In this document: positions 1-64,000 of the stretch, piece after piece
How positions within the stretch are numbered: the stretch's first letter is position 1
Layout of the letters: each line of letters opens with the position of its first letter
Source: Chondrilla cf. caribensis
Taxonomy: Eukaryota > Porifera > Demospongiae > Chondrillida > Chondrillidae
Assembly (NCBI GenBank): GCA_964020155.1
Contig: OZ026548.1
Span: forward strand, 3,589,897 to 3,653,896
Length of the DNA stretch: 64,000 nucleotides
Direction: 5' to 3'
Notes under the pieces: generated by a model
What the model saw: only the letters and a program-made list of their open reading frames with translations
What the model was told of the DNA's origin: nothing
Databases searched by the model: none
Translations under genes and position numbers: made by a program

Positions 1-127
1 TCTTTATAAAGCACACATTGGGACCAGCTAATTTGTCCACTGTAGAGAGGTTGTCCACTCTTCAGAGGTGAAAAAATGTATTAATTAATGTATTTATTGG
101 GAGAGTCCTTTAATACAAGTTCCACTG
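1..127. mobile_element. pogo-type MITE, truncated by window edge
   Basis: This is the right part of the element that is complete at 41966-42161. It ends in a TTCCACTG inverted-repeat tip followed by the TA target site at 128-129. About 60 bp of the interior is missing compared with copy B. Non-coding. Confidence 0.6.
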
Positions 128-258
128 TATTTACCCAGGCCTGTATTTACCTGTCAAAAATTCATTCACATAGTGAATATGTTAATTTGCCGCAAATCGT
201 TTTTGAAATATTTGGTAGAAAATTTAATTGTTCAGCAGATTAACTGGATGCATATAAC

Positions 259-272
259 TGATTTTATATCAT
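259..272. repeat. Target site duplication, LINE 3' side
   Basis: The 14-mer tgattttatatcat at 259-272 is repeated exactly at 2003-2016 and occurs once at the matching place in copy B (42294-42307). It therefore brackets the LINE insertion. Confidence 0.9.
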
Positions 273-478
273 CATCATCACTGGTCTTTATAAGCCAAAA
301 TGGCCCTTAGACCTCAGAATAAATATATTTTTTCCAATTAATGGTGAATTATTAAATGGTAAATTGTAAATATAAATTAATAGCAACTAAACAGGAGGTG
401 ACAACAATGCAGATCTAAGTTTCATAGCATCATATATATACTTTGCTGAATGCCAAATCAAGTTTTCATTGGTGGATG

Positions 479-775
479 TTATAATATGTAAATAGATTTA
501 TCTTTTGATGATAGGTACCTAAAACAGGAATTAGTTGCATTAGCTGTAGCAAGCATATTGTGCCTCAATTGCGAAAACCTTGGGCATGCAATTAAAAAGT
601 GAGGCTCATCCTCGACATCTTTAAGATTGCATAGTGTACAAAGTCTCTCTTCAGGGGGAGTTGGGGGATGAGTGTGGTGACCGCTTTCAATTAGGAGAGT
701 ATGGTTACTTATTCTCAATCTAGTCATTACTTGCCTGAGCATAGGATCCTTGATAACAGTTAGATATTTTTCCAT
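479..775 (-). pseudogene. LINE C-terminal cysteine/histidine region
   Basis: An open stretch of 98 codons containing RLRISNHTLLIESG followed by a C-x2-C ... H-x4-C arrangement (RLCTLCNLKDVEDEPHFLIAC). This layout is typical of the C-terminal zinc-like region of invertebrate LINE polyproteins downstream of RT. It lies in the right order 3' of the RT fragment in the same element, separated by degenerate sequence with stops. Confidence 0.7.
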
Positions 776-1395
776 GTTGTGGAGAGGTTGCTTTAGCAGC
801 CGATAGTATCTAAGTTTATTTCCACCTTTACCAGAGATACCCTACGGATTATTTAATTGGTAATTTAAATTCTTTAGATGTTGTTCTTGTGATCGTTCCT
901 TTATCTGGTAAATGGTTGGTTGGCTCAATGTATAATGTTGAATCCTAGTGTTTTTACGTGATTTGATAAGAAGTAATACCATGAATGTAAGTCTTCATGT
1001 GCGAGCTTCGTGGATAGGCTCAAAGCATCAGTGAGTAAATTGGAGTTCATTTGGTTTCTTGCTTGCTCATAGTATTTTGCTACTGCTAAATTTATGTTAT
1101 AAGAAATCGGTAGTAACCCTAGTACTGTAAATAGCTGTAGTGCTGCTGGTTTGAGATATTTTTAATGAGAATTTACACAATTTCAGACAGATTCATTCGA
1201 GACATTTAACATCATGCAGGCCCCATATCTCTGCATTGTACAGCAAGATTGGTTTAACAAGTGTATTGAATAATTTCATATGGATATTAATATTGGTGAA
1301 ACCGAGTTTGATAATATTCTGTTGAATTGTATGGTTTTATTGGCATAGTCAGATAATTTAGTCAATGAGTAGGTATAGTTTCCTCTCCAATGTAG

Positions 1396-1992
1396 TCAAG
1401 TTCCTAAATATTTATAACAATCAGATATTTCTAACTTTTCTTCATTAATTGTCCATTCAAATTTTATGTGTTTTGGATTTTGTCCAAAAACAACGACTTT
1501 TGTTTTGTTTATATTGATGTTCAATGAAGAAGAACTGCAAAATTTTTGTAGAAGATTTAGGGATTCTTGAAGATCATGTGGGTTATCTGAGAACATTACA
1601 ATGTCATCTGCAAGGAGTAGGCAGGATGTGGATTGGTTTAGTAGAGTTGTACGTTTTAGTAGTCTAGGGAGTTCATTTATATAGAGGTTGAATAGGAGGG
1701 GGCTCAAATTGCAGCCTTGTTGTAGGCCACGAGATACTGGAAAAGATTGGTGTAGCCATTATTTGTCTGAATGCATGATCTGGTCTTGCTGTATTTAGAT
1801 TGTAGCAATTGGATAATCTGGGGATTTAGGTTCAACTTTAGCAGCCTGTCCCACAGTTTATTGATTGGAATACTGTCAAATGCTTTCTTTAGGTCAACAA
1901 AACAACAATAAAGTTTCTTTCTTTTGAGAATGTGTTTTTGGATTAGGGAGTTCAGAATAAATATGGCATCGGTGGTACGTCTTCCCTTTCTC
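1396..1992 (-). pseudogene. LINE reverse transcriptase fragment
   Basis: The minus strand from about 1992 reads GRKGRRTTDAIFIL, then the catalytic motif A FVDLKKAFDSIP. After a frame change near 1735 it reads GLQQGCNLSPLLFNLYINEL and the catalytic box LLLADDIVMFSD (motif C, here LADD instead of the common YADD/FADD). Motif order and spacing are those of a non-LTR RT. The sequence ends at ISDCYKYLGT. The frameshift and 5' truncation make it non-functional. Confidence 0.85.
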
Positions 1993-2104
1993 CCGTCCTC
2001 CCTGATTTTATATCATATTGGTACTGGGGAATTGTGGTGGATACAAAGGTTTGGCAGATAAAGTGCTGGTGGATTAACGAGAATTCACTATATTTTGATA
2101 TTGA

Positions 2105-2150
2105 ACCTAATAACACAATAATGAATAAATTTCAACTGTAAAATTTTGTA
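2105..2150. repeat. Short direct repeat, unit 1
   Basis: The stretch beginning aacctaataacac and continuing through aaattttgt is repeated almost exactly at 2699-2745, just before the Tigger end. Only the second copy has an equivalent in copy B (43650-43696). This points to a local rearrangement in copy A around the CA tracts. Confidence 0.7.
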
Positions 2151-2244
2151 AGTAATAACAGATACATACAGGCTCTATCACACACATGCACACACATGTA
2201 TGTACACACATACACACATACACGCGGTAAAGCCCAACTCCCTT

Positions 2245-2262
<18 letters not shown>

Positions 2263-2308
<46 letters not shown>
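2263..2308. repeat. CA microsatellite
   Basis: A (CA)n run preceded by (CT)n. It lies downstream of the minus-strand exon 2328-2456. Reading frames through it are low-complexity and not genes. Confidence 0.95.
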
Positions 2309-2311
<3 letters not shown>

Positions 2312-2327
2312 GATACACTCACAGTAC

Positions 2328-2456
2328 CTTCAGTTGAGAGTGCTCTCATTGGAGAAGAGTCTGGTTCAAACTGAGCACCTTGAAATGTGCTTTGTCTGTT
2401 GAGAGAACTCTGTGTGCCTTCATCGATATCCTTGGAAGGTATCATTGATGAAGTAC
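2328..2456 (-). CDS. Exon of unknown minus-strand gene (phase 1-1)
   Basis: A 129-bp block with an acceptor (tatgtacag) on its 5' side and a GT donor (gtactg) after CTGAAG. Both boundaries are phase 1, so the exon is symmetrical. It encodes 43 residues starting GTSSMIPSKD and ending ALSTE. The copy at 43229-43354 keeps the frame despite a 3-bp deletion. A diverged paralogue with the same boundaries lies at 5329-5451. The product is not recognised. Retained frame and splice sites suggest it was coding, but flanking elements have split the locus, so it may no longer be expressed. Confidence 0.45.
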
Positions 2457-2521
2457 CTGTACATATCATCAGATGACATTTAATAGGTGTGGCAAGTAAG
2501 CGCGAACCCACACAGATGCAT

Positions 2522-2621
<100 letters not shown>

Positions 2622-2631
2622 GTACACACAC

Positions 2632-2689
2632 CTATTATTGTCTTTGGCTTCTTATTAGGTGGAGGTCCTTCAGTATCAGAGGGATACAT
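2632..2689 (-). CDS. Short upstream exon of the same unknown gene
   Basis: It reads MYPSDTEGPPPNKKPKTII and then a GT donor (gtgtgtg), leaving phase 1 that matches the next exon at 2456. The sequence is identical in copy B (43582-43639). The basic NKKPK motif resembles a nuclear localisation signal. The ATG may be the gene start or just an internal Met. Function unknown. Confidence 0.4.
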
Positions 2690-2968
2690 CGTGGCGGAAC
2701 CTAATAACACGATAATGAATAAATTTCAACTGTAAAATTTTGTCAGTACAGTAGAAACTATTTTACACAAAATATTGTTTAACACAAAGCAATCGTAAAA
2801 GCCAATAGCCTACCTGTACAAAAGTTGATCGTTTTAGCTGAAAATATACTGTTAACATGAAAGACTGAAAAGGTGACATCATATACCATTATATGCATAT
2901 TAATATGTAATGACATCAGTAGTACAGGTGTAACCTTGTTTCAGGAAGATAGCAGCTGGTAAGAAGCA

Positions 2969-3257
2969 ATGCTCTTATTCAATCCATTTCAAACTCAAGA
3001 TTTTGAAGAAATAGACTCGAAGAAGCTTTCAAAAACAGAAATGTGCAAGAAGCATGGCATTCCGAATTCTACGCTATTGACATTTCTCAAGAATCGAGAG
3101 AAGATCGAGAAGGAGAATGCTAAATCCACTGGAGGTAGGAAGCACATTCGGGAATCTGTTCAATCCGGTGTTGATGAAGCTATTTACAGGTGGTTTCTAG
3201 CGGCACGCCAAAGTTTTATACCACTTAATGGGCCCTTGATGCTGGAAAAGGTAGATA
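2969..3257 (+). pseudogene. Tigger transposase N-terminal HTH, copy A
   Basis: In frame: LSKTEMCKKHGIPNSTLLTF, a psq/CENP-B N-terminal helix-turn-helix that binds the terminal repeat. It continues to PLMLEKVD, where the 681-bp MITE enters at the TA of the GATA sequence. Beyond 3258 the frame is MITE-derived and not transposase. If the MITE is disregarded the frame joins the 3939 segment. Confidence 0.7.
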
Positions 3258-3938
3258 TGGTAGGCGCCAAAATAAACTGTGCATTCCGTTTCGTACAGCC
3301 GAATACGAAACGGTTGAACGGATCGTTCCATTTTCGTCATTTTTCCATCCGTCCGTACCGTTTTGTTTCGTTCCATTCCTTAGAAAACGAACGGTGTTGA
3401 TCAACGCTAACTAACACATAACTTTATAAACGTGTGTACATTTCGTTGTGTGTCATTCAAGTCCGATTTACTCCGGAGAGATGTGCGATGAAGCAACCAT
3501 AGTCTATAGCCATCAAGAAAGCAGAGTATATAAGTTCGCTATTCAAATGGTATCAAATCACCTACTATCCAAGTTCGTTTGAGAGCAGAAGGAATTCCTA
3601 TTCCAACAGCGATGGGTCATAATTTTATCAAGAGGTGAGTTCACTAGATCGATCGATCGAGAAACGCCATTTTCTTCATTCCAGAAGATGTCTCCACTGC
3701 TTAGACGAAATCCATTTGTGGTAGTTTTATTCGGTACTAAAGTGACGAGATCTTCATAATCGAGTATCTAGCCGAATCGTTCTGTACTTTGATAGAATAC
3801 GTTCAAATCAACACATTTCGTTCTCTCCGTCTTTTGGCAAGTTCTGTTTCGTTCCGTTTTCGTTTTTTTTCTGCAGGCAAAATGTACGAAGTTGCATTTA
3901 GACGGAACGAAACGCAAAGTTTATTTTGCCGCCTACCG
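3258..3938. mobile_element. 681-bp MITE with TA target duplication
   Basis: The ends are inverted: tggtaggcgccaaaataaac on the left and, on the opposite strand, cggtaggcggcaaaataaac on the right. TA flanks both sides (3256-3257, 3939-3940). The interior is rich in CGTTTCGTTCCG-like motifs and encodes nothing recognisable. Copy B lacks it but carries a different transposon at the same TA. TA target choice suggests mobilisation by a Tc1/mariner/pogo-class transposase, but the family is unassigned. Confidence 0.8.
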
Positions 3939-4240
3939 TAAGTTCACAAAGGATCTAGGTCACAGCAATTTCAAAGCTACAGCAAGCTGGCTGCAACAAT
4001 TTAAGGTACGAAAGGGGATCGTTTCGAAAGTCTTATGTGGTGAATCTGATCTGTTGATACAAGCATTGTGGCAAATTGGAAAGCTAAGCTCACAGACCTT
4101 TTGAAAGGATACTCCCTGGACTGTGTGTACAACATAGAAGAGACAGGGCTTTTCTACTAATGCTTGCCAAATCTTACACTTGCTTTCAAAGGTGAGGCAT
4201 ATTATTGGCGGAAGTTGTCCAAAAAACAACTTACACTGCT
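3939..4240 (+). pseudogene. Tigger transposase CENP-B-type HTH region, copy A
   Basis: It reads KFTKDLGHSNFKATASWLQQ, then FKVRKGIVSKVLCGES, the second helix-turn-helix of Tigger/Jerky/CENP-B transposases. A frameshift follows and then DETGLF at about 4138, the start of the DDE domain with its first catalytic Asp. A stop after DETGLFY and the hAT MITE at 4246 break it. Confidence 0.75.
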
Positions 4241-4245
4241 GCTAG

Positions 4246-4741
4246 TGGGGTTGGGCGATAGTAATTTTTGATGCATACGATTATCGTGCAGCAAAATATC
4301 ACAAAATTCAATATTATCACGATATTTGACATACTAATGATAATAACCAAAATATGTCCAAACTAAACTTTTTAGTTATTAAATTATTCTCATTTCGACT
4401 CGCTCGTTTGATAATGTGTCATTACCCGTAACCGCAACAATGGATTTATATTATGCGAGAAAACATGGCCGTTTTCGAAACGTGGAGAATTAGAAATTGG
4501 GCTAGAATTCGAGTGCAACAGCTTCGACAACTGTAAAAATTTCAGCGAAGGGTCTTTTAAACCTAAGAAAGACATCCAAATAATTCAAGTGCAGGAGTCG
4601 GCAGTGCTATTGCTTCACACCAACTGTGATATATCGTCAATAATTATGATATATCGCGGGCTGGACAATCACTTGCGATACGATAATCGTGTAAATCATT
4701 ATCGCGATATCATTGTATAACCGGTATATTGCCCAACCCTA
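4246..4741. mobile_element. 496-bp hAT-like MITE, copy A
   Basis: The ends are TGGGGTTGGGCGATA and (reverse) TAGGGTTGGGCAATA. An exact 8-bp direct repeat, gctgctag, lies at 4238-4245 and 4742-4749. An 8-bp duplication and T-GGG tips fit hAT. The interior is rich in ATATCGCGATA-like palindromes and has no coding capacity. The same insertion with the same duplication is in copy B, so it predates the segmental duplication. Confidence 0.85.
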
Positions 4742-5090
4742 GCTGCTAGGTGCCAATATGAATGGATCTGACAAGATAAAGCCCCTTATCATTGGAAAAT
4801 CAGCCAAACCCAGATGTTTCAGAGGAAGTGGAAAGATACCTCTCCTGTATGAATCTAATAAGAGTGCATGGATGACTGGGATGATATGGATCAAATGGCT
4901 AAAAGGTTTCAATTCTAAAATAAAGAGACGTAAGAAAAAAGTCATCCTGTTCATTGACAATTGCCCAGGCCATCCGACAGTAGACAATCTGTCTCATGTC
5001 ACTGTTCATTATCTACTGCCTCAAACGACATCACTCTTACAGCCTTGTGACCAGGGTATTATACAGTGTTTTAAGAGAAACTACAGACAG
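4742..5090 (+). pseudogene. Tigger DDE transposase C-terminal part, copy A
   Basis: It contains KPLIIGKSAKPRCF, AWMTGMIWIKWL, VILFIDNCPGHP (second catalytic Asp region) and TTSLLQPCDQGIIQ (third acidic region), the standard DDE_1 motif series of Tigger/Jerky proteins. The frame is open for about 115 residues, then merges into a CA repeat at about 5100. In copy B most of this segment is deleted. Confidence 0.8.
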
Positions 5091-5102
5091 GCACTCCTCC
5101 AT

Positions 5103-5182
5103 CACACACATGTACACACACACACATGTACACACACACACACACACATACACACACACATACACACACACACACACACACA
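5103..5182. repeat. CA/TG-rich microsatellite
   Basis: (CA)n with TGTA interruptions; it truncates the Tigger reading frame. Confidence 0.9.
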
Positions 5183-5328
5183 AACATAACTAAACATGAG
5201 AATAAGATGTTGTTACAAAATCTGAAGGGCTTGGGTTGTTAGTGAACTTTGAACTTACACCTTGCGGTACATCTACTAAAATAACACACCACACAATATC
5301 ATGCTAGTATTATCTCAACACACTGTAC

Positions 5329-5451
5329 CTTCAGTTGACTGCATTTTCACTGATCAAGAGTCAGATTCAGGCAAACCACCTGGAAATATGCCTTGTCCAA
5401 TAGGAGAACACTGTGTGCTTGTATCCCTGGTAGGTAGCACTTGGGAAGTAC
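5329..5451 (-). pseudogene. Diverged duplicate of the phase 1-1 exon
   Basis: Same architecture as exon 2328-2456: a good acceptor (gttttctgaatgtacag) at the 5' side, a donor gtacag after CTGAAG, and 123 bp in phase 1-1. The translation GTSQVLPTRDTSTQCSP aligns with GTSSMIPSKDIDEGTQSS. An in-frame TGA lies near its end. It appears to be an old tandem exon duplication whose two members were later separated by the Tigger element. Confidence 0.45.
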
Positions 5452-5587
5452 CTGTACATTCAGAAAACAACAAACCAACTTGAATGCAATAGTGTGTATG
5501 GGAATAAAATTATGTAAAAACACAAATGTATCCATGCACAAGGCCATAGGAAGCATTGAAAAGTAGTAAGGCTGTATAAAATAATTT

Positions 5588-5690
5588 TTTGCTCACAATA
5601 GCTCATACTAACATACTAGCCTAGATACCCTTTTACTGTGTAATACCGGTAATAGAGTGATGACATTCTTTTTGCTTGCAGTAGTAGTAG
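5588..5690. repeat. Dispersed ~100-bp repeat
   Basis: The block containing aatagctcatactaacatac is found here and at 42835-42920 and 48846-48935. The 42.8-kb copy is extra, giving copy B two. It continues into the (AGT)n run at 5681-5705. No coding potential is seen. Confidence 0.75.
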
Positions 5691-5896
5691 TAGTAGTAGT
5701 AGTAGCTGACTAGTTGATCAGTGTATACTACTGAATGGTATACAGTATAAGTGAATCCGGAATTTGCATGCATGTGTTAAGACATATCGTTAAGATATCA
5801 CATATTAGTGACGAGGATTAACTCAGCATAGCGACTCATGGAACCACTGGACCCTTTCACCAGGGAAAGTAGGATTGGACATCATACACAGAGCAT

Positions 5897-6330
5897 TTGG
5901 AACAGTATTTTGCTACAAATAATGTCCAAACTTCTGTCATACAGCGCGCAATACTGCTTAGTTCATGTGGAGCATCAACTTATCAAGTGATACGGAACCT
6001 GACAGCTCCAGACAAACCGACTGATCGGACATTAAAAGAGATTGTCGCACTGGTCAAAGACCATTATTGCCCTCCACCATCAGAAATAGTACAGAGATTC
6101 ACTTTTTAATACCAGATCCCAAAGGGAAGGAGAAACTATTGCAGAATTTGTAGTGTAACTACACCGGTTAGCAGAACACTGCAAGTTCGCTGACACCTTA
6201 GATGACAAGCTCAGGGACAGAGTTGTCTGCGGGATAAGGGATGCCCACTTACAAAAGCAACTGCTGGCAGAATCAGACCTCACTTTCAAGAAAACATTCG
6301 AAATTTTGCCAAGCAACTGAGTTGGCTGCA
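5897..6330 (+). pseudogene. gypsy gag (plus element), copy A
   Basis: It begins MEQYFATNNVQTSVIQRAIL and continues over a frameshift at about 6105 with REGETIAEFV, AEHCKFADTLDDKLRDRVV and LLAESDLTFKKTFEI. That is the capsid-like retrotrans_gag pattern, in which a conserved W/L-rich core binds and packages element RNA. A stop after EFVV and the frame changes disable it. Confidence 0.75.
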
Positions 6331-6544
6331 AATAATGCTCACAACCTGCAGGTTGGGAAGGACCGAAAATCCAGAGGAAATGTCATGGCAATACAATCTG
6401 GAAGAGGACCATCCAGACCAGTAACCACTCTACAGTGTTAGCCAAAGCATCCACCAGGAAAGAAACAAGAGTCTTGTTACAAAGACACATCAATTAGCCT
6501 CAGACATCAGCTCTGGGGATGAGGAAGATGTTGCTGCAGTACTC

Positions 6545-6866
6545 CTTAGGATGTTGTCTATGAAGGTAGCACCCATCCAGGTAGTGGTGAACCTGGACGT
6601 ATCGGACGTAACCATGGAGGTGGACACCAGAGCATCCGTATCGGTGATGAGACCATGTTTCAGAAGCTGTGGGAGGAAAACCGCCCAAAACTCAACCCCA
6701 CAAATGTCAAGCTTAAGACTTACACAGGAGAACACTTCAACGTGTTAGGAAGTATCATATTTCAAGTAAAGTATCTGGAGCAGACAGAAGCCCTAAGTCT
6801 CTTGATATTTGGAGCTAGGGCCGGCCCTACCTTGCTGGGAAGGGACTGGTTAAAGCACATCTAATT
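6545..6866 (+). pseudogene. gypsy aspartic protease (plus element), copy A
   Basis: VNLDVSDVTMEVDTRASVSV corresponds to the active-site loop, but the usual D-T/S-G triad reads DTR. A frameshift follows to FQKLWEENRPKLNP and LLGRDWLKHI, the normal end of gypsy proteases before RT. The Gly-to-Arg change would abolish activity and is shared with copy B. Confidence 0.75.
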
Positions 6867-6959
6867 AGACTGGAATCGCATTTCCTAATTTCCGAGCAGT
6901 AGCCCCCTCACGCTGGAGAGCATCTTACAGCAACACACAGCTGTCTTCAAAGAGGAGCT

Positions 6960-8190
6960 AGGAGTAGTACATGGAGTGACTGCCAAGATTCACGTAGACC
7001 CCCAAGCAACACCCAAATTTTGCAAAGCTCATCCAGTCCCATATACTTTGAGAGGGAAAATAAATCAAGAACTGCAAAGGTTGGAGAAAATGGCATCATT
7101 AAACCTGTAGAGTTTGCAGAATGGGCAGCACCAATTGTGCCCGTATTTAAGCCAGACAGATCAGTTCGCATTTGTGGTGACAATAAAAACCACAGTAAAT
7201 CAGGTGGCAAGACTGGATACGTATCCCCTTCCTCACATAGAGGATATATTTGCATCATTGGCTGGAAGAAAACTTCACCAAGTTGGATTTAGCTCATGCA
7301 CATGCCTACCAGCAAGTTCAGTTGACCGAGGAATCACAAAAGTTGGTCATGATCAATACACGTAATGGATTGTATGCATACAACCACCTACCATTCGGGA
7401 TCACATCTGCCCCAGCCATATCCCAGAGGATAATGGAAGGTACTCTACATGGAGTAGAAATGTCACCGTGCACCTGGATGACATCCTCCTCACAGGCTCT
7501 CCAGAAGCAGAACGTTTACACCATCTGCAGGAGGTTCTAGCCAGGCTGGAGAAGGCAGGAATCAGATTGAAAAGGGACAATGTGACACAGCTAAGATCCT
7601 TTTCGGGACTTATCAACTACTATAGCAAGTTCCCACCTCATTCATTAAGTTTGCTAGCACCACTTTACCAGTTGCTCCAGAAAGCCCAAAGGGGATATCG
7701 GATTTGGGGAGAAGCCCAAACAAAGGCCTTTCGGGAAGCCAAGGAAGCTCTGAAGTCATCAAAGGTGCTAACACACTATGACCCTGATCAAGAACTCATT
7801 CTTGATTGTGACGCATCACCATATGGAGTTGAAGCAGTCCAGGACAGGACATCATGTCCAGGACGGGTCAGTGATACCAGTGGCATTTGCCAGCAGGTCA
7901 CTAGCACCAGCAGAAAAGAAGTATGCCCAACTGGACAAGGAAGTACGTGCCATCATCTTCGGAGTGAAGAAATTTCATCAATACTTGTCAGGTCGCAAAT
8001 TTACCATCTACTCAGACCATAAGCCATTACAACACATTTTTGATGAAAATCGTCCAGTACCGACAATGTCCTCCACAAGGATCCAAAGGTGGCCTTAACA
8101 TTAAGTTCATACAACTACACCATTGAGTACAAGCAAGGGTCCCTGCATGCCAATGCAGACCTGTTGAGCCGATTACCTCTACCTGACTGT
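6960..8190 (+). pseudogene. gypsy reverse transcriptase and RNase H, copy A
   Basis: Recognisable blocks: KPVEFAEWAAPIVPVFKPD, KLDLAHAHAYQQV (motif A), NHLPFGITSAPAI (motif B), HLDDILLTG (motif C, HLDD for YLDD), the connection LIKSSKVLTHYDPD, and RNase H with LIVTHHHMELKQ and KYAQLDKEVRAIIFGVKKF, DHKPL. At least four frameshifts separate them. RT and RNase H would convert element RNA to cDNA. Confidence 0.8.
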
Positions 8191-8204
8191 TTGCCACTCA
8201 CAGC

Positions 8205-8575
8205 CTACCACAGATTGTTATATGAGACAATGGTACTGTCTTTACAAGTGCAGAGTTTCAAGAGTTTATGTCCAAAAATGGTATCCATCACCTAACATTA
8301 TCATTCCATCCCTCATCCAATGGACTGGCTGAAAGGTATGCACAGACTTAAAAATTACATGAAAAAAGCAGCCACAGATTATCTTCAAAAGCAACTCTCA
8401 ACCTTCCTACTATGGTATAATTCTACCCCTCATACTACAACAGAAACAGCACAGTTACTGATGGGTTGTCAGCTCATCACGTCATCTAGACCTCATGCAC
8501 CCGAGTCTCTCAGACAGAGTGCACAATCCCATCAGAAACAGCACCATGATCAGCACAGTAAAGAGCGCTAGCAAT
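8205..8575 (+). pseudogene. gypsy integrase remnant (plus element), copy A
   Basis: Only the catalytic-core second half remains: [19 protein letters not shown], then [14 protein letters not shown] with the catalytic Glu, followed by FLLWYNSTPHTT. The zinc-binding N-terminus and the first Asp are deleted. An in-frame TGA precedes DNGT. Copy A has a further deletion of about 60 bp compared with 51385-51445. Confidence 0.75.
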
Positions 8576-8617
8576 CTACGGGTACTCTGGGATAGTCCAC
8601 GCTGAAAAGAGGCTTAC

Positions 8618-8877
8618 CAGTCGCTATTGTTAAGACGGTGTACCGAATTGTCGTCATTTTGGTTGTGATCGCTTCCTGCTTCTTGGTCGTTCTCATGGGC
8701 TAGTGGCTCAAACTGGTACGATTGTAACCCAAGGATTCCTGAATCCTCGATAGAACCCTCATATGTATCAGCGGAGCATCCGTTATCGTTGTATGAAGAT
8801 GACTGGAACGATATAGCAACCTTGAAATCAGCTTTTTCTCTCTCCTTGCTATACTCAAGTATCTTCCAAGTACCCAT
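8618..8877 (-). CDS. First-exon-like segment of a P2X7-type zinc-domain gene, copy A
   Basis: The minus strand encodes an acidic stretch with GSIEDSGILGLQSYQFEPLA and ends HRLNNSDW, interrupted after TG by a consensus donor gtaagc. This FEP motif followed by an acidic linker and RLxNxDW precedes the C-x-C-G-x-C zinc domain in proteins related to the P2X7 C-terminal (ballast) domain, which are common in invertebrates and often linked to transposons. The zinc-domain exon itself is not seen. ATG at 8877 is only one candidate start; copy B lacks it. The open frame in both copies suggests past constraint. Alternative: a coding exon of a DNA transposon. Confidence 0.4.
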
Positions 8878-9060
8878 AGTGACGTCATGGCCTAGATTCA
8901 CTTTTTTCAACCGGAAGACCGGAAACGCCCACGCATAATTGGTTTTTTGGCCACTTTGCGCGCTTATAACTCCCCCACCGAGGACCAAATCCCCATAAAA
9001 TGGGTATCATTGGGATTGTCTCATAGAGTATTAGCCATTTGTCAAATAAAAAAACGCGAT

Positions 9061-9530
9061 AGTGGACCTTTAAGGGCTTCATGAACCTTTCTGCTTCAGC
9101 ATTAGCTTGTGGCCAGTTTGGTGTTGTCCTCTGATGTCGAATACCTTGCTCTTCCATAAAGGTCTTGAAATCATGGCTAGTGAAAGGTGGGCCGTTATCA
9201 CTTCGTAAATTCCTTGGTATGCCATGCATTGCAAAAATTCGTGCCAACTTGTTAATTGTGGTCTTTGCCGATGTGGAATGTACTATGTCTACCTCTGGGA
9301 ACCTGGAATATGCATCTATTACGACTAACAGGTATTCACCCATTGGAAATGGACCACCAAAATCGATGTGGACAGTATGTCACAGTTCAGGAGGCAATGG
9401 AGACATTTGTAGTGGATTGGGATGCGGGTCTGGACCATTTGCTTGACAAGCCAAACACTCTCCGACCACTTTCTTCACCTCTTCATCTATTCCTGGAAAC
9501 CAAATCTTCTCTCTAAGGAGCTGTTTGGTT
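9061..9530 (-). pseudogene. gypsy integrase (minus element), copy A
   Basis: It has the zinc-finger tail CLACQANGPD, then GEYLLVVIDAYSRFPEVDIV, NLRSDNGPPFTS (second catalytic Asp) and WPQANAEAERFMKPLK (Glu region). A TGA at 9380-9382 replaces the Trp codon present in copy B. A deletion of about 75 bp at about 9537 removes the HEGHQGI zinc-binding part kept in copy B. The C-terminal domain is absent. Confidence 0.82.
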
Positions 9531-9538
9531 TTAACAAT

Positions 9539-10519
9539 TCATTTTAGAATCACGTTCGCATCGTTGTTCACCGTCAACTCTTCTCGAACCTTGTAAAATT
9601 GCCTCAACTCTGCGTTGTTCACTCCTGTTTCGTTATCCTGACACCTTGGTAAATCCCAATTGTCTTTGCGAATAAGATCTGCTAACTTTTGGAGCATGGT
9701 GTCTTCCTTTGTTGCTGCCTCAATCTCACTCAACGACATTGCCTTTTGAACTGCATGATCAGATAGGAAGTTGACATAGCATGACGCCCTTTTTTCCTCA
9801 TGCCGAATTGTGTCTTGACTAGGATCTAGGATGCCTTGATAAAAAGTCGGAGGATTGCTGATTCCTCGGGTGTGGACAATGGAGAAATCATATTCTTGAA
9901 GAGGTAAATTCCATCTTTCAATCCTAACTGGTGGCTTTGACTCGGGATTGCTGAGTATCAACTGAATTGGCTTGCAATCCGTAAGAAGCGTGAAATGCCC
10001 TCCGTACAAATACAAATGGAGATGATCTACTGCCCAGACTATGGCAAGTGCTTCTTTCTCTGTTTGCGAATATCTCTGCTCTACTGGAGATAGTGATCGG
10101 CTAACAAAGGCAACAATCTTGCGGTCATCTTGTCCCTCTGTATGCTGTGACAGAATTGCCAAGAGGCGCCATGGAGACGCATCAGTAATGAGCTCTGTCT
10201 GCTTGTTCTTGTCAAAATAGGCCATGACAGTGGTACTTGTGAGCAAATCCTTGATCTTTTGAAATGCTTTTCGTTGTTGCTCTCCCCATACAAAACGGTT
10301 GTTCTTTTTGCTCAATTCTCGCAAAGGCATCGTGACATCACTAAAATTTGGGATGAATTTGGCACAATATGTAGCCATGCCAAGGAAGCTTCTCACTCCA
10401 CTTGCCGACGTTGGTGGTGGAGCCTTGTGAATTGCCTGGACCTTTGCTGGATCCGGTGACACTCCGGTGGACAAGAATACGAATCCAAAAACGAAAGTGA
10501 ACTCTTGCTGAACTCGCAT
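9539..10519 (-). pseudogene. gypsy RT thumb and RNase H (minus element), copy A
   Basis: A long open stretch: SFLGMATYCAKFIPNFSD, the connection KIKDLLTSTTVMAYFD, RNase H ELITDASPWRLLAIL (first Asp), SQTEKEALAIVWAVDHLHLY (Glu), TDCKPIQLIL (Asp) and RIERWNLPLQEYDFSIVHTR. It continues into the spacer before integrase. The segment is 326 codons without a stop but is cut off from the RT fingers by frame changes upstream. Confidence 0.85.
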
Positions 10520-10893
10520 TTTTTCTTGTTGAGGGGCAGTCCCATCTTATCAAATCGCTGGAAAACTACTTCTAGTGCCTTGTCGTGTACTTTTTAGGTC
10601 TTGCTGAAGACAATGATGTTGTCGCTCACATTCATGGCATTTGGGATGTCCCTGATTTGATCGCCTACCACCTTCTGGAACAATTCACCTGCCGAATTTG
10701 TCCTGAAGTTTTATCGTGCAAATCTCCTCAAGCCTTTGTGCGTTGCAAAGGTGGTGATACGTATATCTGCTTTCTGGTGATATCCAGACCTAAGGTCGAG
10801 CTTGGAGAATACCGTAGCGCCGTTGAGTGCGTGAATGAGGTCATCCACTGTTGGCATTGGGTGATGCTCTCCGAGGATAGCTTTGTTGGCCTC
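10520..10893 (-). pseudogene. gypsy RT palm, degenerate (minus element), copy A
   Basis: This interval corresponds to the intact frame at 53840-54198 in copy B (KLDRRSGYHQ ... DDIIVFG). In copy A it is broken by several indels and stops, so only short matching blocks remain on different frames. The RT is therefore inactive. Confidence 0.65.
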
Positions 10894-11499
10894 TCACATA
10901 TCCACATACAGGCGTATTTCACCATTTTTTTCCGAAATGATGACTAATGGTGAAACCCAGGGAGTTGGACCTTCCACTGGTTCAATGATACCCTGTTGCT
11001 CTAATCTTTGAAGCTCGGATGCAACTTGTCGTCTTAAATGGAAGGGTATTCTTCTTGCAGGCTGTGCGACTGGTACTACTGATTCACTGATGTGCAACTT
11101 CACCTCGAAATCTTTCAATTTCCCAATGCCCTCAAAGAGACCTGGATACCTTCCTGCTATATGGTGACCTGTTGAAACGGCATTAATATTGATGTTGACC
11201 ATGCCCAGGGCAAGTGCTGTTGTGAAGCTGAGCAGTGACCCGTATGCTCCTTGTACCACATGGATCGTTGTCTTGATGCTTTTGTCACCAACTCTGATGT
11301 CTTCATCAAATTTCCTTATTACTGCAAGTTGAGACTGTGATCCATTGGCGAAAATTTGTGTTGATGACGGTTGCAGGTCAATTGGCATCTTCTCTGCCAC
11401 CCTTCCGTAGGTTTCTTTGTCCATGATGTTGGCTGAAGCACCCGTATCAATGGTCATGCTAACTTGGATGCTACCTATAGTGACTGTGATTCGTGGCAC
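10894..11499 (-). pseudogene. gypsy protease and start of RT (minus element), copy A
   Basis: An open frame of 201 codons: VSMTIDTGASANIMD is an intact retropepsin active-site loop with flap sequences. It continues to RRIPFHLRRQVASELQRLEQ and GIIEPVEGPTPWVSPLVII, the conserved RT entry. It stops at the next frame break. The protease would cleave Gag-Pol. Confidence 0.82.
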
Positions 11500-11601
11500 T
11501 TTCTGCTTGCTGTGATTTCGGGTTACGGTGTACAGATATTATTCATCACTAGTACTACTGCTGTAATCTGGACTTTCTGGGTTGGTAGAAACCTGGTGAA
11601 C

Positions 11602-12426
11602 TCATGTCTTGGGTATGGAGGATGACATTTGTTGGGGTTGAATGCGCTTGAATTTGTCTGCTGTTGTGCTTCGGCATACTCGTGCAAAGTGATTCATCTT
11701 TCCACACTTGCGACACATCTGTCCCAACGCAGGACATGGATTGTCCTTATGAGGCCACGTGAGACCGCACTTCCGACATTGGCTATTGCCTGGTTTCTTC
11801 GGGAACACTGTAGCTGTCTGTTGCGTGTGACTACCTTTGGGTTTACCTTCACGGAGACGATGCACTGTGTCTTGTGGTGTCGCTGATGATTGTTCCATCC
11901 CACAAGCTTGTCGTTCACTGGCCTCTAAGGCTCGAACTTTGGCTAAAAGTTTTTCTAAGGTTAAATTGTCCTCTCTCAAGGCATAGCAATGTAGCTGCTT
12001 CGATTGACAGTGTTGCATTACAGCTGCTTTCAATTCTTTGTCTGCATCTGAAAACTCACAGGTAACGGCTAACTTGCACAAGCGGGCTACGTACTGATTG
12101 ATTGTCTCACCATCTTGTTGAACAGCTTGTCGAAATTGGAACGTTTTGAAGTCCACGTTCTTCTTTGGAGCGAAATAGTTGTCACGCCTTTTAAGCGCTG
12201 TGGCATAAGTGTCTCCCGTGTCTGTAAACGTGTCGAATAATTTTTGTGTCTCCTGCCCGGCATGGTAAAGTAGTAAAGCACGCTTTCGCTTGTCGTCGGT
12301 GACATTCACGGCCGCCAAATAAGTCTCAAAACGACGCTTCCACGTCTTCCATCGTTGACTAAGAGAAGTCGGGTCAGCCGCAGGATCAAATGGAGGGAGC
12401 GGTGCAATATTGACTTTGTGCGCCAT
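11602..12426 (-). CDS. gypsy gag, largely intact (minus element), copy A
   Basis: A 274-codon open frame from MAHKVNIAPLPPFDP through the capsid-like core (WKTWKRRFETYLAAV, FRQAVQQDGETINQYVARL) to a nucleocapsid with two cysteine clusters. The second is the CCHC knuckle CRKCGKMNHFARVC. This start is preceded by the TGGCGATGAGG leader 20-40 bp upstream. Copy B has frameshifts in this gene, so copy A is the better version. Whether it is expressed is unknown. Confidence 0.85.
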   Translation of the reverse strand: MAHKVNIAPLPPFDPAADPTSLSQRWKTWKRRFETYLAAVNVTDDKRKRALLLYHAGQETQKLFDTFTDTGDTYATALKRRDNYFAPKKNVDFKTFQFRQAVQQDGETINQYVARLCKLAVTCEFSDADKELKAAVMQHCQSKQLHCYALREDNLTLEKLLAKVRALEASERQACGMEQSSATPQDTVHRLREGKPKGSHTQQTATVFPKKPGNSQCRKCGLTWPHKDNPCPALGQMCRKCGKMNHFARVCRSTTADKFKRIQPQQMSSSIPKT

Positions 12427-12465
12427 CGTAACTTTTTGACGTCTTGTAGTCCAGTTTCCTCATCG

Positions 12466-12646
12466 CCATTTATAGTATATCTTCTCCGATCGACAACGAT
12501 TCAAAACTGTTCACCAAATTATTCCAAAACTCAATACATACACTTTACACATGTCAACTCACTGATATTATCTAATAATGTAAATACGTCACATTACGTA
12601 ATAGGTTACTGAACGCTACAGTACCTTAATTCCGGACATTAAGTAC
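12466..12646 (-). repeat. Possible 5' LTR of the minus gypsy element
   Basis: Lies directly upstream of the TGGCGATGAGG leader, begins TGTCCGGAATTAAGG on the minus strand (tip near 12640) and is conserved in copy B (55805-55978). No second LTR exists at the truncated 3' end, so the call rests on position and a TG start only. Confidence 0.35.
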
Positions 12647-12693
12647 AATGATTGGTTGAATTTATCCGAAAATTTAAATGTTAGTACCTTTGC

Positions 12694-12990
12694 ATGTTTT
12701 GTAGATTGAGGACCAGTTTATTACCAAACTTGATTCATGTTGTATGTGTGTCTGAAATTAAGGCACCCTGCCATTTTCAAAGACTGTCCAACAAACAATA
12801 TCAACTGCATACTGACGTGCACAGTCTATTGTTCTACACACCTCTGTCCCAGAAAAGTACATTGGATGGGGGAAATCCAACAAACTGGTTACAGGAAGTA
12901 TTGAATTTCTCACCTCACAACAACATCCACTCAGTGCTGAGAACACTTGAACCAAAGGTACCGTCCGCAGTCCACACAGAGACAGGATGA
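12694..12990 (+). CDS. Unrecognised 98-codon ORF shared by both copies
   Basis: An open frame starting MFCRLRTSLLPNLIHVV and ending AVHTETG. The copy at 56030-56326 has the same length with four amino-acid changes, all from non-silent substitutions that I can see, so there is no sign of selection. No family recognised. It may be chance or an exon. Confidence 0.15.
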   Translation: MFCRLRTSLLPNLIHVVCVSEIKAPCHFQRLSNKQYQLHTDVHSLLFYTPLSQKSTLDGGNPTNWLQEVLNFSPHNNIHSVLRTLEPKVPSAVHTETG

Positions 12991-13330
12991 TGGACTTGAT
13001 AAAATTTAACATCAACCAGTGAAGAGTAGGCTGTACAGGTGAAAGGAATGTGCATGTACTAAATTAAAAATATACAATACTACTAGCTGTGATTGAAGAT
13101 AATGACCACAACTAGACGCATGACTGTGACATCATAGAAAATTCTGTAATCATTTTAAACGTTTGTGAACATGGAATTCAGCATAACTGTTGATTTTGAT
13201 GTCCCTAATATAAACTAGGAATTGCCGACTCAACACAGAATTAATTAGAAAATCAGTTCCATGGGAAAATTGGAAGCGTTTGGCACTGTCATTTAAAGCC
13301 ACCGAATATCATTCTTTTGTCACACACAAG

Positions 13331-13424
<94 letters not shown>
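13331..13424. repeat. CA microsatellite
   Basis: An (AC)n tract of about 95 bp with one interruption; the copy B equivalent is at 56660-56720 and is shorter. Confidence 0.95.
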
Positions 13425-13426
<2 letters not shown>

Positions 13427-15275
13427 TACTTACATTTCACAGTAACTGTTATTATTGCCTATGTATATATATTAAATACAATTATTGAATCCTAGAATGA
13501 TCCACAGTTGAAGGGAGTCCACACATCACAGCAGAGGAGGCTGGCAGGACAGACCACCTGTAGGAATCTCACACTCAGTTACGTCTACTAGTACGATGAT
13601 AGGCGGAGTTTGGTGGATAGTTCGCTACGACCGTTCTATCTCCTCTTCTTCCTGACAATGGCAGTAGTCCCCTACGAAGCTTAAGTAGTCAGCTGGAGAT
13701 CACCTACGTATAGATACAAAACTCAGCTGTGGTATAACGTACACACGTAGTGGTCAACTCAGATAGTGTGGGAAGATTGGAATTGGTTAGACTAGATCTA
13801 ACCGAATGAACAACAAATAACGCGGTCTAAAGTTAGAGGTGTCTCTAAATAAAAATGATACTTTAAAACACACCACACCACAATCTCGTTTTGACTGGTA
13901 CACACTTGGATTCTACGTTGAATACCACGTAAATGATAGTTTAACGGTCACCAACTGTAATACCTCAAAGAGGAAAGAACCGGATAAAGACGACAAATCA
14001 CACGGTCTTCCTGAAAGTACACTGTACTTCGTTAATTATCTGTGGCTTTGGGCGTGGTTTACCCAGACGCTCTCCGCGCGTATATATACGGCTGTTCGAT
14101 CGTAAACGCTAGTAGCTATTATTGTCACATGCAACCAAGTTACAGATTCAAAACTGGGGTGTATAGTGCATGAACCATAGATGTTCGGTGTTATAGGGTC
14201 GAGTATGACATTATTATGGTCTGGCTGCCCTAAATTTAATATATAATACACTACTAGGCACAGGTGTTTGGAATGGATGTGATTATATAGGAAATGTTGT
14301 TATATAGCTACATGGAGCAAATGCAATTTGAATAGTCCATAGATATCAATGCAAGTGTACATGGCACTAGCCTAGAAGCCCAGCAGTAGTATTATATTAT
14401 TATAACTGTAGCAAGTAATTAAGTACATGTATGTAACTGTAGACTGCATATATGACATTGTAATAATATTATAGTGCATACTGTATTATACGTATACATA
14501 TATAGAGTATTTGAAAATGTTATATAATTATGTTAATGTTGGATGCACAGTTTATGTGCAGTTTCTTTTGACCAGCTAGGTGTCTAGACCATCAGAATAG
14601 ACCTATATTAAGTATAGATTTTACTTCCGTTATGTGACCCTTTAGTATATTATGCATCTATAACAGTACTGGAATACCCTAGATAGTAGAATAGCAGTAT
14701 ATTCACGAACACATGTACATATTAAGATTGTTATAGTATGAATGAGGACATGTATGCATTGTGGAAATTTATAATACGCTGATCTGGCTAGCGCTATAGC
14801 TAGGTAATATTATTATTGTAGATCTTTAGAGGCTGTTGAGTTACGTACATACGCAAGCATGCAGCTGTACATGTACATAAGTGTAGCTGTGAAGAGGCAG
14901 AGTTGGGTGCATCATGTAGCTATAGCTATGTAATATTATGTAATAATGGCAGTGCGTTGGTCTACAATATTAATATAATCAAATTTTGGAGTTGATGGCC
15001 ATGCACATGGTTGATTCCCTCTAGATACTCTGCCCCCTCATATAGATACACATACTAGTAAGGACCAAGGATCATCAATAATAGAGTATATACCAATCAG
15101 CAGGATTAGTTTGTGATTGTTAGTGATCAATGGTTGTTGTGGTAGCACCCACTGACCAGAAACCAGCCAGAAGCAGCTACTGCAGTGCTTCTTCATTAGT
15201 AATTTAATTAGACATGCTTTGATGCGATTTATCCAATTGATGACATTGCTCACAATATATTATAGCAACTGCTGT
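13425..15275. other. Non-coding tail of segmental duplication, copy A
   Basis: No convincing gene. It contains a GC-richer patch (13540-13720) and AT-rich sequence with many gtacatgtac and agctatagcta motifs. The part from 14101 (cgatcgtaaacgctagtagc) recurs at 60897 and, diverged, at 23105-23160 by the first CABIN1-like exon. Similarity between 14500-14620 and 23335-23420 continues the same relation. Copy B is interrupted at the position matching 14035. Confidence 0.6.
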
Positions 15276-15927
15276 ACTGGCAGAGTACAAACCATGGAGT
15301 GATTTTGAATGTGTAACAATTCTCAAGGAACACATCACATACCCGAAGGACGCTGACAGCTGAATATGTTCAATGACTATAAAAACACAATTGATAAACT
15401 CTTGCTTCAACTCTTTAGACCTACAGTTACAATAAAAAGAACAGTTAATATGCCTATCACATATGCACTACTTGAAGGTGAATGTACTAGTTTGTGCATA
15501 TGTACATACGTGTACGTACATATGCTTGAAGACATGTATTCAAATTTACCCTCTGCTCATCCAATATGCAGCTGTACAGTATGCATGTACTGTGCATATT
15601 GCTGCAAAGGTACATTCTGTACGCATTAACACAGCACATGCACAGCACATATAAATTATTTCTTGTTCGCGTATATTGTACATAAAATGTACAATTTCCA
15701 ACAACACACACGTACATACATCTGGTGTGGGCTGCAGTAGTGTTTGCAGTACATGGGAAATGTGTTAAAACAAGTGACACTGTGACTCACCACAACATGT
15801 CCCACTTCTCTGACAAGTGCAGGACGTAGTGAAACATCAGATCAACAACACCTCTACGTATGTGGTAGCAACACAATAATCCAGTCACATACATTAGCAC
15901 TATGTACTATGTAGCACTATGTTCAAG
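15276..15927. other. Single-copy spacer
   Basis: AT-rich, with palindromic tacgtacatatg-type motifs. Short frames on both strands lack codon character. Nothing recognised. Confidence 0.6.
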
Positions 15928-16780
15928 ATGTTAAACGTAGAGCGTGCTTTTATAAACGCGTAGCTTGCGTGTACGGAATCTTCGCCTCGCGTGTTTGGAG
16001 GTGTCGGGGATTCGACTATAAAAGGGGGGGTGGTTACACACCGTGAAAACATTATTGAGCGCGAGTTTCAAACGGACGCAAAGAAGCTCTCTTCTAAAAA
16101 GGCTTCTTTTCGTCCTAACGATAGCTGTTAACAAGCACTAACTCTAAATAAAAATAACAACGCACGTTTATACACTAAACAATTGATTTTGATCTTTGTT
16201 GTTCGCTTTTCCAAGCAGAAATTTTACTTTTCGAAGAAATTGACGTATTGCATGCCTCGAACGGCTTACCATCCGCTAGCTGGCTTGAATAGCTGTAGAA
16301 GAAGAGAATTCCTTCGCTGCACGGCACGAAGAAAGACGGCGGAGTGTCACTGTGTGGTACGGCTTCAGCTACTCAAGTTGCGTGGTGTCTGCTAAATCGT
16401 TCGAAAGTGATTTTTTTTCTCGAATAAATCTGATCTAAGCTGACGCCCGACGATTTTAAACCTTCCTTTTTCCCGAACAGAACCGCCAAAGCTTCTCTGT
16501 GCCTCCTTTAGAGCAATTTTCTTCCCGTGTATACTTCCTCGTAAGGGTAACACGTAATGCCACATTTTGATACCGATTTTTTACGGAAATACCGTGTTAT
16601 TATTACTATTGTGTGTTCATACAATTTCTATTACACTTTGGAGAATTTGTATAGTGTAGAGCACGAGTTAATGTATATTGTTTCTTCTCGAGGGAGAAGC
16701 ATTAGGCGGCCATTTTGTTCCGTAAACTCCGTAAACGTGTGACCACCCCCCCTTTTATATGCGCGCTCTACGTTTAACAT
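15928..16780. mobile_element. 853-bp inverted-repeat element with TATA boxes in both arms
   Basis: The left tip atgttaaacgtagagcg (15928-15944) is the reverse complement of the right tip at 16764-16780. Further in, the left arm has tataaaagggggggtggt at 16017 and the right arm the same on the opposite strand (about 16742-16759). The left arm holds about 58 extra bases between the two blocks. The interior is GC-richer than its surroundings and has no recognised protein. No clear target duplication beyond AT. It could be a non-autonomous transposon or a pair of inward-facing promoters. Confidence 0.55.
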
Positions 16781-17844
16781 ATGATGGAGACCCCTTGGTT
16801 TCACAATACCTGTTATTTCGAAGACCTTCAACAAATTTTGGCAATTCTACTACTTCATTCTCGTGAATTCTCTTCACTGTTCTTTCTGCTGGTTGGCCAT
16901 AATCCAAATACATATCTCAACTTCATAGAAGTACATTCATTCACAGGGTCAACTCACCATGAGTGATGTCATCAGAAACATCATCTCTGTATGGGAAGGA
17001 AACACAGCTTGTACACGACATCAAGTATGTACATTTTCATGTAATGGATATGTGCATATTATGTGGTCCAAACATTATAGTAAGATTTATGCAAATTACT
17101 TATACTCCATAACAACTTCATTGGAGTACTGAAATGAGTACAACTTCAAAAAAATGATAGTATGTACACTGTACATGTTACCTTATATGGAACGTAAGAA
17201 ATACCACTAAGGTAGTGAGTGTGTTAGTAGAATTATGATAGCAGGTGCCTGGTAGTCTATTGAAATTCAGAAATAACTACAGTCTGGAAATACATAAACC
17301 TAAGTCCCCACAAACTGTACACATAATATACAAAAGCAACTTCAATGTTTAACAGTATGTCAAAAATAGTATATACTGTACATTACATGTACGTACATAG
17401 CTACATATAAGAAATAAACATAGCTACGTACATACGTATAAGAATTAAACTACAGTTACATTGATCATGAGAGTGAAGCTATATAAAGGCAGAGCCAACA
17501 TAATAGCGTTACAAAAGTGCAGTATTTACTATGTATGTATGTAATTGCATTGTATCATCACAACATGGAGGTGTTAAAAACAAACAGTGAGCAGTGTGTC
17601 TGGCCTGATGTACATCTGTGGGACTATAGGATATATACACCAAATGTGTTGTGACGAAGGATCATGTATGTAGTACAAACACATACGTACTTCATATGTT
17701 TGTGATGGTTCATCAAACACTAAGTACTTCATATGTTTGTGATGGTTCATCAAACAAGGCAAATTTGTCCAATTTTCAATATCCAACCTGCAGACAAGAT
17801 TTAGTCAGCACAGACACAAACGTGCAACATTGTTATGAACGTAC
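16781..17844. other. Spacer with no recognised gene
   Basis: AT-rich sequence. The only structure noted is a tandem 33-bp direct repeat starting gtacttcatatg at 17687-17719 and 17724-17756. Later exons of the CABIN1-like gene would be expected here but none was convincingly found. Confidence 0.5.
17687..17756. repeat. 33-bp direct repeat, two copies
   Basis: Identical 33-bp units at 17687-17719 and 17724-17756, separated by 4 bp. They sit where the next CABIN1-like exon could lie, and on the minus strand one frame reads FDEPSQTYE in each unit. Confidence 0.85.
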
Positions 17845-19610
17845 TTCATGTGGGGAGGAATAAAATTCTTGATTTTTTCCCATACACTTGACAATTCAAC
17901 AGATTTTCTTGTGGGTTTTACCTGCAGTACATTAGATATGTGTACAATGTACAGTCGTTAATGCAACAATTTCTCCCAAAGACCAGCCTACACTTACTCT
18001 TGAAGATCTTCGCTTTGGTATGTAGTCAACTGGAAAATCAAGGATTCTTCGTTTCACTCCGACTTTCATATCTGTTTCACTATCCTTTCCAGCCAAATCA
18101 CTGGCTACAGGAATACACAGTTACATGTAGTAGTTATACCTGCAGCCCTCGGCCAATCTATTCCTAACACTTAGTACATCCGCACAGTACACACCGAAAC
18201 CGGGGTATAACTACTAGTCTAGTATGTACCCCGTAGGCACATTCATTTACACGGGCTGGTAGGCCTATCGATTGAGGTTTTCAACGAAGAGCAGCAAGAA
18301 CTCAGAAGGCCTAATAACACTGCAGCAATCGTCGTTCGTTCGGTAAATTTTATACTCTCACGCTCGTTTCAGCAAGTCTCCTCTTTCGTTCGGTTAAGTT
18401 AATACTCCTAGGTTCGTTGTTTTGGCAAGTTTCCTATTTCGTTCGTTCGTTCGTTCGTTCTGTAGATATTCTAAGGCTCTTGGTTCCGGCAAATTTCCTC
18501 ATTCGATCGGTAAATATTCTAAGGTACATGGGGCAAGCTTCCTCGTTCGCTCGGTAAATATTCCGAGGCTCGTGGGTTCGGCGAGTTTCGTCGTTCGCTC
18601 AGTAACTATCCGAAGCTTGTTAGATTAAATAATGCCACTTACAAAAAACTATCGCGAATGTATATACTCCTGTCGGCGCTTTTGTAGTTGATTGAAAACG
18701 CCCACGCATCGGGGTACATACATAGATCAGGATGAATGTATGCACACTACACAGAGAGTAGCAGAGGCCATTGGTTGGCTCAATGTTCTGAGCACTCACC
18801 ACTTTCTTGTACGGAATCCATGTCACTTTCATCCATTTCAACACACTCTGTTAAGCACAAACAACACGTTTAGACAGATACAATGCATTTGTACTGTATG
18901 CTATACAATTGTATCACCTTTCTCAAGATCAGTGTAATCAAACATGGACTCCAAAGGAATGTGGGTATGTAGAGAGGACTGTAAGAACAGTATAAAAGAC
19001 ACTGATTGTACCATCTGTTTATGTACTGTATGTACCCATTGCATGGTCTTATGACCATACACTTTGCAGTAACAAGGGAAGCAAAGCTTATCAGCAATGC
19101 AGTGTCTGTACACCTGTTGTAGGTGTCTGCCAACATCCAGCCAATGGGGTTGGGTGAGTTTGACATCAATTGATGGTGATTTGCTAGTTGGAATGGGTTC
19201 CACATGCTCTCTACTACGCAATAAGTGTACATCCTCCATAACCTGCACATGGAACACACGTTGGACATTATGAAATCCCAGCAGAATACAAGCTGGAATT
19301 TGGAATTACATACGTAGCTAAACATGGTACGTCATGATTTAGTACATACAATACAATCTCAGTGTTGCTAAACAGTGTACACATACGGTACCTTGTTATA
19401 TGCAATGGGTGTAGGTTGGCTTGAATACCTGAACAGACATACGTATGTAAAAGTAAATGGTTACAGATAACATATATGATATTATTCACAATACCCTTGT
19501 ACACTGTCAACATTTACCTGTCACTTATGAAGTGCAGTGACAGGTGATATGGGACTACTCCTACACCCTACACCACTAGGTGCAGTCACCTAACCTACAG
19601 TACACACACA

Positions 19611-19681
<71 letters not shown>

Positions 19682-20574
19682 CTTTTGATATGGATGAAGC
19701 TCTTGGTTCTCCCTACACACTCATTGTGACCAATATCACAGCCATTACATCACCTTATTGCAATCCACAGCATACTGTATACATGGGGCATACATACTGC
19801 ATAGGGTATACCCATTGTATAAGGTACACACTTACACTGTGCATACAGTACGTACTTCCAGATTTCACTCTGTCCATGACACAAGTATGGTCGTTCCTTC
19901 ACAATCCACTGAATGTAACATATACCTACACACAGTAGACAAAAGACATGATCCTAGGTTAGCATACATACGTCTACTGTATATAAATGTACATACATAC
20001 ACATGTACACACATACATATATGCCAGTATTTATGAATGCATGCATGCACATACATACATATGTACGTACATACGTATGTAAGGAAAAAACACATACTGT
20101 AAGTTGGTACCCATACACATACAGTACATATGAATCAGATTATGTAACTGCAGTCTGACTTGTACCTTCTTCGAAGTCATCCTTTACCTCCAAGGCAACC
20201 AATAATAGCTTCAGACAAGCTACAGACAAAGGACAGGACATGACAAACTACGTAGGGTCATATGTGTCATGATAGGTTGGTAGTTCAAAGGAAATATGCT
20301 TTGCTCACTTGTAGTTACCAATACAACACACACTCAAGTCCCTAACCATGCAGCACCCTTCCCATTAAATAATCAGACCAATATTTTCTGTCACCCACAA
20401 TATCAGCAACTGTGAACAAAAAGCAATAATAAATGTGCCATCCCATGACACAAGATGTCCCTTCCAAACACGATGTGCAGCTAATACAGTCACACTTTCC
20501 ATTATTACTGAGGGCGTCATAGCTAATACATATGAACCACCTTTTTTGTCCAGCCTCCTACATTTGAGAGCTAC

Positions 20575-20650
<76 letters not shown>

Positions 20651-20688
20651 TCACACATACACACACATTTACACACACACACGAACAG

Positions 20689-20748
<60 letters not shown>

Positions 20749-23062
20749 ACACACACACACATTCACACATACACACACATTTACACACACACGCGTACAC
20801 GCACAAGAAAATTAGCATAAAAGATGAAGTAAATAGTACACAATTGTATGTGTGATTTCTCCCACAACACATGCTCATACCTGGGTAGTCCTCAATGCTG
20901 AACAGCAGCCTGCACAGAGTGCTCAAACTGGGCCAATGAGAGGGACTGAGGTGGACGTTCTAAATATAAGCAATAAGTCAAACATTTAACAGTATTTCAA
21001 TACCTCAACTACCACCTTGCACATGAGAACTGGGGAACACTGATACCTAGGAAGTACATTAGTACACCGATGTGGTATTGCTACAACTCCATCTTCACCA
21101 ATACTGTAGTACATACTGTGCAAGGAGTGTCAAGGTGGCAGGCATAGTAGTGCATGCAATAAGCACCAAGGACCTTGGTCATATGTACTTTAGCAATACA
21201 GAGCTGCATCAAGTTCTGGCTAATCCATAATTTGACTATTTGATGTATTTACTGTAAATATGAGTGTAAGTGTATACTCAGTTCATATGATGTACATAAA
21301 GCATAGCAATGTATTCTCCCTAACAAAAGCCTTACATATTAAAAGGATTTAATATATAAGCACTTAATCCTTGCATTGTAGACACAGTTGAAATGTAGTT
21401 GTATCCAATGATAAGACATCAAATTACATGTACATAAATACTAAACTTCAACAGTGTGTCTGCATCATAACATTATATCCTTAGAATTGTAACTACAATG
21501 AGCAGTTAATTTCTTGAAAACAATGAGTCAGTTCAGAGACTTACTTGTTCCAGAGCCTGTCTAGCAACCATGAAGTCGCCCAACCTCATAGCGGTGGAGG
21601 CCAAATGATGCAGTAGAGTCACATCAGTGTTGTCCAGCTGGCATGCTTGTAGGAAGTGGCTGAGAGCAGTCTTGTCATCGGATTCTTCCAAGGCTATCAA
21701 TCCGAGATTCTTCAAACAGGAATACTCCAATTTGAGCGACACTCTATCCAAAGGTGTACCCTTGCTATTCTGTTGGAGAGGAAAGCGGCTACTAGTGCAT
21801 TGTACATATAACAACATTGAAATATAATTTAAAAGGCCTAATGATAAAAATTAGATATGGATTGAGTGGTTCATGGATAATTTGAAAGGAAACTTCATAG
21901 TCAATAAAGGAATATGTGTGGTGAAAAGGCTAGATTACAACATTCAGAAATTCAACTTGTGTAAAAGACCCAAAGAGTAGTAAAGTAACGAGAATGATGA
22001 TCTGTGTGTAGTGTAAATCCCAGTGTCCTACATGCACTCCGCCAATCATTAGCATTAACACATGTAAAAGCATATAAATGCATTGTCAGTAGCCCCAGGG
22101 TATACAGGACACCAACACAAGGTAACCACGGCACCCTCAACCAGGAAGGCGCTCACCTCTGGATCCCCTACGTGCTTGGCTCTTGAATCAGTTATGAAAG
22201 GTGACTTCAAAAGTGCACCAAATGAATCTTTTGCCGAGCCAAGGTTCCCTTCATTGAGGTGCTTTAGTCCGTCTAAATGCAGCTGAACAGCCCTGGCTTC
22301 CTGCATGGATGTACATGAGTTGCAAATACTAACATTACAAAAGCAATCACTGGCAGCGGAAGATGATAACACAAGGACAGACTAGAGGCATTATTATCTG
22401 CCACATAAAAGAATGAGTGGTTACTCTTATATTCTACAGTTTGCTTAGTAAGTAACTTCACTCAGTCCTAGTTCATGTCACTACGTCCACCAGTACTGAC
22501 CGTAAGCCTACATCAAGCCTGTACTTCTTATCAGAAGCACGGTGCTTAATGTGCCGTAATGTAAGGTAAAAGGATGGAGCTGATTTATTTCCAAGTCATT
22601 TGACAGTGGATAGATCTCACTATAATTTGCCTTGCCTGGTTTGTGAGCAATAAGACTTGAGAAGAATAAGACTTACATTAAATAATTTTAATATCAAAAA
22701 TAATATGGTACCTTCGAAATTAGGCGCCCTTTAATTTCAATACACAAGTTTAGAAAATGTTTGTGCATTGCAATTACTATAGCTAATAGTGGTTAAGTAT
22801 TTGCCAAAACTACATCCTCATCCCAAAGCACCCTTTCACCCTCCATTTATATCTATACGCGTATAACTCACTGATGTACAAGACACAAAATGAATAGGTA
22901 CAATCCTTTCTTTGATAAAATCGTGATCTTAGTGAACAGAAACCATACGCGACTACAGATTCGATCTAAACTTACTTCAGCCTCTTTCGTAACTTTCGGA
23001 ATGGTTGATTTGACGAACGAATCGAGACTTTTCTGCTTGAAGTTCAGAGCTTGTATGTTCAT
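17845..23062 (-). CDS. CABIN1: CABIN1-like TPR protein, N-terminal exons
   Basis: Ten minus-strand exons: 23062-22976, 22300-22157, 21769-21545, 20959-20881, 20219-20166, 19242-19114, 18978-18918, 18847-18800, 18104-17998, 17921-17845. All have AG/GT borders and consistent phases, except that one small exon between 20166 and 19242 is missing. Translated order follows CABIN1 (calcineurin-binding protein 1, HIR3-related subunit of the HIRA histone H3.3 chaperone): TKEAE|EARAVQLHL, TPR exon KLEYSCLKNLGLIALEESDD..LDNTDVTLLHHLA, PSHWPSLSTLCRLLFSIEDY, IDVKLTQPHWLDVGRHLQQ, acidic ECVEMDESDMDSVQES, VGVKRRILD..KRRSSR, then VWEKIKNFIPPH. ATG 23062 is tentative; a longer N-terminus is possible. The remaining C-terminal part (over 1,500 residues in the family) is not visible, so the copy may be partial. 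Confidence 0.72.
19600..19680. repeat. CA microsatellite (intronic)
   Basis: A (CA)n tract of about 80 bp inside the CABIN1-like gene. Confidence 0.95.
20577..20795. repeat. CA microsatellite (intronic)
   Basis: A compound (CA)n array of about 215 bp with a TTCACACATAC-containing segment repeated at 20649 and 20761, between CABIN1-like exons 20959-20881 and 20219-20166. Confidence 0.95.
22301..22975. other. First intron of the CABIN1-like gene
   Basis: Bounded by a consensus donor (gtaagt at 22970-22975) and acceptor (ccatgcag ending at 22301). AT-rich, no other feature recognised. Confidence 0.55.
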
Positions 23063-23104
23063 GTTGGGGGCTCCAACATTGGAAGAGGCGTTTAATGCAA
23101 CAGC

Positions 23105-23208
23105 GATCGGTTCATAAACGCCAGTAGCTATTATTGTTGCGCGCAACCAAGTTACAGTCAACCAAGTATAATTCGAGTTGAAAAAAACTTCGTTGAGCTG
23201 CCGTCCCC

Positions 23209-23282
<74 letters not shown>

Positions 23283-23420
23283 CACACACACGCACGCACA
23301 CACGCGCGTACATTGTTACTATGGTGTATATCATTGTACACTATTATAGAGTATTTGAAAATGTTAACGTTAGGTGCATATAATATGGTGCATACACGTG
23401 CAGTTCATGTCTCTTGATCA
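23105..23420. repeat. Diverged copy of the 14.1/60.9-kb repeat
   Basis: The stretch 23111-23160 (ataaacgccagtagctatta ...) matches 14105-14150 and 60902-60955. After the CA/GCAC tract, 23343-23420 matches 14500-14570. The first CABIN1-like exon therefore lies beside a dispersed sequence that may include its 5' untranslated or promoter region. Confidence 0.6.
23213..23308. repeat. CA and GCAC microsatellite
   Basis: (CA)n followed by (CGCA)n; the apparent poly-CVCV and RACVRAC frames are artefacts. Confidence 0.95.
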
Positions 23421-23895
23421 GTACACTATGTAGTGTCCCATCAACTGGGGACTAGGTTGAGAGATATGTATGGATGGTCCAGTACATTCACGAATAATTG
23501 CAAATTGTGTAATGTAACCACGTGCACATTTGTACAATAATATTACATCAAATCCGTATGACAATAATTATAATTGATCCTTCACTAGCACACAGTGAAG
23601 GTGGAATAAAATGAAATATTCACATAATACAACATATAATAATTATAAGTGATAAAATGTACAATTAAAATTATACAGATAAATAACAAGGATAAAAACA
23701 ATGATAAAATAAATAAATAAAACACAAAAACACATTATTAGGAAAAATGTACACCAATTGAATTGTGACAGATGGCTCAGTCTCCTTGCAGCTATTCTAC
23801 TGAAGGCTGCAATACTTCCACACTAGACACAAACTGATATACATTGCATCAGATGACCAGTACACGTACGTATACAATACAATACAATACATGTG
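23421..23895. other. AT-rich spacer
   Basis: Very A-rich with ataaataaataaa runs on the plus strand near 23707. No gene recognised. Confidence 0.5.
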
Positions 23896-24015
23896 TCAGT
23901 GTCCGTCTTGAGATGGATACAAGTACATCATCTTCTGATGAGTCAAGCCATGTTTGATGAGCACTACTTTAGTGTGTTGTTCCATAAAATCCTTCAAAAA
24001 TGCTTCAATGATCAG
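23896..24015 (-). CDS. Possible terminal exon, unknown gene
   Basis: An acceptor (cttattttgtacatcag) precedes LIIEAFLKDFMEQHTKVVLI, and the frame runs 39 residues to a TGA. It contains several hydrophobic-helical residues but no known motif. It may belong with the small frames at 24.4-24.7 kb on the same strand. Not recognised. Confidence 0.25.
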   Translation of the reverse strand: MIIEAFLKDFMEQHTKVVLIKHGLTHQKMMYLYPSQDGH

Positions 24016-24296
24016 CTGATGTACAAAATAAGGGAACACATACGTGTTTATGTAAGATGTACGCAATAGATAGTGGAAACAGTACACAACACACACACAC
24101 ATGGTACATACTATGTATAATAGTATATTCAGTACATAATACACTTGTATCCCAGTGCGAGGTGAGATCAAAGGCGCCGCTGTGTGTCTATATCCTGTAG
24201 AGACACAGCTGGGGTCTATCAGACTCTATAGACACCTGATCACAGGCTTAATTCGATACTTCCTAAAACAGTGCACTAATTAATAACACTCCATTA

Positions 24297-24507
24297 TTGT
24301 CATGGCAACGCAACACAGAAAAGCAGAGCAAAGTACGCAGCAATCCAATCGCTAAAGTTCTTCACTGTCCATTTCTTATTCTTCGCCGTGTTATTTTTTT
24401 GGTACAAACGACTTCTTTGAAACTTCGAAGTTCTCTTTTGATGGCAGGTCGGCAAATTGGCTCCTTTTCTTCTCCGATTCTTCTAGAAAACAAGTGCCTT
24501 CTTCCAT
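24297..24507 (-). pseudogene. Exon fragment resembling ZMYM/DUF3504-type N-terminus
   Basis: From ATG 24507: MEEGTCFLEESEKKRSQFAD to FVPKK, where an A7 run shifts the frame (TAA at 24391-24393). In the next frame the sequence continues NTAKNKKWTVKNFSDWIAA and then a possible donor gtactt. The N-x-K-N-x-x-W-x-x-x-x-F-x-x-W pattern is typical of the segment before the tyrosine-recombinase-like (Crypton-derived) domain in ZMYM/QRICH-like proteins. The frameshift may be a real mutation or a homopolymer error. Confidence 0.3.
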
Positions 24508-24516
24508 TAGCTTCGC

Positions 24517-24684
24517 TCAGATGCTGACATCCGGCCGTAGGTAGAACAGCAGAGGTCTGTGGTGGCTCGTTTTCTTGTAAAATTTTGTCAAGTACTTCTG
24601 AAACTCCTCTTCTTCCTCTTTATGCTTCACTAACGTATATAGCCGCCAATCTAAACACTCATTTGAGATGTACTCGCACGACAT
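24517..24684 (-). CDS. Small unassigned ORF or first exon
   Basis: A 55-codon frame, MSCEYISNECLDWRLYTLVK, continuing through a run of five Glu residues to LRPDVSI and a TGA. It ends 10 bp before the next ATG (24507) on the same strand. No family recognised. Confidence 0.25.
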   Translation of the reverse strand: MSCEYISNECLDWRLYTLVKHKEEEEEFQKYLTKFYKKTSHHRPLLFYLRPDVSI

Positions 24685-24770
24685 TCTTCTTCTCTGATCC
24701 GTTCAAGCGATATTGATACCAACGCGTAAACAAACTCGAGCCTATTCTTACAGTTGCTGGGATACAAGTG

Positions 24771-24894
24771 AGTTGTACCACCTTTCAGCAGGGTACATGG
24801 GAATAAACAGATTAGATAGACCCCTCGGGCTCCGCCCTCATGGACTATCTAATCTGACTATTTCTCATGTACCCTGCTGAAAGGTGGTACAACT
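24771..24894. repeat. 124-bp foldback hairpin
   Basis: The left arm 24771-24819 starts agttgtaccacctttcagca. The right arm 24845-24894 is its reverse complement with a few mismatches and one indel. The spacer is a GC-rich 25 bp (acccctcgggctccgccctc...). RNA from either strand would form a long stem. It may be a tiny foldback MITE; no target duplication is obvious. Confidence 0.85.
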
Positions 24895-25239
24895 ATTACA
24901 TGTGGTACGTACAGTACACATTATACAGTACACCAGTCTAGATACAGTATGGGACTTCATGCCTGTGTACACATGCATGCACTCACACCACACCACTCCC
25001 TTACACACTGTACACAATAAAATGTACCTTTACACTCACTATCATCTCACAGCATTCTGATAGCTGTTAGAATGGATTGACAGGGAAATACTGAGCAGGA
25101 TTATCAACATGGATACCAGAGAAAGGACATGGTCACCTGGAGGTAGAGGACAAACATAACAGTACACTCCATTTTCTACACAGAAGTCATCCAGTCACCA
25201 ACAACTAATCAGGATCTCCCTTGAGAGGTAGGTAGTGCA
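24895..25239. other. Spacer before minisatellite
   Basis: AT-rich with repeated gtacagtacaca motifs; no gene recognised. Confidence 0.5.
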
Positions 25240-28200
25240 CAGGAGGGTGTGTGGTCCGGCTAGATGAGAGGGTGTGGTCCTAGCAAAGGAGAGGGTGTAG
25301 TCCTGGTACTTGAGAGAGGTGGTCCTTGCAGATGTGAAGGTGTGGTTCTTGCAGATGAGAGGAGTGGCCCTGGCAGATGAGAGGAGTGGTCCTGCAGATG
25401 AGAGGAGTGGTCCTACAGATGAGAGGAGTGGTCCTGGAAGATGAGGGGAGTGGTCCTGGTAGATGGGAGGAATGGTCCTTGCAGATGAGAGGAGTGGTCC
25501 TGGCAGATGAGGGGAGTGGTCCTGGCAGATGTGAGGAGTGGTCCTACAGATGAGAGGTGTGGTCCTGGTAGATGGGAGGAGTGGTCCTTGCAGATGAGAG
25601 GAGTGGTCCCTGCAGATGAGGGGAGTGGTCTAGGCAGATGAGAAGAGGTGGTCCTGGCAGATGAGAGGAGTGGTCCTGGCAGTGAGAGGAGTGGTCCTGG
25701 AAGATGTGATTAGTGGTCAAATGAGATCTTGAAGAGTGGTCCTGGCAGATGTGAGGAGTGGTCCTGGCAGATGAGAGAAGTGGTCCTGGTAGATGGGAGG
25801 AGTGGTCCTTGCAGATGAGAGGAGTGGTCCCTGCAGATGAGGGGAGTGGTCTAGGCAGATGAGAAGAGGTGGTCCTGGCAGATGAGAGGAGTGGTCCTGG
25901 CAGTGAGAGGAGTGGTCCTGGTAGATGTGATTAGTGGTCAAATGAGATCTTGAAGAGTGGTCCTGGCAGATGTGAGGAGTGGTCCTGTCAGATGAGGAGT
26001 GGTCCTGGCAGATGAGAGAAGTGGTCCTGGCAGATGGGAGGAGTGGTCCTGGTAGATGAGAGAAGTAGTCCTGGCAGATGGGAGGAGTGGTCCTGTCAGA
26101 TGAGAGGAGTGGTCCATGCGGATGAGAGGAGTAGTCCTGGTAGATGGGAGGAGTGGTCCTGGCAGATGAGAGGAGTGGTCCTGGCAGATGAGAGGAGTGG
26201 TCCATGCGGATGGGAGGAGTGGTCCTGGCAGATGAGGGGAGTGGTCCGGGCAGATGAGGGGAGTGGTCCGGGCAGATGGGAGGAGTGGTCCTGGCAGATA
26301 AAGGGAGTTGTCCTGTCAGATGAGAGGAGTGGTCCAGGCAGATGAGAGGAGTAGTCCTGGTAGATGAAGGGAGTGGTCTCTGTAGATGAGAAGAGTGGTC
26401 CTGGCAGACGAGAGGAGTGGTCTCGTCAGATATGAGGAGTGGTCCTGGTAGATGAGAGGAGTGGTCCTGGTAGATGAGAGGAGTGGTCCTGGCAGGTGGG
26501 AGGAGTGGTCCTGTCAGATGTGAGGAGTGGTCCAGGCAGATGAGAGGAGTAGTCCTGGTAGATGAAGGGAGTGGTCCGGGCAGATGAAGGGAGTGGTCCT
26601 GTCAGATGAGAGGAGTGGTCCATGCGGATGAGAGGAGTAGTCCTGGTAGATGGGAGGAGAGGTCCTGTCAGATGAGGGGAGTGGTCCGGGCAGATGGGAG
26701 GAGTGGTCCTGGCAGATAGAGGGAGTGGTTCTGTCAGATGAGAGGAGTGGTCCAGGCAGATGAGAGGAGTAGTCCTGGTAGATGAGAGGAGTGGTCCTGG
26801 CAGATGAGGGGAGTGGTCCTGGTAGATGAGGGGAGTGGTCCTGTCAGATGAAGGGAGTGATCCTGTCAGATGAGAGGAGTGGTCCAGGCAGATGAGAGGA
26901 GTAGTCCTGGTAGATGAAGGGAGTGGTCCGGGCAGATGAAGGGAGTGGTCCTGTCAGATGAGAGGAGTGGTCCATACGGATGAGAGGAGTAGTCCTGGTA
27001 GATGGGAGGAGTGGTCCTGGCAGATGAGGGGAGTGGTCCGGGCAGATGGGAGGAGTGGTTCTGGCAGATAAAGGGAGTGGTCCTGTCAGATGAGAGGAGT
27101 GGTCCAGGCAGATGAGAGGAGTAGTCCTGGTAGATGAAGGGAGTGGTCTCTGTAGATGAGAAGAGTGGTCCTGGCAGACGAGAGGAGTGGTCTCGTCAGA
27201 TATGAGGAGTGGTCCTGGTAGATGAGAGGAGTGGTCCTGGTAGATGAGAGGAGTGGTCCTGGTAGATGAGAGGAGTGGTCCTGGCAGGTGGGAGGAGTGG
27301 TCCTGTCAGATGTGAGGAGTGGTCCAGGCAGATGAGAGGAGTAGTCCTGGTAGATGAAGGGAGTGGTCCGGGCAGATGAAGGGAGTGGCCCTGTCAGATG
27401 AGAGGAGTGGTCCATGCGGATGAGAGGAGTAGTCCTGGTAGATGGGAGGAGTGGTCCTGGCAGATGAGGGGAGTGGTCCGGGCAGATGGGAGGAGTGGTC
27501 CTGGCAGATAGAGGGAGTGGTTCTGTCAGATGAGAGGAGTGGTCCAGGCAGATGAGAGGAGTAGTCCTGGTAGATGAAGGGAGTGGTCCGGGCAGATGAG
27601 AGGTGTTATCCTGGTAGATGGGAGGAGTGGTCCTGATAGATCAGGGGAGTGGTCTCTGTAGATGAGAGGAGTGGTCCTGGCAGATGAGAGGAGTGGTCTC
27701 TGTAGATGAGAGGAGTGGTCCTGTCAGATGAGAGGAGTGGTCCTGATAGATCAGAGGAGTGGTGTCTGTAGATGAGAAGAGTGGTCCTGGCAGACGAGAG
27801 GAGTGGTCTCTGTAGATGAGAGGAGTGGTCCTGGCAGATGCGAGGAGTGGTCCTGGTAGATGGGAGGAGTGGTCCTGGTAGATGAATGGAATTGGTCCTG
27901 TCAAATGAGAGGAGTGGTCCTGGCAGATGAAGAGAGTGGTCTCGTCAGATGTGAGGAGTGGTCCTGGTAGATCAGAGGAGTGGTCTCTGTAGATGAGAAG
28001 AGTGGTCCTGGCAGACGAGAGGAGTGGTCCCTGTAGATGAGAGGAGTGGTCCTGGCAGATGTGAGGAGTGGTCCTGGTAGATGGGAGGAGTGGTCCTGGC
28101 AGAAGAAGGGATTGGTCCTGTCAAATGAGAGGAGTGGTCCTGGCAGACGAGAGGAGTGGTCCTGGCAGATGAAGGGAGTGGTCTCGTCAGATGTGAGGAG

Positions 28201-30230
28201 TGGTCCTGGCAGAAGAAGGGATTGGTCCTGTCAAATGAGAGGAGTGGTCCTGGCAGACGAGAGGAGTGGTCCTGGCAGATGAAGGGAGTGGTCTCGTCAG
28301 ATGTGAGGAGTGGTCCTGGTAGATCAGAGGAGTGGTCCTGGTAGATGAGAGGAGTGGTCCTGGCAGGCGGGAGGAGTGGTCCTGTCAGATGTGAGGAGTG
28401 GTCCTATCAGATGAGAGGAGTGGTCCCGGTAGACGAGAGGAGTGGTCCTGGCAGATGAGAGGAGTGGTCCTGTCAGATGTGAAGGGTGATCCTATCAGAT
28501 GAGAGGAGTGGTCCCGGTAGATGAGAGGAGGGGTCCTGGAAGATGAGAGGAGTGGTCCTGGCAGACAAGAGGAGTGGTCCTGGGAGATGAAAGGAATGGT
28601 TCTGGTAGATGGGAGGAGTGGTCCTGGTAGATGGGAGGAGTGGTCCTGGTAGATGGGAGGAGTGGTCAGATGAGATCTTGAGGAGTGGTCCTGGCAGATG
28701 GGAGGAGTGGTCCTGGCAGATGAGGGGAGTGGTCCTGGCAGATGAGGGGAGTGGTGATGTCAGATGAAGGGAGTGGTCCTGTAAGATGAGAGGAGTGGTC
28801 CAGGCAGATGAGAGGAGTAGTCCTGGTAGATGAAGGGAGTGGTCCGGGCAGATGAAGGGAGTGGTCCTGTCAGATGAGAGGAGTGGTCCATGCGGATGAG
28901 AGGAGTAGTCCTGGTAGATGGGAGGAGTGGTCCTGGCAGATGAGGGGAGTGGTCCGGGTAGATGGGAAGAGTGGTCCTGGCAGATGAAGGGAGTGGTCCT
29001 GTCAGATGAGAGGAGTGGTCCAGACAGATGAGAGGAGTAGTCCTGGTAGATGAAGGGAGTGGTCTCTGTAGATGAGAAGAGTGGTCCTGGCAGACGAGAG
29101 GAGTGATCCTGGTAGATGAGAGGAGTGGTCCTGGTAGATGAGAGGAGTGGTCCTGGTAGATGAGAGGAGTGGTCCTGGCAGGTGGGAGGAGTGGTCCTGT
29201 CAGATGTGAGGAGTGGTCCTGGTAGATGAGAGGAGTGGTCCTGGTAGATGAGAGGAGTGGTCCTGGCAGGTGGGAGGAGTGGTCCTGTCAGATGTGAGGA
29301 GTGGTCCTATCAGATGAGAGGAGTGGTCCCGGTAGATGAGAGGAGGGGTCCTGGAAGGTGAGAGGAGTGGTCCTGGCAGACGAGAGGAGTGGTCCTATCA
29401 GATGAGAGGAGTGGTCCCGGTAGACGAGAGGAGTGGTCCTGGCAGATGAGAAGAGTGGTCCTGTCAGATGTAAGGAGTGATCCTATCAGATGAGAGGAGT
29501 GGTCCCGGTAGATGAGAGGAGGGGTCCTGGAAGATGAGAGGAGTGGTTCTGGCAGACGAGAGGAGTGGTCCTGGGAGATGAAGGGAGTGGTTCTGGTAGA
29601 TGGGAGGAGTGGTACTGGTAGATGGGAGGAGTGGTCCTGGTAGATGAGAGGAGTGGTCCTGGAAGATGGGAGGAGTGGTACTGGTAGATGGGAGGAGTGG
29701 TACTGGTAGATGAAAGGAGTGGTCCAGGCAGATGAGAGGGGTGGTCCTGGTAGATGGGAGGACTGGTCCTGGTAGATGAGAAAAGTGGTCCTGGCAGATG
29801 AAGGGAGTGGTCCTGTCAGATGTGAGGAGTGGTCCTAGTAGATGGGAGGAGTGGTACTGGTAGATGGGAGGAGTGGTCCTGGTAGATGAGAGGAGTGGTC
29901 CAGGCAGATGAGAGGAGTGGTCCTGGTAGATGAGAGGAGTGGTCCTGGTAGATGGGAGGAGTGGTCCTGGCAAATGAGAGGAGTGGTCCTGGCAGATGGG
30001 AGGACTGGTCCTGGTAGATGAGAAAAGTGGTCCTGGCAGATGAAGGGAGTGGTCCTGGCAGATGTGAGGAGTGGTCCTGGCAGACGAGAGGAGTGGTCCT
30101 GGCAGATGAGAGGAGTGGACCTGGTAGATGAGAGGAGTGGACCTGGTAGATGAGAGGAGTGGTCCTGGCAGATAAGATGAGTGGTCCTGGAAAATTTGAG
30201 AGTGTGGTACTCCTAAAGGAGAAGGTTTAC
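25240..30230. repeat. 5-kb 22-bp minisatellite
   Basis: About 225 tandem copies of a 22-bp unit close to gagtggtcctggcagatgag+ag, with recurrent variants (gtctctgtagatg, ccatgcggatg, tcagatgtgagg). Since 22 is not a multiple of three and the unit lacks stops on the minus strand, it gives long frames with a 22-residue period (LPGPLLSSARTTPLICQDHS). These are not evidence of a gene. Higher-order repeats exist: segments near 26426-26623 and 27218-27415 match at a distance of 792 bp (36 units). The top strand is strongly purine/G-rich. Confidence 0.97.
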
Positions 30231-30575
30231 TTCTAACAGATGAAAGGGCTTGGTCCAGACAGATGAAAGTGTAGTGTGGCAATGCAGTGGATATACTTAT
30301 GGTAGGTTATTGGGTGTGGTCCTGATTTAGGGATCACAAACATTCTGTCGGACTTATATACCAGGTGAGATCTTCCATCTGTATCTGGTGGGTTAGGTGG
30401 GTCCAGTGGTTGGATCAGTAGAGGTGGGTGGAGTAGCAACAGAAAATGGGGAATCCCCTTATTCTGCAGGAATAAGAGATAATAGTATAAATACCTCATA
30501 TGTCTTGTGTGATCTAACATATAAACCACAAAATAATACACAATACACAAGATGTACAATGAAATACAACATGCA

Positions 30576-30639
<64 letters not shown>

Positions 30640-30944
30640 CACACACACACACACACACACACACAAAGTGGGTGAAGATGGCGAGGGGCCACTCCACAAA
30701 TGAGGAAAGTAGAAAATTTCAAGTGTAGACACAATTGTCGAACTGTATCACCAATATCACAGATGAGCGCATGTAGTGAATATGGAAACAAATAGATGTA
30801 GTGAGTTTGGGGATACATGTACAAATGAATAAATACATTAAAGCACACGATTCAAACAAATACACGGGCACTCTACAATGCATTGAACTATACATTTATG
30901 AATCCAATAAGGATCCGACCACATTCAAACCCATGAACACTTAC
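30231..30944. other. Downstream region of the ankyrin gene
   Basis: A (CA)n tract at 30580-30664 and AT-rich sequence. The last visible ankyrin-gene exon ends with a donor at 30944, so at least one more exon is expected downstream. A proline-rich minus frame behind an acceptor at about 30470 (LLHPPLLIQPLDPPNPPD) is possible but does not fit the phase. Confidence 0.4.
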
Positions 30945-31244
30945 TGGTCAGGAGGTCCAATTCCTCCTTCATAGCTCTCCCGAGTCCACTCATCTTAGGG
31001 TAGCCGGCTATGCTCCTCATCACCTCACACAGTTTACTGATACTGTCAGGATCGGCATGCTTCTGGAGGTGGAGAAGAAGCTTCTCGTTTCCTTTCCTCA
31101 CACTACAGTGGTCAATATCATAAGCAACATCTTCAGAGATGACTTCCTTGATCTCCAGTCTTGACACAATAGCATGTGAGTCAACATCGTGGAGGAACCT
31201 TTCACTGAACTTGTTCATGAAAGCCTCAGAGTCAAATCCTCCAC
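30945..31244 (-). CDS. CARD-like domain exon of ankyrin-Death-CARD gene
   Basis: 300 bp, phase 1-1, acceptor gtgtgcag and donor gtaagt. It encodes FDSEAFMNKFSERFLHDVDS, then IVSRLEIKEVISEDVAYDI, KLLLHLQKHADPDSISKL and a final GLGRAMKEELDLL. The helix pattern and the L..rgli...v...I.......k...LL..L arrangement fit a CARD of the death-fold superfamily, which self-associates with partner CARDs in apoptotic or immune signalling. Weak sequence identity makes DED or DD alternatives possible. The gene continues downstream of 30945, but the next exon was not identified. Confidence 0.5.
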
Positions 31245-31471
31245 CTGCACACAAGAAGGGTACACTCATAACTTGTCCAAACACTCCACTATCCTCAATC
31301 TACCTGTTGAAGGACTAGCAATAACAGGACAGATCGGGATGTATACATACATGTAGCACAGACTATGAATACCGTATTCTCTAAAATTTCAATATTCAAA
31401 ACTTTGCTAGATACAAGTTTCTTGGTAAATATACTCTAATCTCGACAAACTTCTTGAACACAAACACACAC

Positions 31472-31646
31472 CTTGAAGGCCTCTTTTCACAGACGATGTG
31501 CTTTGCACTTCATGTACAGTCGATGGTGGTTCCGGTGGTGGGTGGAGTCTACACACTACAGGATAGTGAGGGTGCGATACAGCAACAGAGGAAACATGAA
31601 GATGTTTGGACTTCAGTGAGGGCATCACGGTGGACTGGGTCTTGTC
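31472..31646 (-). CDS. Linker exon of ankyrin-Death-CARD gene
   Basis: 175 bp, phase 0 to 1, acceptor tttgttacag and donor gtgtgt. It encodes a flexible Ser/Pro/His-rich linker (DKTQSTVMPSLKSKH, CRLHPPPEPPSTVHEV) between the Death and CARD-like domains. No domain. The phase agrees with both neighbours, which supports the exon. Confidence 0.6.
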
Positions 31647-31737
31647 CTGTAACAAAGTATTACAAAAGATGATGAATTCCCACTTCCAATCCAGTCATCT
31701 CCGGAAATACGTAACACACACAGTCACACTTACGTAC

Positions 31738-32864
31738 TTGTGAAGATGCTAGTTCTTCTACAATTTTGGCTGTGACGTCATCAACAGTTTTCTTGGTCTC
31801 AAAGTGCCCTATGGCATCAAGTAGGGTCTTCCATGTCACCTGGCTGCCATGTTTCAACCAGTGCTTCAACATGGAGTAGTAAGCCTCGTCATCACTTGGA
31901 GCTTCCTCACCCAGTCTGTCCAGTCCGTCCTCATCTACCTCCAAGAGATTTCCCACTCTTTCCCATTTGTCTTTGTGTTGTAGTTTGGACAGAATATGCT
32001 TGTCTATGAGTGAACGACTGGGTCTTCCTCCCATGATCCTGTTAGCATCGCTAATCTCTTCCCCTCCCACTAACTGGTAACCCAAAAAAGACAAGATTCT
32101 TGAAGTGGCTTCTTTACCAACTTCATCACATTCAAACAGCTCTTTTACAGCCAGGACATGAATTATGTACTTCTGTTCCATCTGTTTTGGTAGGTTGGCC
32201 CACAGACCAGGTCCACCACCTGCTCTCTCGATCATACTGGCAATGTAGTGAAAGTCAAACTGACGAGCTATGTCCAGTGGACTTAGTCCGTTAGGAAAGA
32301 GCTCGTTAACTGTATACTTTGTAGATGAGTGAGAGATTAGCTTGTCTATGAAGACTTTGTAGTCCTTAACACCTCTCTTGATACTATTTTCCACAGAGTA
32401 ATTCTTTAAGATCTTGCATGTTATCAAAGAAATGTGCAGCGGAGAGAGAGGACATTCATCTTGTAAATGAAGCTGTTGAAAGATATTAACTGTTTGAAAA
32501 GGGAAGTAGTGACACAAAACATTTTTTGTCATCGACCATGTTTGATGGGCTGCTTCAGTGAACATACTCTCATCTCTGGAAAGTGTCCTTATCACCAGTG
32601 GATCACCTGTGAAGGAACCTAAAATCAAGAGCTTACAAGGATCAAAGAGATTCCTATTCTTGAGAGAGAGAATGGATTCTCTGATGCTATCTCCAAGGTC
32701 ATTGAACCCACAGGCCTTACAGAGTTCAGGCAATTTGTTCATCTGTCCACACATTACAGCTACTTCAAACATGGAAAGACCATAACAGTTTTGAGTAGCA
32801 AAATTACAATGTTTGGAAATCAAAAAATTTACAATTTCCACATGGCCTTCTCCAGCTGCCCACA
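31738..32864 (-). CDS. Death-domain exon of ankyrin-Death-CARD gene
   Basis: 1,127 bp from an acceptor (ctgacttctttag) to a donor (gtacgt). It begins within a last ankyrin repeat (WAAGEGHVEIVNFL), followed by about 230 residues of non-repeat helical sequence including SPLDIARQFDFHYIASMIER. The Death domain at about 31745-31990 has KWERVGNLLEVDEDGLDRLG, YYSMLKHWLKHGSQVTWKTL and LLDAIGHFETKKTVDDV: the six-helix pattern with conserved W, D and MLxxWL. Ankyrin plus Death combinations occur in ankyrins, NF-kB p105 and DAPK, and Death domains recruit adaptors to signalling complexes. Confidence 0.8.
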
Positions 32865-32919
32865 CTAAAGAAGTCAGACCCATGGGATTACAGCAATCAA
32901 GAGGATTATTACCAGGTAC
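32865..32919 (-). other. Predicted 55-bp intron
   Basis: A donor gtacct and an acceptor ctttag leave phase 1 on both sides and connect the ankyrin exon to the Death exon in frame. All downstream phases then agree. Without it the frame shifts by one base. It is short even for sponge introns, so a 1-bp indel is the alternative. Confidence 0.5.
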
Positions 32920-35900
32920 ACAGTTGATTAGATGAATCTACCTCTGATTCAGTGACCATTGGGTGTTGTGGACAATATTGCTCATATATTGCATCTGATA
33001 ATACTGTCACTACTTGTACAGAACCACTAAAAACTGCCTGATGTAGAGGAGTTCCAAAAACACCTGCCATTATGTCTGGATTAGCTCCTAACCTCAGTAA
33101 TTCATGCACTGCTTCCAAATTACCTTCAGTAACTGCTGAATGGAGGGGAGTGGAGCCATTAGCATCTTCTCTATTGACATCAATTCCACATTCTACCAAC
33201 CAACCTAGTAATTCAACATGACCACCTTGGGCAGCAAAATATAGGACACTTTGACCAATACTATCCACCACATCAATCGGACAACCTTCATGAAGTAAAA
33301 CTGACATTACCTTCTTATGACCACCCAATGCAGCTTGATGTAGTGGAGTCCCGTAAGTACCAGCAACCTTTGTCATTGATGCCTTTCCACCCAATCTCAG
33401 CAATTCATGTACTGCTTCCACTTTGCCTACAGCAGCTGCTGAGTGGAGGGAAGTGTTGTCAATAGCATCTTCTCGATTGACATCCAAACCACATTCTACC
33501 AACCAATATACTAATTCAACATGACCACCTTGGGCAGCAAAATGTAGGACACTTTCACCACTACTGCTCAATACATCAATCGGACAACCTTCATCCAATA
33601 AAACTGACATTACCTTCTTGTGACAACTCAATGAAGCTTAATGTAGTGGAGTCCCGTATGTACCAGCAACCTTTGTCATTGATGACTTTCCACCCAATCT
33701 CAGCAATTCATGCACTGCTTCCACTTTGCCATGACGTGCTGCTGAGTGGAGGGGAGTGTGGCCATTAGCAGCTTCTATATTGACATCCAAACCACATTCT
33801 ACCAACCAATATACTAATTCAACATGACCACCTGCGGCAGCAAAATGTAGTACACTTTGACCACTACTGTTCACCACATCAATTGGACAACCTTCATCCA
33901 ATAAAACTGACATTACCTTCTTGTGACCACCCAATGCAGCATAATGTAGTGGAGTCCCGTAAGTACCAGCAACCTTTGTCATTGATGACTTTCCACCCAA
34001 TCTCAGCAATTCATGCACTGCTTCCACTTTGCCATGACGTGCTGCTGAATGGAGGGGAGTGTGGCCATTAGCAGCTTCTATATTGACATCCAAACCACAT
34101 TCTACCAACCAATATACTAATTCAACATGACCACCTGCGGCAGCAAAATGTAGTACACTTTGACCACTACTGTTCACCACATCAATTGGACAACCTTCAT
34201 CCAATAAAACTGACATTACCTTCTTGTGACCACCCAATGCAGCATAATGTAGTGGAGTCCCGTAAGTACCAGCAACCTTTGTCATTGATGACTTTCCACC
34301 CAATCTCAGCAATTCATGTACTGCTTCCACTTTGCCATTACGTGCTGCTGAGTGGAGGGGAGTGTAGCCATCAGCATCTTCTCGATTGACATCCAAACCA
34401 CATTCTACCAACCAACTTAGTAATTCAACATGACCACGGTAGGCAGCAAAATGTAGGACACTTTCACCACTACTGCTCAATACATCAATCGGACAACCTT
34501 CATCCAATAAAACTGACATTACCTTCTTGTGACCACCAAATGCAGCATGATGTAGTGGAGTCCCGCAAGTACCAGCAACCTTTGTCATTGATGCCTTTCC
34601 ACCCAATCTCAGCAATTCATGTACTGCTTCCACTTTGCCATTACGTGCTGCTGAATGGAGGGGAGTGTAGCCAATAGCATCTTCTTTATTGACATTCAAA
34701 CCACATTCTACCAACCAATATACTAATTCAACATGACCACCTTGGGCAGCGGAATGTAGGACACTACGACCACGACTATCCACCACATCAATCGGACAAC
34801 CTTCATCCAATAAAACTGACATTACCTTCTTGTGACCACCCAATGCAGCTTGATGTAGTGGAGTCCCGTAAGTACCAGCAACCTTTGTCATTGATGCCTT
34901 TCCACCCAATCTCAGCAATTCATGTACTGCTTCCACTTTACCATTACGTGCTGCTGAGTGGAGGGGAATGTAGCCATTAGCAGCTTCTATATTGACATCC
35001 AAACCACATTCTACCAACCAATATACTAATTCAACAAGACCACCTTGGGCAGCAAAATGTAGGACACTTTCACCACTACTGCTCAATACATCAATTGGAC
35101 AACCTTCATCAAGTAAAACTGACATTACCTTCTTGTGACCACCCAATGCAGCCCGATGTAGTGGAGTCCCGTAAGTACCAGCAACCTTTGTCATTGATGC
35201 CTTTCCACCCAATCTCAGCAATTCATGTACTGCTTCCACTTTGCCATTACGTGCTGCTGAATGGAGGGGAGTGTTGCCATTAGCATCTTCTCGATTGACA
35301 TCCAAACCACATTCTACCAACCAATATACTAATTCAACATGACCAACTTGGGCAGCAAAATGTAGGACACTTTGACCAATACTATCCACCACATCAATCG
35401 GACAACCTTCATCAAGTAAAACTGACATTACCTTCTTGTGACCACCAAATGCAGCATGATGTAGTGGAGTCCCGTAAATACCAGCAACCTTTGTCATTGA
35501 TGCCTTTCCACCCAATCTCAGCAATTCATGTACTGCTTCCACTTTGCCTATAGCAGCTGCTAAGTGGAGGGAAGTGTTGCCATTAGCATCTTCTCGATTG
35601 ACATCCAAACCACATTCTACCAACCAATATACTAATTCAACATGACCACCTTCGGTAGCGGAATGTAGGACACTTTGACCACTACTCTTCACCACATCAA
35701 TCGGACAACCTTCATCCAATAAAACTGACATTACCTTCTTGTGACCACCCAATGCAGCCTGATGTAGTGGAGTCCCGTAAGTACCAGCAACCTTTGTCAT
35801 TGATGACTTTCCACCCAATCTCAGCAATTCATGCACTGCTTCCACTTTGCCATGACGTGCTGCTGAGTGGAGGGGAGTGTAGCCATTAGCAGCTTCTATA

Positions 35901-38900
35901 TTGACATCCAAACCACATTCTACCAACCAATATACTAATTCAACATGACCACCTGCGGCAGCAAAATGTAGGACACTTTCACCACTACTGTTCACCACAT
36001 CAATTGGACAACCTTCATCCAATAAAACTGACATTACCTTCTTGTGACCACCCAATGCAGCATGATGTAGTGGAGTCCCGTAAGTACCAGTAACCTTTGT
36101 CATTGATGACTTTCCACCCAATCTCAGCAATTCATGTACTGCTTCCACTTTGCCATTACGTGCTGCTGAATGGAGGGGAGTGTAGCCAATAGCATCTTCT
36201 TTATTGACATTCAAACCACATTCTACCAACCAATATACTAATTCAACATGACCACCTGCGGCAGCAATATGTAGTACACTTTGACCACTACTGTTCACCA
36301 CATCAATTGGACAACCTTCATCAAGTAAAACTGACATTACCTTCTTGTGACCACCCAATGCAGCATAATGTAGTGGAGTCCCGTAAGTACCAGCAACCTT
36401 TGTCATTGATGACTTTCCACCCAATCTCAGCAATTCATGTACTGCTTCCACTTTGCCATTACGTGCTGCTGAGTGGAGGGGAGTGTAGCCATCAGCATCT
36501 TCTCGATTGACATCCAAACCACATTCTACCAACCAACTTAGTAATTCAACATGACCACGGTAGGCAGCAAAATGTAGGACACTTTCACCACTACTGCTCA
36601 ATACATCAATCGGACAACCTTCATCCAATAAAACTGACATTACCTTCTTGTGACCACCAAATGCAGCATGATGTAGTGGAGTCCCGCAAGTACCAGCAAC
36701 CTTTGTCATTGATGCCTTTCCACCCAATCTCAGCAATTCATGTACTGCTTCCACTTTGCCATTACGTGCTGCTGAATGGAGGGGAGTGTAGCCAATAGCA
36801 TCTTCTTTATTGACATTCAAACCACATTCTACCAACCAATATACTAATTCAACATGACCACCTTGGGCAGCGGAATGTAGGACACTACGACCACGACTAT
36901 CCACCACATCAATCGGACAACCTTCATCCAATAAAACTGACATTACCTTCTTGTGACCACCCAATGCAGCTTGATGTAGTGGAGTCCCGTAAGTACCAGC
37001 AACCTTTGTCATTGATGCCTTTCCACCCAATCTCAGCAATTCATGTACTGCTTCCACTTTACCATTACGTGCTGCTGAGTGGAGGGGAATGTAGCCATTA
37101 GCAGCTTCTATATTGACATCCAAACCACATTCTACCAACCAATATACTAATTCAACAAGACCACCTTGGGCAGCAAAATGTAGGACACTTTCACCACTAC
37201 TGCTCAATACATCAATTGGACAACCTTCATCAAGTAAAACTGACATTACCTTCTTGTGACCACCCAATGCAGCCCGATGTAGTGGAGTCCCGTAAGTACC
37301 AGCAACCTTTGTCATTGATGCCTTTCCACCCAATCTCAGCAATTCATGTACTGCTTCCACTTTGCCATTACGTGCTGCTGAATGGAGGGGAGTGTTGCCA
37401 TTAGCATCTTCTCGATTGACATCCAAACCACATTCTACCAACCAATATACTAATTCAACATGACCAACTTGGGCAGCAAAATGTAGGACACTTTGACCAA
37501 TACTATCCACCACATCAATCGGACAACCTTCATCAAGTAAAACTGACATTACCTTCTTGTGACCACCAAATGCAGCTAGATGTAGTGGAGTCCCGTAAAT
37601 ACCAGCAACCTTTGTCATTGATGCCTTTCCACCCAATCTCAGCAATTCATGTACTGCTTCCACTTTGCCTATAGCAGCTGCTAAGTGGAGGGAAGTGTTG
37701 CCATTAGCATCTTCTCGATTGACATCCAAACCACATTCTACCAACCAATATACTAATTCAACATGACCACCTTCGGTAGCGGAATGTAGGACACTTTGAC
37801 CACTACTCTTCACCACATCAATCGGACAACCTTCATCCAATAAAACTGACATTACCTTCTTGTGACCACCCAATGCAGCATGATGTAGTGGAGTCCCGTA
37901 AGTACCAGCAACCTTTGTCATTGATGACTTTCCACCCAATCTCAGCAATTCATGCACTGCTTCCACTTTGCCATTACGTGCTGCTGAGTGGAGGGGAGTG
38001 TAGCCATTAGCAGCTTCTATATTGACATCCAAACCACATTCTACCAACCAATATACTAATTCAACATGACCACCTGCGGCAGCAAAATGTAGGACACTTT
38101 CACCACTACTGTTCACCACATCAATTGGACAACCTTCATCCAATAAAACTGACATTACCTTCTTGTGACCACCCAATGCAGCTTGATGTAGTGGAGTCCC
38201 GTAAGTACCAGCAACCTTTGTCATTGATGACTTTCCACCCAATCTCAGCAATTCATGTACTGCTTCCACTTTGCCATTACGTGCTGCTGAATGGAGGGGA
38301 GTGTAGCCAATAGCATCTTCTTTATTGACATTCAAACCACATTCTACCAACCAATATACTAATTCAACATGACCACCTGCGGCAGCAATATGTAGTACAC
38401 TTTGACCACTACTGTTCACCACATCAATTGGACAACCTTCATCAAGTAAAACTGACATTACCTTCTTGTGACCACCCAATGCAGCTTGATGTAGTGGAGT
38501 CCCGTAAGTACCAGCAACCTTTGTCATTGATGCCTTTCCACCCAATCTCAGCAATTCATGCACTGCTTCCACTTTGCCTACAGCAGCTGCTAAGTGGAGG
38601 GAAGTGTTGCCATTAGCATCTTCTTTATTGACATTCAAACCACATTCTACCAACCAATATACTAATTCAGCATGACCACCGTAGGCAGCAAAATATAGGA
38701 CACTTTGACCACTACTGTTCACCACATCAATTGGACAACCTTCATCCAATAAAACTGACATTACCTTCTTGTGACCACCCAATGCAGCCTGATGTAGTGG
38801 AGTCCCGTAAGTACCAGCAACCTTTGTCATTGATGCCTTTCCACCCAATCTCAGCAATTCATGTACTGCTTCCACTTTGCCATTACGTGCTGCTGAATGG

Positions 38901-41563
38901 AGGGGAGTGTGGCCAATAGCATCTTCTTTATTGACATTCAAACCACATTCTACCAACCAATATACTAATTCAACATGACCACTTGCAGCAGCGGAATGTA
39001 GTACACTTTGACCACTACTGTTCACCACATCAATTGGACAACCTTCATCCAATAAAACTGACATTACCTTCTTGTGACCACCAAATGCAGCTTGATGTAG
39101 TGGAGTCCCGTAAGTACCAGCAACCTTTGTCATTGATGACTTTCCACCCAATCTCAGCAATTCATGTACTGCTTCCACTTCGCCATTACGTGCTGCTGAG
39201 TGGAGGGGAGTGTGGCCAATAGCATTTTCTCGATTGACATCCAAACCACATTCTACCAACCAATATACTAATTCAACATGACCACCTGCGGCAGCAAAAT
39301 GTAGGACACTTTGACCAATACTATCCACCACATCAATTGGACAACCTTCATCAAGTAAAACTGACATTACCTTCTTGTGACCACCAAATGCAGCTAGATG
39401 TAGTGGAGTCCCGTAAGTACCAGCAACCTTTGTCATTGATGACTTTCCACCCAATCTCAGCAATTCATGTACTGCTTCCACTTTGCCATTACGTGCTGCT
39501 GAATGGAGGGGAGTGTGGCCAATAGCATCTTCTTTATTGACATTCAAACCACATTCTACCAACCAATATACTAATTCAACATGACCACTTGCAGCAGCGG
39601 AATGTAGTACACTTTGACCACTACTGTTCACCACATCAATTGGACAACCTTCATCCAATAAAACTGACATTACCTTCTTGTGACCACCAAATGCAGCCTG
39701 ATGTAGTGGAGTCCCGTAAGTACCAGCAACCTTTGTCATTGATGACTTTCCACCCAATCTCAGCAATTCATGTACTGCTTCCACTTCGCCATTACGTGCT
39801 GCTGAGTGGAGGGGAGTGTGGCCAATAGCATTTTCTCGATTGACATCCAAACCACATTCTACCAACCAATATACTAATTCAACATGACCACCTGCGGCAG
39901 CAAAATGTAGGACACTTTGACCAATACTATCCACCACATCAATTGGACAACCTTCATCAAGTAAAACTGACATTACCTTCTTGTGACCACCAAATGCAGC
40001 TAGATGTAGTGGAGTCCCGTAAGTACCAGCAACCATTGTCATTGATGCCTTTCCACCCAATCTCAGCAATTCATGTACTGCTTCCAGTTTACCATTACAT
40101 GATGCTGAGTGGAGGGGAGTGTAACCATCATTAGCTTGTACATTAGCAGAAACTCCTCTAGCAATCAGTTCTCTAATCACTTCAACATGTCCTCCTTCTG
40201 CTGCTCTATGGAGGGCAGTATATCCACGACCATCTGGCACATCCACTGGACATCTGTGTTCTAATATTGCTAACACAGTCTGCATATCACCAAGGTAGGA
40301 TGATTGGAACAGCAAATCACGGACAGTCTCATCATCTAGTGCTGCTATAAACTCTAGTCTTGTTCCCTTTTCATCTGAAACCTCTTCTTTCTGCTCACAC
40401 TCAACACCCTCCACTCCACCATACTTCAACAGTTCTTCCTGCGTTGAATAGTTCTCACACATCACTGCCTTTTTCAATGGGGTATTACCTTCATAATCTA
40501 AATAGTTAACATTGCTACCTAGATCAACCAGGACACCTATAGGAGCCGCTCCTCCACTTGTTGCGGCATGATGTAAGGGAGTGCGGCCGTGTCGGTCCAC
40601 TGGATCAATACAGCAACCTCTCTCGTGGAGAAGTTTCATCACCTCAACCTGTCCATGTGATGCAGCATGATGGAGAATGGAACAACCCTCTTCATCAGTC
40701 AGGTCGGGTGATAATCCTAAATCGAGGTAATTCTTTACCAATACAATGTTCCCAGATTGGGCAGCCTCAAACACATCACCGTCATCATCCACATCATAGT
40801 CTACTTTGTCCTTCAGCTCTTGCTTTACTTCTTCCATTCCAGAGTCTTGTGGTGGACAGTCACTCTTTGCGATACCATTTTCATCTGGTTGTAGTTCTTC
40901 AACATGCACTATTCCTCCATGTACACCTTCTGTAGTGAACCGTACACTACTCACAATACAGTGGGATTCTACTTCCTGTTCACCACTCACAGTACTGCGG
41001 GATACTGCTTCCTGTTCACCACCCATAATACACTGGGATTCTATTTCCTGTTTGCTCACAGTACTGTATGATACCACTTCCTTTTCTCGAATCACACTAC
41101 AGTGGGATTTTACTTTCTGTCCACCGCTAACAGTACTGCTGGATTCTACTTCCTGTTTATCACTGACAGTACTGTTGGATTCTACTTCCTGTTCACCACT
41201 CATGGTACTATGAGATTCTATCTCCTGTTTACCACTTGTAGTACTGTGGGATTCTACTTCCTGTTCACCTCTTGTAGTTATGTGGGATTCTACTTCCTGT
41301 TTAACACTTGTAGTACTGTGGGATTCTACTTCCTGTTTAACACTTGTAGTACTGTGGGATTCTACTTCCGGTTCACCCCCATATTTTGAAGTCACAGCAT
41401 CTGCTATGGCTTCATCACCTTGTTGTCCACTAAACTCCACACCTTCTTTGACCTCATGATGTACACGTATTTCAGAATCTTGTATATTTTGTGCTATCAG
41501 TGTATCTATACTGTCATCCTCATTATCAATATGATCTTTCTTTAGATATTTCGAGTCAGCCAT
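32920..41563 (-). CDS. Giant ankyrin-repeat exon of ankyrin-Death-CARD gene
   Basis: 8,644 bp, 2,881 codons from ATG 41563 (MADSKYLKK, context aaaATGGc, preferred over the weaker Met 66 bp upstream). Residues about 65-210 are twelve copies of a 12-residue repeat (EVESHSTTSVKQ). Residues about 260-485 are seven diverged ankyrin repeats (GRTPLHHAA, GYTALHRAAEGGHVEVIREL). From about 488 come 23 near-identical 101-residue units, each three ankyrin repeats (GTPLHQAALGGHKKVMSVLL; GQSVLHFAAAGGHVELVYWL; GHTPLHSAARNGKVEAVHEL). No signal peptide or membrane segment, so it is probably cytosolic. A single TAA at 33638-33640 in unit 22 interrupts an otherwise open frame. Ankyrin arrays bind proteins; the ligand is unknown. 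Confidence 0.85.
32990..40110 (-). repeat. 303-bp tandem coding array with higher-order repeats
   Basis: Twenty-three 303-bp units. Variant residues show larger duplications: units 1-2 repeat as 3-4 (606 bp), units 6-12 repeat as 13-19 (7 x 303 = 2,121 bp, for example 34186 and 36307), and units 20-21 are a near-identical pair. Units are numbered from the N-terminal end (40.1 kb). Differences cluster at a few codons: L/Q/H/R/Y after GTPLH, F/L in AA(F/L)GG, VN/VD/VK/VL after CPID, and the residues before the third repeat. Confidence 0.95.
33638..33640 (-). other. In-frame TAA nonsense codon in ankyrin array
   Basis: Other units read CTACATCAAGCT (LHQA) here; this unit reads CTACATTAAGCT, a single C-to-T change. 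Nearby residues also differ (SLSCHKK for ALGGHKK). The frame is open for 239 further codons and then into the Death exon. Confidence 0.9.
40945..41380 (-). repeat. 36-bp coding minisatellite
   Basis: Twelve units of 36 bp (one lacks a codon) encode EVESHSTTSxKQ-like 12-mers near the N-terminus of the ankyrin protein. The repeat is acidic, Ser/Thr-rich and probably disordered. Confidence 0.9.
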
Positions 41564-41686
41564 TTTGTTACACTGTGTGTTGATTCCACACAATCTCGTC
41601 AAGGCTACATGAATGATTAAAATAGACAATTATGCAAGTCTCCAGATACACTCAAGTGAGAAGGGGTTATATTGAAATTCAACATA

Positions 41687-41848
41687 CAGTTGAACCTCAA
41701 TATTCCAACACCTAGGTCCTTTATAATCCAACATTGAGAGACATCCATCATTATAGACTATATTACAAAACCTCCATAATCTGACAAACTTTGAAATCCA
41801 ACATGTCATTTGTTACCCATTTTTTGCCAGATTATCAAGGTTCTACTG
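41687..41848. mobile_element. 162-bp pogo-type MITE
   Basis: The left end CAGTTGAACCTCAATATTCC and the right end (reverse) CAGTAGAACCTTGATAATCT are imperfect inverted repeats with a TA before the left end. It sits 123 bp upstream of the ankyrin-gene start codon and could overlap the promoter. Confidence 0.6.
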
Positions 41849-41965
41849 TGTGTAGAAATCAATACAATAAATGCTTGAATTAGATTATGAGCTACGATTT
41901 GCTTGATCCTTTTCTGACAGTAAACATTCAATTTAATAGTTATTGAATATGTGCATATAATATTA

Positions 41966-42161
41966 CAGTGGAACCTCTTTACAAGGACACATTGGGACCA
42001 GCTAATTTGTCTACTGTAGAGAGGTTGTCCACTCTTCAGAGGTGAAAAATGTATTAACACTATAGGAAAGTTCATTTTTGGGGCCCAAGAAGGTGTCCTT
42101 TGTAGGGAGGTAATCTCTATGGTGTCCTTTATTTGGAGAGTCTTTAATAGAGGTTCCACTG
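41966..42161. mobile_element. 196-bp pogo-type MITE (complete)
   Basis: The ends CAGTGGAACCTCTTTACAAG and, reversed, CAGTGGAACCTCTATTAAAG form inverted repeats flanked by TA on both sides (41964-41965, 42162-42163). Internally it has GTGTCCTTTGTAGGGAGG-like repeats. It marks the left end of duplication copy B. Confidence 0.8.
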
Positions 42162-42385
42162 TATTTACCCAGGCCTGTATTTACCTGTCAAAAATTCATT
42201 CACATAGTGAATATGTTAATCTGCTGCAAATCGTTATTGAAATATTTGGCAGAAAAATTTAATTGCTCAGCAGATTAACTGGATGCATATAACTGATTTT
42301 ATATCATATTGGTACTGGGAAAATGTGGTGGATAAGGTGTGGCAGATAAAGTGCTGGTGGATTAACGAGAATTCACTAGATATTT

Positions 42386-43228
42386 GATATTCAGTTGAAT
42401 TTTTTAATTTTAATTATACTTCGATGGCTCCTCCCACCAGAGTCCAAACATGTACTACTCTTAGACCAACACTTTAGTTCCTCTTCAGATATCAGATGCC
42501 TTCTGTACACCATTCTCCAGTTGTCTTTCTCATTTCTCCCATCAATAGGAAACAAGCCCCTTTTGGCCAAATGTTCACTTGACGAATAATGGAGATTACT
42601 ACAATCGATTCTCGAATTTCAACAATATTATTACAATATATGTATATATTAGTATGTAATCCATGCATATTACCCTCAAACGAGTATGAATATCATGCAC
42701 GTGTATTAATAATTTATATATACTTGCAAAATCTTAAAGCACTGCAAAGTAGACATGGACAGAACATAAACACATATCATTACAAGGCTGTAGGAAGCAT
42801 TTGAAAAATGATAAGACTGTAAAAACTAATTTTTTGCTCGCAATAGCTCATACTAACATACTAGCCTAGATACCCTTTTACTGTATAATACCGTTAATTG
42901 AATAATGACATTCTTCTTGCTGAACATGTGCTTTGGGGATCGAAATCGATCAGGATGGAAAAGAGAGAGAGGCTGATGAGATTTCTCACCAATGGAGGAC
43001 ATCTATAATTTGTCGTGCATAGGCTTTGGTAGTGGCATGCTTATTGACAAATTCTATGACATAGAGTGACGTTAGGGTTGTTTACATCATTATGACATAT
43101 GAAATATGATGTAATCTAAAGATGGCAGAAGTGGAATTTTGAAAAAGTGGTAAGGCCAAAACCTTATCAGCCGCACCGCTTCCTATGGCTCTCTCTCACA
43201 CACACACATAAAGATACACACACAATAC
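42386..43228. other. Copy B-specific spacer
   Basis: AT-rich. It contains the extra copy of the 100-bp dispersed repeat at 42835-42920 and then sequence without a counterpart in copy A up to about 43190. No gene recognised. Confidence 0.5.
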
Positions 43229-43354
43229 CTTCAGTTGAGAGTACTCTCATTGGAGAAGAGTCTGGTTCCAACTGAGCACCTTGAAATGTGCTTTGTCTGT
43301 TGAGAGAACTCTGTGTGTCTTCAATATCCTTGGAAGGTATCATTGACGAAGTAC
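43229..43354 (-). CDS. Exon of unknown minus-strand gene, copy B
   Basis: Counterpart of 2328-2456, 126 bp, with the same acceptor and a donor gtattg. It has one in-frame codon fewer (KDIEDTQ against KDIDEGTQ) and a few substitutions. Frame and splice sites are kept. Function unknown. Confidence 0.45.
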
Positions 43355-43427
43355 CTGTACATATCATCATATGACATTTAATAGGTGTGGGAAGTAAGTG
43401 CGAACCCACACAGATGCATCCACACAC

Positions 43428-43496
43428 ACGCATACACACCCACCCACACACCCACGCAAACACACACAAACAAATACACACACATGCACATGCACG

Positions 43497-43570
<74 letters not shown>

Positions 43571-43575
43571 TGTAC
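43428..43575. repeat. CA microsatellite
   Basis: A (CA)n tract with CCCA, GCAC and AAACA interruptions, within the intron between exons 43582-43639 and 43229-43354. Confidence 0.95.
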
Positions 43576-43581
43576 ACACAC

Positions 43582-43639
43582 CTATAATTGTCTTTGGCTT
43601 CTTATTAGGCGGAGGTCCTTCAGTATCAGAGGGATACAT
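43582..43639 (-). CDS. Short upstream exon of unknown gene, copy B
   Basis: The same protein sequence as 2632-2689 (MYPSDTEGPPPNKKPKTII) and the same donor. Confidence 0.4.
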
Positions 43640-43959
43640 CCTGGTGGAACCTAATAACACGATAATGAATAAATTTCAACTGTAAAATTTTGTAAGTACA
43701 GTAGAAACTATTTAACACAAAATATTGTTTAACACAAACCAATCATAAAAACCGATAGCCTAGCTGTACAAAAGTTGATCGTTTTAGCCGAAAATATACC
43801 GTTAATACGAAAGACCGAAAAGGTGACATCATATACCATTATATGCATATTAATATGTAATAATGACATCAGTAGTACAGGTGTAACCTTGTTTCAGGAA
43901 GATAGCAGCTGGTAAGAAGCAATGCTCTTATTCAATCGATTTCAAACTCAAGATTTTCG

Positions 43960-44209
43960 AAGAAATAGACTCGAGGAAGCTTTCGAAAACAGAAATTTGC
44001 AAGAAGCATGGCATTCCAAATTCTAGGCTATCGACATTTCTCAACAATCAAGAGAAGATCAAGAAGGAGAATGCTAAATCCACTGGAGGTAGGAAGCGCA
44101 TTTGAGAATCTGTTCATTCTGGTGTTGATGAAGCTCTTTACAGGTGGTTTCTAGCGGCACGCCAAAGTTCTATACAGCTTAATGGGCCCTTGATGCTGGA
44201 AAAGGTAGA
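43960..44209 (+). pseudogene. Tigger transposase N-terminal HTH, copy B
   Basis: Matches 2999-3255. A TGA replaces the Arg codon in the KRIxES stretch (44104), and one extra base shifts the frame near 43958. It stops at the Tc1-type element. Confidence 0.65.
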
Positions 44210-44430
44210 TACAGTGGTGATTAAAAGTAACTTACCTTGCCATGCGCATTTCAGGCGCGTGTGTGTGCGTGATACGTGCGTGCCTCGTACGAGTGACAGA
44301 ATTCGCAGTGATTATGATTATAATTAGCGCCCTAGATATGAAAATGGTGGCCATGGGTACAAAACAGTAACTAGGCAATAGCTCGATATAAGTTATTCTT
44401 AGTTTGATTCGTTCACGAAGTTGTCAAACG

Positions 44431-45456
44431 ATGTCTTCCAAGCACCTGTCTCAGTATTTCCGTGAAAGGATCGTGCGCTTATGGATGAATGGATCTAGCG
44501 TCGCATCAATAGTATCGACGATGACCGACGAAGGGAGACCAGTCTCTGCAGTTACGGTTCGAAAGTGGATCTTCAGATGGGAGAAGACCAACTCGTTAGA
44601 AAGCCATTATCGTAGTGGGAGACCATCTACCATAACTAGCGAAATAGCAGCGTTTATGGACAGTTCGCTCGACGAAGATGATGAGCTGTCTTCTTCGGAG
44701 ATACGAAGACTGATTGCTAGGAAATTTGGCGTGAGTTTGTCGTCCGCAACTATCCGACGATACCTGCGAAAGAATCTAGAGTGGGTGGTTATTAGAACAA
44801 GACCAGGCCCCATGATTTCTAGCACTAACAAAGTGAAAAGATTGGAATTTGCCAGGATGTGTCTTAGCACTGATGACGACTTGGGCAATATTATCTGGAC
44901 AGATGAGTCATCAATTCAACTGAAGCGACATTGCCAAACCATGAGGGTGAAAGTCCAAAGAGAGAGGGAATACAAGCCAGTGCCAAAACATGCAGTTAAA
45001 GTTCATGTCTGGGCTGGAATTTCCATGCTTGGAGCAACAAAAATTTGTATATTTGACAAGATTATGGATGCTTCTCTCTATGTGAACATTTTGGAGGACT
45101 TTCTGTTGCCTTTTTTGGAAGAGACATTTGCTACCAAGACATATCGATTTATGCAGGACAATGATCCGAAACACACTAGTCGTCTTGCCAAGGCATTTTA
45201 TGAAGAAAAAGGCATCAACTGGTGGCCAACCCCAGCAAGCAGCCCGGATATAAATCCAATTGAACGAGTATGGAGTGAGCTAAAATACTACATTGCCCGT
45301 TATGTCAAACCCCTTACCAAGGACGAGCTTGTGCAAGGTATCAAGACCTTCTGGAAAGAAAGGATGACACAGGAGAAGTGTGCAAGGTATATTGCACATA
45401 CCCATGTGGTTCTCCCTAAAGTAGTTGAGGCAGAAGGAGGAGTCATGGGAGAGTAA
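44431..45456 (+). CDS. Tc1/mariner-superfamily DD34E transposase, intact
   Basis: 341 residues, a typical Tc1 length. Two helix-turn-helix units: residues 9-50 (RERIVRLWMNGSSVASIVST) and 88-112 (EIRRLIARKFGVSLSSATIR), joined by a GRPS hook at 63-66. Catalytic residues: Asp158 in IIWTDESS, Asp243 in RFMQDNDPKHTS, Glu278 in SPDINPIERVW, with exactly 34 residues between the last two. ATG 44431 starts 219 bp inside the left end. It binds the terminal repeats, cuts out the element and inserts it at TA. No stop, frameshift or missing catalytic residue. Confidence 0.95.
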   Translation: MSSKHLSQYFRERIVRLWMNGSSVASIVSTMTDEGRPVSAVTVRKWIFRWEKTNSLESHYRSGRPSTITSEIAAFMDSSLDEDDELSSSEIRRLIARKFGVSLSSATIRRYLRKNLEWVVIRTRPGPMISSTNKVKRLEFARMCLSTDDDLGNIIWTDESSIQLKRHCQTMRVKVQREREYKPVPKHAVKVHVWAGISMLGATKICIFDKIMDASLYVNILEDFLLPFLEETFATKTYRFMQDNDPKHTSRLAKAFYEEKGINWWPTPASSPDINPIERVWSELKYYIARYVKPLTKDELVQGIKTFWKERMTQEKCARYIAHTHVVLPKVVEAEGGVMGE

Positions 45457-45732
45457 TTTTATACTATTGTTAGGACAGTAACTGTAACTGTTACATTATA
45501 TTTTATTGATATTTAGTATTTTGATTTTTGATCATAATATTGGCCACGTCATGCCATGCCTTTGCGTTCTATGTCATCAATTGTGACCACAACTCTATTT
45601 AATTACCAGGAATATCACACAACCATGAATAGTAACAATACATTTAGCAGATGTATAATGTACAATAATAAAAGCAAAATGTAGAAGTTAAAATACGAAC
45701 TAAAATCAAAACCAAATAATAAGCACTGCCAG
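45457..45732. other. Convergent intergenic region of the transposon
   Basis: AT-rich 276 bp between the transposase stop and the BEN-gene stop. AATAAA occurs on the plus strand at about 45668, a possible polyadenylation signal for the transposase. Confidence 0.45.
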
Positions 45733-47359
45733 TCACTGTATGCTCCTCCCTCTGCTACGCCTCTTTAGCTGCCTACAACTGCTGTCGATAGCAACCCTGT
45801 ACGGCTTCCAAAGATCTTCGGTGGTATGTCCTGGCCGTACAGGGTACATGCTAAAAACGGCTGACTTCACAGCACTTAGCCGTTCTGGGGACAATCTTTT
45901 TTTCCCATAACGATGGTCTCCAGCACAATTAGATGTGGCCCGTTCCAACTCCGAATAACACGCTCGAACTAGCTGTACTGCGAAGTTACACTTCGAAGTT
46001 GCATCCATATAGCATTTGTCAATGACTGCCTTTTTAATGGTATAAGGAGGCCCAAGATGGTAGTCCTCCAGAACATCTTCCAGATGGACAATATCGCTAA
46101 AATCTTCTCTGTTGGTAGATGTGCATGGCGTCTTGACAGAATCATCAAAATGTCGGGATGGAGATGTACTATGGACGGATGATGATACTTGCTGAGGTGT
46201 GTGATGGGATGGGGGATATGAATGCAGAGGTGGCATAACGGGCGTGTACGAATGAGGGGTTGGTTGGTATACAGTAGGAATGTGTGGGTAATACTGAGGT
46301 GATGGTTGATATAAATAAGGGAGAGGAAGACGAGATTGTATGGGTGGTGGATAAGAATAAGTGGGATGTGGATGTGATTGAGGGGGTGGTGGATAAGAAT
46401 AAGTGGGATGTGGATGTGATTGAGGGGGTGGTGGATAAGAATAAGTGGGATGTGGATGTGATTGAGAGGGTGGTGGATAAAATTGAGGGGGAGGGGGTTG
46501 CGATTGAGAGGGTGGTGGATAAAATTGAGGGGGAGGGGGTCGCGATTGAGAGGGCGGTGGATAAAATTGAGGGGGAGGGGGTTGCGATTGAGAGGGAGGG
46601 GTGTTGGATAGAGAGGGTGGTGAAAAAGATTGAGAGGGAGGGGTTTGCGACTGGGAGGGTGGTGAATAAGATTGAAGAGGAGGGGGCTGTTCTGGTGATC
46701 CATACAAACGGCGGCTGGATACAATCGAATGACGGCTTGATTGCTGAATCCGCTTCACAGGTGATGGCCGATGTGATGTAGCTGGTGACGGTGGCAGTGA
46801 TCGTGCTACAGGTGACAGTGTGTTAGATAAATCACACAATGGTGTCCTGTTGCTTGCAGTTTTAGTGATTTCTTCCTGGGTCACATCACATGCAGGTGGA
46901 GGTGGTGTTCCACTTCCCAGCCATGGTGAATTGTCACTCTATAGGTAGGAGGATACAAGAGAAGTGAAGTGTACAAGTTTGAGACTGGTAAATGATATCA
47001 GGTATGTTGATAAAGTACAGATAGTTCTAAAGCCATAGTAACAGCGTACGCGTACTGGGTTAAGTTAAAACTAAAAATCTTAATTAATAACGAAACACGT
47101 CACTTGTTCTTACCTTAGAAGCTGATTTTTTCTTTTGTGTCTTCTTCTTCAGGGCCTTCTTCGACTTTGGAGGCTGCCAATCTAACAAGTCAACCACCGA
47201 TGCTCGGTAGCGCTTTGCGTATAGCTTGACCACGATTTCGTCGCCGACGGCTATCCCTTCCAAACTTTCTATTACGTGTTTGACGTTCACCCGATTTCTG
47301 GTCCCTTGGTCCTTCGATTCCAGCCATTCCACTAAAATCTCGTTCGCTTTCCTTGGCAT
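45733..47359 (-). CDS. Proline-rich BEN-domain protein, transposon cargo
   Basis: Two exons, 47359-47114 and 46938-45733, with a 175-bp intron (donor gtaaga, acceptor cctacctatag, phase 0); 483 residues. Residues 1-82: FALV-type opening (EILVEWLESKDQGTRNRVNV, VGDEIVVKLYAKRYRASVVD) then a lysine-rich stretch. This opening is common in BEN proteins. About 168-345: Pro/Gln/Tyr repeats (PPPPQFYPPPSQSQ). About 365-475: BEN domain (LGPPYTIKKAVIDKCYMDAT, FAVQLVRACYSELERAT, KKRLSPERLSAVKSAVFSM, LWKPYRVAIDSSCRQL). BEN domains bind DNA and repress chromatin. ATG 47359 lies 181 bp inside the right end. It could bind the element's ends or silence or protect it; a captured host gene is the other reading. 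Confidence 0.85.
46320..46620 (-). repeat. Coding tandem repeats in the BEN gene
   Basis: Three or more copies each of a 45-bp unit (SHPHPTYSYPPPPQ) and a 48-bp-class unit (PPPPQFYPPPSQS). The opposite-strand frames (VVDKNKWDVDVIEG) are mirror images of this repeat and not a gene. Confidence 0.9.
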
Positions 47360-47541
47360 TGCGAGCTCCGCGTTACTTTACTAAGATCGACTTCACACGT
47401 TGTGCGTCACGTATAATTGCATGCGGAAACGTGCGAATTCCACACTCGCGCTCGACACTCGTACGAGTCACGCACGAGACTCTCTAGCTATCTTCGTGTT
47501 AATCGCGTTTTAGGGGTAAGTTACTTTTAATCACCACAGTA

Positions 47542-47790
47542 AGTTCGCAAAGGATCTAGGTCACAGCAATTTCAAAGCTACAGCAAGCTGGCTGCAACAA
47601 TTTAGGTACAAAAGGGGATCGTTTCGAAAGTCTTACGTGGTGAATCAGCATCTGTTGATACAAGTGTTGAGGCTAATTGGAAAGCTAAGCTAGCAGAACT
47701 TTTGAAAGGACTATGTGTACAACGAAGATGAGACAGGGCTTTTCTACTAATGCTTGCCAAATCTTACACTTGCTTTTAAAGGTGAGGCAT
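47542..47790 (+). pseudogene. Tigger transposase CENP-B-type HTH, copy B
   Basis: Counterpart of 3941-4190: KFAKDLGHSNFKATASWLQQ, then a 1-bp deletion in the FKVRKG region and further indels. Ends at the hAT-like MITE. Confidence 0.65.
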
Positions 47791-47836
47791 ATCATGGGGG
47801 GGAAGTTGTCCAAAGAATGACCTACACTGCTGCTAG

Positions 47837-48333
47837 TGGGGTTGGGCGATAGTAATTTTTGATGCATATGATTATCGTGCAGCAAAATATCGCGAAATTC
47901 GATATTATCACGATATTTGACATACTAATAATAATAACCAAATATGTCCAAACTACACTTTCTAGTTATTAAATTATTCTCGTTTCGACTAACTCGTTTG
48001 ATAATATGTGTCATTACGCGTAACCGCAACAATAGATTTATATTATGCGAGAAAACATGGCCGATTTCGAAACGTGGAGAATTTGAAATTGGGTTAGAAT
48101 TCGAGTGCAACAGCTTCGACAACCATTAAAATTTCAGCGAAGGATCTTTTAAACCTAAGAAAGACTTCCTAATAATTCAAGTACAGGGGTCGGCAGTGCT
48201 ATTGCTTCACACCAACTGCGATATATCATCAATAATTATGATATATCGCAGGCTGGACAATCACTCGCGATACGATAATTGTGTAAATCATTATCGCGAT
48301 ATCATTGTATAACCGGTATATCGCCCAACCCTA
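47837..48333. mobile_element. 497-bp hAT-like MITE, copy B
   Basis: Same ends and the same 8-bp gctgctag duplication (47829-47836, 48334-48341) as 4246-4741. Confidence 0.85.
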
Positions 48334-48588
48334 GCTGCTAGGTGCCAATATGGATGGATCTGACAAGATAAAGCCCCTTATCATTGGGAAATCAGCCAAA
48401 CCCAGATGTTTCAGAGGAAGTGGAGAGATACCTCTCCCGTATGAGAATAAGATACAAAATCTGAAGGGCTTGGATTGTTGGTGAACTTTGAACCTACACC
48501 TTGTGGTACATCTATTAAAATAACTCACAATGTAAACAATTGGAAGAATCACACAATATCATGCTAGTATTATCCCAACACACTGTAC

Positions 48589-48711
48589 CTTCAGTTGACT
48601 GCATTTTCAGTGATCAAGAGTCAGATTCAGGCAAACCACCTGGAAATATACCTTGTCCAATAGGAGAACACTGTGTGCTTGTATCCCTGGTAGGTAGCAC
48701 TTGCGAAGTAC
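48589..48711 (-). pseudogene. Diverged duplicate of the phase 1-1 exon, copy B
   Basis: Counterpart of 5329-5451, with the same splice borders and the same in-frame TGA, so the stop predates the segmental duplication. Confidence 0.45.
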
Positions 48712-48845
48712 CTGTACATTCAGAAAACAACAAACCAACTTGAATGCAAAAGTGTGTATGGGAATAAAATTATGTAAAAACACAAATGCATCCATGCACA
48801 AGGCCATAGGAACCATTTGAAAAGTAGTAAGGCTGTATAAAATAA

Positions 48846-48963
48846 TTTTTGCTCACAATAGCTCATACTAACATACTAGCCTAGATACCCTTTTACTGTA
48901 TAATAATTTGAGTGATGACATTCTTCTTACTTGCAGTAGTAGTAGTAGTAGTAGTAGTAGTAG
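48846..48963. repeat. Dispersed ~100-bp repeat and (AGT)n run, copy B
   Basis: Counterpart of 5588-5705. Confidence 0.75.
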
Positions 48964-49154
48964 CTGACTAGTTGATCAGTGTATACTACTGAATGGTATA
49001 CAGTATAAGTGAATCCGGAATTTGCATGCATGTGTTAAGACATATCGTTAAGATATCACATATTAGTGACGAGGATTAACTCAGCATAGCAACTCATGGA
49101 ACCACTGGACCCTTTCAACAGGGAAAGTAGGATTGGACATCATACACAGAGCAT

Positions 49155-49580
49155 TTGGAACAGTATTTTGCTACAAATAATGTCCAAACTTCTGTCATAC
49201 AGCGCGCAATACTGCTTAGTTCATGTGGAGCGTCAACTTATCAAGTGATACGGAACCTGACAGCTCCAGACAAACCGACTGATCAGACATTAAAAGAGAT
49301 TGTCGCACTGGTCAAAGACCATTATTGCCCTCCACCATCAGAAATAGTACAGAGATTCACTTTTTAATACCAGATCCCAAAAGGGAAGGAGAAACTATTG
49401 CAGAATTTGTAGTGGAACTACGCCAGTTATCAGAACACTGCACGTTTGCTGACACCTTAGATGACATGCTCAGGGAAAGAGTTGTCTGCGGAATAAAGGA
49501 TGCCCACTTACAAAAGCAACTGCTGGCAGAATCAGATCTCACTTTCAAGAAAACATTCGAAATTTTTCCAATCAACTGAG
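49155..49580 (+). pseudogene. gypsy gag (plus element), copy B
   Basis: MEQYFATNNVQTSVIQRAIL..., then after a frame change IPDPKREGETIAEFVVELRQ and LLAESDLTFKKTFEI. The second segment is open here, where copy A has a stop, so this copy is slightly better preserved. Confidence 0.75.
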
Positions 49581-49811
49581 TTGGCCGCATATAATGCTCA
49601 CAACCTGCAGGTTGGGAAGGACCGAAAATCCAGAGGAAATGTCATGGCAATACAATCTGGAAGAGGACCATCCAGATCAGCAACCACTCTACAGCGTTAG
49701 CCAAAGCATCCACCAGGAAAGAAACAAAAGAGTCTTGTTACAAAGACACATCAATTAGCCTCAGACATCAGCTCTGGGGATGAGGAAGATGTTGTTGCAG
49801 TACTCCTTAGG

Positions 49812-50149
49812 ATGTTGTCTACGAAGGTAGCACCCATCCAGGTAGTGGTGAACCTGGACAGATCGGATGTAACCATGGAGGTGGACACCAGAGCATCCGT
49901 ATCGGTGATGAGACCATGTTTCAGAAGCTGTGGGAGGGAAACCGCCCAAAACTCAACCCCACAAATGTCAAGCTTAAGACTTACACAGGAGAACACTTCA
50001 AGGTGTTAGGAAGCATCATAGTTCAAGTAAAGTATCTGGAGCAGACAGAAGCCCTAAGTCTCTTGATAGTTGGAGCTAGGGCTGGCCCTACCTTGCTGGG
50101 AAGGGACTGGTTAAAGCACATACAATTAGACTGGAACCGCATTTCCTAA
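49812..50149 (+). pseudogene. gypsy aspartic protease (plus element), copy B
   Basis: DVTMEVDTRASVSVM (catalytic loop with Arg for Gly), then LLIVGARAGPTLLGRDWLKH. Inactive for the same reason as copy A. Confidence 0.75.
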
Positions 50150-50235
50150 TTGTCGAGCAGTAGCCCCCTCACGCTGGAGAGCATCTTACAGCAACACACA
50201 GCTATCTTCAAAGAGGAGTTAGAAGTTGTAATGGA

Positions 50236-51375
50236 GTGATTGCCAAGATTCATGTAGACCCCCAAACAACACCCAAATTTTGCAAAGCTCGTCCAGTCCC
50301 ATATGCTTTGAGAGGGAAAATATATCAAGAACTAAAAAGGTTGGAGAAAAATGGCATCATTAAACCTGTAGAGTTTGCAGAATGTGTAGCACCAATTGTG
50401 CCTGTATTTAAGCCAGACAGATCAGTTCGCATTTGTGATGACAACAAAAACCACAGTAAATCAGGTGGCAAGATTGGATACGTATCCCCTTCCTCACATA
50501 GAGGATATATTTGCATCATTGGCTGGAAGAAAACACTTCAGCAAGTTGGATTTAGCTCATGCGCATACCTACCAGCAAGTTCAGTTGACCGAGGAATCAC
50601 AAAAATTGGTCATGATCAATATACGTAATGGATTGTACGGAAGGTACTCTACACGGAGTAGAAAATGTCACCGTGTACCTGGATGACATCCTCCTCACAG
50701 GCTCTACAGAGGTAGAACGTTTACACCATCTGCAGGAGGTTCTAGCCAGGCTGGAGAAGGCAGGAATCAGATTGAAGAGGGACAATGTGACACAGTTAAG
50801 ATCCTTTTTGGGACTTTTCAACTACTATAGCAAGTTCCCTCCTCATTCATTAAGTTTGCTAGCACCATGCACTTTACCAGTTGCTCCAGAAAGCCCAAAA
50901 GTGGATATCGGGTTTGGGGAGAAGCCCAAACAAAGGCCTTTCGGGAAGCCAAGGAAGCTCTGAAGTCATCAAAGGTGCTAACACACTATGACCCAGATCA
51001 AGAACTCATTCTTGATTGTGACGCATCGCCATATGGAGTTGGAGCAGTCTTATCGTGTCCAGGACGGTTCAGTGATACCAGTGACATTTGCCAGCAGGTC
51101 ACTAGCGCCAGCAGAGAAGAAGTATGCCCAACTGGACAAGGAAGTACGTGCCATCATCTTTGGAGTGAAGAAATTTCATCAATACTTGTCAGGTCGCAAA
51201 TTTACCATCCACTCAGACCATAAGCCATTGCAACACATTTTTGATGAAAATCGTCCAGTACCGACAATGTCCTCTGCTAGGATCCAAAGGTGGGCCTTAA
51301 CAGTAAGTGCATACAACTACACCATTGAGTACAAGCCAAGGTCCCAGCATGCCAATGCAGACCTGTCGAGCTGAT
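50236..51375 (+). pseudogene. gypsy RT and RNase H (plus element), copy B
   Basis: GKIYQELKRLEKNGIIKPVE, SKLDLAHAHTYQQVQL and VTVYLDDILLTGST (an intact YLDD box, where copy A has HLDD). A 65-bp deletion at about 50640 removes motif B. RNase H: KYAQLDKEVRAIIFGVKKFH and SDHKPLQHIF. Several frameshifts. Confidence 0.8.
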
Positions 51376-51399
51376 TACCCCTACCTGACTACCCTGCAA

Positions 51400-51840
51400 A
51401 AGTTTTAGTGTTACCTCGGCCTATACCATCACCAAGCTTCAAGCTATGTTTGCCACTCACAGCCTACCACAGATTGTTGTATGAGACAATGGTACTGTCT
51501 TTACAAGTGCAGAGTTTCAAGAGTTTATGTCCAAAAATGGTATTCATCACCTAACATCATCATTCCATCCCTCATCCAATGGACTGGCTGAAAGGTATGC
51601 ACAGACTTAAAAATTACATAAAAAGAGCAGCCACAGATGATCTTCAAAAGCAACTCTCAACCTTCCTACTATGGGATAATTCTACCCCTCACACTACAAC
51701 AGGAACCTCCCCAGCACAGTTACTGATGGGTCATCGGCTCATCACACATCTACACCTTATGCACCCGAGTATCTCAGACAGAGTGCACAAGCCCATCAGA
51801 AACAGCACCATGATCAGCACAGTAAAAAGCACCACTTAAA
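51400..51840 (+). pseudogene. gypsy integrase remnant (plus element), copy B
   Basis: TITKLQAMFATHSLPQIVV, a TGA, then [14 protein letters not shown] and [14 protein letters not shown]. The zinc finger and first catalytic Asp are missing, as in copy A. It ends RVLWDSPR-stop, just before the exon at 51887. Confidence 0.75.
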
Positions 51841-51886
51841 CAATCTACGGGTACTCTGGGATAGTCCACGCTGAAAAGAGGCTCAC

Positions 51887-52115
51887 CAGTCGCTATTGTT
51901 AAGATGGTGTATCGAATTGTCGTCATTTTGGTTGTGATTGCCTCCTGCTTCTTGGTCATTCTCGTGGGCTAGTGGCTCAAACTGGTACGATTGTAACCCA
52001 AGAATCCCCGAATCCTCGATAGAACCCTCATATGTATCAGCGGAGCATCCGTTTTCGGTGTATGAAGACGACTGGAATGATATAGCAACCTTGAAATCGG
52101 CTTTTTTTCTCTCCT
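51887..52115 (-). CDS. P2X7-type zinc-domain gene exon, copy B
   Basis: Counterpart of 8618-8877: KKADFKVAISFQSSSYTENG, then YQFEPLAHENDQEAGG and HHLNNSDW, with the donor gtgagc (gtaagc in copy A). The reading frame is kept, while the sequence upstream of KKADF differs. No ATG is visible at the position used in copy A. Confidence 0.4.
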
Positions 52116-52298
52116 CGCCTCCTCTCTTCTCGTGACGTCACGGCCTAGATTCACTTTTTTCAACTGGAAGACTGGAAACACCCACGCATAATTGTTTTTT
52201 TGGTGACTTTGTGCATGCGCTTATACCTCCCCCACCGAGGACCAAATCCCCATAAAATGGGCATCATTGGGATTGTCTCATAGAGTACTATCCATTTG

Positions 52299-52904
52299 TC
52301 AAATAAAAAAAATGCGATAGTGGACCTTTAAGGGCTTCATGAACTTTTCGGCTTCAGCATTAGCTTGTGGCCAGTTTGGTGTTGTCCTCTGATGTCGAAT
52401 ACCTTGCTCTTCCATAAAGGTCTTGAAATCACGGCTAGTGAAAGGTGGGCTGTTATCACTTCGTAAATTCCTTGGTATGCCATGCATTGCAAAAATTTGT
52501 GCCAACTTGTTAATTGTGGTCTTTGCCGATGTGGAATGTACTATGTCTACCTCTGGGAACCTGGAATATGCATCTATTACGACTAACAGGTATTCACCTG
52601 TTAAAAATGGGCCACCGAAATCAATGTGGACAGTATGCCACAGTTCAGGAGGCAATGGAGACATTTGTAGTGGATTGGGATGCAGATCTGGACCATTTGC
52701 TTGACAAGCCAAACACTCTCCGACCACTTTCTTCACCTCTTCATCTATTCCTGGAAACCAAATCTTCTCTCTAAGGAGCTGTTTGCTTTTAACAATGCCC
52801 TGATGGCCTTCATGTACAATGGCTATTGCTTGCTTTCTTAACTTCATTGGCATGACAATGCGAGTTCCTTTTAGAATCACGTTCGCATCGTCGTTCACCG
52901 TCAA
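52299..52904 (-). pseudogene. gypsy integrase (minus element), copy B
   Basis: It keeps the zinc-binding domain (IVHEGHQGIVKSKQL ... VGECLACQAN), the first Asp in VHIDFGGPF, the second in RNLRSDNSPPFTS and the Glu region WPQANAEAEKFMKPLK. It is open for 201 codons, better than copy A, but the C-terminal domain is replaced by foreign sequence. Confidence 0.85.
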
Positions 52905-53008
52905 CTCTTCTCAAACCTTGTAAAATTGTCTCAACTCTGTGTTGTTCACTCCTATCTCGTTATCCTGACACCTCGGTAAATCCCATTTGTCTTTGCGAAT
53001 AAGATCTG

Positions 53009-53251
53009 CTATAACTTTTGGAGCGTGGTGTCTTCCTTTGTTGCTGCCTCAATCTCACTCAACGACATTGCCTTTGGAACTGCATGATCAGATAGGAAGT
53101 TGACATAGCGTGATGCCCTTTTTTCCTCATGCTGAATTGTGTCTTGACTAGGATCTAGGATGCCTTGATAAAAAGTCGGATGGATTGCTGATTCCTCGGG
53201 TGTGGACAATGGAGAAATCATAATAATTATTCTTGAAGACGTAAATTCCAT
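53009..53251 (-). pseudogene. gypsy RNase H-integrase linker (minus element), copy B
   Basis: FYQGILDPSQDTIQHEEKRA and MSLSEIEAATKEDTTLQKL match the spacer of copy A. Frameshifts lie on both sides (for example at about 53012 and 53222). Confidence 0.6.
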
Positions 53252-54198
53252 CTTTCGATCCTAGCTGGTGGCTTTGACTTGGGATTGCTGAGTATCAACT
53301 GAATTGGCTTGCAATCCGTAAGAAGCGTGAAATGCCCTCCATACAAATACATATGGAGACGCTCTACTGCCCAGACTATAGCAAGTACTTCTTTCTCTGT
53401 TTGCGAATATCTCTGCTCTACTGGAGATAGTGATCGGCTAACAAAGGCAACAATCTTGTGGTCGTCTTGTCCCTCTGTATGCTGCAACAGAATTGCTGAG
53501 AGGCCCCATGGAGACGCATCAGAAATGAGCTCTGTCTGCTTGTTCTTGTCAACATAGGCCATGACAGTGGTACTTGTGAGCAAATCCTTCATCTTTTGAA
53601 ATGCTTGCTGCTGTTGCTCTCCCCATACAAAACGGTTGTTCTTTTTGGTCAATTCTCGCAAAGGCATCGCGACATCACTAAAATTTGGGATGAACTTGGT
53701 ACAATATGTAGCCATGCCAAGGAAGCTTCTCACTCCACTTGCCGACGTTGGTGGTGGAGCATCGTAAATTGCCTGGACCTTTGCTGGATCCGGTGACACT
53801 CCGGCGGACGAGAATACGAATCCAAAAAATGAAAGTGTACTCTTGCTGAACTCGCATTTCTTCTTGTTGAAGGTCAGCCCCATCTTGTTAAACTGCTGGA
53901 AAACCGCTTCTAGTGCCTTGTCGTGCACTTCTTTGGTCTTGCCAAAGACAATGATGTCGTCGCTCACATTCATGGCATTTGGGATGTCCCTGATTTGACC
54001 GCCTACCACCTTCTGGAACAATTCACCTGCCGAATTTGTCCTGAAGTTTAATCGTGCAAATCTCCTCAAGCCTTTGTGCGTTGCAAAGGTGGTGATATAC
54101 CTGCTTTCTGGTGCAAGTGACAACTGGTGATATCCAGACCTACGGTCAAGCTTGGAGAATACTGTATCACCGTTGAGTGCGTGAATGAGATCATCCAC
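53227..54198 (-). pseudogene. gypsy RT and RNase H (minus element), copy B
   Basis: 323 open codons: TVFSKLDRRSGYHQLSLAPE (motif A), NVSDDIIVFGK (motif C, with VSDD instead of the usual YxDD), KKKCEFSKSTLSFFGFVFSS, SFLGMATYCTKFIPNFSD, then RNase H ELISDASPWGLSAIL and SQTEKEVLAIVWAVERLHMY. It is the better-preserved RT of the two copies. The unusual motif C and upstream frame breaks argue against activity. Confidence 0.85.
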
Positions 54199-54268
54199 TG
54201 TTGGCGTTGGGTGACGCTCTCTGAGGATAGCTTTGTTGGCCTCTCACATATCCACACACAGACATATT

Positions 54269-54616
54269 TCACCATTTTTTCGGAATGACGACTAATGGTG
54301 AAACCAAGGGAGTTGGACCTTCCACTGGTTCAATGATACCCTGTTGCTCTAATCTTTGAAGCTCGGATGCAACTTGTCGTCTTAAATGGAAGGGTATTCT
54401 TCTTGCTGGCTGTGTGACTGGTACTACTGATTCATCGATGTGCAACTTCACCTCAAAATCTTTCAATTTCCCAATGCCCTCAAAGAGACCTGGATACCTT
54501 CCTGCTATGTGGTGACCTGTTGAAATGGCATTAATATTGATGTCGACTATGCCCAGGGCAAATGCTGTTGTGAAGCTGAGCAGTGACCCGTATGCTCCTT
54601 GTACCACATGGATCAT
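54269..54616 (-). pseudogene. gypsy RT entry region (minus element), copy B
   Basis: RRIPFHLRRQVASELQRLEQ and GIIEPVEGPTPLVSPLVVIP, then a 1-bp loss in PKKWxNG shifts the frame. Confidence 0.75.
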
Positions 54617-54846
54617 TGTCTTGATGCTTTTGTCACCAACTCTGACGTCTTCATCAAATTTCCTATTACCGCAAGTTGAGACTGTGATCCATAGGTGAAA
54701 ATTTGTGTTGATGACGGTTGCATGTCAATTGGCATCTTCTCTGCCACCCTTCCGTAGGTTTCTTCGTCCATGATGTTAGCTGAAGCACCCGTATCAATGG
54801 TCATGCTAACTTGGATGCTACCTATAGTGACTGTGATTCGTGGCAC
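54613..54846 (-). pseudogene. gypsy protease (minus element), copy B
   Basis: VSMTIDTGASANIMDEETYG with an intact catalytic triad, but a 1-bp deletion at about 54664 shifts the frame before the flap half, which continues in the 54269-54616 frame. Confidence 0.78.
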
Positions 54847-54949
54847 TTTCTGCTTGCTGTGATTTCGGGTTACGATGTACAGATATTCTTCATCACTACT
54901 GCTGTAATCTGGTCTTTCTGTGTTGGTAGAAACCTGATGAACTCATGTC

Positions 54950-55765
54950 TTGGGCATGGAGGATGACGTTTGTCGGGGTTGAATGCGCTTGAATTTGTCT
55001 GCTGTTACACTTCGGCACACTTGTGCAAAGTGATTCATCTTTCTACACTTGCGACACATCTGTCCCAATGCAGGACACGGATTGTCCTTATAGGCCACGT
55101 GAGACCGCACTTCCGACATTGGCTATTGCCTGATTTCTTTGGGAATACTGTACCTGTCTGTTGTGTGTGACCACCTTTGGGTTTACCTTCACAGAGATGA
55201 TGCACTGTGTCTTGTGGTGTCGCTGACGATTGTTCCATCCCACGGGTTTGTCGTTCGCTGGCCTTTAAGGCTCAAGCTTTGGCTAAAAGTTTTTCTAAGG
55301 TTAAATCGTCCTCTCTCAAGGCATAGCAACGTAGCTGCTTCGATTGACAGTGTTGCATCACAGCTGCTTTCAACTCTTTGTCTGTATCTGAAAACTCACA
55401 GGTAACAGCTAACTTGCACAAGCGGGGTATGTACTGATCGATTGTCTCACCATCTTGTTGAACGGCTTGTCGAAATTGGAATGTCTCGAAGTCCACATTC
55501 TTCTTTGGAGTGAAATAGCGTCAAGCTTTTTAAGTGCTGTGGCATAAGTGTCTCCCATGTCTGTAAACGTGTCGAATAATTCTTGTGTCTCCTGCCCGGC
55601 CTGGTAAAGTAGTAAAGCACGCTTTTGCTTGTCGTCGGTGACATTCACGGCCGCCAAATAAGTCTCGAAATGATGCTTCCACGTCTTCCATCGTTGACTA
55701 AGAGAAGTTGGGTTGGCCGCAGGATCAAATGGAGGGAGCGGTGCGATATTGACTTTGTGCGCCAT
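54950..55765 (-). pseudogene. gypsy gag (minus element), copy B
   Basis: MAHKVNIAPLPPFDPAANPT and the capsid region match copy A. At least three indels break it (about 55515, 55270, 55090). The knuckle region CRKCGLTWP is followed by a frameshift. Confidence 0.78.
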
Positions 55766-55805
55766 CGTAACTTTTTGACGTCTTGTAGACCAGTTTCCTC
55801 GTCGC

Positions 55806-55985
55806 CAGTTATAGTATCTTCTCCAATCGACAACGATTCAAAACTGTTCACCAATTATTCCAAAACTCAATACATACACTTTACACATGTCAACTCACTG
55901 ATATTATCTAATAATGTAATTACGTCACATTATGTAATAGGTTACTGAACGCTACAGTACCTTAATTCCGGACATTAAGTACAAT
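55806..55985 (-). repeat. Possible 5' LTR of the minus gypsy element, copy B
   Basis: Counterpart of 12466-12646, with the TG tip TGTCCGGAATTAAGG near 55978. No partner LTR. Confidence 0.35.
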
Positions 55986-56029
55986 GATTGGTTGAATCTA
56001 TCCAAAAATGTAAACATTAGTACCTTTGC

Positions 56030-56326
56030 ATGTTTTGTAGATTGAGGACCAGTTTATTACCAAACTTGATTCATGTTGTATGTGTGTCTGAAATCAAGGC
56101 ACCCTGCCATTTTCAAAGACTGATCAACAAACAATATCCACTGCATACTGACGTGCACAGTCTATTGTTCTACACATCTCTGTCCCAGAAAAGCACATTG
56201 GATGGAGGGAATCCAACAAACTGGTTACAGGAAGTATTGAATTTCTCACCTCACAACAACAACCACTCAGTGCTGAGAACACTTGAACCAAAGGTACCGT
56301 CCGCAGTCCACACAGAGACAGGATGA
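56030..56326 (+). CDS. Unrecognised 98-codon ORF, copy B
   Basis: Counterpart of 12694-12990 with the same length and four residue changes. No known family. Confidence 0.15.
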   Translation: MFCRLRTSLLPNLIHVVCVSEIKAPCHFQRLINKQYPLHTDVHSLLFYTSLSQKSTLDGGNPTNWLQEVLNFSPHNNNHSVLRTLEPKVPSAVHTETG

Positions 56327-56657
56327 GGGACTTGATAAAATTTAACATCAACCAGTGAAGAGTAGGCTGTACAGGTAAAAAGGATGTGCATGTACTAATA
56401 TACAATACTATTAGCTGTGATCGAAGATAATGACCACAGCTAGACGCATGACTGTGACATCATAGAAATTCTGTAATAATTTAGAACGTTTGTGAACATG
56501 GAATTCAGCATGACTGTTGATTTTGATGTCCCTAATATAAACTAGGAATTGCCGACTCGACACAGAATTAATTAGAAAATTAGTTCCATGGGAAAATTGG
56601 AAGCGTTTGGCAATGTCATTTAAAGCCGCTGAATATCATTCTTTTGTCACACACAAG

Positions 56658-56659
<2 letters not shown>

Positions 56660-56720
<61 letters not shown>
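56660..56720. repeat. CA microsatellite
   Basis: (AC)n, about 60 bp, shorter than the copy A tract. Confidence 0.95.
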
Positions 56721-56722
<2 letters not shown>

Positions 56723-56950
56723 TACTTACATTTCACAGTAACTGTTATTATTGGCTATGTATATTCAATACAGTTACTGAATACTAGAATGATCCACAGT
56801 TGAAGGGAGTCCACACATCACAGCAGAGGAGGCTGGCAGGTCAGACCACCTTTAGGAATTTCGCACTCAGTTACGTCTACTAGTACGACGATAGGCGGTG
56901 TTTTGTGGATAGTTCGCTACGACCGTTCTATCTCCTCTTCTTCCCCGACA

Positions 56951-57058
56951 ATGGCAGTCTTCCCCTACGAGGTGGTCGGCTGGAGATCACCTACGTATAG
57001 ATACAAAACTCAGCTATGGTATAACGTACACACGTATTGGTCAACTCAGACAGTGTAG
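56951..57058 (+). CDS. Small ORF, possible exon, copy B only
   Basis: MAVFPYEVVGWRSPTYRYKT to a TAG, 35 residues, in a GC-richer patch. In copy A an indel gives a stop after eight codons. Unrecognised. It could also be 5' untranslated sequence. Confidence 0.15.
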   Translation: MAVFPYEVVGWRSPTYRYKTQLWYNVHTYWSTQTV

Positions 57059-57397
57059 AAAGATTAGAATTGGTTAGACTAAATCTAACCGGATGAACAA
57101 CAAATAACGTGATCTAAAGTTAGAGGTGTCTCTAAATTAAAATGATACTTTAAAACACAACACACCACAATCTCGTTTTGAGCGGTACACACTTGGACTC
57201 TACGTTGAGTACTACGTAAATGATAGTTTAACGGTCACCAACTGTAATACCTCAAAGAGGAAAGAATTGGATAAAGACGACAAATCACACGGTCTTCCTG
57301 AAAGTACGCTGTACTTCGTTAATTGTTTCCGGTCCATAGCGAGTCGAAAGTTGGTCGCCCACGCATCTAATTGCTTTTCGTCGGGACACTCGCGGAT

Positions 57398-57646
57398 TTA
57401 TGGCCCATTTGCACTTTCTTTGTGTGCAAATTCCACGAGTTCACAACCGACTGGTCGCGATCCGTACCTCCCGTCGGAAGGGGGCACGGACGCGTCACAG
57501 ACGGAGGTAGAAGACTTTCGTCCAGATCGGCAGCAGTTGCCGAGAGACGGACAAGAATGACACTCACGTTTTTTTGACTCAGGGGCTGGGTGTTCCGGGT
57601 GGGGCGCCGTCGGTAAGCTTAAAACGATCATCAGGAAGGCTGTCAA
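57398..57646 (-). CDS. Unassigned ORF in CpG-rich patch
   Basis: 82 residues starting MTAFLMIVLSLPTAPHPEHP with a hydrophobic N-terminus and several cysteines (CHSCPSLGNCC). It resembles a small secreted protein by composition only. Three other frames are also open here because of base composition. Low support. Confidence 0.12.
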   Translation of the reverse strand: MTAFLMIVLSLPTAPHPEHPAPESKKRECHSCPSLGNCCRSGRKSSTSVCDASVPPSDGRYGSRPVGCELVEFAHKESANGP

Positions 57647-57775
57647 AGTTTTTACGTACAGAATTTCGATTCCTCATTGCGCCGAGAGGGGGTTCGTCAA
57701 TTCGTCGTTCGGGAGCTCGAATTGGTCAGCCATGGTGACGTCCATCTTGGCAGACATTTGTACATGACGTGGGCA

Positions 57776-59315
57776 CACGGCTGTTTCAGACCATAGATAC
57801 TCCAACACACCCCGGGAGTTTTGGAAACTTAGTTTTGCGCATGCGCAGTAGCAGATGGTATTTCACTGGACCTTTCGTAGATTCTATCTAAATTTAAACT
57901 GGTGTGCGCCATATTTTTAGTATCTTCGACGCATCATCTGAAGGAATATTTGCTATTTCAGTGATTTGATGTTGTTGGAATCGATTTTCTACTGGATTGG
58001 CGGAGATCTGGACGATTTTTTCATATTCTAAAAAGTGCGATTTGTCGCTTCCTCCAGTTTTCCGGAACACAAGGTGTACACAGAAGGTTAGTTTAATGTG
58101 TGCTTTGTAAAATGGCATAAGTCCTGTGTTGGTTCTATTTTTTTGGCGTGTTCTACACGTAATTTTCCAATATTTACGATGTACTGATCATATTCATGAC
58201 ACAGCATGGGTATTCAAGTGCTGTTTCCATAAATCAAGTATATATGTGAAGCTTCCCTTATATGATTGAAAGTACCAATGCTCTTAGATTACCCTGAATA
58301 CATGTTGGTTACTAGGTATACATATCAGGAAACTTCAGTACCATTCTATTTTCTTTTCTTTACAGTTGCACTGTACATGTCACTTCTAAAGAGTGTTATA
58401 TATGATTTGAACTGCTCGGTTTCAGATGATGAAGCAAAGACCTCCTTTTTGTTTGTTGTCTGTTGCTCAACTGACTAACCATTGATTTATATATAATATG
58501 GCTAAGCAGTATTATATCTTTCTTTATTATGCTATAATTGCTGGTTGGCATGACTGAGCTGTTGTTGAGCTGCCCTGTTCATTTTTAATTGGGATCAGTT
58601 TTGTATTATGCTATGTGTTGTAATGTATTTAATCACTACATATCAATTAAAATTGATTCTATTCTATGACTAGTATATAATATTTGCTTATTACATGTAC
58701 TATACATACGAATTGCTAATATCACCATGCAATCACCAGCTGAAGTTGTCCATGATTAGGTAAATTATTATAGTAATGTTCATAAAAATAATTTGCACAG
58801 AATACATAATATTATAATTATATATAACAGAAGAATCTGTAATAATAATGGAAAACATGGCTAGTATTGCTGCAGTTTGTGCATGCTGTGCTCAGCTGAG
58901 GTAAACCGTGATCTACTGCAGCAAAACTGCAGCCATGTATGGCATCATAAGTATATCTCAACTGGACTACGCGTAAATGGACCCGCTTGGAGTCATTTGA
59001 AGAACGCGTAGATGGCTTCAACCATCCAAACCGATCGAACCCGAACGATCTATAGTGGTAGGAAAATTCGTCATTTATGGCGTTCAAAAAAATAGAACCA
59101 AATATACACTAGTCTTACGAGGAAGTTCAAGCTTGGAACTAATCATTGCTGTATTGGAATAACTGCACAAAACTGGAGGAACTGTGAAATCGTACCTCAA
59201 ACTTTACCATTTTCTATGTAAAAGAATACGTTGCTATGCTCGTACGTGCTTGACAACTACTCGCGGGCAATTTCGCGAGGAAACTAAGTTTCCATTGTGA
59301 AACAGCCGTGGGCAA
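57776..59315. repeat. Diverged long inverted repeat
   Basis: The left arm (cacggctgtttca near 57778, ggaaacttagttt near 57824, cctccagtttt near 58052, ttggttctattttttt near 58129) recurs in the same order on the opposite strand from 59315 back to about 59090. The arms are patchy and of unequal length. This suggests an old foldback or TIR element of about 1.5 kb. Confidence 0.4.
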
Positions 59316-60677
59316 TTACTATACGTAATCGAAAAGATGGCTAATCTACGGGTTTCTATTGCTCACTTATGGGACTTTTTCCTCGTTGTAGAGACGACTG
59401 GTTCTCATATGAAAAGACGTCAGCCCAGAGGGCTTTGGATCAGGTGAAATGAACCGACCTAATGGTCAGTGGACTGATAACATCCGCATAGCGTCATGCT
59501 CTTTCTGTAGTAGAGCATGCATAGAAGGGTAGGGTTAGATCTTGGATCATCCTATTCTAAACCAAATATTATAGGTCAAAAAAGGATCCCAGACCTAACC
59601 ACTATCCTAACTCTACCTACTACCACAAACCCAACATCATCAACACATATGGCCAGTGTCCGTTAACTTCTTTTTACCTGATCCCTAAATATTTTTGTCC
59701 TTATAGTGAGATGATTGCTCTTGCTAAGCACTTTACAGTGTTGTGCAACAGCTGTAGCTCTTGGTATGACATCAAATGTATAAATATGTCTGAACATACG
59801 TACCACACCTTAACAAACAAACAATAATACACTGAATACACTTCAATCAACCACAATAGAAACACAAACACAGTTGATGCAATATGAGAGACAAGCTGTC
59901 TCAGAACAATTACAAATGGAATCATGCATGCATCCAGTTCAGTGCATGCATCAGTGGAACCAATTTCTTTACACAAGTTGTCGAGACATGTGGCCATGCA
60001 TCATGTTACAAAACATGCAACAAGATGTAACTGTGACAAAAGTTCTCCAAAATAGTACTCCCAAAGAAACAATATGGACATGGATCAGTACCAGAATGCT
60101 TACAAGATTTGACTCACAAATTGGAGAAACGTTATGTGACGAGCATTACCACTTAATATGAACAATTATACAATAGCAAGGTAGTCAACATGGATATAAA
60201 GGTCATGTATAGTAAGCATATCACATGTGCAGTCACTATACTTGATAAACTACCACAAAACAAATAATTTACCCATATTGTACATTTTGCAACAAACAGC
60301 AAAATAGCATGCAACTTTTCAAAGAATTAACCAGTATAAAACGAGTGTTTCAGCCAATTACAATTGTTATCAAATGTTCAAACCTGCCAGCACCACTAGG
60401 CCTTTTTGCCAGCAGTCTCCATCATTCCACCATTGCTGACCTCCCACAAGAAGATATAAATCAGGAGTCTTAACTTCTATCTAAGCCATTCACCTTGACA
60501 TACAGAAGTACACTATAATTGGAGTGTATCATGAAATTTAACTATTATCTTATAATACACACAACAGGCGTACTTTGCCTGTTTCATTCAAGTTGATCTA
60601 ATTCTTTTTATTCCTGTTATGACTCAATCTATATAATATATCATTTGAATTTCAAAACAGTTATTGATTTTACTGAT
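58146..60677. other. Spacer within the copy B-specific block
   Basis: AT-rich; short frames at 59701-59997 (minus) and 59874-60161 (plus) overlap each other and show no motif. 59525-59625 has an imperfect inverted pair (agggtagggttaga / ctaaccactatcctaac). No gene recognised. Confidence 0.5.
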
Positions 60678-60712
60678 CAGGAATACTCCCCACAGTGTGC
60701 GGAGTATTCCTG
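60678..60712. repeat. Perfect 12-bp stem hairpin
   Basis: caggaatactcc at 60678-60689 and ggagtattcctg at 60701-60712 pair exactly around an 11-nt loop. Function unknown. Confidence 0.9.
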
Positions 60713-60835
60713 TGATAATTCAATCTATCCATGTGATCTCATGATCAATTTCAAAAACAAAAAATATATATTAATACAGCAAAATACGGACATATTCTAC
60801 TTCATGTAGCGAGGTCCTGAACCACGTTCACACCT

Positions 60836-61526
60836 AGTTATTATCTGTGGGTTTGGGCGTGGTCTACCCAGACGCCCTCTGCGTGTATACACGGCTGTTC
60901 GATCGTAAACGCTAGTAGCTATTATTGTCCCATGCAACGTTAACCAAGCTACAGATTCAAAACTGGGGTGTATAGTGCATGAACCATAGATGTTCGGTGT
61001 TATAGGGTCGAGTATAACATTATTATGGTCTGGCTACCCTAAATTTAATACATACACCAGGCACAGGTGTTTGGAATGAATGTGATTAGGAAATGTTGTT
61101 ATATAGCTACCAACCTATAGCTAGCATGGAGCAATTTGAATAGTCCATAGATACTGATGTGAGTGTACATGTCATTAGCCTAGAAGCCCAGCAGTAGTAT
61201 TATGATAACTGTAGCAAGTAATTAAGTACATGTAACTGTAGACTGCATGTATATATGACATTGTAATAATATTATGGTGCATACTGTATTATACGTATAT
61301 ATATATATATATTCATATTCAAAAATTCAATGCTGAAGCCATTCTATCGTGTAGCAGTAACACTAACATAAATTAAAGTTAGATCTATACGTGTTCCTTA
61401 ATTGTTTTGTTTTGTTTTTTGTTTTGTTTTTTTTTTCTTCTTTCTCTCCAATACATATAATTATATTTTCTTTTATTGTAAATATAATAATATTTATATA
61501 TAAAAAAAAAATATATATATATATAC

Positions 61527-61568
<42 letters not shown>

Positions 61569-62378
61569 TATTTGAAAATGTTATATAATTACGTTAATGT
61601 TGGATGCACAGTTTATGTGCAGTTTCTTTTGACCAGCTAGGTGTCTAGACCATCAGAATAGACCTATATTAAGTATAGATTTTACTTCGAATCCGTTCTG
61701 TGACCCTTTAGTATATTATGCATCTATAACAGTATTGGAATAGTAGAAAATAGCCTAGTCATAGACCCTAGATAACTAGTAGAATAGCAGCATATTCACG
61801 AGCACATGTACGTATTAAGATTGTTATAGTATGAATGAGGACATACATGTGGAAATTTATAATACGCTGATCCGGCTAGCACTATAGCTAGGTAATATTA
61901 TTATTGTAGATCTTTAGAAGCTGTTGAGTTACGTACATACGCACATACAGCTGTACATGTACATACATGTAGCCGTGAAGAGGCAGAGTTGGGTACATCA
62001 TGTAGCTATAGCTATGTGATATTATGTACTAATGGCAGTGCGTTGGTCTACAATATTAATATAATCCAATTTTGGAGTTGATGCAAATGCATGCAAATGG
62101 TTGATTCCCCCTAGATACTCTGCACCCACATATTATAGATACACATGCTAGTAAGGAACAAGGATCATCAATAATAGAGTATATACCAATCAACAGGATT
62201 AGGCTTGTGATTGTTAGTGATCAATGGTGGTTGTGGTAGCACCCACTGACCAGAAACCAGCCAAAAGCAGCTACTGCAGTGCTTCTTCATTAGTAATTTA
62301 ATTAGACATGCTTTGATGCGATTTATCTAATTGATGACATCACTTATAAATATATAATATTATAGCAACTGCTGTACT
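60836..62378. other. Non-coding tail of segmental duplication, copy B
   Basis: Matches 14035-15275, with an added AT-rich stretch at 61285-61562. No gene. Confidence 0.7.
61285..61562. repeat. AT-rich low-complexity tract with (TA)n
   Basis: (TA)n runs at 61290-61312 and 61511-61562 around T-rich and A-rich sequence, inserted relative to copy A at 14500. Confidence 0.9.
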
Positions 62379-63229
62379 TGCAAATCCTGTAAAGATCTCA
62401 TTACAGTTTCCCATACAGCTTTTAAAACTCAAACTGTGCATGTAATGTGATTCTCAGATTGAAGTAGAGTGTCAATGGATTATAGTATTTATTAATGTCA
62501 TTGATTATATATATTATATGTCAGTGTATTAATAACTAAGTGTATATTTCAAGCTGCACTTGTCTTGGTATACCCACATATAAATAATTTATATCACCTC
62601 ACCATAGCAACAGATACACCCCATACATACAAAAATTTTGGCTATTATTTAATGCCTTAGAGTATGTCTATCGAGACACACAGTATCATATATCTTATTA
62701 TATCCATATTTATTAATCACATAATTCAGTTTGTTAGTTTGCACATCAGTTGAAAATTCCAACACAGAATCCTTATAAAATGAGTGCACTGATTGTGAAC
62801 TAAGTATTGGGAGTGTCCCACAGGGTAAAAGTGTCCATTTTACTGTCCACAAGGAATTATTCTCAACTGTTTGCCTTCATGGCTAATTATAACTGCATTT
62901 TCAATAGACCATATGCATATGGGGTCACCCTACACTGCTCGAGGTCAACAGTGAACCAGTTCACGCAAATGTATGGGGTAGTATAGGCAGCTGTGAGGGA
63001 AATGCATTTTTTGCATCTGTACTGCAATTGTAGCCTGACTAGATGCTTTCTTGGAGGAACTACTTGCCAATGACAGGAAATAGGACCAAACTGGTTGAAA
63101 GAGTGGCAAACTTCTTGGACAACTTTACCATCGGTTAATGTAGTGCTATTCTGGTGTAGGGTCAGCTACGCCAGACTACGGTTGTGCCTAAAATGTGGAA
63201 CATGGACTGATTATGCGGACAGGGTATGC
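62379..63229. other. Spacer after copy B
   Basis: AT-rich unique sequence; no gene recognised. Confidence 0.5.
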
Positions 63230-63895
63230 AATGTAAAGGTGTGGTTCTGGCAGATGTGCAGGTGTGATCTTGGCTAGAAGAGGGTGTGGTACTGACAATG
63301 AAAAGGATGTGGTCCTGGTAAGGGAGAGGTGTGGTTGCGGATATTGAGAGAGCATATTCAAGCAAAGGAGAGGGTGGGGTCTTAACAAACAAGAAAGTTG
63401 GTCCTGGAAAAAGGTAAGGGTGTGGTTTTGGCAGATGAGAGGTGATGTCTTAGTAGGTGAGAGGAGTGGTCCTGGCAGATGAGAGGAGTGGTCCTGGCAG
63501 ATGAAAGGAGGGGTCCTGGCAGATGAGAGGAGTGGTCCTGGCAGATGAGAGGAATGGTCCTGGCAGTTGAGAAGAGTGGTCCTGGCAGATGAGGGGAGTG
63601 GTCCTGGCAGACAAGAGGAGTGGTCCTGGAGGATAGGGAGGAGTGGTCTCGGTAAATGGGGGAGTGGTCCTGGCAGATGAGAGGAGTGGTCCTGGCAGAT
63701 GAGAGGAGTGGTCCTGGTAGATGAGAGGAGTGGTCTCTGTAAATGAGAGGAGTGGTCCTGGCAGATGAGAGGAGTGGTCCTGGCACATGAGAGGAGTGGT
63801 TCTGGCACATGAGAGGAGTGGTCCTGGCAGATGAGAGGAGTGGTCCTGGTAAATGGGGGAGTGGTCCTGGCAGATGAGAGGAGTGACTAACTAAT
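63230..63895. repeat. Second array of the 22-bp minisatellite
   Basis: Degenerate units from about 63230 become regular from about 63460 to 63895 (gtggtcctggcagatgagag+ga). Same unit family and orientation as 25240-30230, about 30 units. Minus-strand frames LPGPLLSSARTTPLIC are artefacts of the repeat. Confidence 0.95.
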
Positions 63896-64000
63896 GATAA
63901 CTCACTTAAAGTCACTTCTCTGTAAGCTGTCATCTGCTAAAACATAATAAACCTCTGCCAAGAGTTGACTGGAGAACAGAGGTAACATACAAATGTAGTA

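Follow-up and report, generated by a model that had tools for sequence, protein, structure and literature searches.

Within the window (the whole stretch of 64,000 nucleotides that was analysed), a DNA transposon of 3,328 bp with two genes lies at positions 44212-47539. Its terminal inverted repeats of 25 bp (44212-44236, plus strand; 47515-47539, minus strand) match each other at 24 of 25 positions, and it is flanked by a TA target-site duplication (44210-44211 and 47540-47541), both as in IS630-Tc1-mariner DD34E elements. Further inside, a pair of subterminal inverted repeats (44275-44295 and 47456-47476) matches at 95%, the left copy containing the palindrome CTCGTACGAG (44284-44293) and the right copy ACTCGTACGAGT (47457-47468). 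The transposase gene starts 219 bp in from the left end and the second gene 180 bp in from the right end. The layout is not the classical one-gene Tc1 layout of ~1.3 kb, five single-gene controls from the same genome measuring ~1.35-1.38 kb. The first-pass annotation had drawn the same picture by eye: its borders were exact, its TA duplication, 25-bp ends and subterminal repeats were all recovered, and its gene offset of about 200 bp and its contrast of a 3.3-kb two-gene element with ordinary Tc1 elements held.

Beyond such a reading by eye, borders and TA duplication are shown by a paralogous target without the element (L111, site at C3:3478341). This paralogue aligns at 91% to the left flank and at 89% to the right flank, the interior being unmatched, and what the two alignments have in common is two bases, the single TA of the uninserted site. 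When the flanks are joined without the element, a reading frame is restored, and the joined 27 bases occur at one other place in the genome, with 0 mismatches. The target is itself the decayed remnant of an element, whose left flank matches a domain of the CENP-B_N type (E 4.2e-05). Regarding copy number, a search of the 137-Mb genome with the end sequence, allowing up to 3 mismatches, gave no second match, and by its ends the window family is a single copy.

The first gene (44431-45456, plus strand) is an open frame of 341 aa for a DD34E Tc1-type transposase (DDE_3, E 1.7e-15), intact as first annotated. The residues D158, D243 and E278 are invariant across the 17 rows of transposase alignment A2, and 34 residues separate D243 from E278. 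The protein collection contains 977 relatives of this transposase, the nearest being 92% identical among the best 120 of the 977.

The second gene lies on the minus strand and is composed of an exon 1 (47114-47359), encoding an N-terminal domain, a putative GT-AG intron of 175 bp (46939-47113) and an exon 2 of 401 codons plus the stop codon (45733-46938). The 483-aa protein requires removal of this predicted intron, and the long frame needs either this intron or one with a weaker acceptor. With regards to the intact, spliced 483-residue BEN protein facing the transposase that had been annotated, the frame, the orientation and, as a prediction, the BEN fold are thus upheld, and the splice is a probable one read from the sequence. 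The BEN domain (45769-45984, minus strand) was recognized by sequence match and predicted fold. Against Pfam PF10523 the window protein scores 15.1 bits, under the curated cut-off of 23.2, and the BEN proteins of relatives reach up to E 2e-07; the predicted structure of the window protein has the five helices of the BEN fold and, as modelled, is clearly BEN. An independent model of the N-domain has exon 1 as its best match outside group III (E 4.1e-4 among 1380 ORFs; the groups are defined below), and the domain of exon 1 would be Tudor-like by relation to P0121, a relative whose modelled N-domain fold is Tudor-like. Between groups the N-domain is hard to relate, most of group II giving E 0.1-7. 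No match to the window's own BEN protein was obtained among 34 candidates of the protein collection; for group III-type BEN proteins, 55 relatives can be found there, many of them, as of the transposase relatives, from other assemblies.

Two smaller features of this protein may be mentioned. Its linker is encoded by a 42-bp tandem repeat (46342-46596, minus strand) and is proline-rich, and at that place group III relatives have a coiled coil. Residues 113-121, RTPLCDLSN, fit the destruction-box pattern; since this pattern is present in only 3 of 21 element proteins, it was rejected as a general feature of these BEN proteins.

A search of the genome (137 Mb, 37 contigs) yielded 112 transposase matches and 29 BEN-end matches. 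Among the latter, 22 lie within 3 kb of a transposase (57 transposase places entered) against 0.14 expected, so that a chance neighbourhood can be rejected. Nine of the 22 linked BEN genes face the transposase, 13 point away from it and none has the same direction; the other 7 of the 29 matches stand alone, and BEN genes outside elements are also present in the genome. Group I-type BEN genes were observed without linked transposase (57 places entered) at L041:289-1803 and L042:628-1800, possibly as stand-alone or stranded copies.

Seen from the transposase, BEN sequence stands beside 28 of the 30 best loci; at L022 and L032, both decayed transposase loci, no BEN was found within the 3.4-3.5 kb examined. 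Both TA-flanked ends were found for 24 of 30 loci scanned for ends, and retention of transposase and BEN sequence between such ends, which the first-pass annotation had named as a point to check in further copies, was seen in 24 of 24; the end scan required TA flanks, so that TA is no independent evidence in the scanned loci. The N-domain is also present in 22 of these elements, the other two being shortened derivatives, and 16 of the 24 have a full-length open transposase frame. Two-gene elements of intact length span 2.7-4.2 kb. Excluded from the table of 24 were C9 (available DNA stopping at one of its ends), C1a (bases masked), C14 (right end not reached in the DNA scanned, both ends being found later) and C10c, C3d and C2d (no ends found). 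The models used, benC for BEN and nd for the N-domain, were built partly from tested elements; X4, C10a, C12a, C12b and C8b are independent of benC (E 2e-08 to 0.024) and C8b of nd (E 8.7e-12). The pair is demonstrated in one genome.

The BEN gene is therefore not peculiar to the window copy, many other elements carrying it, and a recent capture by that copy alone can be rejected. Nor were copies seen that have the same ends, lack BEN and reveal nested borders; the BEN-less 405-bp derivatives of a relative are also without transposase. A BEN gene nested with borders of its own was likewise rejected, as no second inverted-repeat pair surrounds it and the layout recurs in relatives. Viral contigs gave no match to the transposase and BEN alignments, and the single match in contigs of prokaryote genomes (L077) is a chance match inside a bacterial metabolic gene.

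The two-gene elements can be assigned to three groups. The genes face each other in group I (the window element, C22a, C4, C9, C18c and C19) and in group II (C22b, C12a, C12b, C10a and X4, plus C8b by layout). Group III (C8a, C10b, C2a, C16a, C16b, C19b, C2b, C1a, C1b and C14) has divergent genes, which start near the middle of the element and point outward. The element ends start with CAGT in group I and mostly with CGGTA in groups II and III. The single-gene controls were five Tc1-type elements from this genome that are more distantly related, with matching ends and lengths of 1,349-1,375 bp; no BEN match was found within the 4.8-5.0 kb examined around them, so that BEN marks a clade and not every Tc1 element of this genome.

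Trees of transposase and BEN were built for 21 pairs, and congruence was tested on 15 representatives. The two trees are largely congruent: they agree at 8 of 12 splits, a number reached in 0 of 10,000 shuffles and, when shuffling was done within groups only, in 15 of 10,000; their path lengths are correlated (r 0.78; 0 of 10,000 shuffles, within groups 5 of 10,000). In the transposase tree, the split between the two-gene rows and three single-gene rows from this genome has a support of 100/100. Both trees recover group I and group III; group II holds together weakly for the transposase (60/94) and falls apart for BEN. Transposase and BEN have thus largely diversified together. The 4 of 12 splits that differ are mostly deep or weak nodes, where long branches meet in the BEN tree, so that an exchange of BEN between elements may have taken place deep in the tree.

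Regarding selection, the most informative pair, C8a and C2a, gives dN/dS values of 0.08 for the transposase (dS 1.4) and 0.11 for BEN (dS 2.1), and BEN is under purifying selection there. Values for BEN are 0.26 in C1a-C16a, 0.37 in C4-C9 and 0.21-0.64 in other close pairs, constraint being weak in some of these (0.47-0.64); C8a-C10b gives 1.75 on 7 changes, and dS is saturated in most distant pairs. Taken from the sequences, a two-gene Tc1-type clade kept by selection is very probable, and the recurrence of the pair in so many related elements suggests that BEN helps the element and is not an accidental passenger. That a host BEN gene was captured once and carried along without function is highly improbable: stand-alone BEN matches (7 of 29) and non-element BEN genes do exist in the genome, but the 24 of 24 retention, the co-divergence and the BEN dN/dS of 0.11 speak against it.

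Recent movement is best seen in the X4 family, of which four full copies on three contigs differ by 0-1 substitutions over ~4 kb in different flanks, with both transposase and BEN frames open and length differences of 6-114 columns. The same family has four derivatives of 405 bp, retaining ~285 bp at one end and 113 bp at the opposite one, which differ among themselves at 0-2 positions, and similar short forms were found in the C1b and C8a families. Both genes hence travel together between TA-flanked ends, and in one family or more they have done so recently; end-only deletion derivatives have moved too, so that the genes were probably supplied in trans. In the middle of X4 (C8:4762845-4766875 and the three sister copies) there is also a frame that by eye resembles a retroelement fragment.

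Several families have a palindromic motif of their own near both ends, such as CTCGTACGAG in the window element, GTACTCGTRCGAGTAC in C19 and CGGTCGACCG in C12a, and GTTAAC arrays can be found near the ends of C10a, X4 and C8b. The X4 derivatives contain seven GTTAAC, and the full X4 element 3 and 5 at its ends and 0 in its middle. Over 16 families, 37 perfect palindromes of at least 10 bp lie near the ends against 10 expected (0 of 200 simulations), 18 of the 37 being ACGT-type microsatellite runs; three single-gene families have 1 against 1.2 expected. The element middles are enriched for palindromes as well (79 against 40), and the C22a family has no such palindrome.

The window element would accordingly be read as belonging to an old clade of autonomous IS630-Tc1-mariner DD34E transposons with two genes, one for the transposase and the other for a putative accessory protein. 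This protein would have a Tudor-like domain at its N-terminus and the DNA-binding BEN domain at its C-terminus, and the linker between them varies, being proline-rich in the window element and a coiled coil in relatives. The BEN protein, supplied in trans, would bind the subterminal palindromes of its own element, and, once bound, may help the transposase to assemble or alter the local chromatin in favor of expression or movement of the element. To this reading as a whole, that of an old clade with a trans-acting BEN accessory protein at the ends, we give a probability of about 0.6, and action of the BEN protein at the element's own ends is, on the sequence evidence, rather probable. The first-pass annotation had left two options, an accessory factor or a recently captured host gene. 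The former is favored because many elements keep both genes, the two trees are largely congruent, and neither a BEN gene confined to one copy nor BEN-less copies with the same ends and nested borders were seen, its role being a presumptive one; the latter does not fit, given the depth of the association.

Host BEN proteins are chromatin factors, and many of them repress. It can thus be hypothesized, as a tentative alternative, that the BEN protein is an anti-silencing factor which binds short motifs in its own family and removes or blocks host chromatin marks, as VANC does, so that expression would be aided rather than cutting and joining. The Tudor-like domain of the modelled relative is consistent with this, and so are the family-specific motif arrays near the ends, in the way that VANC targets diverge in the cited excerpt (PMC10398659); arrays so close to the ends, however, would suit a transposition machinery equally. 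More doubtful is a self-limiting repressor, by which BEN would keep copy numbers low, its own family being repressed at the level of transcription or of transposition. Low copy numbers (one for the window family by its ends, four full X4 copies) agree with it, as do the many host BEN proteins that repress, and in the divergent group the close gene starts would permit one regulator at a shared promoter; but full copies and derivatives of the X4 and C1b families moved recently despite open BEN genes.

The X4 family also has a marked insertion bias, 6 of its 8 insertions (2 of 4 full copies and 4 of 4 short ones; C18:4640821, C18:4652475 and L078-L081) lying in one 187-bp tandem satellite, at three TAs within 14 bp, in both orientations and with flanks differing by 7-28%. 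The satellite marker has 7,782 matches, ~1.1% of the genome if one match is one unit, so that ~0.1 of 8 insertions would be expected there. The satellite was found at 0 of 13 single-gene sites (two of them one duplicated site; one 200-bp flank examined), at 0 of 13 C1b-family and 0 of 3 further C8a-family sites (one 200-bp flank each), and around 0 of 20 other two-gene elements; the bias is therefore a property of the X4 family and not of the whole clade. It could be due to a base preference of the transposase or to tethering by BEN. Judged from the sequences, it is rather unlikely that the Tudor-BEN protein is a chromatin reader which recognizes family-specific end palindromes together with chromatin and sets where or when the transposase acts, directing X4 to the 14-bp satellite stretch; if true, an animal would here have a Tc1 system of two components with targeted insertion. 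Chromodomains guide some retrotransposons to particular chromatin, and by analogy the Tudor-like and BEN domains might tether the transposase to its targets, an improbable reading for which the 6 of 8 satellite insertions speak, but which is weakened by the absence of the C1b, C8a and other two-gene elements from the satellite and by the possibility that a local base preference of the X4 transposase accounts for the bias.

As to known systems, Tc1-type elements are textbook one-gene transposons, whose transposase alone works in foreign cells. The elements described here share with the Tc1 family proper a DD34E transposase, short inverted ends, the TA duplication and the cut-and-paste habit, and differ by a length of 2.7-4.2 kb and a second gene, whereas Tc1 elements have a single gene and average ~1,300 bp in the excerpt cited (PMC7325037). 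Additional genes beside a Tc1/mariner-type transposase can be found in the ciliate elements TBE, with a zinc-finger protein and a small ORF, and Tec, with a site-specific recombinase, the inverted ends being ~80 bp in TBE and ~700 bp in Tec; by the partial description available, BEN and ends of the 25-bp type distinguish the elements here (PMC7325037). Tc1-OP1 of yeast, likewise of Tc1 type, is long because of additional coding sequence that has no known role, but that sequence is part of one fused 1,155-aa protein, with no second gene and no BEN mentioned in the excerpt (PMC9977792). In PIF/Harbinger elements (Ping/Pong, mPing), transposition by two element-encoded proteins is established and derivatives are mobilised in trans, as far as the cited excerpt goes; the transposase superfamily and the second protein are other ones, and the need for two proteins, shown there, is inferred here (PMC2836001). 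A Harbinger transposase with a Myb-like second protein is not what the elements encode, Pfam finding only Tc1-type and BEN domains.

The animal BEN proteins BEND3, BANP, BEND6 and Insensitive share the predicted BEN fold but are host genes, with a sequence identity of 11-29% over the matched fold. VANDALs, in turn, are plant Mutator-like elements, and to our knowledge VANC is not a BEN protein. The likeness lies in an element-encoded, sequence-specific anti-silencing protein whose noncoding repeat targets diverge fast, as described in the cited excerpt (PMC10398659). No description of a BEN-carrying DNA transposon was found in the openly accessible papers searched. The mechanism, being Tc1-type, is known, and against that literature the partner protein is new. 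A second, chromatin-type DNA-binding gene kept through deep divergence would mean that a partner is required by, or of benefit to, at least some Tc1-type elements of animals, and the clade includes one family with marked satellite targeting. The pair is testable because the full X4 copies are nearly identical and have open frames for both genes, and because the short X4 forms are a ready donor. Two-gene elements are also a source from which animal BEN genes might have been domesticated.

Some other features deserve mention. An open frame at L044:535-1971 (C12:3712241-3713677), with no transposase nearby, combines a Tc1-type N-terminal helix-turn-helix (E 3e-10, single-sequence search) with a BEN domain and is possibly a domesticated fusion of both element proteins. 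Elsewhere in the window, frames at 31660-41629 (minus strand) encode ankyrin repeats, with a tandem repeat of 303 bp at 33093-40128, and a Death domain, a gene type that points to an animal. Ty3/gypsy-like retroelement pieces lie at 9539-12426 and 52299-54198 (minus strand); Pfam recognizes RNase H domains in one of their frames, and the rest was recognized by eye. A 22-bp tandem repeat occupies 25251-30190, with 224 copies, and 63422-63885, its arrays having a very strong strand asymmetry of G over C.
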